Assembly (NCBI GenBank): GCA_016946835.1 | Contig: JACVTC010000123.1 | Span: 228,501 to 292,500 of the forward strand | Direction: 5' to 3' | Source: Neocallimastix lanati (nom. inval.) | Lineage: Eukaryota; Neocallimastigomycota; Neocallimastigomycetes; Neocallimastigales; Neocallimastigaceae | Length of the DNA stretch: 64,000 bases | Shown: piece after piece, positions 1 to 64,000 of the stretch | Numbering within the stretch: the first letter of the stretch is position 1 | How the letters are laid out: each line of letters starts with the position of its first letter | Notes under the pieces: generated by a model | Told to the model about the DNA's origin: nothing | The model's input: only the letters and a program-made list of their open reading frames with translations | Databases searched by the model: none | Program-made: the position numbers and the translations under genes

Positions 1-3000
1 AATAAGATCGTTGAACATATTAAGGCTACTAACCAACATCTACCAGAAGATAGAAAGATTCACATTTCTTTATACAATGGTCCACGTAGTATTGTTTGTT
101 CTGGTCATCCACAAAGTTTATATGGTTTAAATGTTACTCTTCGTAAATTAAGAGCTCAACCAAATATTGATCAAAACAGAATTCCATACAGTCAAAGAAA
201 GATTCGTTTCAGTAGTCGTTTCCTTCCAATTTCTGTTCCATTCCATTGTGATTACTTAAAGGATGTTAATGATATTATTATGAAGGATGTTGAACGTGAT
301 CATTTAATTCTTGGTAAGGGTGAATTAGTTATTCCAATTTTATCTACTGAGACTGGTGAAGATTTAAGAGGTCATCCACAATTTACTTATGAATTAATTA
401 AACAAATTTGTACTTTACCTGTTCATTGGGAAAAGGCTACCTCTGTTACTAATGCTACTCATGTATTAGAATTTGGTCCTTCTGGTGCTGGTGTTGGTTT
501 ATTAACCCACAGAAATAAGATTGGTACCGGTATTCAAATTATTCTTGCTAACAGTTTAGAATCTACTGAAAAAGAAGTTTTAAGTAAGGATTCTTTATTC
601 AATAGAGATCCATCTTCTGTTAAGTACTCTATGAATTGGGAAAAATTATTCGCACCAAAATTAGTTAAATCTGCTAATAATGGTAAGATTTACGTTGAAA
701 CTCGTTTCAGTCGTTTACTTGGTAAATCACCACTTATGGTTGGTGGTATGACTCCAACTACTGCTAATGAAAACCTTGTTAGTGCTTGTATTAATGCTGG
801 TTATCATATTGAATTGGCTGGTGGTGGTCAACACTCTACTCAAATGATTCGTGATCGTATTAAGAAGATTATGTCAAAGGTTCCTTCTGGTGAAGGTATT
901 ACTATGAATATTATGTTCTTAAATGCCTTCCAATGGGGTTTCCAATATCCATTAGTTCAAGAAATGAGAAAGGAAGGTGTTCCACTTGATGGTTTATGTA
1001 TTGCTGCTGGTGTTCCAAGTCTTGATGTTGCTAATGAAATTCTTGGTAATTTAAAGGCCTGTGGAATTAAACATGTTGCTTTCAAACCAGGTAGTGTATC
1101 TGCTATTCAACAAGTTATTGCTATTGCTAAGCAAAATCCAGATATGCCAATTATTATGCAATGGACTGGTGGTCGTGCTGGTGGTCACCACTCTTTCGAA
1201 GATTTCCATCAACCAATTATTGATACTTATGCTTCTATTCGTCGTCAACCAAATATTATTATTGTTGTTGGTAGTGGTTTTGGTGATGCTGAAGGTACCC
1301 TTCCATACTTAACTGGTGAATGGGCTCGTAAGTTTGGTTATCCACCAATGCCATTTGATGGTATTTTATTCGGTAGTAGAATTTTAGTTGCTGCTGAAGC
1401 TGGTACCAGTGAAGAAGTTAAGAAGTTATTAGTTAAATCTGAAGGTATTGAAAATGAAAAGGAATGGGAAAACACCTACAAGGGTCCAACTGGTGGTGTT
1501 ATTACTGTTAAGTCTGAATTAGGCGAACCAATTCACAAGTTAGCTACTCGTGGTGTCTTGTTATGGAAGGAATTAGATGAAACTATTTTCAATCTTCCAC
1601 CAGAAAAGCAATTACCAGCTTTACTTGCTCGTAAGGAATATATCGTTCACCGTCTCAATAAGGATTACCAAAAGGTCTGGTTCCCAAAGAAGTACGATGC
1701 CGAAGATCCAGAAAAGGTTGTTGATCTTAAGGATATGACTTATTATGAAGTTTTACGTCGTATGCTTGAACTTATGTATCCAAATGGTCAATGGATTGAT
1801 GTTTCCTTAAGAATGATTTATGGTGATTTCTTCCACCGTGTTGAAGAACGTTTCTATAAGGCTTCTGAAGGAAAAGAATTTGTTTCCTTCCTTCAATCCT
1901 ATGAACAATTAGAAGAAGATCCAGTTGGTTTATTAGAAAAATTCATGGAAGAAAGAGTTCCAGAAGCTAGGGTTCAATTAATAAACAGTGATGATTTAAT
2001 GTACTTCTTGAACATCTGTAGTAGACGTGATATTAAGCCACCACCATTCATTCCAAATATGGATAAGCAATTCAAGTACTGGTTCAAGAAGGATAGTTTA
2101 TGGCAATCAGAACACTTAGAAGCTGTTGTTGGTCAAGATCCAGGTCGTGTTTGTGTTCTTCAAGGTCCAGTTGCTGTTAGACATTCTACTAAGGCTAATG
2201 AACCAATTAGCTCAATTCTTGATACCATTAATCAAGAACACATTAAACAATTGAAGGCTCGTTACTACCAAAACAGTGATACTGTTATTCCAGTTGTTGA
2301 CTACTTTGGTGGTGCTGAAATTCGTGATGTTCGTAGAAAGATTCGCGGTGTTTCTATTAAGAGTGTTAAGAATGATAACATCGTTAAAACTATGTTTGAA
2401 GTTACTGCCGAAAATAATGAAGATCTTCCAGATGAAAATGACTGGTATGATTTATTAGCTGGACAATACTATACCTGGTTACGTGCTCTCTTAGCTTCAA
2501 AGGTCTTTGTCAAGGATGATGATGGTTATTATCAGGATAATTGTGTTAGACGTATTCTTCGTCCAAAACCACATCACATTGTTGAAATTAGATCAATTAA
2601 TGATAATATTGAATCGCTTAGCATGTTTAATAAGCAAGGTGGAAATGAAGTGGTTAAGATTACCATTGATGATAAGAAACTCATTACTGTTTTAATGAAC
2701 GAATACTCCTTAAACACTAAACTTGTTCAACTTCCACTCTTATTCCAATACAAACCAGAACAAGGTTATGCTCCAATCCATGAAGTTATGGAAGGTAGAA
2801 ATGAACGTATTAAGCGTTTCTACTACGATTTATGGTTTGGCCTTGACAATGGTAAGTACACTTTTGAAGATGATTACAACCATGATCCAAGAGAACCATT
2901 TGTCAGTGTTAGTGAACCAATTACTAGACAACAAATTACCGATTTCGTCAACATTATTGGTAATCGTGCTGAATCTTACACTGACCGTGGTCAAAAGGTC

Positions 3001-6000
3001 TTATTTGCTCCAATGGATTTCGCTATTGTTGTTGGTTGGCAGAGTATTATCCGTGCTATCTTCCCAAAATTCATCAATGCCGATTTATTAAAGTTGGTTC
3101 ATTTAACTAACGGATTCCGTATGATTGATAATGAATCTGGTTTAAAGGAAGGTGATATTGTTAAGACTGAATCTCGTATTATTAGTGTTATTAATGATGA
3201 AACTGGTAAGATTGTTGAAGTTAAGGGTGTCTTAAAGCGTGATGAAAAGCCATTTATGGAAGTTATTTCTAAGTTCTTCTACCGTGGTGTCTTTTCCGAT
3301 TACGATTCTACCTTCAAGAATGTTGAAGAAAAGGCTTATCATGTTACCTTAAAGAATAAGAAGGATGTTCATATTCTTGAATCTCTTGATTGGTTCAAGA
3401 TGACCACTGATGACGAACAATTGGCTCTTACTCAAGGTGATCAATTACTCTTTGAATTGAATAGTGAATACACTTTCAAGACAAGTGATGTTTACAGTAG
3501 GGTGAAGACTTTCGGTACTGTTAAAAAGTTATTATCTACTAAGGTTTATGTTGATGTTGCCAAGGTTGACTATTTATATGATAAACCAGATGGTTCTTGT
3601 GGTAACCCAGTTATTGACTTTTTAGAAAGAAATGGTAAGGTTCAAGATACTCCAGTCTACTTTGAAAATGGTGGTTACAGTATTATGCCAAAGGGTAAGG
3701 GAATTTCTAGTGTTGTTAACACTCACTCCTCTAACATTGGATACTCCCGTGTCTCCGGTGATGTTAATCCAATTCATACTAACCCATACTTTGCTCAATT
3801 AGCTGATCTTCCAGGTAACATTACTCACGGTATGTGGACTAGTGCCTCTACTCGTAAGTTTGTTGAAACCTTTGCTGCTGAAAACCATCCACATCGTGTT
3901 ACCTCTTATGAAGTTAAATTCTTAGATATGGTCTTCCCAGGTGATCGTTTAGAAACCAAGCTTTTCCATACTGGTATGGCTAATGGTAAGAAAATTATTC
4001 AATGTAAGACGATCAACCAAGATGGTAAGGTGGTTCTTGAAGGTACTGCTGAAGTTGAACAACCTATTACTGCTTATGTCTTCACTGGTCAAGGTGCTCA
4101 AGAAGTAGGTATGGGTATGGACTTGTATGAAAAGTCACCAGTAGCTAGAGAAATTTGGGATCGTGCTGATGCTCACTTGATGGAAAATTATGGTTTCTCT
4201 ATTATTGATATTGTTAAGAATAATCCAACTGAAATTACTATCTACTTTGGTAATGTTAAGGGTCAACAAATTCGTAAGAATTATCAACAGATGACTTATG
4301 AACATGTTAATTCTGATGGTGTTGTTGAAAGTCTTTCACTCTTCCCAGAAATTGATGACGACAGTGTTTCCTACACCTTCCGTCACATTGGAGGTTTATT
4401 ATCGGCTACTCAATTCACACAACCATCCCTTGTTTTAATGGAAAAGGCTGCTTTTGAAGAAATGAGATCTCGTGGTTTCATTCAACAAAACAGTGCTTTT
4501 GCTGGTCATAGTTTAGGTGAATATGCTGCCTTAACTGCTATTGGTGATGTCTTAAGTATTGAAACGTTGGTTGATGTCGTTTTCTATCGTGGTATGACTA
4601 TGCAAAGAGCCGTTCAACGTGATTCTAAGGGTCGTTCCGATTATGCTATGTGCGCCGTTAATCCAACTCGTGTTAGCCGTACTTTCAACGAAAGTGCCTT
4701 ACAATATCTTGTTGCTAACATTAAGAAGGTTACTGAAGGTTTAATTGAAATTGTAAACTACAATGTTGATAACTGGCAATATGTTGTTTCTGGTGATCTT
4801 ATTTCCTTACAAGTTCTTACTCTTGTCTTAAACTACTTAAAGGCTGAAAAGATTGATTTAACTGTTTTATTGAACACTCTTTCTGTTGAAGAAGTTCAAA
4901 AGCAAGTTAATGAAATTATTAGTACTTCCTTTGAAAAGGCTAAGGAACAAAAGAAAAAGCATGGCTATATTAAATTAGAACGTGGTGCTGCTTCTATTCC
5001 ATTACGTGGTATTGATGTTCCATTCCACTCTAGTTTCTTATTAAGAGGTGTTGCTCCATTCCGTCAATACTTGATGAGTAAGTTTGATCCAAACTTGATT
5101 GACGTTAACCGTTTAATCGGTAATTATATTCCAAACTTAACTGCTGAACCATTCTCTCTTAAGAAGGAATTCATTGAAAATATTTATGCTAAAACTAATT
5201 CTTCTCGTATTAAGAATGTCTTAAAGGGTTGGACTGATGATAAATACGCTTCTCCACGTCTTCAACAAAAATTGGGTTACATTCTTTTAATTGAATTATT
5301 AGCTTACCAATTTGCTAGTGCTGTCAGATGGATTGAAACTCAAGATAGATTATTCGTTGATATTGGTGTTGAACGTTTAATTGAAATTGGTCCAGGTCCA
5401 ACACTTTCTGGTATGGCTCAAAAGACCTTAAAGTTTAAGTATGAATACTATGATGATGCTACCAGTTATCGTCGTGAAATTCTTTCTTACTCTAAGAACT
5501 ATAAGGAAATCTTTTATGACTTTGAAGATGAATCTGATCCAGAAGTTTCTGAAGAAACTTCTGCTCCTGCCGCTCCAGTTGCTGCCGCTGCAGTTCCAGT
5601 TCCAGCTCCAGCTCCAGTTCCAGTTGCTGCTCCAGTTGTTGCTGCTGGTAGTGTTGCTGATGAAGATATTCAAGTTAAACATTTAATTAACATTCTTATT
5701 GCTCAAAAGTTAAAGAAGAAGGCTAATGAAGTTCCAATGACTAGTACTATTAAGGAATTAGTTGGTGGTAAGTCTACTCTTCAAAATGAAGTTTTAGGTG
5801 ATTTACAAAAGGAATTCGGAAGCAGTAATGTTCCAGATAAGTCTGAAGAATTACCATTAAATGAATTAGCTAGTCAAATTGGTACTGGTTCTGTTGCTCT
5901 CGGTAAATACAGTCAAACTTTAGTTAATAAACTTATTAGTGCTAAGATGGCTGCTGGTTTCACTAAATCTAAAATTAGTGGTTATCTTTCTCAAAAGTAC

Positions 6001-9000
6001 GGTTTAGGTCCAAAGAGAACTGATGCCTTATTATTATTCGGTTTAACGGATGAACCATCCGCTCGTTTCGGTAGTGAAGATGAAGCTAAGGCTTGGTTAG
6101 ATAAGATTGCCACTGGTTATTCTGCTTTTGTTGGTGTTGGTCTTTCTTCTGGTGCTCCAGCTGCTGTTGCTCCAATGGCTATGGCTGTAGCCGCTGCTCC
6201 AGTTGCTGCTGGTGCTGCTAGTGTTGCTGATGAAGATATTCAAGTTAAGCACTTAATTAACATTCTTATTGCTCAAAAGTTAAAGAAGAAGGCTAATGAA
6301 GTTCCAATGACTAGTACTATTAAGGAATTAGTTGGTGGTAAGTCTACTCTTCAAAATGAAGTTTTAGGTGACTTACAAAAGGAATTCGGAAGTAATAATG
6401 TTCCAGATAAGTCTGAAGAATTACCATTAAATGAATTAGCTAGTCAAATTGGTTCTGGTTCGGTTGCTCTCGGTAAATACAGTCAAACTTTGGTTAACAA
6501 ACTTGTTAGTGCTAAGATGGCTGCTGGTTTCACAAAATCTAAGATTCAAGAATATCTTTCTCAAAAGTACGGTTTAGGTCCAAAGAGAACTGATGCCTTA
6601 TTATTATTCGGTTTAACGGATGAACCATCCGCTCGTTTCGGTAGTGATGTTGAAGCTAAGGCTTGGTTAGATAAGATTGCTCCAATGTACTTCAGTTTTG
6701 TTGGTGTTTCTGCTGGTGCTGCTCCAGCTGCTGGTGCGGCTGCCGGTGTCCCAATGATGGCAGCTCCAGTTAATGCTGGTGCTATTGCTGAAGCTACTAG
6801 AAAGTATGATCAATTGATTAAGGAACAACTTGATATTTTCTTAAACTATCTTGATATTGATCCACGTGAAGGTTTCAATCTCTATGAAGATGAATTAAAT
6901 AATGCTGCTAAGTTACGTGCTGAACTTGACCTCTGGATGAATGAACATGGTGATGAATATGCTCAAGGTATTAAGCCAATCTTTGATCCATTAAAGGTTA
7001 GAAAGTACGATTCCTACTGGAATTGGGTCCATCAAGAATCATTAATTCTTTACTACGATATCTTGTATGGTAGATTAGCTGTTGTTGACAGAAAGGTTAC
7101 CAGTCAATGTATTCATGTTATGAACAGAGCTGATCCACATCTTATTGATCACTATGCCTATAGAATTAGTGTTACTGATCCAAAGAAGGGTCCAACCTAT
7201 GAATTAGCTAAGGAATTTGCTCAAATTCTTATGGAAAACTGTACTGAAGCGATGAGTGAAAATCCAGTTTACAAGGATGTTGATATTCCAACTATGCCAC
7301 AAACTACGGTTACTGAAAGTGGTGAAATTAAGTATGCTGAAGTTCCACGTCCAGGAATTAGAAAGATGGAATCTTACATTAAGTTAATGCAAGCTGGTAG
7401 TAGAATTACTAGAATTCCAACAAAGCATTCTAACCGTTCTATTCGTTTCACTGGTGGTAACAATAAGACCAGAGTCAAGTCTAAGAAGGTTCCATTCCTC
7501 TTCCTTAAGGATCCAAAAACCGGAGAATATGATGAAAAGTTAACCAAGGTCTACTACAAGTCTCTTTACGCCATGGCTAATGATGGTATTAGCTTTAAGA
7601 ACAAGTATGTTTTAATCACTGGTTGTGGTCGTAACTCCATTGGTTCCCAAATTATTAAGGGATTATTAAATGGTGGTGCTAAGATTATTGCTACTACTTC
7701 CAGATTCAGTAAGGCAACCATGCAATACTACCGTCAACTCTATGAAGATCATGGTTCTAAGGGATCTTGCTTAATTGTTGTTCCATTCAATGCCGCTTCT
7801 GTTGAAGATGTTAATCGCTTAATCGATTACATTTACTCTAAGGATCCAAAGAATGGTTTAGGATGGGATCTTGATTACGTTATTCCATTCGCTGCCATCT
7901 CCGAAAATGGTAGAACTTTAGAAAACATTGACAGTAGAAGTGAATTAGCTCATAGAATTATGCTTACTAACTTATTAAGAATGTTAGGTAAGATTGTTAG
8001 CCAGAAGGAGGCTCACAAGTATGATACTCGTCCAGCTCAATGTATTCTTCCAATGTCTCCAAACCATGGTACCTTCGGTGGTGATGGTCTCTACTCTGAA
8101 TCCAAGATTGCTCTTGAAACCCTCTTCAACCGTTGGCATTCAGAAGGATGGGGAGGTTACCTTACCGTTGCTGGTGCCGTCATTGGTTGGACCAGAGGTA
8201 CTGGTTTAATGAATAGTAATAACCTTGTTGCTGAAGGTATTGAAATGTTTGGTGTTCACACTTTCAGTACTCATGAAATGGCCTTCAACCTTATTGGTTT
8301 AATGCACAGTGACATTTGTAAGCTCTGTCTTAAGAACCCAGTCTTTGCTGATCTTAATGGTGGTCTTCAATTCATTGATAACTTGAATAGTAACATTAAC
8401 ATGATTCGTACCATCTTAAATGAAACCTCTGAAATTAGACGTTCTATTAAGAACGAAAAGGAATTGGAGAAGAACATTACTCTCGGTAAGCTTCTTGAAA
8501 AGGAAAAGAAATTGGTATTGAAGCCACGTGCTAACTTAAAGTTCTCCTTCCCAAAGGTCAAGCCATTTGAAGAATTAAAGAAGTTAGATTACTTACGTGG
8601 TATGATCGATTTAGATCGTACTGTTGTTGTTACTGGTTATGGTGAAGTTGGTCCATACGGTAACTCACGTACTCGTTGGGAAATGGAAGCCTATGGTAAA
8701 TTCTCTCTTGAAGGTTGTATTGAAATGGCCTGGATTATGGGTATGATCAAGTATGCTAAGAACAAGAAGACAAAGAATGGTAAACTCTATTCTGGATGGG
8801 TTGATGCTGAAACCGGTGAACCAGTTCAAGATTACGAAGTTAAGGCAAAGTACGAACAAAGAATCTTAGAACACACTGGTATCCGTTTCATCGAACCAGA
8901 ACTCTTTGATGGCTATGATCCAAATAAAAAGAACTTCTACCAAGAAGTTGCTATCGATCATGACTTACCAGGATTCGAATGTAGTAAGGATGAAGCCGAA

Positions 9001-11262
9001 CAATTCAAGAAGAAGCATGGAGATCGTGTTGATATCTTTGAAAATGGTGAATCTGGTCAATGGATTGTTAAGATTAAGAAGGGATCTACCATTTACATTC
9101 CAAAGGCTCTTCAATTTGATAGAACTGTTGCTGGTCAAATTCCAACTGGTTGGAAGCCAGAAACCTATGGTATTCCAAAGAGTATTATTGATCAAGTTGA
9201 TCCAATTACCCTTTATGTTATTGTTGCTACTGTTGAAGCTTTAGTTAGCTCTGGTATTACTGATCCATACGAATTTTACGAATATGTTCATGTTTCTGAA
9301 GTTGGAAACTGTTCTGGTGGTGGTGTTGGTGGTATGGTATCCAACCGTAAGCAATACTTTGAACGTCTCTTTGAAAAGCCAGTTCAAAATGATATTCTTC
9401 AAGAATGCTTCATCAACACTATGCCAGCTTGGATTAATTTATTATTACTTTCTTCTTCTGGTCCAATTAAGACACCAGTTGGTGCTTGTGCTACTGCCGT
9501 TGAATCTGTTGAAATTGGTTTAGAAACTATCTTAAGTGGAAAGGCTAAGATTGTTATTGTTGGTGGTTACGATGACTTCCAAGAAGAAGGTTCCTATGAA
9601 TTTGCTAACATGAAGGCTACCAGTAACTCCTTAGAAGAATTAGCTCATGGACGTGATCCATCTGAAATGTCTCGTCCAGCTACTACTACTAGAGGTGGTT
9701 TCATGGAATCTCAAGGTGCCGGTCATGAAATTTTGATGACAGCTTCTCTTGCTATTAAGATGGGTGTTCCAATCTACGGTATTATTGCTCATACTTCCAC
9801 TGCTACGGATAAGGAAGGACGTTCTGTTCCAGCTCCAGGTCAAGGTATCTTAACTACTGCTCGTGAAGCTCATGCCACCTACAACCCATTATTAGACTTT
9901 AAGTACCGTGCTCGTCAATTGAAATTCCGTCGTAAGCAAATTAAGTTATGGATTGAAAATGAATTAGAATTATTAAGAGAAGAAGTGGATGCTAAGGAAA
10001 ATAAGGATGATGAACAGTTCACAAAGTATATTAAGGAAAGAACTGCTTACATTAACAAGGAAGCTAAGCGTCAAGAAAAGGAAGCTCTTCGTACCTATGG
10101 TAATGAATTCTACAAGAATGATCCAACAATTTCTCCATTAAGAGGTGCTCTTGCCGTTTTCGGCTTAACTATTGATGATATTGAGGCATTATCTTTCCAT
10201 GGTACTGGTACAAAGGCTAATGATACTAATGAATCCGAAGTCATTAACAAGCAATTCAAACATCTTGGTCGTAGTAAGGGTAATGTTTGTCCAGCCATCA
10301 TGCAAAAGTACTTAACTGGTCATCCAAAGGGTGCTGCCGCTTCTTGGATGCTTAACGGTATGCTTCAAGTCATCGAAACTGGTATCATTCCAGGTAACCG
10401 TAATGCCGATAATATTGAAGAAAAGCTTCGTAAATTCGAATACATCTACTTCCCATCTCGTTCCATTCATACAGATGGTATTAAGGCTGGTTTATTAAAG
10501 TCTTTCGGTTTCGGTCAAGTTGGTGGTGAAGTTTTAGTTATTTCTCCAGATTACGTTTTATCTAGTCTTACAAAGGAAGAATATGACGTCTACTGTAAGA
10601 AGAGAGAAGTTCGTCAACAAGCTATGTATAGATACTTACATGAATCTATGACTGAAAATGCTGACTTTGTTCAAGTTAAGGATCATCCACCATACGATGA
10701 TACAAACGAATCTAGTGTCTACTTAGATCCATTAGCTAGAGCTTCCTATGATAAGAAGGAAGGTACTTGGAAGTTCAGTGGTAAACGTGAAAACTATTCT
10801 GATATTTCTGAGAAGGAAGCTAAAAAGATTAAACAAATTCTTCTTTCTGATGCTATAAAGAATAAAAGTGGTAGTAATGATAATAATGGAATTGGTGTTG
10901 ATATTGAATTAGTTACCGAGGTTCCAATTACCAATGAAAACTTCCTTGAAAGAAATTTCACTAAGGAAGAAATTAAGTACTGTATGAGTAGACCAGATCC
11001 ACAATCTAGCTTTGCTGGTAGATGGAGTGCTAAGGAAGCTGTTATTAAGGCAGTATCTTCTCGTGCTACTTCTAAGGTTTGGACTAAAGGTGAAGCTGCC
11101 CCACTTATTGATATTGAAATTTTACCTGGTGAATCAGGTGCCCCAGTGGTTAAATTTTATAATGATGCTGAAAAAGCTGTTAAAGATGCTGGTATTAACA
11201 ATGTTAAAGTTACTATTTCTCATTCTGGTGGTTTCTCTTGTGCTATGGCTATGGCTGAATAA
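1..11262 (+). CDS. Single-chain fungal type I fatty acid synthase (beta-alpha fusion, tandem ACP), 5' truncated
   Basis: Cytosolic megasynthase making long-chain acyl-CoA from acetyl- and malonyl-CoA with NADPH. The frame is open from base 1, so the start lies upstream; the ATG at 280 is internal. Using residues counted from base 1: the C-terminal part of the starter acetyltransferase (to about 180, with PFHCDYL), enoyl reductase (about 245-650, with MVGGMTPTT and GGRAGGHHSFED), hot-dog dehydratase (GDVNPIH, His1259), malonyl/palmitoyl transferase (GHSLGEY, Ser1504), an Ala/Pro-rich linker, ACP1 and ACP2 (GGKS, Ser1925 and Ser2115), ketoreductase (LITGCGRNSIGS near 2537, then YSESK), ketosynthase (GACATAVES, Cys3163; FHGTGTKAND, His3400; TGHPKGAA, His3441) and a C-terminal phosphopantetheinyl transferase (GIGVDIE, FAGRWSAKEA) up to the stop. 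Yeast splits these domains between FAS1 and FAS2; here beta and alpha are one uninterrupted frame without introns. Roughly 340 N-terminal residues appear to be missing, judged against yeast FAS1. All visible catalytic residues are present. Confidence 0.98.
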   Translation, partial: NKIVEHIKATNQHLPEDRKIHISLYNGPRSIVCSGHPQSLYGLNVTLRKLRAQPNIDQNRIPYSQRKIRFSSRFLPISVPFHCDYLKDVNDIIMKDVERDHLILGKGELVIPILSTETGEDLRGHPQFTYELIKQICTLPVHWEKATSVTNATHVLEFGPSGAGVGLLTHRNKIGTGIQIILANSLESTEKEVLSKDSLFNRDPSSVKYSMNWEKLFAPKLVKSANNGKIYVETRFSRLLGKSPLMVGGMTPTTANENLVSACINAGYHIELAGGGQHSTQMIRDRIKKIMSKVPSGEGITMNIMFLNAFQWGFQYPLVQEMRKEGVPLDGLCIAAGVPSLDVANEILGNLKACGIKHVAFKPGSVSAIQQVIAIAKQNPDMPIIMQWTGGRAGGHHSFEDFHQPIIDTYASIRRQPNIIIVVGSGFGDAEGTLPYLTGEWARKFGYPPMPFDGILFGSRILVAAEAGTSEEVKKLLVKSEGIENEKEWENTYKGPTGGVITVKSELGEPIHKLATRGVLLWKELDETIFNLPPEKQLPALLARKEYIVHRLNKDYQKVWFPKKYDAEDPEKVVDLKDMTYYEVLRRMLELMYPNGQWIDVSLRMIYGDFFHRVEERFYKASEGKEFVSFLQSYEQLEEDPVGLLEKFMEERVPEARVQLINSDDLMYFLNICSRRDIKPPPFIPNMDKQFKYWFKKDSLWQSEHLEAVVGQDPGRVCVLQGPVAVRHSTKANEPISSILDTINQEHIKQLKARYYQNSDTVIPVVDYFGGAEIRDVRRKIRGVSIKSVKNDNIVKTMFEVTAENNEDLPDENDWYDLLAGQYYTWLRALLASKVFVKDDDGYYQDNCVRRILRPKPHHIVEIRSINDNIESLSMFNKQGGNEVVKITIDDKKLITVLMNEYSLNTKLVQLPLLFQYKPEQGYAPIHEVMEGRNERIKRFYYDLWFGLDNGKYTFEDDYNHDPREPFVSVSEPITRQQITDFVNIIGNRAESYTDRGQKVLFAPMDFAIVVGWQSIIRAIFPKFINADLLKLVHLTNGFRMIDNESGLKEGDIVKTESRIISVINDETGKIVEVKGVLKRDEKPFMEVISKFFYRGVFSDYDSTFKNVEEKAYHVTLKNKKDVHILESLDWFKMTTDDEQLALTQGDQLLFELNSEYTFKTSDVYSRVKTFGTVKKLLSTKVYVDVAKVDYLYDKPDGSCGNPVIDFLERNGKVQDTPVYFENGGYSIMPKGKGISSVVNTHSSNIGYSRVSGDVNPIHTNPYFAQLADLPGNITHGMWTSASTRKFVETFAAENHPHRVTSYEVKFLDMVFPGDRLETKLFHTGMANGKKIIQCKTINQDGKVVLEGTAEVEQPITAYVFTGQGAQEVGMGMDLYEKSPVAREIWDRADAHLMENYGFSIIDIVKNNPTEITIYFGNVKGQQIRKNYQQMTYEHVNSDGVVESLSLFPEIDDDSVSYTFRHIGGLLSATQFTQPSLVLMEKAAFEEMRSRGFIQQNSAFAGHSLGEYAALTAIGDVLSIETLVDVVFYRGMTMQRAVQRDSKGRSDYAMCAVNPTRVSRTFNESALQYLVANIKKVTEGLIEIVNYNVDNWQYVVSGDLISLQVLTLVLNYLKAEKIDLTVLLNTLSVEEVQKQVNEIISTSFEKAKEQKKKHGYIKLERGAASIPLRGIDVPFHSSFLLRGVAPFRQYLMSKFDPNLIDVNRLIGNYIPNLTAEPFSLKKEFIENIYAKTNSSRIKNVLKGWTDDKYASPRLQQKLGYILLIELLAYQFASAVRWIETQDRLFVDIGVERLIEIGPGPTLSGMAQKTLKFKYEYYDDATSYRREILSYSKNYKEIFYDFEDESDPEVSEETSAPAAPVAAAAVPVPAPAPVPVAAPVVAAGSVADEDIQVKHLINILIAQKLKKKANEVPMTSTIKELVGGKSTLQNEVLGDLQKEFGSSNVPDKSEELPLNELASQIGTGSVALGKYSQTLVNKLISAKMAAGFTKSKISGYLSQKYGLGPKRTDALLLFGLTDEPSARFGSEDEAKAWLDKIATGYSAFVGVGLSSGAPAAVAPMAMAVAAAPVAAGAASVADEDIQVKHLINILIAQKLKKKANEVPMTSTIKELVGGKSTLQNEVLGDLQKEFGSNNVPDKSEELPLNELASQIGSGSVALGKYSQTLVNKLVSAKMAAGFTKSKIQEYLSQKYGLGPKRTDALLLFGLTDEPSARFGSDVEAKAWLDKIAPMYFSFVGVSAGAAPAAGAAAGVPMMAAPVNAGAIAEATRKYDQLIKEQLDIFLNYLDIDPREGFNLYEDELNNAAKLRAELDLWMNEHGDEYAQGIKPIFDPLKVRKYDSYWNWVHQESLILYYDILYGRLAVVDRKVTSQCIHVMNRADPHLIDHYAYRISVTDPKKGPTYELAKEFAQILMENCTEAMSENPVYKDVDIPTMPQTTVTESGEIKYAEVPRPGIRKMESYIKLMQAGSRITRIPTKHSNRSIRFTGGNNKTRVKSKKVPFLFLKDPKTGEYDEKLTKVYYKSLYAMANDGISFKNKYVLITGCGRNSIGSQIIKGLLNGGAKIIATTSRFSKATMQYYRQLYEDHGSKGSCLIVVPFNAASVEDVNRLIDYIYSKDPKNGLGWDLDYVIPFAAISENGRTLENIDSRSELAHRIMLTNLLRMLGKIVSQKEAHKYDTRPAQCILPMSPNHGTFGGDGLYSESKIALETLFNRWHSEGWGGYLTVAGAVIGWTRGTGLMNSNNLVAEGIEMFGVHTFSTHEMAFNLIGLMHSDICKLCLKNPVFADLNGGLQFIDNLNSNINMIRTILNETSEIRRSIKNEKELEKNITLGKLLEKEKKLVLKPRANLKFSFPKVKPFEELKKLDYLRGMIDLDRTVVVTGYGEVGPYGNSRTRWEMEAYGKFSLEGCIEMAWIMGMIKYAKNKKTKNGKLYSGWVDAETGEPVQDYEVKAKYEQRILEHTGIRFIEPELFDGYDPNKKNFYQEVAIDHDLPGFECSKDEAEQFKKKHGDRVDIFENGESGQWIVKIKKGSTIYIPKALQFDRTVAGQIPTGWKPETYGIPKSIIDQVDPITLYVIVATVEALVSSGITDPYEFYEYVHVSEVGNCSGGGVGGMVSNRKQYFERLFEKPVQNDILQECFINTMPAWINLLLLSSSGPIKTPVGACATAVESVEIGLETILSGKAKIVIVGGYDDFQEEGSYEFANMKATSNSLEELAHGRDPSEMSRPATTTRGGFMESQGAGHEILMTASLAIKMGVPIYGIIAHTSTATDKEGRSVPAPGQGILTTAREAHATYNPLLDFKYRARQLKFRRKQIKLWIENELELLREEVDAKENKDDEQFTKYIKERTAYINKEAKRQEKEALRTYGNEFYKNDPTISPLRGALAVFGLTIDDIEALSFHGTGTKANDTNESEVINKQFKHLGRSKGNVCPAIMQKYLTGHPKGAAASWMLNGMLQVIETGIIPGNRNADNIEEKLRKFEYIYFPSRSIHTDGIKAGLLKSFGFGQVGGEVLVISPDYVLSSLTKEEYDVYCKKREVRQQAMYRYLHESMTENADFVQVKDHPPYDDTNESSVYLDPLARASYDKKEGTWKFSGKRENYSDISEKEAKKIKQILLSDAIKNKSGSNDNNGIGVDIELVTEVPITNENFLERNFTKEEIKYCMSRPDPQSSFAGRWSAKEAVIKAVSSRATSKVWTKGEAAPLIDIEILPGESGAPVVKFYNDAEKAVKDAGINNVKVTISHSGGFSCAMAMAE
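5650..6165 (+). repeat. ACP domain 1 of the FAS (copy 1 of a 570-bp duplication)
   Basis: Carrier domain of about 170 residues beginning SVADEDIQVKHLIN, with phosphopantetheine serine codon 5773-5775 in GGKSTLQNE. It repeats 570 bp (exactly 190 codons) downstream with only scattered base changes, including at synonymous sites. It has the full fungal ACP length: carrier fold plus the structural subdomain ending ARFGSEDEAKAWLDKI. Confidence 0.95.
6220..6735 (+). repeat. ACP domain 2 of the FAS (copy 2 of a 570-bp duplication)
   Basis: Second carrier domain with serine codon 6343-6345 in the same GGKSTLQNE context. It is nearly identical to copy 1 in protein and DNA, with small differences such as KIQEY for KISGY. 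Ala/Pro/Gly-rich linkers flank both domains, as expected for flexible tethers. Confidence 0.95.
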
Positions 11263-12079
11263 ATTTGAAAAATAAAAAAAAATTTTTTTTTTTAATATAA
11301 ATATAAATATAAATATAAAAAATATATATATATATATATTTTTCAATATTTTTGATTTTATTTTTAAAACTCCCTTTAAAAATTGATTACATCAAAATTT
11401 CCATAAAATATATTAAAAAATATATTTTTAATATACCATTTTTATTATTTATATTAAATAATATATATATATTATTATTATTATTATTATCATTTTATAC
11501 TTTTATAATATTATTATAATTATAAAGATATAGGGATATATATAATAATGATATATATATATATAATATAACAAAAACATTATAAAAACAAGAGCATAAA
11601 CAATCATTATAATATATCATAAAAAATATTCATTATTTCGTCCAATTATATTTAACTAAATCACCAATAAAAGTTTTGATTTTATAAAAATATTTTAGAA
11701 AAAAAGAAAAAATTTAAATTTCATATAGTATTATAAAGATATTTTAGTTGAAGCCCAACTATTATAAACATTATAGAGATTAAATAAAATATTAGAAAAA
11801 TGGGTCAAGAAATATTTACTATTAATAATATATAAATATTAAATTACAATTATAGAATGTAAAAAAAAAGAAGTATTTTTTTTTTCTTAAGAATTAAGAT
11901 ATTAAAAAAAAAAAGTAAAAAAAAAAAAAAAAAGAAAATTTTATTAAAAAGCCAAACCAAACCAAACCAAACCAAAAAATCATATAGAGAAAATTCCATT
12001 TCTTAAAATGTAAGCAACCAAAAAAAAAAATCCTCAAAATTCATACTTATTTTGAAAATGACAATAGATTAAGTTCCAG

Positions 12080-12110
<31 letters not shown>

Positions 12111-12604
12111 TAAACCAACAAAAAAGAGATTAAAACTACAAAAATAAAGGAAATAATATTTAAAGTAACAATAATTGAAACAAGAATTATAAAAAATATA
12201 AATAGAAATAAAAATGAAAAATTTTATTTCTTTAAAATCCTTAATGATGATAATCAAAAAAAAATAAAAATAAATAATAAATTTTTATTATTATTACAAA
12301 CCAAGCATACAAAAAAAAATATCTAATAATAATTGTAATAATAACAAGTAATAAAAAATCCGAATCCGAATCCAAATCCAAAAAAAAAAATTTTAAGTTC
12401 AATTAACAAAATAATAAAAAAAATCCTAAACCTTCAAAAAACATTTTATTTTATCATTCAAGCACATATTTTTTTTTTCTGAGGAATTTACAAAATTATT
12501 GAAATAAAGTAAAATATTTTTATCTTAGACAAAAAAAATTATTAACAATAACAGATAATCATTATTTATTGTAACATATATCTTTATATAAATTTTTTAT
12601 TTTC

Positions 12605-12640
<36 letters not shown>

Positions 12641-12957
12641 TTATTTTTAATATTATACTATTTTATTTTTATTATAATTATTTATAAAATTTTTAAAAAG
12701 TAATAGTTCTAAAAAAAAAAAATTATAAAGAAAAATATTTTTAAATCTTTTTTTTTTTTTGTTTTAATATTTTTTTTTTAAAAAAAAAAATAGTAGTAGT
12801 AAAAAAAAAAAAAAAAAAAAATATTAAAAAAAAAAAAAAAATTTTTAAAAATTTTTATTATTTATAATATATTATTATTTTTTTTTAAATAATAAATAAA
12901 ATAAAAATTATTAAATAATGGTAATAAAAATAAAAAAAAAAATTTTTTTTATAATAA

Positions 12958-12993
<36 letters not shown>

Positions 12994-13081
12994 AAAATGA
13001 ATAAAATATTTTTTTTATTTTATTAATTTTTATATTGAAAATAGTGTAAATTTATTTAATTTTTTTTTTATTATTATTGGA
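11263..13081. other. AT-rich intergenic spacer downstream of FAS
   Basis: Long A and T runs, TA-dinucleotide tracts and simple sequence. I see no ORF with protein-like composition and no RNA gene. The FAS transcript 3' end presumably lies just after 11262. Confidence 0.7.
11950..11977. repeat. Short AAACC pentamer run
   Basis: Four to five copies of CCAAA in an otherwise A/T-only stretch. Confidence 0.7.
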
Positions 13082-13217
13082 TTTTTGAATAGTGTACAAT
13101 AGATCAAAGCAACTATGTTTTTATCTTATTTGGTTTATATTAAAATAAATAATACGATAAGTTATTTATATTATATATAAAAACACTAATACAAACCCTA
13201 ATTCAGGAATAAGAATT

Positions 13218-13257
<40 letters not shown>

Positions 13258-13620
13258 CAAGAAAAAAATAAAAAAAAAATTCCTGTAATTAATAAATGAA
13301 TAAAACCTACATGTATTTTTTAAAATAAAATTTATTAAAGTTTTGGAAGTGTATTCTCTTCCCTGTCTAAAAAAAAAAAAAAAAAAAAAATAAATGAATA
13401 AATAAAAATAAATAAAGTTTAAAATTTGTAATAATTGCAGCCATAAAAAAAAAAAAAAAATTTATCGTTTCGATCTAGACACTTTTTGACAACCGTAGGT
13501 CTAATGATATACTATACAAATTGATCCTAATGTAAAAATCATTCATTACAAATAGAAACATAATATTAGTAAGGAATTCCGCAAGCCCCATAACATTTGA
13601 AAATGGTATAAATTTAAGTG
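13082..13620. other. Higher-complexity island, decayed element
   Basis: This stretch has more G+C and more complex sequence than its surroundings. It includes the 65-bp segment at 13308-13372 that recurs near 32.7 kb, a GTAATAATTGCAGCC motif near 13429 that recurs in related form near 35.78 and 36.31 kb, and a segment at 13465-13600 that looks like old coding DNA without an open frame. Probably a transposon relic; family not recognised. Confidence 0.45.
13308..13372. repeat. Dispersed 65-bp repeat, copy 1
   Basis: Begins CCTACATGTATTTTTTAAAA and ends GTGTATTCTCTTCCCTGTCT before a poly-A run. A near-identical copy occurs at 32681-32743 in the same orientation, also followed by poly-A. Confidence 0.85.
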
Positions 13621-13849
13621 TAAAAATACATTATAATTATATTTAAGATTAAAAAAAATATATATATAATATAATATATATAAATGTATCAAATGAAAAA
13701 AAAAATATATATATATATATATTAAATATTTAATAATAAAATATAAAGTTAATATTTAAGTTTATTTATTTGGATATTTTCGGTTAAGGTTAACAGAGAT
13801 TTTAAATTTATAATTTTTTTTTTTGTTCAGTATATAATAAATCCATTTC

Positions 13850-13886
<37 letters not shown>

Positions 13887-14949
13887 AAGTTATGGGAAAA
13901 ATTTTTTTATTTTTTTATTTAATTTTATTAACTAAAATTTATTTTCATAAGAACATAAGGAGTGTACTAATAATAATTTTTTTTTTAATTAAAATGACTT
14001 TAGTTCCATTATAGATTCTATTTTTAGTGTTTTTAAATTTAATATTCTATTGAAATATATATAGCCAAAAATACTTTATTACAAAGTTCAACAACATATC
14101 TTGAAATCAATTAATATATTATCTTTATTTTATCTTTATTTTATTTTTTTTTAAATTTTCATTATAAAATATGAAAAAAAAAAAATTAAAAAATAATTTT
14201 TATTATTGCCTTTTTTTTTTTTTTCTCTCTTCTTTTAAAGTATTTACTAAGGAAGAGGAAAATATATATATATATATATATATAATTTTTTTTTTTTTCA
14301 AAGAAAAATTTTTAATTTCAAGAACTTTTTTGAACTTTTTATAATTTTTTTTTTTTTTATATATATACTTTATTATTATTATTTTTTTTTCTTCAACAAA
14401 ACTATTTATTTAATTATTAATTTTAAGGAAAAAAAATAATAAAAAAAAAAAAGTTATAGTAAAATTTATATTAATATATTAATATAAATAATAGATATAT
14501 TTATTATATTAAATATATATATATATATTTTAGTTATACTATTAAAGTAATAATTTAACTTTCTTATATATATTGAAATACATAACAATATATTCAAATA
14601 ATCTGTTTAAAATCAAAACTGTTCTATTTAATAAATTATTCATATTAAGATTACTTATATATATTTATATATTTTTTTTTTATATTTATTTAATAATATT
14701 AACAATATATAAATAATAAAAAGTTATGATTTAATATATATTTTTATATATAGATATAATATATATTGTAATATATTATCTTTATTTAAAACAAAAATAC
14801 AAATATTTAAAATTATTATTGTAAAATATATTAATTTTATAAAAAAAAAAATTTTTTTTATGGTTAAATTTTGTTAAATTCTTTTTTTTATATATATATA
14901 AAGAATTTTTTTTATTAGATAAAATATTATAAAAATTATGACTTTTTTT
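13621..14949. other. AT-rich spacer
   Basis: Homopolymers and TA repeats only; nothing recognisable. Confidence 0.65.
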
Positions 14950-15215
14950 TTTTGGACATAACAAGAGGGAAGGATAATAGGACCTACAATATTTCCAATA
15001 AACATATTAGATTCTCATTGGATTCTTTACTGCCTCTCTCTAAGCAAGGTTAATATGAAAAGACATTCCCTATATGCCGTATTATAAGACGGGCTTTTTT
15101 TTTCAATGATCTCTTAAACCATCATCGAGGGTGGAACAACTGTACTAGTCCATTCAGAGATAAAGTACTCTCTAAAATCGTAACTATATAGTCTAGCAAT
15201 ACTTTAATTCATATT
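14950..15215 (-). pseudogene. Decayed coding island
   Basis: A distinctly more complex stretch in A/T desert. On the minus strand, codons 15197-15114 read as protein-like sequence (LYSYDFREYFISEWTSTVV) ending in a stop. The rest is broken by stops and a T-run. No family recognised. An RNA gene is an alternative reading, but I see no conserved RNA motif. Confidence 0.35.
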
Positions 15216-15676
15216 AAAGAGGATATAATTAAAGATATATATATATATATATATATTTTTTTTTCTATAAGTTACAATCAGTAAAAAAAAAAAAATAATA
15301 ATAATAATTATGGTAAATACTATTTGATAATATAAATATTTCATTCAAATAAAGAAAATAAAGTGTAAAAAATTGTAATAGTAAAAAAAAAAAAAAATAG
15401 ATTTTTATACTATTACTTAAAGTTTTTTTTTTTTTATTTTTTTTTTATTCCTTAAATAATTAAGGAATTCTCTTATATATTAACAAATTACCATATAAAA
15501 ATAGTTTTTTTTTTTTTTTTTTTTTAATTTGTATTGAATTATAGAAAAAAAAAACTCTTATAAATATTTTATTAGTGTATCTGCTTTTATTTTTTATTTT
15601 TTATTTTTTTTTTTTAAATTTGCGAATACTTTATTTTAGTAATTGAATGACATTAAAATTTTAATAGATATAATAC

Positions 15677-15708
<32 letters not shown>

Positions 15709-16277
15709 AGATTAGTAAATAAAAATATTTTCATATTGATTATTTATTGAAAAATCAGTTTTTTTTTGTATTTATTTAATATTAGACATCATTGTTTTTA
15801 AATTTTAATGGACATAACCAAGTAAAATAAATTTTATGATAAAGTTATATATAAATTATTATATTGCTATATATTGTAATTATATATTATATATATTATT
15901 TTTTTAAGTTGGAATAAATAAAAATTATATTATTTAAATATTAATATTTATTCCAATTTAAAAAAAAAAAAATAATTATAAAAAATATATATATATATAT
16001 AATAGAATAATATATATATATTAAGGAATAAAAATATATATATATAAATAAATTAAAAAAAAATATAAAACTATTATTTTATAATTTTCAAAAAATATTA
16101 TCAATTAAAATTTTTTAAAAATTGAAATTTCACCAATAATATCACATTTATTTAAGATCTTTTAAAAAATAATAATATTTAATATAAATAATTTTTATAT
16201 ATATGATAAATTAGTTCTTTTTTTTTTTTTTTATATTTATATTTTTAATTAAATATAAAAAATAAATATATAAAGAA

Positions 16278-16320
<43 letters not shown>

Positions 16321-16437
16321 TTTGCTTTTTCTTTACTTTTTTATAATATAAATAAATAATTACCAACCTCCAAATTATTAATACTTGGAAAATATAGAAT
16401 GAATAGACCAAATTAAATTTAAAATAAATATTAGAAT
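15216..16437. other. AT-rich spacer upstream of ATG14
   Basis: Poly-A/poly-T and TA repeats, including a T-run of about 37 at 16281-16317. No coding or RNA signal seen. Confidence 0.65.
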
Positions 16438-18240
16438 ATGGAAAGAAGTAAAGTTCACTCTCCTATTTGTCCTATTTGTAATATTTATAATAAGGAAATT
16501 GTTTGTCAAAAATGTGTTAATGAAAAGTAAAGAAAAATGATAATAATAAAAATTAAATATAAATGATAATAATAATAATTAAATAAATAAATAAAATGTT
16601 TACTCATTTGTTATATATTATTAATTCTATAAATTTCATTAACAATATTATATTTAAAATTATATTATAATAAAAAAAAAAATTTAAATAAAATATATAG
16701 TAATATGAAATTTTACTCAGAAATTCAAAAATATATATCAAAAATAAATCAAATTCAAGAAGACGTTAAAGGAAATAAATATGCTAAATCGATAAATAAG
16801 AAAAGTAATTTAATAATCGAAATAACTGAAGTTGAAAAAAAAATTCAAAAATTAAAAAAACAAATCGAGACATGTAAATTTTCCATTAAAACTTTTTAAT
16901 TACTATATATGCTAAAATGAAAAAATATTATTTTTTTATTTTATTTTATTTTATTTTAATTAATTTTATTTTAAATTAATAATTAATATTGGGGAAAAAA
17001 TATATATATATATATGTATGTATATTGATATATACTAGGTAAAGAAGAGATTAGCAAAAAACAAAAAAATAATGATAATAAAAAAAAAAAATTATCGAAA
17101 AGTGAAAATCAATTGAATTATACAGAAAAAACTGTTTTTTTTGAATATAGGAAAAGTTTAGAACTATTTAATAAACAAAATAGTTTGTTAAAAGAAACTC
17201 GTACGCCTTTAATACATGAACTCACAAAGATTTTTGGAATTCGTAAAATATAACTTATCTTCTATAATTAATAATATTATGAACAAAATATTAACTATAT
17301 TATGTATATAAATTATTTTGCTTTTAGCACTGAAAGAAGAACAAAATCTTTTGAATACCTATTACATTTTAGACCATTCATTTCCTCCCATAAACGAAAT
17401 TAAGAGTAATTATTTTTTTAAAATTATTATTTTCAATTCAATTTATATTTATCATTATATACTAATAATTATTTATCATTATATACTAATTATTTAATTA
17501 ATTTTTTTTTTTTTTTTTTTTTTTTAAATATATAATTTATGTATTGTTTTCTGTAATTACAATTAAATTTATATATATATTTAATTATTATCAAAATTTT
17601 ATTTAGATTATCGTCCTGAAAATATTAATGGATCCATACAATGTATAATTCAATATGTTATATTATTATCTCGTTATCTTGATGTTAAACTCCCATTCTC
17701 ATTACATTATCAAGGTGAAGGATCTTACGTTGAATGTCATTTCTATAAATGTACATGGTATAATCACTTTTTTTCATTTTTTTTTCCAAAAAAAAAAAAA
17801 AAAAAAAAAAATTTATTTATTATTTATTATTTTTTATTTATTATTTATTATTTATTATTATTTTTTCTTATTAAAATATTAAAATTATTTTTATACCGAT
17901 CTTTTTAATATATAATTAATTTTATTTTATATTTAATTTAACTTTTTTTTTTTTTTTTCATGGGAATAGTTATGTCTCTTTACATTACTCTAAAAAAATA
18001 ATTGAAGAATTTTTAACTGGTCTTTCAATGCTATGTTATGATATTATTTATTTATGTTATACTCAGAATGTTATACTTCAAGAAAAAAATATATTAAATA
18101 TTTTGGAATGTATTTATAAATGTATAAAGTCTCCAGATTTAGGACAGTAAGTATTATATTTATGATTTAATTGTACCATATTATATATTTATATTTAAAA
18201 TAATAATAATAATAATAATAGTAACAACAACAACAACAAC

Positions 18241-18303
<63 letters not shown>

Positions 18304-18760
18304 TTACTAAAAAATAATAATAAAAAAAATTAAACATTATATAATACTTTGTAGTGAAATAACTGGAAGAAAAGTTTCTTTCATCACTTTAAATGATACT
18401 TTAAAAAATTTATATAATTTGGAATTCTCACGTATCATAAAATTAATATTTTTAAATGCTGAAATTCAAATACCTAAAAAATGTTTTGAAACTCTTAAAG
18501 ATAATATTGAAAATAATACATCAGAAAATAAGCATAAGGAAAATTTTAATTATGAAGTCACTGATATAGATGATGAATATTTATTGATAGAAGTACCTTC
18601 AAGTACTAATTATGATGATTTCTCAATAAATAAGTATAAAACTTTTACGAATGTCAATGAAAAAACAAGAAAACAAAGACTAATAGAGTTTTTAAGTTAC
18701 GTTTTCAATGAACGTTTTTCTTATACAGATCTTGGTGAATTTATCTTAATAAATAATTAA
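16438..18760 (+). CDS. ATG14: ATG14 (Barkor) homolog, autophagy-specific subunit of the Vps34 PI3-kinase complex
   Basis: Exons by GT-AG junctions that keep frame: 16438-16526, 16701-16873, 17039-17242, 17328-17405, 17607-17757, 17970-18146, 18355-18760, giving about 425 residues. In animals and yeast this protein brings the Vps34-Vps15-Beclin1 lipid kinase to autophagosome initiation sites. Visible: N-terminal zinc-type motif CPICNIYNKEIVCQKC (CxxC-x8-CxxC, the same spacing as animal ATG14), then a Lys/Glu-rich coiled coil (about 30-130), then LIHELTKIFGI (the family's ELxxIFPI motif), YVILLSRYLDVKLPFSL, and DIIYLCYTQNVIL followed by NILECIYKCI. These occur in the family's order. The acidic C-terminal exon is less conserved, and I cannot locate an amphipathic membrane sensor. 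Introns are 80-210 bp and extremely A/T-rich. Vps38/UVRAG is the alternative, but the CxxC pair favours ATG14. Exon edges are my inference. Confidence 0.88.
18195..18305. repeat. Trinucleotide microsatellite in ATG14 intron 6
   Basis: ATA/ATAAT repeats interrupted by a run of AAC triplets, wholly between exons 6 and 7, so it does not alter the protein. Confidence 0.9.
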
Positions 18761-19820
18761 GAATCAATTATATAATAATGACTAATGCTACCTCCCCTTC
18801 TTTCATACATGGGTTTTTACCTGATATAGTATTATTATTATTTTTTTTTTTATATTTTATTTTTTTGTTTTATTATTTTTTTTTATTATTATTATATTAT
18901 TATTTTAATTATTTTCATTATGAAAAAGTCATATTTTAAATTTTAATCATAATTATTATTAACCATAAATAAAAAATAAAATGCTATAAATTTTTTTTTT
19001 TTTTTTTTTTAAATAATATTAAACAATTTTAATCCATATTATTAATTTTTCAATATATGTTAGTGAAATTTTAAAAAATTTTAAATATATTTTACCATTA
19101 AAAAAAAATAATAATAAATAAATAAATTCAATAAAAAAAAATTAAATAAATAAATAAATTCAATAAAAATTAAAAAATTAATTTTATATAAACCATTTTA
19201 TTTTATTATATATATATATATATAATTTTTTTTTTTTTTTTTTTTTTTTTTTTGATTCAAATATTTTAGATCGAAATTATAAAAAAAGTTTTTTTTTTTT
19301 TTTTTTTTTTTTATTGATTGTGTAACATTTAATAAATAAATTTGACTTTCTGTATCAAAAAATTTTGATTAATTTCAATGTATTTATTTCATTAAAAAAA
19401 AAAAAAAATAAAAAATAAAAAATAAAAATTTTATTTTTATTTAATAATAAAATTAATTAATTATTTTATAATTACTTGTTTAAAATTTCAATACATGAAT
19501 ATTATTTATAAACACAAAATATAGTAAATTTAGATATAATAAAATAAATTCAATAATTTCAACTTTTTATTTATTTGATTTCAAAACTTTAATAATATCT
19601 TATTATAATTTCAATAATAAAATAAAAATCAAAAAGTAATTTATATTTTATTTGTTCTGTTTGTTTGTCTTAATAACTTGTTTAATTTTTATTTTAATAA
19701 TATTTTTTTGTTTTTTATTTTATTTTTTTTTTTTTCCTTTTTAATAATATATCAAAATTAATTAATTATTATTAATTTATAATTTATTATTATATTGGAA
19801 AAAAAAAAAAAATATATATA

Positions 19821-19851
<31 letters not shown>

Positions 19852-19892
19852 ATTGTTTTTCAAAATTTCTTATAGCAATTAAGTTTTAATTC

Positions 19893-19928
<36 letters not shown>

Positions 19929-20054
19929 ACTTGAAAAACATTTATTTTTCTTCTTTTTTTTTTTTTTTTAATAAATTTATTTAAAAAAATTTCATTTGTT
20001 CTTTTTTTTTTTTTTTTTTTTGTTATGGTGATAAGGTGATTATGAAGGAAATAT
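18761..20054. other. AT-rich spacer
   Basis: Convergent 3' ends (ATG14 from the left, the His-rich gene from the right) separated by homopolymers and ATT repeats. Nothing else recognised. Confidence 0.65.
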
Positions 20055-21725
20055 TTACTCCTTGATTCTCATTCCCTTTCCATGTCCTTTTCTATGTCCT
20101 TTATATGGTGGTTTGAAGTCAGAATTATCTCCTTTGTCATTTCCTTTATGTGGGAATTTTGGATAATCTTCATTTTTATCATGTGATGAAGTTGGTGGCG
20201 GAAAATCTTGTTTATCATTATCATTATCATTATTATCTTCAAAATCTTCATATAGTGGTGGTGGGAAATCATGCTCTCTGCTTTCCTCCCAATGATGACG
20301 ATGTCCTGGTGGTGGTGGTGGGAAATCATGCTTTCTACCTTCTTCCCAATGATGACGATGTTCTGGTGGTGGTGGTGGGAAATCATGCTTTCTACCTTCT
20401 TCCCAATGGTGACGACGTCCTGGTGGTGGTGGTGGAAAATCATGCTTTCTACCTTCTTCCCAATGATGACGATGTTCTGGTGGTGGTGGTGGGAAATCAT
20501 GCTTTCTACCTTCTTCCCAATGATGACGATGTTCTGGTGGTGGTGGTGGGAAATCATGCTTTCTACCTTCTTCCCAATGGTGACGACGTCCTGGTGGTGG
20601 TGGTGGGAAATCATGCTTTCTACCTTTTCCCCAATGATGACGATGTTCTGGTGGTGGTGGTGGGAAATCATGCTTTCTACCTTCTTCCCAATGATGACGA
20701 TGTTCTAGTGGTGGTGGTGGTGGGAAATTATGCTTTCTACCTTTTCCCCAATGATGATGATGTTCTGGTGGTGGTAGTGGGAAATTATGCTTTCTACCTT
20801 TTCCCCAATGATGATGATGTTCTGGTGGTGGTGGTGGGAAATCATGTTTTTTACCTTTTCCCCAATGATGATGATGTTTTGGTGGTGGTGGTGGTGGGAA
20901 ATCATGTTTTCTACTTTCCTTCCATTCAGAGAATGAATTATCTTCTGGTGAAAAATCATTCATATCTTCCTTCATTCTAGAAAATGAGTAACTTTCAGGA
21001 GGAGGATAAACAAGCTGATCATTATCATCTCTCCAATAAACATGACCTCTTAAATCATATTTATGTCTAAATGGAGGTGGTGGATATCTTCTTTTTCTAC
21101 CCATATATCCATGATGATGATGGTGATGATGATGGTGATGATGATGACGATGTTGACGATGATGTGGTTTTTTAAATTTGTCGTAGCATCTACATGTACA
21201 ATGCTTTAAAATATTACTATCTTTGTCTTTACTATCATTATCATCTCCAGGTTGAGAAGTGGGTGCTTGTTCTTCACTAGTCGTAGTAATAGCCTCGGAA
21301 GTAGTACTAGTAGTAGTAGTAGTAGAGATTATTTCTGTAGTAATTATTTCGCTTTCAATTTCTTCTTCATTATCTGAATTTACATTTTCATATTCTGCTT
21401 CAAATTCATTAATAATATCTTCCTTTTCATTATTATTATCACCATTAGATGGAACATCTACACAATGGCAAGAGCAACTTTCAAAATCTTTACCTTTTTT
21501 GTAATTCTTACCTCTATTTTTTCTCTTTTTAAAGATATCATAATTATCTTTTAAATAAAAATCATCTTGAATGAAATCAGTTTTATCTTCAATTCCACTT
21601 TTATCGTAAATTTCAGAATTAAAATTTAATACCGCTTCTTCATTATTAGATTGATTAGTTAAGATTTCAGATTTAACTAATGGAAACACTGTTAATAATA
21701 AATATAAAATGATTTTTTTATTCAT
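20055..21725 (-). CDS. Secreted His/Pro-rich tandem-repeat protein (556 aa)
   Basis: Not a recognised family. The N-terminus (MNKKIILYLLLTVFPLVKS) is a clear signal peptide, so secretion or cell-wall location is likely. Two CxCxC clusters follow: CSCHC at 84-88 and CTCRC at 176-180. Between them lie an acidic Asn/Glu region and a Thr/Ser stretch suited to O-glycosylation. A run of twelve histidines lies at about 194-205, then about twelve copies of a 19-residue unit of the type RKHDFPPPPPEHRHHWEEG, then an acidic and basic tail. His runs plus CxCxC suggest metal binding (inference). The proline blocks suggest an extended wall or adhesive polypeptide. Arg-Lys or Gly-Lys-Gly-Arg-Lys at each unit edge could be protease sites. 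Other frames are also open here because the unit is a multiple of three; this frame is chosen for the signal peptide and the non-repetitive N-terminus. Confidence 0.8.
   Translation of the reverse strand: MNKKIILYLLLTVFPLVKSEILTNQSNNEEAVLNFNSEIYDKSGIEDKTDFIQDDFYLKDNYDIFKKRKNRGKNYKKGKDFESCSCHCVDVPSNGDNNNEKEDIINEFEAEYENVNSDNEEEIESEIITTEIISTTTTTSTTSEAITTTSEEQAPTSQPGDDNDSKDKDSNILKHCTCRCYDKFKKPHHRQHRHHHHHHHHHHHHGYMGRKRRYPPPPFRHKYDLRGHVYWRDDNDQLVYPPPESYSFSRMKEDMNDFSPEDNSFSEWKESRKHDFPPPPPPKHHHHWGKGKKHDFPPPPPEHHHHWGKGRKHNFPLPPPEHHHHWGKGRKHNFPPPPPLEHRHHWEEGRKHDFPPPPPEHRHHWGKGRKHDFPPPPPGRRHHWEEGRKHDFPPPPPEHRHHWEEGRKHDFPPPPPEHRHHWEEGRKHDFPPPPPGRRHHWEEGRKHDFPPPPPEHRHHWEEGRKHDFPPPPPGHRHHWEESREHDFPPPLYEDFEDNNDNDNDKQDFPPPTSSHDKNEDYPKFPHKGNDKGDNSDFKPPYKGHRKGHGKGMRIKE
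20252..20912 (-). repeat. 57-bp coding minisatellite (about 12 units)
   Basis: Successive GGAAATCATG blocks fall 57 bp apart (for example 20321, 20378, 20435, 20492). Two units carry one extra GGT triplet (60 bp). Units differ mainly at the EHRHHW / GRRHHW / EHHHHW positions, and neighbours toward the C-terminal end of the protein are most alike, consistent with expansion by slippage or unequal exchange. Confidence 0.95.
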
Positions 21726-22380
21726 TTTGTATTATTATTAAAGTGTTTAATTCCTCTATTTATAAAATAACTTATTATCTTATTAAAAAATGTTAATTTA
21801 TAAAAGATTTTAAAGTATTAAAATAATATAATATTATTTGTTATTTTTTTTAATTTTATATTTTAATTATTATTATTATTATTATTATTTTTTTTTTTTT
21901 TTTTTTTATATTTTATTTTTTTTTTTAAAAAAAATAATGAAATGACTGAAAACACTACCTATATATTTAAAGGAAAAATTCTTTTATTAAATATTTTATT
22001 TTCTTGAATATTAAATTAAAATAATATATACATATATGATATTTGTCAAGAAAAATGAGTTGGTAAATAATTATATTAAATTGACTAATGTATTATAATT
22101 ATTTAATATTGTAATACTTTAAATTATTTTAATAGTTTATTATTTTCATTATATTTTATTCTATATTTTAAATTCCATTGCTTGCTTTTTATTGGTTGAT
22201 TCTTGGCAATTCTATTTAAAATTTTATTTAAATAATTTTTAATATATAAATAATATAAAAAGTGTTAGAAATAAAGGAAATAAAGTTTAAAATATTAAAT
22301 AATATTTTTTTTTTTAATAATTATATATCTTAATAAATATTTATTGTGTAAAAATTCATTATTACTTTATGTAATCATTA
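21726..22380. other. AT-rich spacer
   Basis: Upstream region of the His-rich gene. Apart from the TATA-like site above, only ATT repeats and homopolymers. Confidence 0.6.
21756..21764 (-). promoter_or_regulatory. Possible TATA box of the His-rich gene
   Basis: Reads TATAAATAG on the minus strand, ending about 30 bases before the ATG. In such AT-rich DNA a match is weak evidence, and it would imply a very short 5' leader. Confidence 0.3.
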
Positions 22381-22745
22381 TGTATGATAATATAAAACAA
22401 ATATGTCAACATATTTGTATATTTGAATATATATATATTCAGATATTAAATTTATATCTTATTATAATCATTTATATTATTATATATTTTATATTATTAT
22501 TTATATTATATTTCTTGTATATTTCTTAATTATTAAAATATACTTTTTTAATTAGTTTGTATTATTTATATATTATTCATATTAAAATAAAAATATATAT
22601 ATTATATTCTTATTCATTATATTTATTTATAATAATTATATATTATTAATACTTTAATACTTTACAGTATAATTAATATTATTTTTATTCTTGTTTTCTT
22701 TGATAGAAACAATATTGTAATTATATAATAATAAAATATTAATAA
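22381..22745. repeat. Diverged direct duplication, copy 1
   Basis: Starts with GATAATATAAAACAAATATG, contains the near-palindrome TTGAATATATATATATTCA and ends with ACAATATTGTAATTATA. A second copy begins about 427 bp downstream. Confidence 0.75.
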
Positions 22746-22807
22746 ATATAAATATATATAAAACTCAAGTATTAAACCAGCTACAACAAAAAGAATATCA
22801 CATTAAT

Positions 22808-23195
22808 GATGATATAAAACAAATATGTGTAGTAACATATTTGTATATTTGAATATTTATATATTCAGATATTAAATTTATATCTTATTATAATAATTTA
22901 TATTATTATATTTATTATATATTTTAAATTATTTATATTTTACATTATTTATATTTTGTTTATATTATTTATATTTCTTATACATATTTCTTTAATATTT
23001 TAAAATAAAAAGTATAATTTAATATTTAAGTTTATATAATTAATATAATAGTTTATATTATTTATATATTATTCATATTAAAGTAGTATTACATTCTTAT
23101 TTATTATATTTATTTATAATAACTATATATTATTAATATTTTACAGTATAATTAATATTTATTCTTTTTCTTGGGTAGAAATAATATTGTAATTA
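22808..23195. repeat. Diverged direct duplication, copy 2
   Basis: Same order of blocks as 22381-22745: AAACAAATATG, the palindromic TTGAATATTTATATATTCAG, TTACAGTATAATTAATATT and AATATTGTAATTATA, with many small differences. Both copies lie upstream of the minus-strand U6 terminator; no coding function seen. Confidence 0.75.
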
Positions 23196-23612
23196 TAAAA
23201 TAATAAAATATAAAATAATAGAATATAAAATATATAAAATATAAAATAATAAAATAATAAAATATAAATTATAAAATATAAATTATAAAATATAAATTAT
23301 TATAAAATAAAGAATATCATAATTATAAATTATTATAAATTTCTATATTTATATTAAAATGTACCATTAATTTATTTAAGAAAAGTATTATTCAAATTAA
23401 TTTTATATATTTTTTTATTATAAAAAATTATCTAATCACTGTAATTAAAATTTAATGTTTATTTTTAATTATAATTAAATATAACTTCTTAATATATATT
23501 TAATAATTTTCTTAGTTATTTTATTTTTGACAACCTCAAATAATTATATTATTAAAGTTTTATATAATAATATTATTATATTATTAATTTTAATTTAATA
23601 TCAAAGAATAAC
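23196..23612. other. AT-rich spacer
   Basis: Degenerate AAAATATA-type repeats at 23200-23300, then plain AT-rich sequence; nothing recognised. Confidence 0.6.
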
Positions 23613-23620
23613 AAAAAAAA
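23613..23620 (-). terminator. RNA polymerase III terminator of U6
   Basis: Eight T on the minus strand directly after the U6 3' domain, the normal pol III stop signal. Confidence 0.85.
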
Positions 23621-23741
23621 TCTTTCCTCCGAAGAGGAATCCACTCAAGATATGCGTGTCATCCTTGCACAGGGAGCCATGCTAATCTTCTCTGTATCGT
23701 TTCCAATTTTAATAGATGTCACAATTCCAAAGGAATTGGAC
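23621..23741 (-). ncRNA. U6 spliceosomal snRNA
   Basis: Catalytic snRNA of the spliceosome, consistent with the many introns in this window. On the minus strand: a 5' stem-loop (GTCCAATTCC / GGAATTGTGAC), then AAAATTGGAAACGATACAGA with the ACAGAGA box that pairs with 5' splice sites, GATTAGCATGG with the AGC triad, and GTGCAAGGATGACACGC of the internal stem-loop. A short 3' hairpin (TCCTCTTCGGAGGA) and a T8 terminator follow. Two single-base insertions relative to the usual consensus are seen: GGAAACG for GGAACG, and GGCTCCCTG for GGCCCCTG. Length is about 121 nt, slightly longer than common U6. Confidence 0.95.
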
Positions 23742-23765
23742 AATAATATGTTAAAACATTTTATT

Positions 23766-23773
23766 TATAAATA
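23766..23773 (-). promoter_or_regulatory. Possible TATA element of U6
   Basis: Reads TATTTATA on the minus strand, 25-32 bases before the RNA start, the position expected for type 3 pol III promoters. Support is weak because the region is nearly all A/T. Confidence 0.35.
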
Positions 23774-24210
23774 TATTTATTTTTAATAAAATAATAATTT
23801 ACGATTTATTTTTAAATTAAATTGATTGGATAATATAATCTTAACTAATTATATTATACATATATATATAATGTGACTCTATAAATAAAAATATGAAAAA
23901 AAAAAGAATATCATTTATATTATACAAAATATTTATTATTTATATTAATTATGGCTTTACATATATATATATATTTGAATATTCTAAAAAATAACAGAAC
24001 TTCAAAAAAAAAAAAAAATTTTAAAGTATTTCTCTCTCAAATTTATATGAAATTATATTAAAAAAAAAAAAAAAAAAAAATTAATAAATTTATATATTTA
24101 TTTATTTAATTTCTATGAAAAAAAAAAAAAAAATTATGTATATCAAATATAAAGAATATTATATAAATATGACTTGATATAAAAACTTCAAAAAAAAAAA
24201 AAAAAAAAAA
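23774..24210. other. AT-rich spacer upstream of U6
   Basis: Several A-runs of 12-20 and TA repeats; no proximal sequence element recognised and no coding signal. Confidence 0.6.
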
Positions 24211-24326
24211 AACTAATGTTGGGTATTTCTATTAATTATATAAGTAAGTTTATAGAATTTTTTATTCTTTTTTTTTATTTATTTAATTTAATTTAATTAA
24301 AAAAAAAAAAAACCCAACATTAGTTC
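24211..24326. mobile_element. MITE-like 116-bp inverted-repeat element
   Basis: Perfect 13-bp termini AACTAATGTTGGG (24211-24223) and CCCAACATTAGTT (24313-24325), with poly-A on the left end and T-rich sequence on the right. The same terminus recurs at 28251-28263 and 28553-28565. No coding capacity, so non-autonomous. Target duplications cannot be resolved in the A/T flanks. Confidence 0.6.
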
Positions 24327-24866
24327 ATTTTTTTTATTTTGTTTTATTTTATTTAATTTTATTGGGGAGGTTGCATTACTCCAATTTTCACGTGATATAT
24401 ATAAATATGTGGCTATAGCTATATTATTCTACAAAATATTATTTTATTGTATTATTTTGTTACTTCAATTTTTAAATTAATTATTAAGTGAATAATTAAA
24501 TAAATCATATAATGGTTAGATTTTATGATTTTAATTCTTTTATTTAAATGTTATTAATAAAAGAATTATAAAAAAGATAAATGTTATTAATAATTATTCT
24601 TTTATTTAAATGCTATTAATAAAATAAATATATAAAAATATAAATGTTATTAAAAATGTAAATGTTATTAATAATAATTCTTTTATTTAATGTTATTAAA
24701 AAAAAAAATAATAATTATAATGATATAATTATTAATTATACAAACAATTATTTATTTAAACTGTATAAATTTAATAAGTTTTATAAATTAAGTTTTTGAA
24801 TGACAGAATTTTGTTTATTTCGTTTGGTCATTCCCTATTTCTTAATTATTTATTATAAAGTAATAT
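24327..24866. other. AT-rich spacer with degenerate short repeats
   Basis: The block TTCTTTTATTTAAATG(T/C)TATTAATAA recurs three times between about 24535 and 24695. No gene seen. Confidence 0.55.
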
Positions 24867-26277
24867 TTATATTATATTATTTAAATCAGTTAAACAATCA
24901 AACCACAAATTAATAATATTATTTCTATCACATTTAACATCAATTAATTTGGCTTCAATGTTTTTGTAGAGTTCAATTAAGACACTGATTTCATTAGCTT
25001 TTTTTTTATTTTCCAAATTCCTCTTATTTTTCTTTGATAATCAATAATATGATAAATGTTCAAGTTCATTTAATTTATCTATTAATTAATAATAAGATGG
25101 TTTTGTTGGAAATAAATTATTTAAATAATTATTGAGTGATTCTGAGGCATTGTTATATTTCCATATTATTATAATAATTCCAAATTTTCATATCATAATC
25201 AACTAAATATGTTTTATAAAAATATTCTAAAAATTTTAAAAATTGACAATAATTATTTTTAATAGATTTAATTTTTATTATAACATAAATATCAAATATG
25301 TATTCAGGATTTATAAATGGTAAATTTGAAATAGCTTTATAATAAATAAATATATTATTATCATTTTTTACTTCATTATAGCATAGTTTATTTTTTTTTC
25401 AATCTAGTGATTTTTTATAATGTCAAATGCAATATTTAATATTTGTATTAGGAAATATTGTTTTTGCTGCTTTAGATATTCCCCTTTCAAAATCACAATG
25501 CAAATTTTTTGGTTCAATTATCATATTATTATTATTACATGTATTAGCATTTTTTATTTTTAATTTTTCAAATAATATTTTATATGTTTCTTGTTCTTTA
25601 TTTTTTAATATTGAAAAAGAAGTAGTGTAAAAATTATCTAATTCTTTAACATAAGTTCTTGTAATAAATATTTGATAACTAAATTTAGGGGCAATAAAAT
25701 ATGTATCATCAACAAATATATCATCGTTATATTCTCTAAATAGTTTTAATTGAAAAGGGATTGAAAAATTATTAAATTAGAATTTTTGAATTTCATAAAA
25801 TTTTTACCTCGCTTTGTTTTATAATATTCAGATTCACTAGGAATTTCAGCAAATGTTGTTACATTGGATGGTAGTTTTTTATTTAAATTTCATGATATGT
25901 GGGATTTAATTGAATTATATTCTGGACATATAAGTCTCATTTTCTTTAGAAATTTTATTATACAGTGGTTTTATTTTTATACCAAAAGGAATTGAACTTT
26001 TTTCAATTCCATCTTTAATTTTATGTTTCATCATAGATAGAGATACATCGTATTCTTTTTCAGGATGATTATGTGAATTATCATATTTTAAGATTTCTTT
26101 CTTATCATTTAAAATAATAAAAAATTTACATTTATTTATTTTTTTATATTCGGTATATTTATAAACTTTGGAAATATCTTTTTTTTATATATGAAAAATT
26201 AAACTTATATTTTTTATTAATAATAATTTGCTCTTTTCCTTTCTTAGACTCACATAATTAATTAGATTTTCTTCCAT
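24867..26277 (-). pseudogene. Mutator-like (MULE) transposase with FLYWCH-type finger, broken
   Basis: Reading from 26277 leftward: a start MEENLINYVS, then after a frameshift a FLYWCH-like region (KEQIIINKKYKFNFS, KVYKYTEYKKINKCKF, KYDNSHNHPE: Cys and the His pair visible), then a MULE DDE-type core (DDIFVDDTYFIAPKFSYQIF, KNKEQETYKILFEKL, EPKNLHCDFERGISKAAKT, IKYCI*HYKKSL), then a more weakly conserved C-terminal part ending at a stop at 24867-24869. The order and spacing of the acidic residues and the C/H motif match the family. At least one frameshift in the N-terminal part and many in-frame stops make it inactive. Gene-level composition survives, so decay is moderate rather than ancient. 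Terminal inverted repeats were not identified. Confidence 0.8.
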
Positions 26278-26435
26278 TTCTTTATTTTTATAACTATTTT
26301 TTAATTATATAATTAAAATTATTATATTAATTATCCAATATTATTCTTAATATTAATTTTGAAAAATTAGTTTTTCAATTATATGTAAAAAAGATAAATA
26401 AATAAATAAAGAATGTAATAATATAAGTACAAGTA

Positions 26436-27449
26436 TATAAAATAAAATAAAATAAAATAAAATAAAATAAATAGTAGAATAATAAATATTAAAGTACAGA
26501 TTGAATAAAATAAAATAAAATAAAATAAATAGTAGAATAATAAATATTAAAGTACAGATTGAATAAAATAAAATAAAATAAAATAAATAGTAGAATAATA
26601 AATATTAAAGTACAGATTGAATAAAATAAAATAAAATAAAATAAAATAAATAGTAGAATAATAAATATTAAAGTACAGATTGAATAAAATAAAATAAAAT
26701 AAAATAAATAGTAGAATAATAAATATTAAAGTACAGATTGAATAAAATAAAATAAAATAAAATAAATAGTAGAATAATAAATATTAAAGTACAGATTGAA
26801 TAAAATAAAATAAAATAAAATAAATAGTAGAATAATAAATATTAAAGTACAGATTGAATAAAATAAAATAAAATAAAATAAATAGTAGAATAATAAATAT
26901 TAAAGTACAGATTGAATAAAATAAAATAAAATAAAATAAATAGTAGAATAATAAATATTAAAGTACAGATTGAATAAAATAAAATAAAATAAAATAAATA
27001 GTAGAATAATAAATATTAAAGTACAGATTGAATAAAATAAAATAAAATAAAATAAATAGTAGAATAATAAATATTAAAGTACAGATTGAATAAAATAAAA
27101 TAAAATAAAATAAATAGTAGAATAATAAATATTAAAGTACAGATTGAATAAAATAAAATAAAATAAAATAAAATAAATTGTAGAATAATAAATATTAAAG
27201 TACAGATTGAATAAAATAAAATAAAATAAAATAAATAGTAGAATAATAAATATTAAAGTACAGATTGAATAAAATAAAATAAAATAAAATAAAATAAATA
27301 GTAGAATAATAAATATTAAAGTACAGATTGAATAAAATAAAATAAAATAAAATAAATAGTAGAATAATAAATATTAAAGTACAGATTGAATAAAATAAAA
27401 TAAAATAAAATAAAATAAATAGTAGAATAATAAATATTAAAGTACAGAT
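26436..27449. repeat. 58/63-bp minisatellite array, 17 units
   Basis: The unit contains AGTAGAATAATAAATATTAA and AGTACAGATTGAATAAAATA. Successive GTACAG motifs lie at 26494, 26552, 26610, 26673, 26731, 26789, 26847, 26905, 26963, 27021, 27079, 27137, 27200, 27258, 27321, 27379 and 27442. Spacings are 58 bp or 63 bp, differing by exactly one AAAAT pentamer. Copies are otherwise almost identical. Long minus-strand frames (ILFYF repeats) are artefacts of the array. Confidence 0.97.
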
Positions 27450-27661
27450 TGAATAAAATAAAATAAAATAAAATAAAATAAAATAAAATAAAATAAAATA
27501 AAATAAAATAAAATAAAACAAAATAAAATAAAATAAAACAAAATAAAATAAAATAAAATAAAATAAAATAAAATAAAATAAAATAAAATAAAATAAAATA
27601 AAATAAAATAAAATAAAATAAAATAAAATAAAATAAAATAAAATAAAATAAAATAAAATAA
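27450..27661. repeat. AAAAT pentanucleotide microsatellite
   Basis: About 42 uninterrupted-phase copies of AAAAT, with two T-to-C variants near 27519 and 27539. It continues directly from the pentamers inside the last minisatellite unit, so the two expansions share an origin. Confidence 0.95.
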
Positions 27662-27910
27662 ATATTGAACGTAATAATATAAAAGTACAAGAATATAAAA
27701 TAAAGTAGAATAAATATTTATTGTTATTTTTTATTAAATTTAAATATATAAGTAAAAAAATCATCTATATTTAATGAGATTATTAACAATTAATAATATT
27801 GTTTTATATATTAAATTACATCATTAATTGAATATAATAAAAATGTAAAAATTTTTCATTTCGAAACCATTGATCTTTAATATTCTTTAATAAAAAATAA
27901 TAATAGATAT

Positions 27911-28037
27911 TTATTTTATTTTATTTTATTTTATTTTATTCAATCTGTACTTTAATATTTATTATTCTACTATTTATTTTATTTTATTCAATCTGTACTT
28001 TAATATTTATTATTCTACTATTTATTTTATTTTATTA
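27911..28037. repeat. Inverted copies of the minisatellite unit
   Basis: Two copies of CAATCTGTACTTTAATATTT plus TATTCTACTATTTATTTTAT, 48 bp apart (starts at 27941 and 27989). They are the reverse complement of the 26.4-27.4 kb unit with two pentamers fewer. Confidence 0.93.
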
Positions 28038-28264
28038 ATTTAAAATACTTATATTATTACATTATTTATTTATTTATTTATACATTTATTTATTTATACA
28101 TTTATTTTTTTAACATATAATTGTATTGAAATTTTTTATGGCGTTAACAAAAGCCATTAAAAATAAATGGCGTATTGAAAATTTGTATTATAAAAATTGG
28201 CGAAATGCACCACATTCATTATTTTTTTTTGAATTTATTTAAAAAAAATTCCCAACATTAGTTC
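27995..28264. repeat. Tandem-duplicated block, copy 1
   Basis: The block runs from TGTACTTTAATATTTATTAT through ATGGCGTTAACAAAAGCCAT to the MITE-type end CCCAACATTAGTT. It repeats at 28314-28566. The ATGGC/GCCAT pair forms a small hairpin. Confidence 0.9.
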
Positions 28265-28313
28265 ATTTTTTTTTTTTAATTTTATTTTATTTAATTTTAT
28301 TTTATTTTATTCA

Positions 28314-28566
28314 CTGTACTTTAATATTTATTATTCTACTATTTATTTTATTTTATTAATTTAAAATACTTATATTATTACATTATTTATTTATTTATTT
28401 ATACATTTATTTTTTTTTACATATAATTGTATTGAAAATTTTTATGGCGTTAACAAAAGCCATAAAAAATAAATGGCGCATTGAAAATTTGTATTATAAA
28501 AATTGGCGTATTCATTTTTTTTTTTTTTTTTAAATTTAATTAAAAAAAAATACCCAACATTAGTTC
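28314..28566. repeat. Tandem-duplicated block, copy 2
   Basis: Same block order as copy 1, shorter by loss of one TTTATACATTTA repeat and a GAAATGCACCACATT segment. Ends again in CCCAACATTAGTT. Confidence 0.9.
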
Positions 28567-29273
28567 TTTTTTTTTTTTTTTTAATTTTATTTTATTTATT
28601 TTTATTTTTTGAATTTAATTTTTGTGCTTATTTGTTATACTCATTTAAATAAGAAAAAAAGTTTAATTAAAAAAAAAAATATATAAACTATTTTTTTTAT
28701 ATATTCAATAAAAAAAATTATCTAATATAATTTTTTTTTTAGAGATAAAATCAGTTTCAATTATTTTTTATTAAACTTTATTATAGGAAAAATAAATTTA
28801 TATTAAATTATAATTACATATATATTATAAATATTACTTCTATATATATGTAATTTAAATCAAGCTAAAATAAAAAAAAATAATTAATTATAAAGAATAT
28901 CTTTTTTTTTTATTATTAAAAATTAATATATAAATTCAATATATTTAAATATAATCAAAAATCTTAAAACGTATTAAATCTATTAATGAAAATAAAATAA
29001 TAAATCAAAGTTTCCTTCTTTCAATTTTAAATAATTTTTATAGCAATCTTTTATATAATTAATACAATAAATAAATAAAAGGTAAGATAGGGTTAAAATG
29101 AAATGAGATAAAATGAAACAAATAAAATAAAATAAAATAAAATAAAATAAAAAGAATATAATAAAATAATATAATTAAAACAATATATTTCAATGAAAAA
29201 ATCAAAGAAAAAGAATATTAATTTTATTATGAAATTTTTTTTTTTTTAAAAAAAAAAAAAAAATTCATAATAA

Positions 29274-29304
<31 letters not shown>

Positions 29305-29622
29305 TATATATATATATATATATAATAAATTATTACATCTATATATTTTAAAATGAATAATTACAATTAAGTTTTCTCGATATAATTGTAATTGTAAATC
29401 ATATCAATATTTATCAATAATTAATTATGAATAAACAAATCATAATATAAATGTTAAATTATAAAACATAAAATATAAAAATAAATTATATAATTAATTA
29501 AAATAATTATGTTTTTTTAATTTTTTTTCAATTAAAACAATATTTCTTTCATATATTCTAATTTTTGGTCATATATTATATAATATCATCTTTTAATAAT
29601 TAAATACAGAAAGTATTATCAA
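28567..29622. other. AT-rich spacer upstream of the thiolase
   Basis: TA and AAT microsatellites (for example 29275-29325) and homopolymers. No coding segment recognised. Confidence 0.6.
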
Positions 29623-31625
<2,003 letters not shown>

Positions 31626-31950
31626 ATTTAAATAAAAACAAGAAAAAAAAACAAAAAAAAAACAAAAACGAAAAGAAAAGAAAAGAAAAGACAAAATAAT
31701 TAGTAATTATAACTTATAAATCAATGATTTATACATATTAAAAAGAATTTTTTTTTTTCATATTTTATTATTATAACATATAGTAAATATTTCAATTATT
31801 TATAAAGTAATCAATTTTTTTTTTTTTTTTTAAAAAAAAAATAAAAAATAAAAAAAAATTAAAAATATATTATCAAAAAAATAAAATAAAATTAAATAAA
31901 ACATTTAATAATCCTCCTTATAAAGCTTACAATAATATAAAATATTATTT

Positions 31951-31994
<44 letters not shown>

Positions 31995-32054
31995 ATAATA
32001 TAATTAAATAATTAATAATAGAAAGATTTCAAATATATTTTTTAATCTATCGAT

Positions 32055-32089
<35 letters not shown>

Positions 32090-32256
32090 CGTAAAATCAA
32101 CTAATGATAATAATTTATTAATTAAAAAAAATTATGCTTTATTAACATTATAATTAATAAAAATAAATAAATAAATAAATAAAATAAAAAAAAAATTAAA
32201 TATATATAAAAAAATAAAAAATAAAAAATAATAAAATAAATTATTATAATATTATT

Positions 32257-32287
<31 letters not shown>

Positions 32288-32290
32288 GTT
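31626..32290. other. AT-rich spacer
   Basis: Contains an A-run of about 41 at 31952-31992 and a T-run of about 34 near 32056. Nothing coding. Confidence 0.6.
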
Positions 32291-32613
32291 AGGTTATATT
32301 ATATTAACTTTCGTTTGAGCTATTATTTGATAGGTATTGTAAAATACCAAACTTAATCGAGAGCGTCGACGTCATACTGATAAGGCATAATGATAATACA
32401 GGATCATCTTCTATTTCTACGAAGGGTGAATCTCGCCCTATAGTAGTTCAATAAATGATGAATCCGGGGAGAGTTTAGTGGACACTCCACTATCTATTTT
32501 CAAGATATTACTTCTAAGGTTTTATTTCTTTTTTTATTTGTTAGGAAGGGAAAAAATTCCCGCATAGTACAACTTGCCGAAATACATAGTATTTTCGAAC
32601 TTTTTTATTTTTT

Positions 32614-32620
<7 letters not shown>
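32291..32620 (+). pseudogene. Decayed element with VDVILIRH coding fossil and hairpins
   Basis: From 32361 the plus strand reads ESVDVILIRHNDNTGSSSIS then KGESRPIVVQ and a stop. This resembles the minus-strand fossil at 36.7 kb (RGVDVEIIRHEFSPPGEKS) in both protein and DNA. Downstream lie perfect hairpins TAGTGGA-CAC-TCCACTA and CGAAATAC-ATA-GTATTTTCG, and the block TTTAGTGG...TCAAGATATTACT, which recurs in diverged form near 35.5 kb. Probably a relic of a transposon family. A structured RNA was considered and is less likely. Confidence 0.45.
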
Positions 32621-32653
<33 letters not shown>

Positions 32654-32680
32654 ATTTTTAATTTTAAATGTACTTTTCAC

Positions 32681-32743
32681 CTACATGTATTTTTTAAAAT
32701 AACAATAATAAAGTTTTGGAAAGTGTATTCTCTTCCCTATCTA
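32681..32743. repeat. Dispersed 65-bp repeat, copy 2
   Basis: CCTACATGTATTTTTTAAAA through GTGTATTCTCTTCCCTATCT, matching 13308-13372. Lies just downstream of the decayed element at 32.3-32.6 kb. Confidence 0.85.
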
Positions 32744-33177
32744 AAAAAAAAAAATATATATATATATATATATTAACCATATATTTATTTAATTCTAAAC
32801 TAATTGTTTTAAAGAATGTTTATTTTTTTTTTTTTTTTATCATCACTATAGTTAAACTTGTGTAACGTAACATGAAGAATATCTTATAAAATTTTTAAAA
32901 TTTACTATTGAAATGATAATATTTTATTTATTTACTTTTTTATTTATTTATTTATTTTTTTTATTATTAATTATTTAAGACTTAATATATATATATATAT
33001 ATATATATTTATTTTATTTTTTATTTCTAAAATAAATAATAATATTAATTACTACTTTAATATTTGTACTTTTTATATTATTTTCATATTATTTTATATT
33101 TATTTATTTATTTATTAAATTTATTAATAAAAGTATATTTATATTTTTGGTTTATGTAAATTAAATTAGAGTGTGTG
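32744..33177. other. AT-rich spacer
   Basis: TA tracts and TTTA repeats; no gene. Confidence 0.6.
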
Positions 33178-33286
33178 TCATTTCGCAAAATTTCATTTCG
33201 GAAAAGTTTCATTTCGCAAAATTTTTTGTGTCATTTCGCAAAAGTTCATTTCGCAAAAGTTTCATTTCGGAAAAGTTTCATTTCGC

Positions 33287-33320
33287 AAAATTTTAATAAA
33301 TAGATAAATAAATAATAAAA

Positions 33321-33330
<10 letters not shown>
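33287..33330. repeat. 44-bp direct repeat, copy 1
   Basis: AAAATTTTAATAAATAGATA followed by AATAAATAATAAAATAAATA. It recurs at 34611-34654, outside the right end of the foldback element. Confidence 0.8.
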
Positions 33331-33351
<21 letters not shown>

Positions 33352-33491
33352 ATATAAAATATAAAATATAAAATATAAAATATAAAATATAAAATATAAA
33401 ATATAAAATATAAAATATAAAATATAAAATATAAAATATAAAATATAAAATATAAAATATAAAATATAAAATATAAAATATAAAATATAAA
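33352..33491. repeat. ATAAAAT heptamer microsatellite
   Basis: About 20 perfect copies of a 7-bp unit, followed by a degenerate continuation to about 33722. The long minus-strand frame across it is an artefact. Confidence 0.95.
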
Positions 33492-33792
33492 ATAAAAAAA
33501 AAATAAAAAATAAAAAATATAAAATAAAAAATAAAAAATAAAAAATAAAAAAAAAAAAAATATAAAATAAAAAATATAAAATAAAAAATAAAAAATAAAA
33601 AATTAAAAAAATAAAAAATAAAAAATATAAAATAAAATAAAAAAAAAGATAAAATATAAAAAATAAAAAAAATAAAAAAAAATATAAAATATATAATATA
33701 AAATATAAAATATAAAATAAAAAAAAATAGATACCATCTAAAATCATCCTAACTTTGTGCTACTTTTAACTCCCTTTTTTATGATGTCCTCA

Positions 33793-33826
<34 letters not shown>

Positions 33827-34610
33827 GAATTATTTATAAATATTTCTTTTATTAAAAAAATTTATTAGCAATTTAAGATTTTTAAAATACTGCGCAAGGA
33901 CTTAAAAGGTGTAAAATGATCAATTAATTATTTATATATTATTTTTTAATCTTTATAATAATTATTTTTTAATTATTTTTAATTTTAATAGTTGTATTTT
34001 AAATTATTATCCTTTACATCTTTTAAATTATTAATACTTATTTTTTTATATATATAAAATTCTTATATATATTTTAAAAAATTATAAAACGTTTAAAACA
34101 TATGATAAAATATTTTATTTTTTTAAAGCGTTAATTCTAATGAATATTTATTATTATATAATGTATATTTATTATGTATATGTCCATATATATATATATT
34201 TTTTTTTAAAAATTTAATTTTAAAATTTATTTATTTATTATAGTTTTATATATTTATTTTTATTTATTTAGTTTTTTATTTAAATTATATATATTATTTA
34301 TTTATTTTATTATTAATTTATTTATTTATTAAAAATTTTGCGAAATGACACTTTTCCGAAATGAAATTTTTCAAAATGAAACTTTTTATGTAAATTTTCC
34401 GAAATGAAACTTTCCGAAATGAAATTTTGCGAAATGCTCCTCCCCCATTAAATTAATACCCTACATTCACGTGATATGTGCTCGATGTTAAAATTATCAT
34501 TAGATGTATTATTGTATTAAATAAATAAAAATAACAATATATCAAAATAATAATCAATGATAATATGATAATACTACAGTGGAAATAGAGTTGAAAAGTC
34601 GTATTTCCCA

Positions 34611-34654
34611 AAAATTTTAATAAATAGATAAATAAATAATAAAATAAATAAATA
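34611..34654. repeat. 44-bp direct repeat, copy 2
   Basis: Same sequence as 33287-33330. Confidence 0.8.
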
Positions 34655-34734
34655 ATAAATTTGTTAAAAAATAAATACAAAAGTAAAAAATTTATAAATA
34701 ATAAATAATTAACTAGTGATTTTTTATTTCATTA

Positions 34735-34772
<38 letters not shown>

Positions 34773-35093
34773 CTTTTGTCAATATTAAAAAAGCAAACGA
34801 ATAAAAAAAAAAAAAAAAAAAAAAAAGGTCTACTCATATTGGTAATATCTATAATACTAAATGCTAGGATATTCTTTCCCATAATTATTTCTCTTTTTTG
34901 GCCAATGAAATGATTGAAATGACTGACAAATTTTTTTTTTTTTTTTAAGATACTTTATATAAAATTGGAAAATCTATTAATGCTTTTATTCCCCTCAAAA
35001 TGGAAAGGACAAGCATTCCATTCCCATACTTATATTAAAAAAAAAAAAAAATCTTATTAAAGAAAATTATTTGGCTTACAATAATACTTTAAA
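34655..35093. other. AT-rich spacer
   Basis: A-runs at 34740-34768 and 34803-34826, plus some more complex sequence at 34828-34925 and 34965-35035 with no convincing frame. Confidence 0.5.
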
Positions 35094-35204
35094 TTGTGAA
35101 AAAGCAAATTAATGAATATATTTTTATGTTTCTTCATGGTGGACCTTTAGCTTCAGATGAGCCACAATTCAACAATTCAATACTGGGGAAGAAAAACATT
35201 TAAA
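35094..35204 (+). pseudogene. Coding fossil, unknown family
   Basis: A 36-codon frame, with INEYIFMFLHGGPLASDEPQ as its most protein-like part, closed by stops on both sides. Composition is typical of coding DNA here and unlike the flanks. No family recognised. It could be an exon fragment. Confidence 0.4.
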
Positions 35205-35378
35205 AGAACAACGACTTAATGAATTCTAGGTCCAAATGTTCTATATATAGTTAACCCTTTCGGATTACCTCATCAATTCTTTACCAATCGTTAGTAGCTC
35301 TCATGAGTTTAACTCTTTGATTGGTATAGTAAAAAAAAAAAAACTCTTCACAACCAAGAAAGTCAACATTGAACCGAT

Positions 35379-35576
35379 ATGGCTAAAGAGGAAGAACCTC
35401 TATTATTAGTCCACCTAGTACAATTTAACATAAATAATAATAATCGTTCTTTATTAAATGAATCTAATACAGAAATTGAATCTCCTGATAATATTTCTCT
35501 TTGTTCGAGGAAGTGTTTAGTGGTTTCTATGTTATCTACTTTTCAGATATTACTCTTTTGTTTTAATTTTTATTAA
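35379..35576 (+). pseudogene. Coding fossil, unknown family
   Basis: 65 codons from an ATG (MAKEEEPLLLVHLVQFN, then Asn/Ser/Glu-rich). The downstream part, GTTTAGTGG...CAGATATTACT, matches the decayed element at 32.47-32.51 kb, so this is more likely relic DNA of the same family than a gene. Confidence 0.35.
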
Positions 35577-35840
35577 ATATTTTTTGGTAGAAATAATCGC
35601 TATTCATATCATAAAACCTTTTAAAACCTTAATAACTTTTTTTTTTTAAATTTTCTCTTTATTTCCATTGTATTACATTAACTTTATTTTTTAATACTTA
35701 TTCATTTTTAATATATTTTATCTATACTTTTTTACGATTGTATATTTATAATTTTTTTTTTTTTTTTTTTTACAGCCGCAATAATTGCAAACTTTAATCT
35801 TTTTTATTTATTCATTTATTAATTATATGAATATTTTTAA

Positions 35841-35890
<50 letters not shown>

Positions 35891-36009
35891 AGAATTAATA
35901 AAATAAATAAATATTATAATATTTAGAATAATTAACATGAAATAAAAAGAAGTATTTAAAATAAAGTGTATAAATAAATTCAAAAAAAAAAAAAAAAAAA
36001 AAAAAAAGA
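35577..36009. other. AT-rich spacer
   Basis: Contains AGCCGCAATAATTGCAAAC at 35775-35793, related to motifs near 13.43 and 36.31 kb, and an A-run of about 45 at 35845-35889. Confidence 0.55.
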
Positions 36010-36300
36010 ACCATAAACAACAAACCTCACTTCCAAAAATAAAAAATTTCTGTTTAAACGGAATTCTCAATTCCAGATTAGGGTGGGGTGTGTGTAATAA
36101 TAATACATATTTTTTCTCAATCTCTTTTTTTTCTTTTCTTTTTTTTTTTTTTTTTTTTAAGTCAATAGTTATATAGTAGCCCAAGGTCAACTCTTTCATT
36201 GCCGAACTCAAGGGTTGTTTTTAGATACAACAACGTTCGTAATTGTGTTGGTCACGGATTCACTATTCACAATGGGAATGTGTATAAAATCTTTTTTTTT
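36010..36300. other. Decayed higher-complexity island
   Basis: Minus-strand fragments read FIHIPIVNSESVTNTITNVV and MKELTLGYYITIDL in different frames, interrupted by stops and T-runs. Probably transposon relic; unassigned. Confidence 0.35.
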
Positions 36301-36328
36301 TTTTTTAAAGCCGCAATTATTACAAAGT

Positions 36329-36365
<37 letters not shown>

Positions 36366-36404
36366 CATTTTTTAGACTAGAAATAGAATATACTTCTAGT
36401 GCTT

Positions 36405-36442
<38 letters not shown>

Positions 36443-36475
36443 GCTTAAAGTGTAACTTTATTTAATTTATAATAA

Positions 36476-36477
<2 letters not shown>

Positions 36478-36535
<58 letters not shown>
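36478..36535. repeat. AAT trinucleotide microsatellite
   Basis: About 19 copies of AAT. Confidence 0.95.
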
Positions 36536-36664
36536 TATAATAAAATTACATAATTTAAATAAAAAAAAATAAAAAAATAAAAAAAATAAAAAATAAAAAA
36601 TAAAAATAAAAATACATGAAATAAAAATTTTATATATTATATAATTATAAAAGTACATTAGAAG

Positions 36665-36856
36665 TTAGAAACCAATAGTTTCTAACTTTTCCCATTCATC
36701 GATGATAACACCACGTCCATTATTGAGAATAATAAATTCAGTATTAGTATTACCAACCGAATCTATATCCGATTTTTCACCAGGAGGTGAAAATTCATGC
36801 CTTATTATTTCGACGTCGACACCTCTTAGCAACGGTAGATTCAACAGAATCTCATT
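36665..36856 (-). pseudogene. Coding fossil or terminal exon with RGVDVEIIRH motif
   Basis: 63 sense codons on the minus strand ending in a stop: NEILLNLPLLRGVDVEIIRH, EFSPPGEKSDIDSVGNTNTE, FIILNNGRGVIIDEWEKLE. Composition is strongly protein-like. A possible 3' splice site lies just upstream, and no further exon is recognised. The TEFIILNN...W part recalls lamin-tail domains only loosely. It shares the VDVxxIRH block with 32.36 kb. Confidence 0.45.
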
Positions 36857-36982
36857 TCATCATCAATCTAAAAGATCTACAAATTAATGGTATTACGTTT
36901 GTTAGAAACTCCATTGAGATTGCATATAAATTGAAAAATAATTAAAAAAATTTTATTTTTATACTATTTTCTGATCCCATAA

Positions 36983-37123
36983 GAAACCCTACAGCTTAGG
37001 TTTTATCATTGGGAATGTATTAAGTATAAACAATGTATAAATCAATTTGGATTTACAGATCCACATAAATACGACACTAGGTTACGTATGATTGCTCCCT
37101 ATGAAAGAAATGAACTTGAATAA
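36983..37123 (+). pseudogene. Coding fossil or last exon, unknown family
   Basis: 46 sense codons between stops, including RFYHWECIKYKQCINQFGFT and DPHKYDTRLRMIAPYERNEL. An AG at 36993-36994 could be a splice acceptor. Protein-like composition in A/T desert; family not recognised. Confidence 0.4.
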
Positions 37124-37202
37124 TTTTCATGTTCCAATATATTTATATTTACTATAATAATACACCTTTAATTCATTAAAGTTTACTATATTAATATCAT
37201 AT

Positions 37203-37253
<51 letters not shown>

Positions 37254-37834
37254 TCTTTTTTTATAACTTTTTTTTTATAATAAATTTATTAATTTTATTC
37301 TTTTATTTACTTTATTATTTTAAAATATATAAAAAATTATTACAATTATTATTTTTATTAATTAGTATTAATATATTATATTTTTAAAATATTTTAAAAA
37401 AAGTTTTTTATTATAATGATTATTATAATTAATTATTATTACTAATTATTATTAATTATTATTACTAAAATTTAATTATTCTTATAAACTATTATTTAAT
37501 ATATTTGATATATACTATTAATTTTTATTATTTAATCACTTTTATTTTTATTTGTTTTGTGATTATATCCTTTTTTTTTTAAAATTTTATTTCTTTTCCT
37601 CAAGAGAAAAAAATGTTATACAGTTATTTATCTATTTACCATAATTGAGACTATAAACCTCATATCTAACATATAGATGATGATAAGAGTTCTATAATCT
37701 CATTTATGGTTAAATATTTATAATAGTATATATTAATAATATGGAATTTTGAATCTTATTCAAAAAAATTTTGAATCTTACTCAAAAAAATTTTGAATAA
37801 CTTAAAATCAACATATCAACAAAAAAAAGCGGTT
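37124..37834. other. AT-rich spacer
   Basis: TTTA microsatellite at about 37198-37254 and two and a half copies of a 24-bp unit, CAAAAAAATTTTGAATCTTA, at about 37743-37800. No gene. Confidence 0.6.
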
Positions 37835-38974
37835 TCACAATTTTATGTTATTACATTGATTTAACCCAAAACCATACACACATGATATTTTAATTGCTTC
37901 TTCACAAAATTCATTTAATGCATTATTCAACCGCATTTTATCCTCTTGCGAATATTTTCTACTATCAATATCCATTCTGTCACATCCTTCATTTGAATAA
38001 TCATTCATACTAACATCACTTTGTGGACTTAATGGATACTCATTACTTTCATTAGAGCTACAACTAAAATCAGATAAGCTCGAACTTTCTGGACTTGGAA
38101 GATAATTATCACTACTCCTACTATTTTGATCAGCTTCTTCTTTACATTTCAACATATAATTAAATAACTCGATTATAAAATCGAAATCTTTCATTTTATT
38201 TTTTAAATATTCCGATTCTTTATAATTTCCTATTTCATATATATTCAATTTAAATTTAGGATTTTGTTCAAAACCATTTTCTCCTATTATTGTATCTAAA
38301 TTATAGTAAAGCATTCCTTTTCTGTTTTTATCTTCATATCTTTGAATCACCGATTTTTCTTTTTCATTATTTCTTTGGCTATAATGTTTCGAACTTCTAT
38401 TGGTAAAAGGATCACTTACACAAGCTTTACTATTTTTTAATCTAAATACAAACATATAAACATTATTTCCAATGTCTAACTCAAATTCAGAATATCCATT
38501 TCCATAATTACATTTAAGAGGGTCAATTATTTCAATCGGATTTTCTTCTCTATGCCTTTTAACTTTTAACTTCTTTTCAATAATAGTTCTAAATAATCTA
38601 TCAATTTGTCCACTTATTCCACTTAATCTTACTACAAACAACTGTTCAACCCCTTCTTCCGCCAATTCTTCAAAGTAAATACGGCGTTCTATTTTTGAAA
38701 TTTTACTTTCCGTTTTAAATGGTAGTACTATAATATCTTCTTCTTGAATTGTATTATAATTATTAGAATTTTCCCTAAAAAACTTATTTGCTTTTTCTAA
38801 TAATTTAATTTCATGTTCTTCTCCATCATTCACAAAGATATTACCATCACTGAATTCACAAATAATTTGAGGATATCGTAAAACTTTCAATAATGGTGAT
38901 TCGTATCCCCGTTTATTCAAAGAATTTATATTATTAGTAAGGGAGTTAAATTTTTCAGAAGCACTGTGTTTCAT
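37835..38974 (-). CDS. Orphan protein, TNRS-motif paralog A (379 aa)
   Basis: Unrecognised intronless gene. The N-terminal half is mixed alpha/beta-like with EEDIIVLPFKTESK (about 79-92) and a basic patch KKLKVKRHRE (about 133-142). A conserved block follows: VYMFVFRLKNSKACVSDPF, TNRSSKHYSQR, then RKGMLYYNLDTIIGE and KLNIYEIGN. The C-terminal third is Ser/Pro/Asp-rich (SPESSSLSDFSCSSNES), suggestive of a disordered activation or degradation-prone region. It is clearly related to the gene at 48367-49713 by EED(I/V)(I/M)VLP, P(F/I)TNRSxKxYSxR and the GxLYY/C motif. A nuclear regulatory role is a guess from the basic patch plus acidic tail. No signal peptide or membrane segment. Composition matches other genes here. 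Confidence 0.8.
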   Translation of the reverse strand: MKHSASEKFNSLTNNINSLNKRGYESPLLKVLRYPQIICEFSDGNIFVNDGEEHEIKLLEKANKFFRENSNNYNTIQEEDIIVLPFKTESKISKIERRIYFEELAEEGVEQLFVVRLSGISGQIDRLFRTIIEKKLKVKRHREENPIEIIDPLKCNYGNGYSEFELDIGNNVYMFVFRLKNSKACVSDPFTNRSSKHYSQRNNEKEKSVIQRYEDKNRKGMLYYNLDTIIGENGFEQNPKFKLNIYEIGNYKESEYLKNKMKDFDFIIELFNYMLKCKEEADQNSRSSDNYLPSPESSSLSDFSCSSNESNEYPLSPQSDVSMNDYSNEGCDRMDIDSRKYSQEDKMRLNNALNEFCEEAIKISCVYGFGLNQCNNIKL

Positions 38975-41411
38975 CTATGATAAAATTAAAATAAAACTTT
39001 TACTATTATTTACTTAAATTTATTATTTATCAAAAAAATTATTATTACTTACTTTGGGTTTTAAATATTCAAAAATTTCCTTTTTATTCTAATTTTTAAT
39101 TATTATTTTTTAATTTTTTTATTTTTAGTTTTAATATTTTTTATTTTATTTCTTTCTTTTATAACTTTAATTTTATTATTTAAGATTTTTATTATTAAAT
39201 TTTTAATTATTATTTTTTATTTTATTTATTTTATTTTTAATAAATTTTATTTCTTTTTATTATTTTATTTATTTTATTTACTTTATTTATTTTATATATT
39301 TTATTTATTTTATTATTTTTTTTTTTTTTTATTTTTTATTTATTTTTTTATTTATTTTTTTATTTATTTTTTATTTATTTTTTTATTTATTTATTTATTT
39401 TTATTTAATTTTTTTTAAAAAATTCTTTATTTATAATTTTTTAAATCAAAATAATTTTCGAAGAAGATTAACTACTATTTATATTTTTTTTTTCCTGATA
39501 ATTTAAATTATCATAGTTTAAATAAATGTATTATACAAAATTTGTTAATTATTCTTACATTAAATAATTATGATATGAAATATTTAAATATTAATTTGAT
39601 ATACAAAAATTATTTTAATTTATTTAATAAATTTTAATCTATATAATTGTAAGGAGTAAGACTATTCATTTTAATTCAACAAAATTATTATTATGCTTTT
39701 TAATTTTTGCTAAAACAAATAACAAATGTAGATTAATATCAATATAAATATGTATATGCATTACATTTGCCGATATGAAACATGTATATATTAAAAACAC
39801 TATACAAAGTTGAAAAAGGTACTAATAATTAATTTTTTTTTTTTAACTTCTAATTACAAAATTATTAAAAAATATCATTTAATTTTTATTCATAATATAC
39901 AAATAAGAAAAGAATATTTATTATTATTTATTTAATAAAATATATAAATTATATGCATTTAATATGTATAAAAAATAATATATATTATATACCTTTAAGT
40001 ATATATAATATATAAATTATATATAACTAAATATATAATATATAAATTATAATATATAATTATATATATATATTATATAAATTATATACATATAAATATA
40101 TATGTAATATAATATATAAATTATATACCTTTTATACTATAATAAAATGAATATGTAATATAGCATCCAATTATTTTATGTGTTAATAATAATTTCCAAT
40201 ATATTAAACATTACTATTAAAATATTATTTTTTTTTTAATATATAATATTTTCTTTTATTATTATAATTAAAATGTATATATAATATATATTATATATAT
40301 TATATAAAATATTATTCAAATAAAAAAAAAAAAGTGAAATATTTTATATATAAATATTTTTTAAATAAAAAAAAATATATATATATATATATTAAAATAA
40401 TTCTAATAACACTAATTTTATGATTAAAATTCATTCATTATACTCATAAATAAAATTTTAAAATTAAAGCAAAACAAAACAAAAAAAATCTTTGAAATTG
40501 ATAGCAACTTAAAATTATACACCTTTTTTTTTTTTTTATTTTTTTACTTTTAATCATTATAATTATAATTTAAAATATGAAAAAATAAAAATAAAAATAA
40601 AATAAAATAAAAATTAAAAAAAAAAAAAAAGATGCTCTATTTACGCTATTTTTTTTAATTAAAATCTTTTTTTCTAATTTAAGATTTAATTTTTAATTAA
40701 ATACTTTTAATAATATATAGAATATAGTATATTATATTTTATCTATTTATTTATAAAGTACATATAATTATATATTTTATATACGTAAAAATGTATTAAG
40801 ACAATTAAACTAAATATATTATATATAAAAGAGAATTTTAAATATTATACTAATATCTTAAAAATAAATAAATCTAACCCTATTTTCTGTTAACTCATAT
40901 ATATTATTTACTACTATATTTAATAATATATCTATTATATTTATCTGTTAAGGATTTACATTCCGAGAATGTTTTAAAAAATATGAAAATTTTTGATATG
41001 ATATCTTTATTTTATTTTTTTTTTCTTGTTTTTACTTTTTTGTTTTGTTTTGTTGAATTTTATATGATATAATTAAAAAAATCAAAAATAATTAATGTGT
41101 TAAGAATAAGTTTATATTTTTGTTAATGTTCAATATAAAATTTATTTATTTTTTATTATTTTTTAATTTGTTAATTTAGCAGCAAGGAAATATTTATTTT
41201 TTTTAATTTTAACAAAAGAAATATTATAAAAAAAAAAAAAAAAAAAAAGAATAATTATAACTAAAATAATAATAATAATAAATTCATTATCAAGTGACCT
41301 GACTTACTTTTATACATATTTATTATCAACGAAAAATTATATAATTTTTTAAATGGACGTATTAATTATATTTTTTTTCAAAAAATTATATAACAATATT
41401 ATTGGTAGACA

Positions 41412-41450
<39 letters not shown>

Positions 41451-41639
41451 CCTATTCTGAATTATTAATTACAAAAAAAATAAGTATAAATTATCATAAT
41501 AATCTATCTAAAAAAAGTATATAATTAAAAAAAAGTATTATTAGGTATTATTAGGATTAGATTTTATATATAATTATAAAATAAATTTAAATTCTTTTAT
41601 TAAATATTAATATAAATAAAAAATTGATATACAAAAGAA
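38975..41639. other. AT desert, part 1
   Basis: TTTATT repeats (39230-39410), TA-rich tracts (39950-40130, 40270-40400) and homopolymers. I see no ORF, RNA gene or transposase remnant. Confidence 0.6.
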
Positions 41640-41760
41640 AAATTTTAATTTTAAATATTTATTAAAATAAATTATCATTAAATTATTAAAATATTTATTA
41701 AAATAAATTGTCATTAAATTATTAAAATATCTATTAAAATAAATTATCATAATAAATATT
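41640..41760. repeat. Tandem repeat, about 45-bp unit, 3 copies
   Basis: AAATATTTATTAAAATAAAT then T(A/G)TCATTAAATTATTA, repeated with single-base differences. Confidence 0.85.
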
Positions 41761-43179
41761 CCTTAATAAAAAAAAAAAAAAAAACAGATAATTTAGTACT
41801 TTTCGTTTTAAATAATTTTTTTATTTATTAAATCCTAATATGATATAAGCTAAGTTAAATTTAATAAAGAAAGAAAACAAAAAATTAATTATTATTATTA
41901 TTATTATTATTATTTTCATTATTTTCATTATTATTTTCATTATTATTGTTTGTCATATAATTTTAGCATTGATATTTAAATAATTGAAAAGTCAAATAAA
42001 AATTTATGTAGATATAGTTAATAATAAATTATATTATATCATATAAAATGTATAAATATATTTATAAAAGGATAAAATAAAATAAGGATTATTAATCTAT
42101 CCTTTTTTTTTTTTTTTTTTTTTTTGTTTTAATTATTATTATTACATTATTATAATTTTTTAATTATAATTATTAAAGTTATTAGAATTTAATATAAATG
42201 ATATTTTTTTTTGATGAGTTATTTAATTATATAAAGAAAAAAAGGTATTATGAAAAAGGAATCTCTTAAACAAAGTAATATCATTTTATTTATTGAATTT
42301 AAATATGAATTAGAATTTATAAAAAAAATAATAATAATAATACTGATAATTAATTAACATAAATATTAAAATTTTTATGAAGTTAAAAATTTAAGATCAG
42401 TCTCAATGTATAATTGAAAAAAGGGGTGGAAGTAAAAAAAAAAAAAAAAAAAAGAAAGTCACACTATATATAATTTATAAAATTTTATATCAAATAAACT
42501 TTTTCTTTCAAACCAACCACTATTGCTTAAATTTCAATTTTTATGATGATAAAAGTCTTTTTGAAATTTATTATTTTCGGTATTATTCTTAATGAATCAA
42601 GATAAATTATTTATAGGAATTTATTTATAATTATATAATTTATAATTATAATAACAATAACATTCATTTTATTTAAATATTATTATTATTAGTACAATTA
42701 TTGCTGTTTTAATTATTTTACTTTTTTTTTTTTTTTTTTTTTTTTATTTTACTTTTACCATTATTATTTTTATTATTATTATTTTTTTAAATTCTATAAT
42801 TAGCCATACATAATTTTATTTTTCAGTGAAATCTATTTATTTAATATCATAAAAATATCTTTTTATTAATAATATTTTAATATTTTATTTTTCTATTATA
42901 CATATATAAATAATTTTAGTAGTAAATAAAAATAAAGAATGATAAAATACTAAAAATTTAGAGTTATATTATTCATCATATATATTTTAATATTCTTATT
43001 AAATTATAAACATCAAAACTTAAATTATTAAATTATTATTATAATAAAATAGCAATTTTAAATAAATTTATAAAAATATTTTTAAAAATAATAAATCTTA
43101 AGAATTTATAATTATTTTATTTTTTAAAAAACATTTAAAATTAAATAAATATAAATTTATATTTACTTTATATAAAAAG

Positions 43180-43226
<47 letters not shown>

Positions 43227-43899
43227 AAATAATATTAATTCCATAAAATATATAATCATCTATATTTATAAAAGTTATGATATTAAAGTTATAATATTAA
43301 ATATATTTATTCTTTATTATTTTATTCATTTATTTATATTTAAATATAGATAGTCTAATAAAAAAAAAAAAAAAATTAAAATTTAAAATTATATATATAA
43401 ATTCTCTGACATTCCATTAGACACAACTTTTATATTAATTTAATAGACAAAACATGTTATAATTTATATATACTAATGGTACAAGATTAAAAAAATAAAA
43501 AAAAAAGTATATAAACAAGGATTTTTCATTTTTTATATTTATATACTTATATATATATTTTTATAACGATTATTATTTATTTGAAAATTAACATAATTAT
43601 ATATATATATTAATTTAATAATAATAATAATAATAATAATATACCTCTTAACAAAATATATTATAATAAATATAATGTAATAATACATTGTTAACGTATT
43701 ATTATTATATACTTTGTAAAAAAAAAAAAAAAAAAAAAAAAAGAGGAGAGAGATTTTTAAACTAATAACTTTGTATAAATATAAATATTAATTTCTTATA
43801 GGAGTATTTTTAGTCCATAAAATATATATTTATAATAATATCATACATATATATAGGAGAGGAAATCCCCAAAAAAAAAAAAAAAAAAAAAAAAAGTAC
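41761..43899. other. AT desert, part 2
   Basis: Homopolymers, ATT and TA repeats only. Confidence 0.6.
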
Positions 43900-44429
43900 T
43901 TTCAAGGAATAATAATTATTAAAACTCCAAATATTTTGGTATAATCATAAAATATGAATAATAATATAATTTATTATTTTTATTAGAGAATTAATAAAAT
44001 AACTATTAACATGAATATATAATATTTTAAGAAATATTTAATAAACCTGGTATTATAAGACTAAATTTTTATATTAATACACATAATATATTTAGCAAAA
44101 AGAATATTTTTTAATCCAATATGAATATTCAAAGAAATATTTTTCAAAAGAAGAATTTTCAAGGAATAATAATTATAATAAAACCCAATATAAATTTAAA
44201 TAAACCATTTTTGTCATAAAATTTATGAATAATAGTTACTGATTTATATATTATTTATTAATATATGGAAGAAAAAAAAAAAAAGTTTTATAATTTATAT
44301 TAATACTTATATCTTTATCAAAAAGGAATATTTTAAAATGCATGATATATTTTATAATATATTTATCAAAAAGGAGTTTTTTTTGTTTGCACCTACAAAT
44401 TTATGTGGGTTTTATATAGAGATATTTTT

Positions 44430-44464
<35 letters not shown>

Positions 44465-45270
44465 ATATGTATAAATTTATATGGATATACATAGAAATAT
44501 TCTTCAGGAAAAAAAAAAAAAATTATACTCACAAATTTATGTGGATATACATAGAAATATTCTTCAGGAAAGAAAAATTATACGTATTAATTTATATGAA
44601 TATACATAGAAATATTTTTCAGGAAAAAAAAAATTTTTTTTTATGATTATAATATTATGTGAATATACATAGTGATATTTTCCAATAATAATTTTTTTTT
44701 TTTCATCTAAGGTTTATATAAATATACAAATATTTAACAAAAGGAAAATTTTAACCTAATTTTTTTTTTTTTTTTATATAATATATTTAATAAACAAAAT
44801 ATTTTAATTCAATAATAATATTCATGGAGAAATTTAAAAAGAATTATTTTCAAGGAATAAAAATTATTAAACATATAACTTCATAATCAGTATAATTATA
44901 TAGTATGGGTTATATAAATTTTACATTAGAAAATTTAAAATTTATATATATCTTCATGAAATTTATTTAATAATTAATAATATATATATAATATTTTATA
45001 AATTAATTATTATGATTCGTATATATATATAGTAGAATGAAAATAAAAATAAAATTACTTTTAAGTATATATAAATAAAAATAAAATTACTTATAAGTAT
45101 ATATAAATAAAAATAAAATTACTTTTAAGTATATATAAATAAGTAATAAGTATAAATATCTTTTTAAACCTCAAAATTTAAAGAAATGCCTATAGAGATA
45201 TTTAGCAAAAAGGGTAGTTTAAGTCAGAACGTTTTATAAAAATATTTTTCAAAAGAAATATTTTCAAGGA
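43900..45270. repeat. Decayed periodic repeat family
   Basis: TTTTCAAGGAATAATAATTA recurs near 43903, 44157, 44850 and 45257, and ATATTTA(G/T/A)CAAAAAGGA-type blocks near 44092, 44360, 44730 and 45200. Four closer units at about 44395-44640 share TTTAT(G/A)TGGATATACATAG and GAAATATT(C/T)TTCAGGAAA. The plus-strand frame at 44338-44646 (IYIEIFF repeats) is a product of this and not a gene. Confidence 0.7.
45041..45145. repeat. 35-bp tandem repeat, 3 copies
   Basis: AAAATAAAATTACTTTTAAG then TATATATAAATAA, three near-perfect units. Confidence 0.93.
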
Positions 45271-48200
45271 ATAAATAATATTAAAACTATATAAACATAT
45301 GTATATTTAACGGTAATAATAAAATATTTAATATAAATGAATTATTTTAATTTTTAAATTCTTATTTATAATATTATAATATTAATAATAAGCAGGAAGA
45401 TTATAAATTACAATATGATTCCATTTTAGGAAAGCATTAAATATAGAATTCATTACTATTTAAAACAATTTTAATCATTAATACAAAATAAATATTAAAA
45501 AAAAAAAAAAAAAAAAAAAGTAAAATTAAAATAAACAATAAAAAAAAACATATAATTAAAAAAGAAAATCTGGTTAAAATTAAACGTAAAATAGTATTTA
45601 TAACTACATTAAAAATTTCAAAACTTCATAAAAATATTCAATATATCATTCTATTTATTTCATTATATTACAAATACTTTTAGTATTTTCACTTAATAGA
45701 TTCATTTTATTATAAATACTTTTAATATTTTCATTTAATAGATTAAGTAGTACAACCTAAAAATGAAAAATTGTTGCACAATTATTATTATTTTATTATC
45801 ATTATTATTATTATTATTATTTAATAATAATAATAATAATATTAATAATAAAAAAAAATTTTTTTTTTTTCATTGATTAAAATTATTATTTTAATTCTCC
45901 TTATTATGAGGGTTTGTATAGATATAAATTTTAAATTTTATTTATTATAAAGATATAAATATTTAATTATAATAATACTAATAATTTATTATTTATTAAA
46001 GTATTCTTTATGATTTTAATTTATATATGATATCTAAATAGTATTAATAATAATAACATAATAATTAAATAATAATAATAAAAAAAAAAAAAACTATAAA
46101 CTTTAATTTTTTAAAGTTTTTATTAAAAAAATTATATCATATTTAATTAAAACCAAAAATAAAAAAAAAAAAAAAAAAAAAAAGATAAAATAAAATATAA
46201 TTTAACTTTATAGAATAAGGAAAATGAAAAATGGACTCAAAAGATTATTGGCTAATCGAAAAAAACTTTTGATAAACTAATGATTATAGAAAAAAATAGA
46301 AACTTTTTGATTTAATAAAGCTTATTTTCACTTATTTAAAATAAAATAAAATAAAATAAAATTATATGATATAAAAAAAAAAAAAAAAAGAATAATATAA
46401 TATATTAATTAATTATTATAATAATTTAAAAAAAAAAAAAATTAAAAATGCTTGGCTAGATTGTGATAACGCTTAATAAATTGGTAATAATAATAATAAT
46501 AAAAAAAAAAACCCAAATAATTAAATCAATAATTTTAATTCTAATAATTCTAATAATAATAAGGTGATGTGGTCTAGAACTTGGAGTACCTATAATTTAT
46601 TAGGTAATACAAAATTTGAAATAAATAATGTAATAAAAAAAAAATAGTTTTTATTTTATTTTATTTTATTTTACTCTTAATTCTTAATGTCTAAATAAGA
46701 CAATATAAATAATAATTATTATTATTACTAAGTATATGATAATTAAAGTATCAAAGAAAATTTTGTGTTTTTATATTTTAATATATATATATAAAATAAA
46801 CAACTAAAATCCCATCCCATATTTTTACATCATAAAATTATGAATAAAAAAAAAAAAAAAGATTAAATGATAAAAAGATAAAATAACAAAATAACAAAAT
46901 GACAGAAAGACGGAAGGGCAGCACTAAATAACCGTTAATATTTAAAATTAACAATGTGAATTATTGAATTTAACCAAATAATTCCAATTTCAGTCCTACA
47001 CAATAATTATAATTTATTACATCATATCATAATATATTATCAAATTTTTAATATATACTTAGAATTTTCTAATTAAATATAAATAATTAATTAAAATATC
47101 AATTCATATTATCATTTTTTCTTTTATGAATAAAAAATTAATATATTAATAAAATTTTCACTTCAAATTAATATATTGAAACCAGGAATAATAATATTAG
47201 GATTTTTTTTATTAGCATAATTTCTATATTTCATATAATATTTATATAATGAGTAAGTAAATATCATAAAATTCATTAATAAAAAAAAAAAAATTAGATA
47301 AAAGAAAATATTAAGATTAAATAATATATCTAATATAATAATACAAATAAATAATATTTTCGTAATACATAAATTTATTGAGCATACATTTAAAATGTAT
47401 CATTCATTCTCTCATTACAGAAATTTGTTATCTTATTTAGGGAAATTTTGATTGTTGATTGTGTCTTAAAAAAAAAATTAAAATTAAAATTAAATAACAT
47501 AAAATTAAAAAAAAAAAAAAAAAACATAAAATTAAAATTACAATATTGTAAAATTACATTATAGTAAGATAGAAAATTTTATAAAAACAAAAAAATTAAA
47601 ATTTAATATATTGAATGATAAATAATAATACATTTAAAAAAAATATTTATTTAAATTTTCTTTATGATCTTTATATAAATATTGCAAAAAATAATAAAAT
47701 GCGGCTTTAAAAGTTATCTTAAATTTACGAAAACTATTTTTTCAAAATATATTTATTTTTTTTTTCTTTAGTTTAATTAATATATTAAAGTTAATATTGA
47801 TTAAACTTTTAATACTTTATTAATTATATATATTTTAAATATATATATATATATTGTCATATATTATATTTAATATAATATTTTTATATATTATTATAAT
47901 ATATTAATATTATAAATTAAATAAATTTTAATAAAATAAAATAAAAAAAATAAAAATAAAAAAAGGAAAAGAAAAAAAAGGCAGCGATTAAATCTTCACC
48001 ATTAGTTATTTATATGAATATATGAATACTAGAATAATTTTAAAAATAAGAAAAAAATAAATGAAAAAATAATATAAATATTAAGATTTTTTCCTTTTTT
48101 TTTTTTCATTATAAAAAACAAATTAAAAAAAATAGTAATAAATAAATATATAAAATAAAAACAAAAACAAAAAAAAAAAAAAAACAAAAAAAAAAACATT

Positions 48201-48366
48201 TATAATATAATAGGGTAAATAAGATATTAAAAATTTTATCCACATTTATTTTATTATAGATTTATTATAGAAGAAATATGTGTATATATATTAATATAAT
48301 TCTAATTTTAATTATTAGATATAAACCTATACAAGGATTATCGACAAAGAAAAAAAAAAAAGGAAA
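45271..48366. other. AT desert, part 3
   Basis: Mostly homopolymers and AAT repeats. Short pieces at about 46215-46320 (WTQKIIG, FDKLMIIEKNR) and 46448-46620 look like worn coding DNA but hold no frame of note. Upstream region of the TNRS-motif paralog B gene at its right end; no promoter element identified. Confidence 0.5.
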
Positions 48367-49713
48367 ATGAAGACCGAAAAAGAATATATTACTAAAAAAT
48401 ATTTAACATGTGTAATTAATTCAAATTATTACACCAACAAAGATGGTAGTCCATCTAATCAACCGCACGTTAAAAATTTAATAGAAGATCATGAAAAATT
48501 TCAAGAAGAATATCCGTTTGCTTTCTTAAAAACAGCAGAAGAAGATGTTATGGTTCTACCACATAATGAAAAAAATTCAGAATCAAGTAAAACTGAATAT
48601 TCAATTTTGTTGACTTCATTTATTGATTCATATAAAAAAGATAATAAGGTTACTGAATCAAATATTGATGCTTTTCTCATTCCTGTGAAACTTGGTTATC
48701 GTACTGATAAAAAGTATGAAGATATTATTAAAAAACTAGAAGAGAAAAAAAATAAGTATAAAGTATCATACCTTGAAATAACAAAAGGGGATGATATAAT
48801 GTTAGAACTGGAAATGGATGTAAATCCTGATTTCCTTTATTTTGTTGTCATTATTATAGATGACAAAAAAAAATTTTGTACACAACCTATAACAAATAGG
48901 AGCCTTAAACAATACTCTAGAAAAAGACCCCAGGAAGGTTTAAATGAGGATAGATTAAACTCTAATAAAAAAAGACCCCAGGAAGCTTTAAATGAGGATA
49001 GATTAAACTCTAATAAAAAAAGACCCCAGGAAGCTTTAAATGAGGATAGATTAAACTCTAATAAAAAAAGACCCCAGGAAGGTCTAAATGAGGATAGATT
49101 AAACTCTAATAAAAAAGGAAGAAAAGAAGAATCTTATCTAGCCTCGTTAAAAGCAAAGGAAGATGAAGGGACTCTCTATTGTCATTATAATGCTATATTT
49201 GATGAAGAAAATAAAATGAGGAATCAACTTTTATATCAGATAGAAGTTTTTGAAATTACAGATAATATTATTAATTTGAAAAACTCTACTATTTCTAATG
49301 TAGAGTTGTCACAAATCTTAAAAGAAATGAAAGAAAAAAAGGATAAAAGCCGGAATAATGGCAGCATTATAGTTCTTGAAGAATTTGTTTTTGACGATAA
49401 AATACCTATTGATATTGTTATTAAGGGAAAAGAAATATATTTATCCTATAATGTTACGTATTTAATAAATAAATATGAACTATCAAAAGATTGTAAATCT
49501 TATCTATTTAATGATGGCATATTGAAATCAAAATTTTGTAAAAGTGGAGAAAAAACTATTAAGTTTGAATTAAATATTATTAATCAAGAAAAATTTATTG
49601 AACAAATAGAAGATATCTTAAAGGATATTAATAAGATAAATGAAAATCCTCAAAACTTTGACTCGTCACCACTAAAGGTTTTTTCTTTTGTAAGTACGCA
49701 AATACTTAATTAG
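48367..49713 (+). CDS. Orphan protein, TNRS-motif paralog B (448 aa)
   Basis: Unrecognised intronless gene starting at MKTEKEYITKK just after an A-rich leader. Visible blocks: EEDVMVLPHNEKNSESSK, then a conserved beta-rich stretch DFLYFVVIIIDDKKKFCTQP, then ITNRSLKQYSRKR, then four tandem copies of a 16-residue unit (KRPQE(G/A)LNEDRLNSNK), then GTLYCHYNAIFDEEN and YQIEVFEITDN. A C-terminal region of about 140 residues rich in Lys, Glu and Ile follows. The same order (EED.VLP, P.TNRS.K.YS.R, G.LYY/C, ..I.EI) is found in the minus-strand gene at 37835-38974, which lacks the 16-residue repeats and instead has a Ser-rich tail. The KKRP at each repeat edge resembles a nuclear localisation signal. 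No signal peptide or transmembrane segment. Confidence 0.8.
   Translation: MKTEKEYITKKYLTCVINSNYYTNKDGSPSNQPHVKNLIEDHEKFQEEYPFAFLKTAEEDVMVLPHNEKNSESSKTEYSILLTSFIDSYKKDNKVTESNIDAFLIPVKLGYRTDKKYEDIIKKLEEKKNKYKVSYLEITKGDDIMLELEMDVNPDFLYFVVIIIDDKKKFCTQPITNRSLKQYSRKRPQEGLNEDRLNSNKKRPQEALNEDRLNSNKKRPQEALNEDRLNSNKKRPQEGLNEDRLNSNKKGRKEESYLASLKAKEDEGTLYCHYNAIFDEENKMRNQLLYQIEVFEITDNIINLKNSTISNVELSQILKEMKEKKDKSRNNGSIIVLEEFVFDDKIPIDIVIKGKEIYLSYNVTYLINKYELSKDCKSYLFNDGILKSKFCKSGEKTIKFELNIINQEKFIEQIEDILKDINKINENPQNFDSSPLKVFSFVSTQILN
48922..49113 (+). repeat. 48-bp coding tandem repeat, 4 copies
   Basis: Units at 48922, 48970, 49018 and 49066 encode KRPQEGLNEDRLNSNK or the G-to-A variant. Nearly identical at DNA level, so recent. 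They are inserted exactly after the conserved TNRSLKQYSR motif. Confidence 0.97.
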
Positions 49714-49802
49714 TAACTTTGTTTTCATACTACAATATATTAATTATCAAAAGAATAATCCTTGTTGTTTTAAATTCATTTTAACATTTTATTTATAAAT
49801 AA

Positions 49803-50146
49803 TTTGAATAATTAATTAAATGCTAATTCTGTATTTAGTTACCGAATTCTTATTTAATTTCGTACTCAAATTTTTTATAAATAAAAAGTGAAAGTGCATT
49901 TATGCAATCACAAAATATTTAAAATTAATTAAATGAATTTTATAAAAGTATCTTACAATATACTTTTATTGAAATATTACAAAAAAAAAAAAAAAAGAAA
50001 AAAAAATTATTACTATTATATTAAATATTAACTATTGAAAATTAAAATTCGAAACAATTAATATTACTTTTTAAAGAGTTAATAATATTGATTATTTGAT
50101 AATTTGAATTAGAATTGTTAAATATTCAATCAATTTATCTATTAAT

Positions 50147-50182
<36 letters not shown>

Positions 50183-50358
50183 ATAACTATAAAAATGTAT
50201 ATCTACAATTTCAAAGAGTTATACAGTTATTTCTTATTAGTAGATATAACAAAATATTATATAGCTTAACAAATTCAAAGCTATAAAATTTAATTATTTA
50301 TATTTATATATTAGTATAGTATAAAAATAAAAATAATAATAGAAAAATTATAAAATTT

Positions 50359-50411
<53 letters not shown>

Positions 50412-50429
50412 TATAAATATAAATATATA

Positions 50430-50464
<35 letters not shown>

Positions 50465-51043
50465 TAGGAAATTTTATAATTTTTCTATTATAGTATAAAT
50501 ATAAATATATATATAAAAAAAGCAATTTACTTTTATATTAGTATAATATAAAAATAATAATAAATAATAATAGATAAAAATAGACAAATTATAAAATATA
50601 TAAACATAATAATAGAAAAATTATCAAATATATAAAATAAAATAAAATATTTTATAGCTAACAAATTCAAAGCTATAAAATTTAATTATTTTTTATTTAT
50701 ATATTAGTATAGTATATAAAAATAATAATAGAAAAAATTATAAAATATAGTTAATAAAATAAAATAAAATAAATAAAATATTTTATAGCTAATAAATTCA
50801 AAGCTATAAAATTTAATTATTATATGTATAATATATATATCAAATAGAGATATATCTATATACATATATATATATATATAAAGTATATTGAAAGATGCTT
50901 TTATAAAATTCATTTAATTAATTTTAAATATTTTGTGATTACATAAATGCACTTTCACTTTTTATTCATAAAAAATTTGAATACGAAATTAAATAAGAAT
51001 TCTGTAATTAAATACAGAAATAACATTTAATTAACTATTCAAA
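49803..51043. mobile_element. 1.24-kb element with 163-bp terminal inverted repeats
   Basis: The left arm 49803-49965 and right arm 50881-51043 are each 163 bp and inverted copies of each other with few mismatches. The left reads TTTGAATAATTAATTAAATG ... AAAAAGTGAAAGTGCATTTA ... CAATATACTT, and the right is its complement. The interior holds three direct copies of AACAAATTCAAAGCTATAAA or close variants (about 50267, 50668, 50789) and long A and T runs, with no transposase. A non-autonomous TIR transposon or foldback element is the likely reading. It begins about 90 bp after the stop of the preceding gene, so it may provide its 3' end. Confidence 0.75.
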
Positions 51044-51734
51044 TGGAATTTAAATTAAAAAGGATATATAGGTAAATAATATAAAAGTTGATTTCAATAT
51101 ACTTTCTATTTCAATTATTTCAATTTTAAAATAAATATTTTAATATTAAGATATATTAATATTAAAATTATATAACAAAATTATATGATAATAAAAATAA
51201 TAAAAATAATAATAATAAATAAAATAAATATTAAATAAATATATATTTGTTCATTTGTTTTCTTTTTATTAATGTGTTGTTTTCTTTCTTTAATTACATA
51301 TTTACTAAATTTAACTTAGTATCCTATATTTAATATTATATATATGAAGTATATATATATATATATATAATATAGTATTAATAATGTATAATAATAATAA
51401 TACATATAATAAAACATATAATAAAAAATAATGTATATCTATATAATAAAATGTATTAAAAAAAAAAAATTGTATATTAATAGATAAATTCTTTTATATG
51501 TTAAATAATAATATAATAAATACATTTATAATACATATTAATTCTATATATATTATTTCAATTTCAATTTTTAAAATAAATTCTACGAAAATTATGAATG
51601 ATTTAAATTATACTTTTACAGTAACAAAGGAAGACTATTCAATTGATTTTTATTTTTAAAGCTATTGATACCTGGAATACTGATATTTTAGATTAGTTAA
51701 ATAAAACAGGATAAATATAATAGAAATAATAAAA
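51044..51734. other. AT-rich spacer
   Basis: TA microsatellites and AAT repeats; nothing coding recognised. Confidence 0.6.
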
Positions 51735-51762
51735 ATTGAAAAGATATAAAATTATTTATTTA

Positions 51763-51793
<31 letters not shown>

Positions 51794-51937
51794 TTTTTTT
51801 ATGTGAAGAAATACCATTGCCCTGTTTATATGGAGAAGCACCGTTATTTGATATATGTTGTAGTGGAAATGAAAATTTAGTAAAATATTTAACTAGACTT
51901 GTAGCAGATATAAATAAATAAATAAAATAAAATAAAA

Positions 51938-51968
<31 letters not shown>

Positions 51969-52110
51969 AAAAAACAACATTGTTCAGTTGTGAAAATAAA
52001 ACAACAACAGATTATTCAATCATGTCAATATGGAAATGAAAATATAGTAGAATATATTTAATTGAACATGGTGAAGATATTAATATAAAGAAAACAACGT
52101 TAAATATTCT
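51735..52110 (+). pseudogene. Ankyrin-repeat gene fossil
   Basis: Plus-strand fragments show ankyrin units: APLFDICCSGNENLVKYLTR then VADINK, a stop, and after an A-run CQYGNENIVEYI, then in another frame LIEHGEDINIKK. The usual consensus (TPLxxAxxxGxxxxVKYLxxxGADxN) is recognisable. Two stops and at least one frameshift in under 400 bp rule out a working gene. Confidence 0.7.
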
Positions 52111-52402
52111 CAATTAATATTTATTTAAATTTTATAGTTTGAAAAAAAAAATTTTTTTTTTAATACATATTTATTCATATTTATATATAATCAAAGTTTT
52201 ATTTTTATTTCTATTTTTTTTTTTTTTTTTGTAATTTCTAATAAAATATTTAATAATAAATTTAATTATGTAAATAGTGCAATTTAATATAAATATATAG
52301 AATAGTATAACTATTAAATCTTCATTACTAATAATATAAGTATAATGAATAGAGATGTTTATATATTTAATGGAATTAATTTAATATTATTTAATAAAAA
52401 AT

Positions 52403-52442
<40 letters not shown>

Positions 52443-53575
52443 TGTAACAATTTAGTATGATTTATTATTTTTCAAATCATTATTATTATTATTCAAATAT
52501 ATTAAATATCAATAATTTAATTTAAATAATAATTTAATTAAAGTTTTTGATGTTTTATAAAAAAATAAAAAAATAAAAAAGTAAAAAATTATTAAAAATC
52601 ATATTAAATTCAGAAATATTAAAGCCATGGCTAATATAAGAATTACTTGATAGAAATTACTCTTTAATATATTATTTTACATTAGAAAAGAAGAAGAAAA
52701 AAAAAATTCTAATAAAAAAAAATAATAATAAATAAAAATATAAAAAATTAATAATGAAAAAAAAAAAAAAAAAAAAAAAAATCTAATAATAATATTTATA
52801 TAAATTAGTGCAAAAAATACAAATAAAAAATATATATATGTAAAATAAAATATATTAATAAAATAATAAAATACATAATTAAAATATAATTAGATAATAA
52901 AATAATGTATTGATAAAAATACGAATAAATGTAAAATAAAACAATAATTCAAATATTACAAACATAGAACAGTACTAGTAATATATATCTGTAATGGAAG
53001 TATAAAATAATAAAGAATTATTAATAAAAAATATTTTTAAGCTATTAAATTAATAGTATTTATTGAAAAATTGATTTATATATGTATGTATGGCTAATTA
53101 TATATTATTCATTATATTTTTTAATTGAAACTATTAATATTAATTTGAAAAAAAAAAAAAAAGTATACAATCATATTAATAATACTAATAATACAATATA
53201 TATTTAAAAATATGTTGTACATTTAAAAATTAATAATTATCTTAATCTTTAAAAATGATAAAATACTGGAAGAATGATTTTTAGATTAACTTTAATTAGT
53301 ATTATTACATTATATTTTATATCCTGAAAATTTAAAAACATATTAAAATAAATAATAGTTAATCAATCCACAATAACACTTTATTTGAATAAGATATAAT
53401 TGAAATAATTACTATATATTGATTTAATTATGTGTTTATTTTTAATTTTATTATATTAATTTCTATTTATAATAAATTAAATTTTAAAAATTTGTTGAAA
53501 TGAAATAAATAATTAAATTACTTATTAATAATATCCATAGATAATATGAATATTTTTTTTTTACTTTTTTTTTTT
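52111..53575. other. AT-rich spacer
   Basis: Homopolymers (T-run of about 33 at 52407-52439) and TA/AAT repeats; nothing recognised. Confidence 0.6.
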
Positions 53576-53626
53576 AAAGATTGATTTTATTTGGTTTTAA
53601 TTTTATATTTTTAAAAAACATTTTAG

Positions 53627-53664
<38 letters not shown>

Positions 53665-53733
53665 GTTTAAAGATTGATTTTATTTGGTTTTAATTTTATA
53701 TTTTTAAAAAACATTTTAGCCTTTTTTTTTTTA
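53576..53733. repeat. Direct repeat around a long T-run
   Basis: AAAGATTGATTTTATTTGGT followed by TTTAATTTTATATTTTTAAA and AAACATTTTAG occurs at 53576 and again at 53669, 93 bp apart. The two copies differ at one base near the 3' end (GTC against GCC). Confidence 0.93.
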
Positions 53734-54139
53734 TCAAAAATATTTTGTTTTTTAAGTAATAATAATAATAATATATATATATAATAAAATTTAATCTTTA
53801 AAAATTATTAATAAGTTAAATAATTAAATATTGTTAATCTCTCAACAAGAATTTTTTTATTCTATATACAATAAATAATTATTAATATCAATAAATATAA
53901 CGATATTATTAATCAAAAATTATTTTGTCAAGTACAAAAATTTTCTATTATTGTATTTTTCAATTATTTAGTTTCCCTCTTTGAATTCTCTAGTGTTTGT
54001 TTTATCATCCAAAATTTTTTATTAGTCTTAAATATAATATTATAATAATAATTTAAGATTTTTTTTTTTATGTTGTTTTTTTATTGTTATTATTATATTT
54101 ATTATTTAATTCTTTACTTGTATTTTTTATTTATATTGT

Positions 54140-54379
54140 TCATCTTATATATTTATCATCTCTTTTAAATATTTTTGCTTTTGTGGTATCTTTCTTCTCT
54201 GGTGATTGTTCTTCTGTATTGTCATCCAATAGATTTCTATGATTTTCAAATATTTGATTATAATAATAATTTATTCTTTCACGATTTTCATTACTTTCTA
54301 ATAAACGCTCGATAAAACTAGTTGTCCTTGAAGATCTTGTAGGAATATGATACTCTATCATTTTTCTATTATATATCAA
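54140..54379 (-). CDS. Possible small protein (79 aa), unknown
   Basis: Begins MIYNRKMIEYHIPTRSSRTT and continues with a charged helical stretch (FIERLLESNENRERINYYYN), then an acidic/Lys-rich tail to the stop. Amino-acid usage is balanced, unlike the A/T noise around it, so this may be a small gene or the last exon of a larger one. No family, signal peptide or membrane segment recognised. Confidence 0.4.
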   Translation of the reverse strand: MIYNRKMIEYHIPTRSSRTTSFIERLLESNENRERINYYYNQIFENHRNLLDDNTEEQSPEKKDTTKAKIFKRDDKYIR

Positions 54380-55786
54380 TACTAGAATTTTAGTTACTTT
54401 GATTTAAAATATTAATAATATAATTATTTATTATTATTATTATTATTATTATGAAATTGCAATTATATATATATATATTTTTTTTTTCTTAATATTTAAA
54501 TTTTACTATTATTATTTTAATTTAACACCATTAATTATATTTTTATATGTTAATTTACTTTCTATTAAGCTTTACCTTTTTTATATTATCTGTAAATAAA
54601 AATGAAAAAAAAAAAAAATTGTTTTAATATTTTTTTATTTTTTTTTTAAAAAAAAATTAAATAAATATTTTGATAAAACAATAAAAATAAAAATAAAAAT
54701 AAAATTAATAAAAAAAAAAAAATATGTTTATCCAATAAAAAATTTTTAAAAATTATAAATGGGGTATATCAATAAATTCTTATCTATTTACTATATTTAT
54801 ATTTTATTGCTATTCACTTTTTTTTTTTTTTTTTTTTAAAAATTTTAATTTAAATTCAAAAAAATTGTTATAAAAATTTTTATATAATATGTATTATTTT
54901 AATTGAAAAAAATCTATAATCATATTTATAAAATATATACATTTTTTATTAATTTATTACTAATGTTACATATATATCATGAATTATCACATGATCATAT
55001 ATTATTAAGTAAATTTTCATATTAATTAACATGCCTTGAATTTAGAGTTTTTCATTTACATAAAATTTATTATATTCCATATATATATATATTTTATATA
55101 TTGAAAGAACATCAATGAGGCGTATAATATTATATATCTATGAGTTTCCAAAAGTGGATACATAAATTACTCAGCAGGTATTAGTTGTAATTTGTTATAC
55201 CTTACTTCTATTATCTTTAATTCAAATAATTAGGAAATTAATAAAAAATTTATATATATGAATATATATGAAATCATTGGATATAAAGAAAGATTAGTTG
55301 TTCTGTTACTTCAATTAAAAGAAAAGTTTTGATTTATAATTATCAATATAATTTCATATTCAGTAAACATAAATTTTTAATATTTCAAAATTAATTTTTA
55401 CTATGATATAAAAATTCTGTTGAGAGATTTTTCAATATGATATTAAATCATTTTATATTTTAGTGTTTATCCTATTTTATGTTGTTATTACTTAAAGGGA
55501 TCATCTAAGATTATATTAAATTCAAGCTTGTTCTGAGGAGGTAAAAAAAAAAAAAAATCAAATTTAACTTTTTATTGAAGCAGTATGTGAAAAAAAGATA
55601 AAAAAAATTATAATTTTTTCTTTTTCCTTTTTTTATTTGATTATAATAATAAAATTTATAGTTTCATAAATTCATTACATAAATAAATATTATTAATAAA
55701 ATAATAAATACAAAATAAAAAATTAAATATAGGATAAATAAATTATATAATTAATTTTAATTTATTCACCAGTATTTTAAATAAAA
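54380..55786. other. AT-rich spacer
   Basis: Slightly more complex sequence at 55020-55210 and 55440-55590 without a frame longer than about 25 codons; may include old element debris. Confidence 0.5.
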
Positions 55787-55949
55787 AATTTATAACTAAA
55801 TAATTATAGAGAAGAAAAACTAAATAAGATTAAGAGGGTAAATTTATAACTAAATAATTATAGAGAAGAAAAACTAAATAAGATTAAGAGGGTAAATTTA
55901 TAACTAAATAATTAGTGAGAAGAAAAACTAAATAAGATTAAGAGGGTAA
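55787..55949. repeat. 54-bp tandem repeat, 3 copies
   Basis: Unit TTTATAACTAAATAATTATA then GAGAAGAAAAACTAAATAAG then ATTAAGAGGGTAAA. TATAAC motifs at 55791, 55845 and 55899 fix the 54-bp period. A partial, diverged single copy lies at about 56660-56700. Confidence 0.93.
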
Positions 55950-58493
55950 TAAAAATTTATAACTAAATAATTTATTATATTTATTATTTATTATAATTTA
56001 TTTATTTAGTTATATAATTAATAATTCATTATATTTATTATTAATTTATTTATTTAGTTATATAATTAATAATTTAATAATTTATTATTTATTTATTTGT
56101 ATGTTATTATAATACGTAACGAATATTTTCAAACATAATTTTTCTTAATTTATAATAAAATATATCAATAATTTATATTTCTATTTATTATTATATTATT
56201 TAACTAAGTTAATGACCATTTTTATTTTTATTGTATTCATTTACTATTTATAGAAATAAATAAAAATGTTTTCTTAAAAAATTATAATTAAAATTAATGA
56301 AAATAATTTTATCTTTTTTAAATAATAAGAAAATTTTGTTTAAAATTTATTATTATTAAATTATTATAAAATATTTATTATTATTATTATTTTTTTTAAA
56401 TGGATATAGTTAGATAAGAGGCAATATTAATAATATTTTTATAAACTTTTTTATTTTATTTTTTTTTTGAACATAAGAAATACAAAAAAAAATACTAACA
56501 ACTAATAATGATAAAAATTGATATGATCAAAAAAAAAAAAAAAAAATAAAAAAACTAACGACTAATAATTATAAAAATAAAACATGATGTATATAAATTA
56601 AACCATCTCTTTTATTTTTTTTTTTAATAAAAATAATATATTAGCCAATTAAAATTTAATTATAGAAAAGAAAACCTAAATAAGATTAAGAGGGTAATAA
56701 AATTTTTAATCTATTTTAATAATTTATATATTATAAAATATAGTATATTTATATAATAATTTTATTATTTATTAAATTAAAAATATTCTTTTTTTTTTAT
56801 AAAATATATTATTCAAACTATATATTAAAACAAAAAAAAAATTTTTTTGTGAAACATTATACATTATTAATAGATTTTATTATATAAATAAAATATAAAA
56901 TTAATACATATAATATATTTCAAAAACAAAAAAGTTCAAAAAAGTTTCCCTTTATTTTTTATTCCTTTTTTTTTTTCTTTTTTTCCATAAATACTATTTA
57001 TAGATAAAGAATAACAGAACTCTTTATTATCTTTATTATATTAAAATAGAAATAATAATCTATATTATTAGTATATAATATTATTAATAACCTGTTAAAC
57101 CTTTTTTTCCTAAGAAAAATAATAAAATTTTTATAATTTATTATCATTTTAAAAAGAAAATTAATATTCTATAATTAATCTATTAAACAAAATTATTTAT
57201 AGAAAAAGCATATTAAGGAATAAAAGAATAAGGTCAAGAACAAGAAAAAAGAATTCTTTATAATAAATATATAATAAAAATTTATCTGAATAAATAAAAA
57301 AAAAAAGGGATCAGGTATTTATATTTTTTTTAATAAATTTGAATGTTTTAAATCTTTAATATTCATATAGTTGATAATAATAATTTTAAAATTAATATCA
57401 TTTATATTAATTTTAGTTTTTTTAAAATTTAATAAAACTTTAATAATTATAATTTTATATTAATTTTTTTCTGTTGATAAAAAAATTTGTAAACTTCAAT
57501 TTTAATTATAGTTTAATTATTGTAAAACATTTTATAGGAAGCACGAAATTAATACCTTTTCTTTAAAGATTTAATACTTCTGAAATAAAAGAAAATTATA
57601 ATTAAATCATAATAAATGTATTGAAATGGAACTGTTTGTAATTTTTTTTTTCTGAACGAATAGAAATAAAAAGGTTTTTCAATAGTTTAATATAATTATT
57701 AAACTTTTAAATTTTTATTTTTAATATTATTGGTAATATATGTAAATTCCATTTACTATATATATTATTTTAAATAAAATAAAAATTTAATATATTTATA
57801 TTATTAGTACAACTATATTTAAATGGAATTTTCAAAAAAATAATAAAATTTATTGGAAAGTATTATTTCTTTAAATTAAGATGTACAAAAAAAAAAATAA
57901 AAAATAAAATATTTCATTAAAATTTCATAATCAATAAAGTTTTATACTAATTTTTTTAATATTTATAATATTTTCTATTAAAATGATTAATCCATTTAGG
58001 TTATATTAATTATTCAAATGTAATGTATATTTAATATATAATTTATTTACCAAAAAAAATTTTATTTAAAACAATAAAACATAAAACCATTAAAAAATTT
58101 TTTAAATGATGTGGATATTTTTTTTTTACATATATAAAATAAATAAATTATTAATATTAAATAATATAAATAGTTGTATTTAGTATTTTTTTTTTCTTTT
58201 TTTCTTTTTTTATCACTTTTGCTTTATATTATTTTGTATTTATTAGAATAGAATGAAATATTTTTTTATATAATTTTTAAAATATTTATTTTTATATATA
58301 ATTTAAATAAAAATTCTCAATCTGTTATTTAAATTAATTTGTGTATATATAATAATAAAGTATAAAAGTAATATAGAAATTAACTATCGAGTTTAAAAAA
58401 TTTTTTATAGTAAATATAAAATCAAAATTAAAATATAGTTCACATTATTTTCAATTATAAAATTTTTTCTTAATTACAAATATAAAATTCAAA
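55950..58493. other. AT-rich spacer upstream of the megasynthase
   Basis: TTTATTTAGTTATATAATTA repeats at about 55995-56090, a dispersed copy of the 54-bp unit, TA tracts and homopolymers. No promoter element or small gene that I can support. Confidence 0.55.
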
Positions 58494-61400
58494 ATGAAGG
58501 GTTTCTTTGATAAAACTGATTACATTGGAAATGTCGAATTAGAAAGAAAATATTTATTACGTGATGAAGATGAAGAAACGTAATATTAATATGAATATAA
58601 TATATATATATATATATATTTATTTATTAGCTATTTTTAAAAGTTTTTATTCTATTTATTATTATGTAAAATTTATTTGAAGAGTACATTTAAAGAATAA
58701 TCATTAAAATATATTATAATATTTTTTAAATATAAATATTGAATAATAATCTCTTCTATATTTTAGTATTGCTTCATATGACATTGATAATATGATAGAT
58801 ATGATGAACCTTCGTTTTAATGGTGTGAGAAAAAATGAACCAGCTATTATTGCTAAGGAAAATTTATTACCTTTCCCATTTAAGCCTGAAATTAGTTCAC
58901 GTTATCCAGAAAACTGGAAAACTATTCCATTTTATCAATTATTTGATCTTGTAAAAGCTACAGCTTACGTTCTTAAAAAAAGATATGATTTTGCACCAGG
59001 AACAAGAGTTGGTATTATTGCTAATACATTACCATTTACACAATTAATGATTTATGCATTATGGAATTTACGTTGTGTTGTTGTTACTTTTCCACCAAGA
59101 CTTGGTAATGATGTTAAACAATACTGGGTTAAGCATTGTGATATTAAAATGATATTTTATGATGTCAATTTTAGACTTTATGATGATTATGAGAAAAATG
59201 AAAAATTAAATAAACAAGGTCAATGGATTTGGAAATGGATTCATCCATTAACTGAAGAAGATGAAGGTTTATGTGCTGGTAAAGAAGGTGTCAAAATGTG
59301 TTTCATTTATAGTGATGAATTATGTAAAGAAATTTATCAAGCAAAAGCTGAAGGAAAAGCATATCAAAGAAAGGGTGACCCTGATGATGTTCTTCTTGTA
59401 ATGGGTACTTCCTCTTCATCACAAGCTATTATTAAGAATGGTCAATGTACTAGTAAGTTATTGTTCTTTTATTTTTTATTTTTTTTTTGTTATAATCATT
59501 AAAATTATTTAGAAATTTATCTCTTTATCTTTATAATACTTTTTTATTTCTTAAAAAAAAAAGGTATTATAGATTTAGATTATATAACTATAAATTAATA
59601 GAAATGCTTATTTTGTTTTATTAACATTGTAAAATATTTTCCTATTTTAGAAATGAAATTCGTTCCATGGCAATTTAAACAATGTGTTGATAAATATAAA
59701 CAATTCCTTACTCCACAAAATAGACTTTATACTGATTTATTCGTAAAGTAAGTTATTATTATTTAGGAATTATTAATATATATGTACTGGTAATGAAGTT
59801 TTATTAATAAAAAACAAAAAAAAAAAAAATTTTTTTTGTTTATATTAAATAAATAAAAGTATTCCATTCCATCAATCCTTTGGTGCAATTTGTGCACTTA
59901 GTTACTGTGTTACTGGAGCTAGTGGTTTAATCTTTAAAACACAACAATTAAGTGATATTGGTTTTGTTCCTGAAATGATTTTAGATGATATGGCTGAAAC
60001 TAAAGCTCAAAGTGTTTGTCACTTCCCATTCCAAGTAATTACCTATTTTAAAATAATTTATATATATTAAATTAAATTAATTATTAAAATTTGTTATTTT
60101 TATTTTTAATATAACTATTCATTTTTTTTAAATTATTAAATATTTTTATTATTAAAAATTATTATCTTTACGTTTTTTTTTTTATTTATTTATTTATTTA
60201 TTTACTTATTTATTTATTTTATTTTATTTATTTAATTATTGTATAATTAGTATGCTGAATATAAAAAGTTATTTGACGAAAACCATCCAAGAAAGAAGAT
60301 TTGGGCTGATTATTTTAGAGAAGATCATGAACATAAAGTTTTTAAGACTGGTGGTGCTCCATTAAATCCAGTTGTTGCTAAATGGTATAAAGATACATTT
60401 GATATTTTAATTATGAATGGTTTAGGTTCCACTGAAGGTGGTCACGTTTTACATGATATTATGGAGGGTGAAATATTACCAGGTGAAGAAGGATATTATA
60501 TGAGAGTTCCATGGGTTGATTTCTACTTTAAACCATTAAATGATGATGATCCAACGATTGGTGAACTTTATACCCATTCTTCTGCTAATGTTACAGGTTA
60601 CTTTGGAAGAGCTAAGCCAGGAGAATTTTATGATTCACCAGTCCCGGGCATGCGTTGTGATGTTGGTAAGGAAGATCTTTTTGTTGATATTGATGGTGTT
60701 CCATACTTTAAAACTAATGATGTTCTTAAACGTTCACCAAAATCTGGTTATTATAAATATGTTACTAGAATTGATAGTATTATTACCTTTGCCACTGGTT
60801 TAAAGATGAATCCATTACCTTTTGAAAACACTATTAACTTTGAATGTACTAATATTAAGCATTGTTGTCTTATTTTAGATTCCACTCAAACTGAAGTTGT
60901 TTGTTTCGTTGAACCAAACTGGGAAGAAATTATTGTTGATGGTAAACCATTTGATACTTCCATTGATCCATCCACTCTTGACAGAAGCACTATTAAATCT
61001 TTAAGTAAAATTGCTCAAGAACAAACTTGGAATAGTATTTTTAAGGTTTTAATGGATGACTCTAAGAGTTTAACTAGTTGGGCTAAACAATTAACTATTC
61101 ACAATGTATACATCATAGACTATGGTAAAAAATTCCCAAGTACTGATAAGGGATCTCTTTCAAGAAGAGTTGCAAGATTACAATATTCTAACGTCGTAAA
61201 ATATATTTCTAAGGTTATTAGTGGTGAAATTTCAGAAATTCCTGATGAAGAAGTAGTTGAAAAAGAAAATGATGAATCAATTAATGTTAGTTACAGTGGT
61301 AAGGATATTGACAAGATTCTTAGTATGGAAAAAGAACAAAATAAATCTACTGTTACTGAAAACGAAAATGTTACGTATGAAGAGGAAGAATCTAATAAAG

Positions 61401-64000
61401 AAACAAAAACTAGAGAAGAAATTAATGATGAAATTCAAGATGCTATTAAGCTTATTTATCAATCAATCAAGGAAATTATTCCATCTACCCCAGAATTCGA
61501 ATCTTTCAACCCAGAAAGTCCATTCACAATCTATGGTATTGATTCTCTTTCAACTATTAAATTAACTAATGTATTATCAAGAAAATTGAATAAGCATTAC
61601 TCACCAGCTATTCTTTTCAACTATGGTAATACTTTTGAACTCGCTAAATTCTTATCTGGTAATGTTGATCAAAAGAATGTATCAGAAATTCGTGAATCTA
61701 TTCCAGCTTCCTTAAATGAAAAACAGTCTAATGGAAAAATTGCTATTATTGGTATGGGTCTTCGTTTACCTGGTGCTATTAACAGTGCAAAATCTCTTTG
61801 GTTAGCTTTAGCTAAGGGTAAGGATTGTGTTTTACCTCCAATTAAAACTAGAGATTTACATCGTAATTACGTTAATAAGCCAAGTGATCAATTAGATCCA
61901 ACTGAACACAATATTCCTCGTTTAGGTTTATACGATACTAGAAATAGTGTTGCTAAGCCATCTCAATTTGATGCTAAGTTCTTCAATTGTTTACCAGATG
62001 AAGCCTTAGCTCTTGATCCAAGACATCGTTGGATTTTAGAAACTAGTTGGGAAGCCTTAGAAAATGCTGGTATTCCACCAAACTCTTTAGAAAATTCTTC
62101 TACTGGTGTATTTGTTGGTATTAACGATGATCACGAATATTCTGATTTATTAACTGAATGTGGCGTTAAGAGTCCAATTGCTGCTCATGGTCAAAGTCCA
62201 AGTGGTATTGCTGGTCGTTTAAGTTACTTCTATAGATTATATGGTCCATCCTTCACTATGGATACTGCTTGTTCAACTGGTGCTTCTGCTCTTCATACTG
62301 CATGTCGTTCATTACAATGCGGTGATTGTGATTTATCTATTGTTTCTGGTGTTAAATTCATGTATTCTTCCAAGGATTTCTACATGACTTGTTCTGCTAG
62401 AATGACTTCACCACATGGACGTTGTGCCACATTTGATAAGGATGCTGATGGTTTCGTACCAGGTGAAGGTTGTGTTACCTTCATCTTGAAGCGTTTAGAA
62501 GATGCTGTTCGTGACAATGATCACATCTTATCTGTTGTTTTAAGTACTAGTAGTGGTCAAAGTGGTTTAAGACAATCTATTAGTGCTCCATCCTCAGAAG
62601 GTCAAGCTATTAATATGCGTAAGGCTATGAAGTTTGCTGGTATTAAACCAGAAGATGTGTCATATGTTGAAGCTCATGGTACTGGTACACCATTGGGTGA
62701 TGCTCTTGAAGTTCATGCCTTAAACGAAATTTACGGTGGTAGTCATACTGAAGAAAATCCACTTGTTGTTGGTAGTATCAAGACTAATATTGGTCACACT
62801 TGTGAAACTGCTGGTTTAGCTGGTATTGCTAAGGTCATTGTTTCAATGCAACACAAACATATTCCAAGAAACCTTCACTTCAATACCTTAAATCCAGAAA
62901 TTGATATTAAATCTATTCCAATTCAAATTCCAACCAAGACCTTACCATGGAACTCTACTGAACCAAACAAGCCACTTATCGCTCAAGTTTCTTCCTATGG
63001 TCTTCAAGGTAGTATTGTTCATGTCTTCTTACAAGAATATATTCCAGAAAATAAGGAACAAGGAGAAGCTAAAGAAGCTGAAACTGAAGTTGAAAATGAT
63101 AAGGAAAATCACGTATTAACAATTAGTGCCAAAACTTATTCTGCATTAATTGAACTTTGTAATAACTACATGAATGTTCTTGAAAAGATGGAAGAAGAAA
63201 ATGAAGATGTTTCTGATCTTTGCTTCTCATCTAATATTGGAAGACAACACTTTGATGAATTCAGATTATCCGTTAGTGGTAAGAATGCTTCTGAATTATA
63301 CAGTAATCTTGAAAAGGAATTAGAAAAGTTAGAGAATAAGATGGAAGAAAAGGAAGAAAGCAATACTACTACTACTACTCACAATGCAAAGAAGATAAAA
63401 CAGATGATGAGTGTAATTGCTGAAGATAAGAATGCTAAGATCGATGAAGCTCTTTACAAATTATTATTAGAGTTATTCCTTTCTCGTCCAGAATTCAGAA
63501 AGGCTCTTTTAGATTGTGACAGCATTATTTCTGAAGTTAGTAACAAGACCTATTCCTTAGTTGATGATATTGTTAATGGAGGAAAGAACAATAAGGAAGC
63601 TGCTGATGCCTTCCAAGCTATTAATGTCCTTTCCTTCTATTATGCCTTACACAAGACTTTAGATAAAGAATTAGATATTAGCAAATCTATCTACTGTGGT
63701 TATGGACTTGGAGAACTCATTACTATTCTTGTTAATGGTGGTATTTCTCTTAAGAAGGCCATCCAATTCCTTAAATTAGTTAATGAACAACAATCTATTG
63801 ATGCCTGGTATGATGAAAAGGAAGAAAGAACTTATAAATTAAATAAGAATATTTACTGTTTCAGTCAACAACAAGAACTTAAGTCAAGAAATGTCATTCC
63901 AAAGGAATATTACACTTCTCTTTACCAATACTTAAGTTCTAAGGAAGAAGAAGAAACCTTAAAATCTTTGGAAACTATGAGCAGTTCAATTATTAGTCAA
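58494..64000 (+). CDS. Hybrid megasynthase: adenylation - carrier - ketosynthase - acyltransferase-like (3' truncated)
   Basis: Polyketide/NRPS-like enzyme continuing past the window. Exons, all phase-consistent: 58494-58579, 58767-59452, 59651-59747, 59860-60034, 60251-64000, so 1598 codons are visible and the last exon is open to the end. Adenylation domain (about 40-690) resembles CAR/NRPS-like fungal A domains: FKTGGAPLNPVV, NGLGSTEGG, YFKTND, RIDSIITFATGLKMNP, and PSTDKGSLSRR with the A10 lysine. However, its P-loop reads MGTSSSSQAI instead of SGSTGxxKAV. Carrier domain: YGIDSLS, Ser780. Ketosynthase: DTACSTGAS (Cys1022), EAHGTGTPLGD (His1157), TNIGHT (His1197), complete triad, but the usual GTNAH loop reads GSIVH. 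Acyltransferase-like region: CGYGLGELITIL, with Gly1500 where the nucleophilic Ser belongs and no GQG motif. Secondary-metabolite product unknown. Confidence 0.9.

Follow-up and report, generated by a model that had tools for sequence, protein, structure and literature searches.

The stretch of DNA analysed here, hereafter the window, comprises 64,000 nucleotides (C28:228501-292500) within a 199-Mb assembly. Near its start, a single plus-strand frame of 3660 aa (280-11262) encodes a fused fungal type I FAS with the motif GHSLGE and two ACP-like repeats, and a similar FAS frame is found on C745. Further along, the minus strand encodes a protein containing numerous tandem repeats, some His-rich and some Pro-rich (20055-21725). 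Two proteins that are alike by eye, sharing a TNRSxKxYSxR-like stretch, are encoded on opposite strands (37835-38974, minus; 48367-49713, plus) between the FAS and the synthase gene that is the subject of this work, which begins approximately 58.5 kb into the window. The FAS was considered as a cluster partner of the synthase and rejected, being 47 kb away with no evidence of a link.

The synthase gene lies on the plus strand, with adenylation exons first and then a single large exon. A possible first coding exon, which would provide the N-terminus, is placed approximately at 58497..58562 by weak tblastn matches to the N-termini of two relatives, P0004 and P0005 (E 0.03-0.09). The exon at 58777..59454 (tblastn with P0004, 69% over 226 aa) encodes the N-terminal part of an adenylation (AMP-binding) domain, identified through PF00501 in relatives, and ends in the P-loop GTSSSSQAIIKNG. 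Two further adenylation-domain exons follow, a small one at 59653..59748 (MKFVPWQ..., start approximate; tblastn with P0005) and another at 59858..60034 (tblastn with P0004, 51% over 59 aa, E 5e-18). From 60251 to 64000, and continuing beyond the window's end, one open exon encodes the end of the adenylation domain, an ACP domain, a ketosynthase (KS), a linker and a region derived from an acyltransferase (AT), here called the pseudo-AT. Pfam recognises the adenylation C-terminus, the ACP (61499..61654; PF00550, E 5e-5), the KS (61736..62881; PF00109, E 3e-67, and PF02801, E 1e-34) and a CurL-like KS-AT linker (63110..63310; PF22621, E 8e-13), the last being better conserved than anything else downstream of the KS. 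The codon for the ACP's GIDS Ser (61544-61546) and those for the KS active site (Cys 62270-62272, His 62675-62677, Lys 62780-62782 and His 62795-62797) can be read directly from the DNA. The pseudo-AT occupies 63398..64000 and, according to the AF2 model, fold searches, profile-profile comparison (hhalign) and motif distances, consists of the large alpha/beta subdomain only. Its degenerate nucleophile elbow, GYGLGE (63698..63715), has a Gly codon (63704-63706, GGA) in place of Ser. The domain order of the family as a whole is adenylation, ACP, KS, pseudo-AT and stop.

The AT profile, PF00698, finds no match in the query exon in a Pfam scan, even at E<=10; despite this, the region after the linker is an AT by descent. 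With phmmer, it matches CurL (E 1.2e-10) with GYGLGE aligned to GHSVGE, and hhalign gives a 99.7% probability with four canonical ATs from this genome. Among solved structures, the CurL KS-AT didomain (4mz0), whose AT carries GHSVGE where the query elbow does not, is closest to the AT piece and, when domains are scored singly, to the KS as well; 7zma was rejected as the nearest KS relative, its high score having come from a chain with a pair of KS domains. The AF2 model, 297 residues long and built from a 14-row alignment (mean pLDDT 81.8, pTM 0.63), predicts that the fold of the AT large subdomain is retained. The model's listed structural matches are AT or KS-AT structures together with the AT-related hydrolase PksD. 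A different placement of linker and AT keeps the Foldseek TM-scores low (0.33-0.45 on the query); taken by itself, the AT part superposes on FabD at 2.6 A over 173 residues. In three of five scanned relatives PF00698 does match weakly, over at most positions 17-134 of 319. The best of the five, P0138 (E 1.1e-5, positions 18-133), scores 25.5 bits and still falls below the curated cut-off of 32.7, while P0137 and P0141 give E 0.004-0.006 and P0139 and P0140 give no match at E<=0.1.

The AT nucleophile is missing throughout the family: Ser occurs in none of 29 family rows, at least four of which are near-copies (P0008/C632_L029, 100%; P0012/C201_L036, 99.1%; P0137/C15, 99.8%; P0140/C6, 99.7%), and its position is occupied by Gly, Asp, Lys or Glu. 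These rows consist of 11 from the same genome (query included), 13 database proteins and five proteins from a later search, and they span own-genome paralogues, Piromyces, Anaeromyces, Neocallimastix, metagenomes and Orpsp1_1, which is presumably an Orpinomyces-type anaerobic fungus. Elbows in the first 24 read GYG, GFG, GNGI, GDG, GKG, GEG, SYG or GYD followed by xGE, and in the later five GDG, GYK, GDE, GYG and GYE. Outside the count are P0001, P0135 and P0136, which were found as relatives, and two broken own-genome copies with the elbows GFGFGE and GYGFGE. The GQG oxyanion loop has likewise been replaced, with AED/YAEN-like residues at that site.

The ferredoxin-like small AT subdomain, which would supply the catalytic His and Arg, is also gone, as judged from short motif distances and a short connection in the model. 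Only 50 residues separate the elbow from the next strand in the query, relative to 138 in the canonical own-genome AT of C168, so that 88 post-elbow residues are missing. From the elbow to YPFQR, the family spans 166-214 residues (excluding P0013, with 110, because its gene model is doubtful), which is 57-105 below the 271 of both C168 and C468. The hhalign gap falls at the small-subdomain segment, which would carry the catalytic Arg and the His of AFH[ST] and is absent, and in the AF2 model a connection of approximately 20 residues leads from the helix after the elbow (215-227) to the following strand (249-251).

Neither a second AT nor a downstream ACP is present in the 27 of 29 family rows that reach their end, all of which extend to YPFQR and stop 6-42 residues later; nine of them are own-genome open frames closing right after the post-AT linker. 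The two rows short of YPFQR are the query, cut by the window's end, and C632_L031, cut by the end of its locus. The query is listed at 1702 aa, of which approximately 1598 are counted from exons in the window, leaving some 104 residues beyond it, just enough for an end of the family type. Judging from this listed length, the query itself most likely has no second AT and no downstream ACP. A reducing region, a second ACP and a TE are absent from eight relatives scanned with Pfam, and Pfam scans of the query and relatives contain no docking domain.

A sequence-only reading of this locus had proposed that the protein selectively lost AT catalysis while remaining intact in other respects, citing the Gly codon within GYGLGE, the missing GQGxQ motif and the uninterrupted exon. 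All three observations hold, and the loss is fixed in the relatives read; the absence of Ser from every row shows that this is no strain-specific error, the AF2 model and fold comparison give an AT large subdomain, and the canonical downstream AT that could have overturned the proposal is not found in the rows with a complete end. Its further suggestion, that the pseudo-AT accepts malonyl groups in trans, is not supported. With the Ser, the GQG loop and the small subdomain lost, and with the nucleophile position variable, nothing recognisable is left to hold malonyl. The half of the AT with the pocket is missing. Direct acceptance of malonyl by the pseudo-AT is very unlikely, and a role as scaffold is likely.

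Elsewhere in the protein, the catalytic residues have been kept. The KS Cys/His/Lys/His set and the motifs DTACS, HGTGT and N[IV]GH occur in all 29 rows, and the ACP Ser in 28 of 28 covering rows (21 by pattern, C66 and C201b by reading, and the five later proteins by pattern), P0013 beginning after the ACP. Adenylation motifs A5, A8 and A10 are present in most covering rows. The usual adenylation P-loop is TSGSTGxPKG; that of the query, at about 59400-59454, is off-consensus, without the usual glycines, and is kept family-wide with small changes. Three solved relatives of the adenylation domain at E<=0.01 (E 7e-6 to 0.009) are a carboxylic acid reductase, an AMP-dependent synthetase and an oxidoreductase, names that point to a carboxylic acid as the probable substrate.

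Selection was gauged separately for the pseudo-AT and the KS. In eight close pairs, dN/dS is 0.06-0.45 for the pseudo-AT and 0.05-0.15 for the KS. In ten query-paralogue pairs, where dS is saturated, the values are 0.46-0.81 and 0.14-0.28, and constraint on the pseudo-AT is therefore weak. The AT/KS difference ratio is 1.7-4.4 in ten family pairs versus 1.1-1.8 in three canonical own-genome pairs, ranges that just overlap (1.74 and 1.76), and 1.5 in the pair formed by C522 and C124, two further Ser-less PKSs. Across 14 rows, 19 of 72 linker columns are invariant, as are 9 of 200 in the pseudo-AT. This pattern of selection and conservation is that expected of a structural remnant, although it falls short of proof.

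The family is apparently a feature of anaerobic fungi, inhabitants of the herbivore gut. Of 7,984 candidates scored against the pseudo-AT region, 14 matched at E<=1e-3, and of 5,012 scored against the adenylation-ACP region, 18 matched at E<=1e-5; every match with a named or coded source (10 of 14 and 9 of 18, respectively) comes from an anaerobic fungus. Because protein length and shared words restricted these searches, relatives may exist elsewhere. Within the genome, copies form a tandem group on C632 and occur on C157, C201 (two), C6, C15, C66 and C28, with broken copies on C632 and C63, and the family accounts for 11 PKS-type KS places, about half of those present. Both C168 and C468, the nearest intact PKSs of the same genome, carry GHSLGE and are matched by the ACP profile; a single origin of the family relative to them has weak support in the KS tree (51/7), at a point where long branches meet and the tool issued a warning. 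At their N-terminus, upstream of the KS, C168 and C468 (L046, L047) carry an ACP-like domain that apparently lacks the phosphopantetheine Ser (SLGLEAKDF). The motif GLQGS at the KS C-terminus was considered as a marker of unusual chemistry and set aside, since these two GHSLGE-bearing PKSs have GLSGS and the motif does not discriminate. Among the literature matches listed, titles and the beginnings of abstracts make no mention of dead ATs in anaerobic fungi, and the words trans-AT, malonyl and inactive do not occur in the available main text of PMC8106346.

A census of ATs uncovered a second set of Ser-less PKSs. PF00698 matches at 16 places in the genome: five FASs (with KS matches in the same frames, and GHSLGE read in three), seven PKSs with GHSxGE and four places without the Ser. 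No free-standing AT is among them, in a search blind to intron-split genes and to genes outside the available sequence. The Ser-less four, on C124, C522, C77 and C13 (L042-L045), have the elbow GYGAGE or GYNSGE. They are reducing PKSs: those on C124 and C522 keep the KS Cys and His motifs, the one on C77 has lost nearly its whole KS through an in-frame deletion, and C13 carries broken PKS frames. The KS tree groups C522 and C124 with the intact C235 and C334 and places them at a great distance from the window's family (100/100). Since the two groups sit on different KS branches, the AT Ser has probably been lost at least twice. PF00550 matches five of the seven intact-AT PKSs, with C235 available only in part and C27 read short of its end, and none of C522, C124 and C77 (150 of 158 candidates scored). 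All four relatives P0015-P0018 have GYGAGE or, in P0017, GYGMGE; PF00550 is absent from their listed domains, and a rescan of two of them at E<=1 again gave no match. Both C522 (by sequence) and P0018 start with a PLP-dependent, alpha-oxoamine-synthase-like domain.

Carrier-protein matches occur in several other settings in this genome. In two PKSs with GHSMGE ATs, the KR is followed by ACP matches in tandem (10 at C46:346574-351331 and 8 at C334:1522233-1525709), as in PUFA synthases, and small frames with an ACP match are found on C141, C30 and C677. Giant open frames of roughly 12,500-15,900 residues with many carrier-protein matches, on C721, C83, C445 and C755, are probably very large NRPSs.

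Taken as a whole, these observations suggest, at the level of sequence, that the enzymes of this family join or release acids instead of carrying out the usual chain building. With neither AT function nor an extender ACP further along, the protein can most simply be read as working without a malonyl extender, and this is the reading favoured here, although tentatively. The adenylation domain would activate a carboxylic acid and load it onto the ACP; the KS Cys would take the acyl group and hand it over to a non-extender acceptor carried elsewhere; and the KS would close the reaction by hydrolysis, by cyclisation or by forming an amide or ester, in line with published work on CalA3 and TAS1. 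The pseudo-AT and KS-AT linker would keep the KS in shape as a scaffold. Several points count against this reading. The off-consensus P-loop may impair loading, constraint on the pseudo-AT is weak, the AT/KS ratios of family and canonical pairs just overlap, the query's last 100 or so residues lie beyond the window, the nearest intact PKSs of the genome are conventional in both elbow and ACP, and the triad of TAS1 is Cys-His-Asn (PMC4640141). The residues for decarboxylation, too, are all kept, and ordinary condensation with a malonyl-ACP in trans is possible.

That last point makes a split assembly line, in which the pseudo-AT is again a scaffold and the KS performs a Claisen condensation with the malonyl-ACP of another protein, nearly as likely as the extender-free reading. 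The donor ACP could belong to a PKS or FAS or be a discrete protein, and it would be loaded by its own AT. The genome could supply such donors from its seven GHSxGE PKSs, its tandem ACP arrays and its small ACP-matching frames, and in algal PKSs AT function has been shifted in trans (PMC4661987). Set against the retention of every condensing residue in all 29 rows, however, is the lack of an obvious partner: eight of the nine strong KR places lie in PKSs with a KS match, and the ninth, C77, was rejected as a KS-less partner PKS because its AT is dead and it lacks an ACP match. The census without a free-standing AT and the Pfam scans without a docking domain weigh in the same direction.

An arrangement as in trans-AT PKSs proper is improbable. 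Another AT would then malonylate the protein's own ACP, which would carry starter and extender alike, and the pseudo-AT would be a docking site, the role held by the non-catalytic AT remnant that follows the KS and linker in bacterial trans-AT PKS modules. The ACP Ser, kept in all 28 covering rows, is compatible with this, but the pseudo-AT is much less conserved than the linker and, in a departure from the bacterial systems, no free-standing AT was found among the 16 PF00698 places and the protein contains no extender ACP. Decay of the whole family, leaving no enzymatic function, is more improbable still; the broken copies on C632 and C63, the aberrant P-loop and the fast-evolving pseudo-AT are outweighed by long open frames, retained active-site residues, purifying selection on the KS in the eight close pairs and occurrence in Piromyces, Anaeromyces, Neocallimastix and Orpsp1_1. 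Finally, a gene-model or assembly error that conceals a normal AT is scarcely credible, for even though the query's end lies beyond the window and the open frames were read without transcripts, proteins from other genera have the identical elbow type and C-terminus and nine paralogous frames finish right after the post-AT linker.

Returning to the extender-free reading, self-loading ligases that use a KS without extender units would mean that metabolite predictions for gut fungi are wrong for this family, and a dead AT with no downstream ACP would be a signature by which to find such enzymes elsewhere. Genome miners would probably label the genes of this family as ordinary or broken PKSs. The half-deleted AT, an intermediate state still under some selection, shows which portion of a KS-AT unit a scaffold may require. 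It is tempting to go further and suggest, as a possibility still somewhat doubtful, that anaerobic fungi have twice converted PKSs into extender-free KS ligases or release enzymes, in parallel to bacterial CalA3, with AT catalysis and the downstream ACP lost together. One lineage would be the adenylation-ACP-KS-pseudo-AT family, with half of its AT deleted, and the other the PLP-domain/KS-pseudo-AT-DH-KR proteins. If true, joint loss of the AT nucleophile and ACP would mark out, at the sequence level, KSs engaged in forming C-N or C-O bonds.

Among known systems, FnsA-type enzymes (A-T-KS-AT-DH-KR-ACP-TE; PMC9606254) share the A-T-KS-AT start that activates a carboxylic acid, but continue into a working extension part with ACP and TE, whereas the present family has nothing after its dead AT. 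The fungal NRPS-PKS TAS1 (C-A-PCP-KS) shares the order adenylation, carrier and KS and, in the available account, likewise has no working AT; it differs in having a condensation domain, a PKS part of KS only and the Cys-His-Asn triad, in contrast to the query's Cys-His-His and AT remnant (PMC4640141). The closest precedent is CalA3 of the calcimycin pathway, an ACP-less KS-AT-DH-KR release module in which the AT Ser is replaced by Gly, and the His and Arg by Leu (PMC10006239). Its KS makes an amide or hydrolyses, the KS Cys, both His and the Lys being needed for amidation, and its AT is inactive and structural (PMC10006239), comparable to the query's pseudo-AT. A Gly at the nucleophile position, no ACP after KS-AT (judged, for the query, from its listed length) and a KS with Cys-His-His and Lys are thus common to both. 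CalA3 retains both AT subdomains together with DH and KR regions, whereas the query's family lacks the small subdomain and ends at the post-AT linker; and while the available part of the CalA3 report describes no adenylation-ACP of its own, the query's family carries its own loading part.
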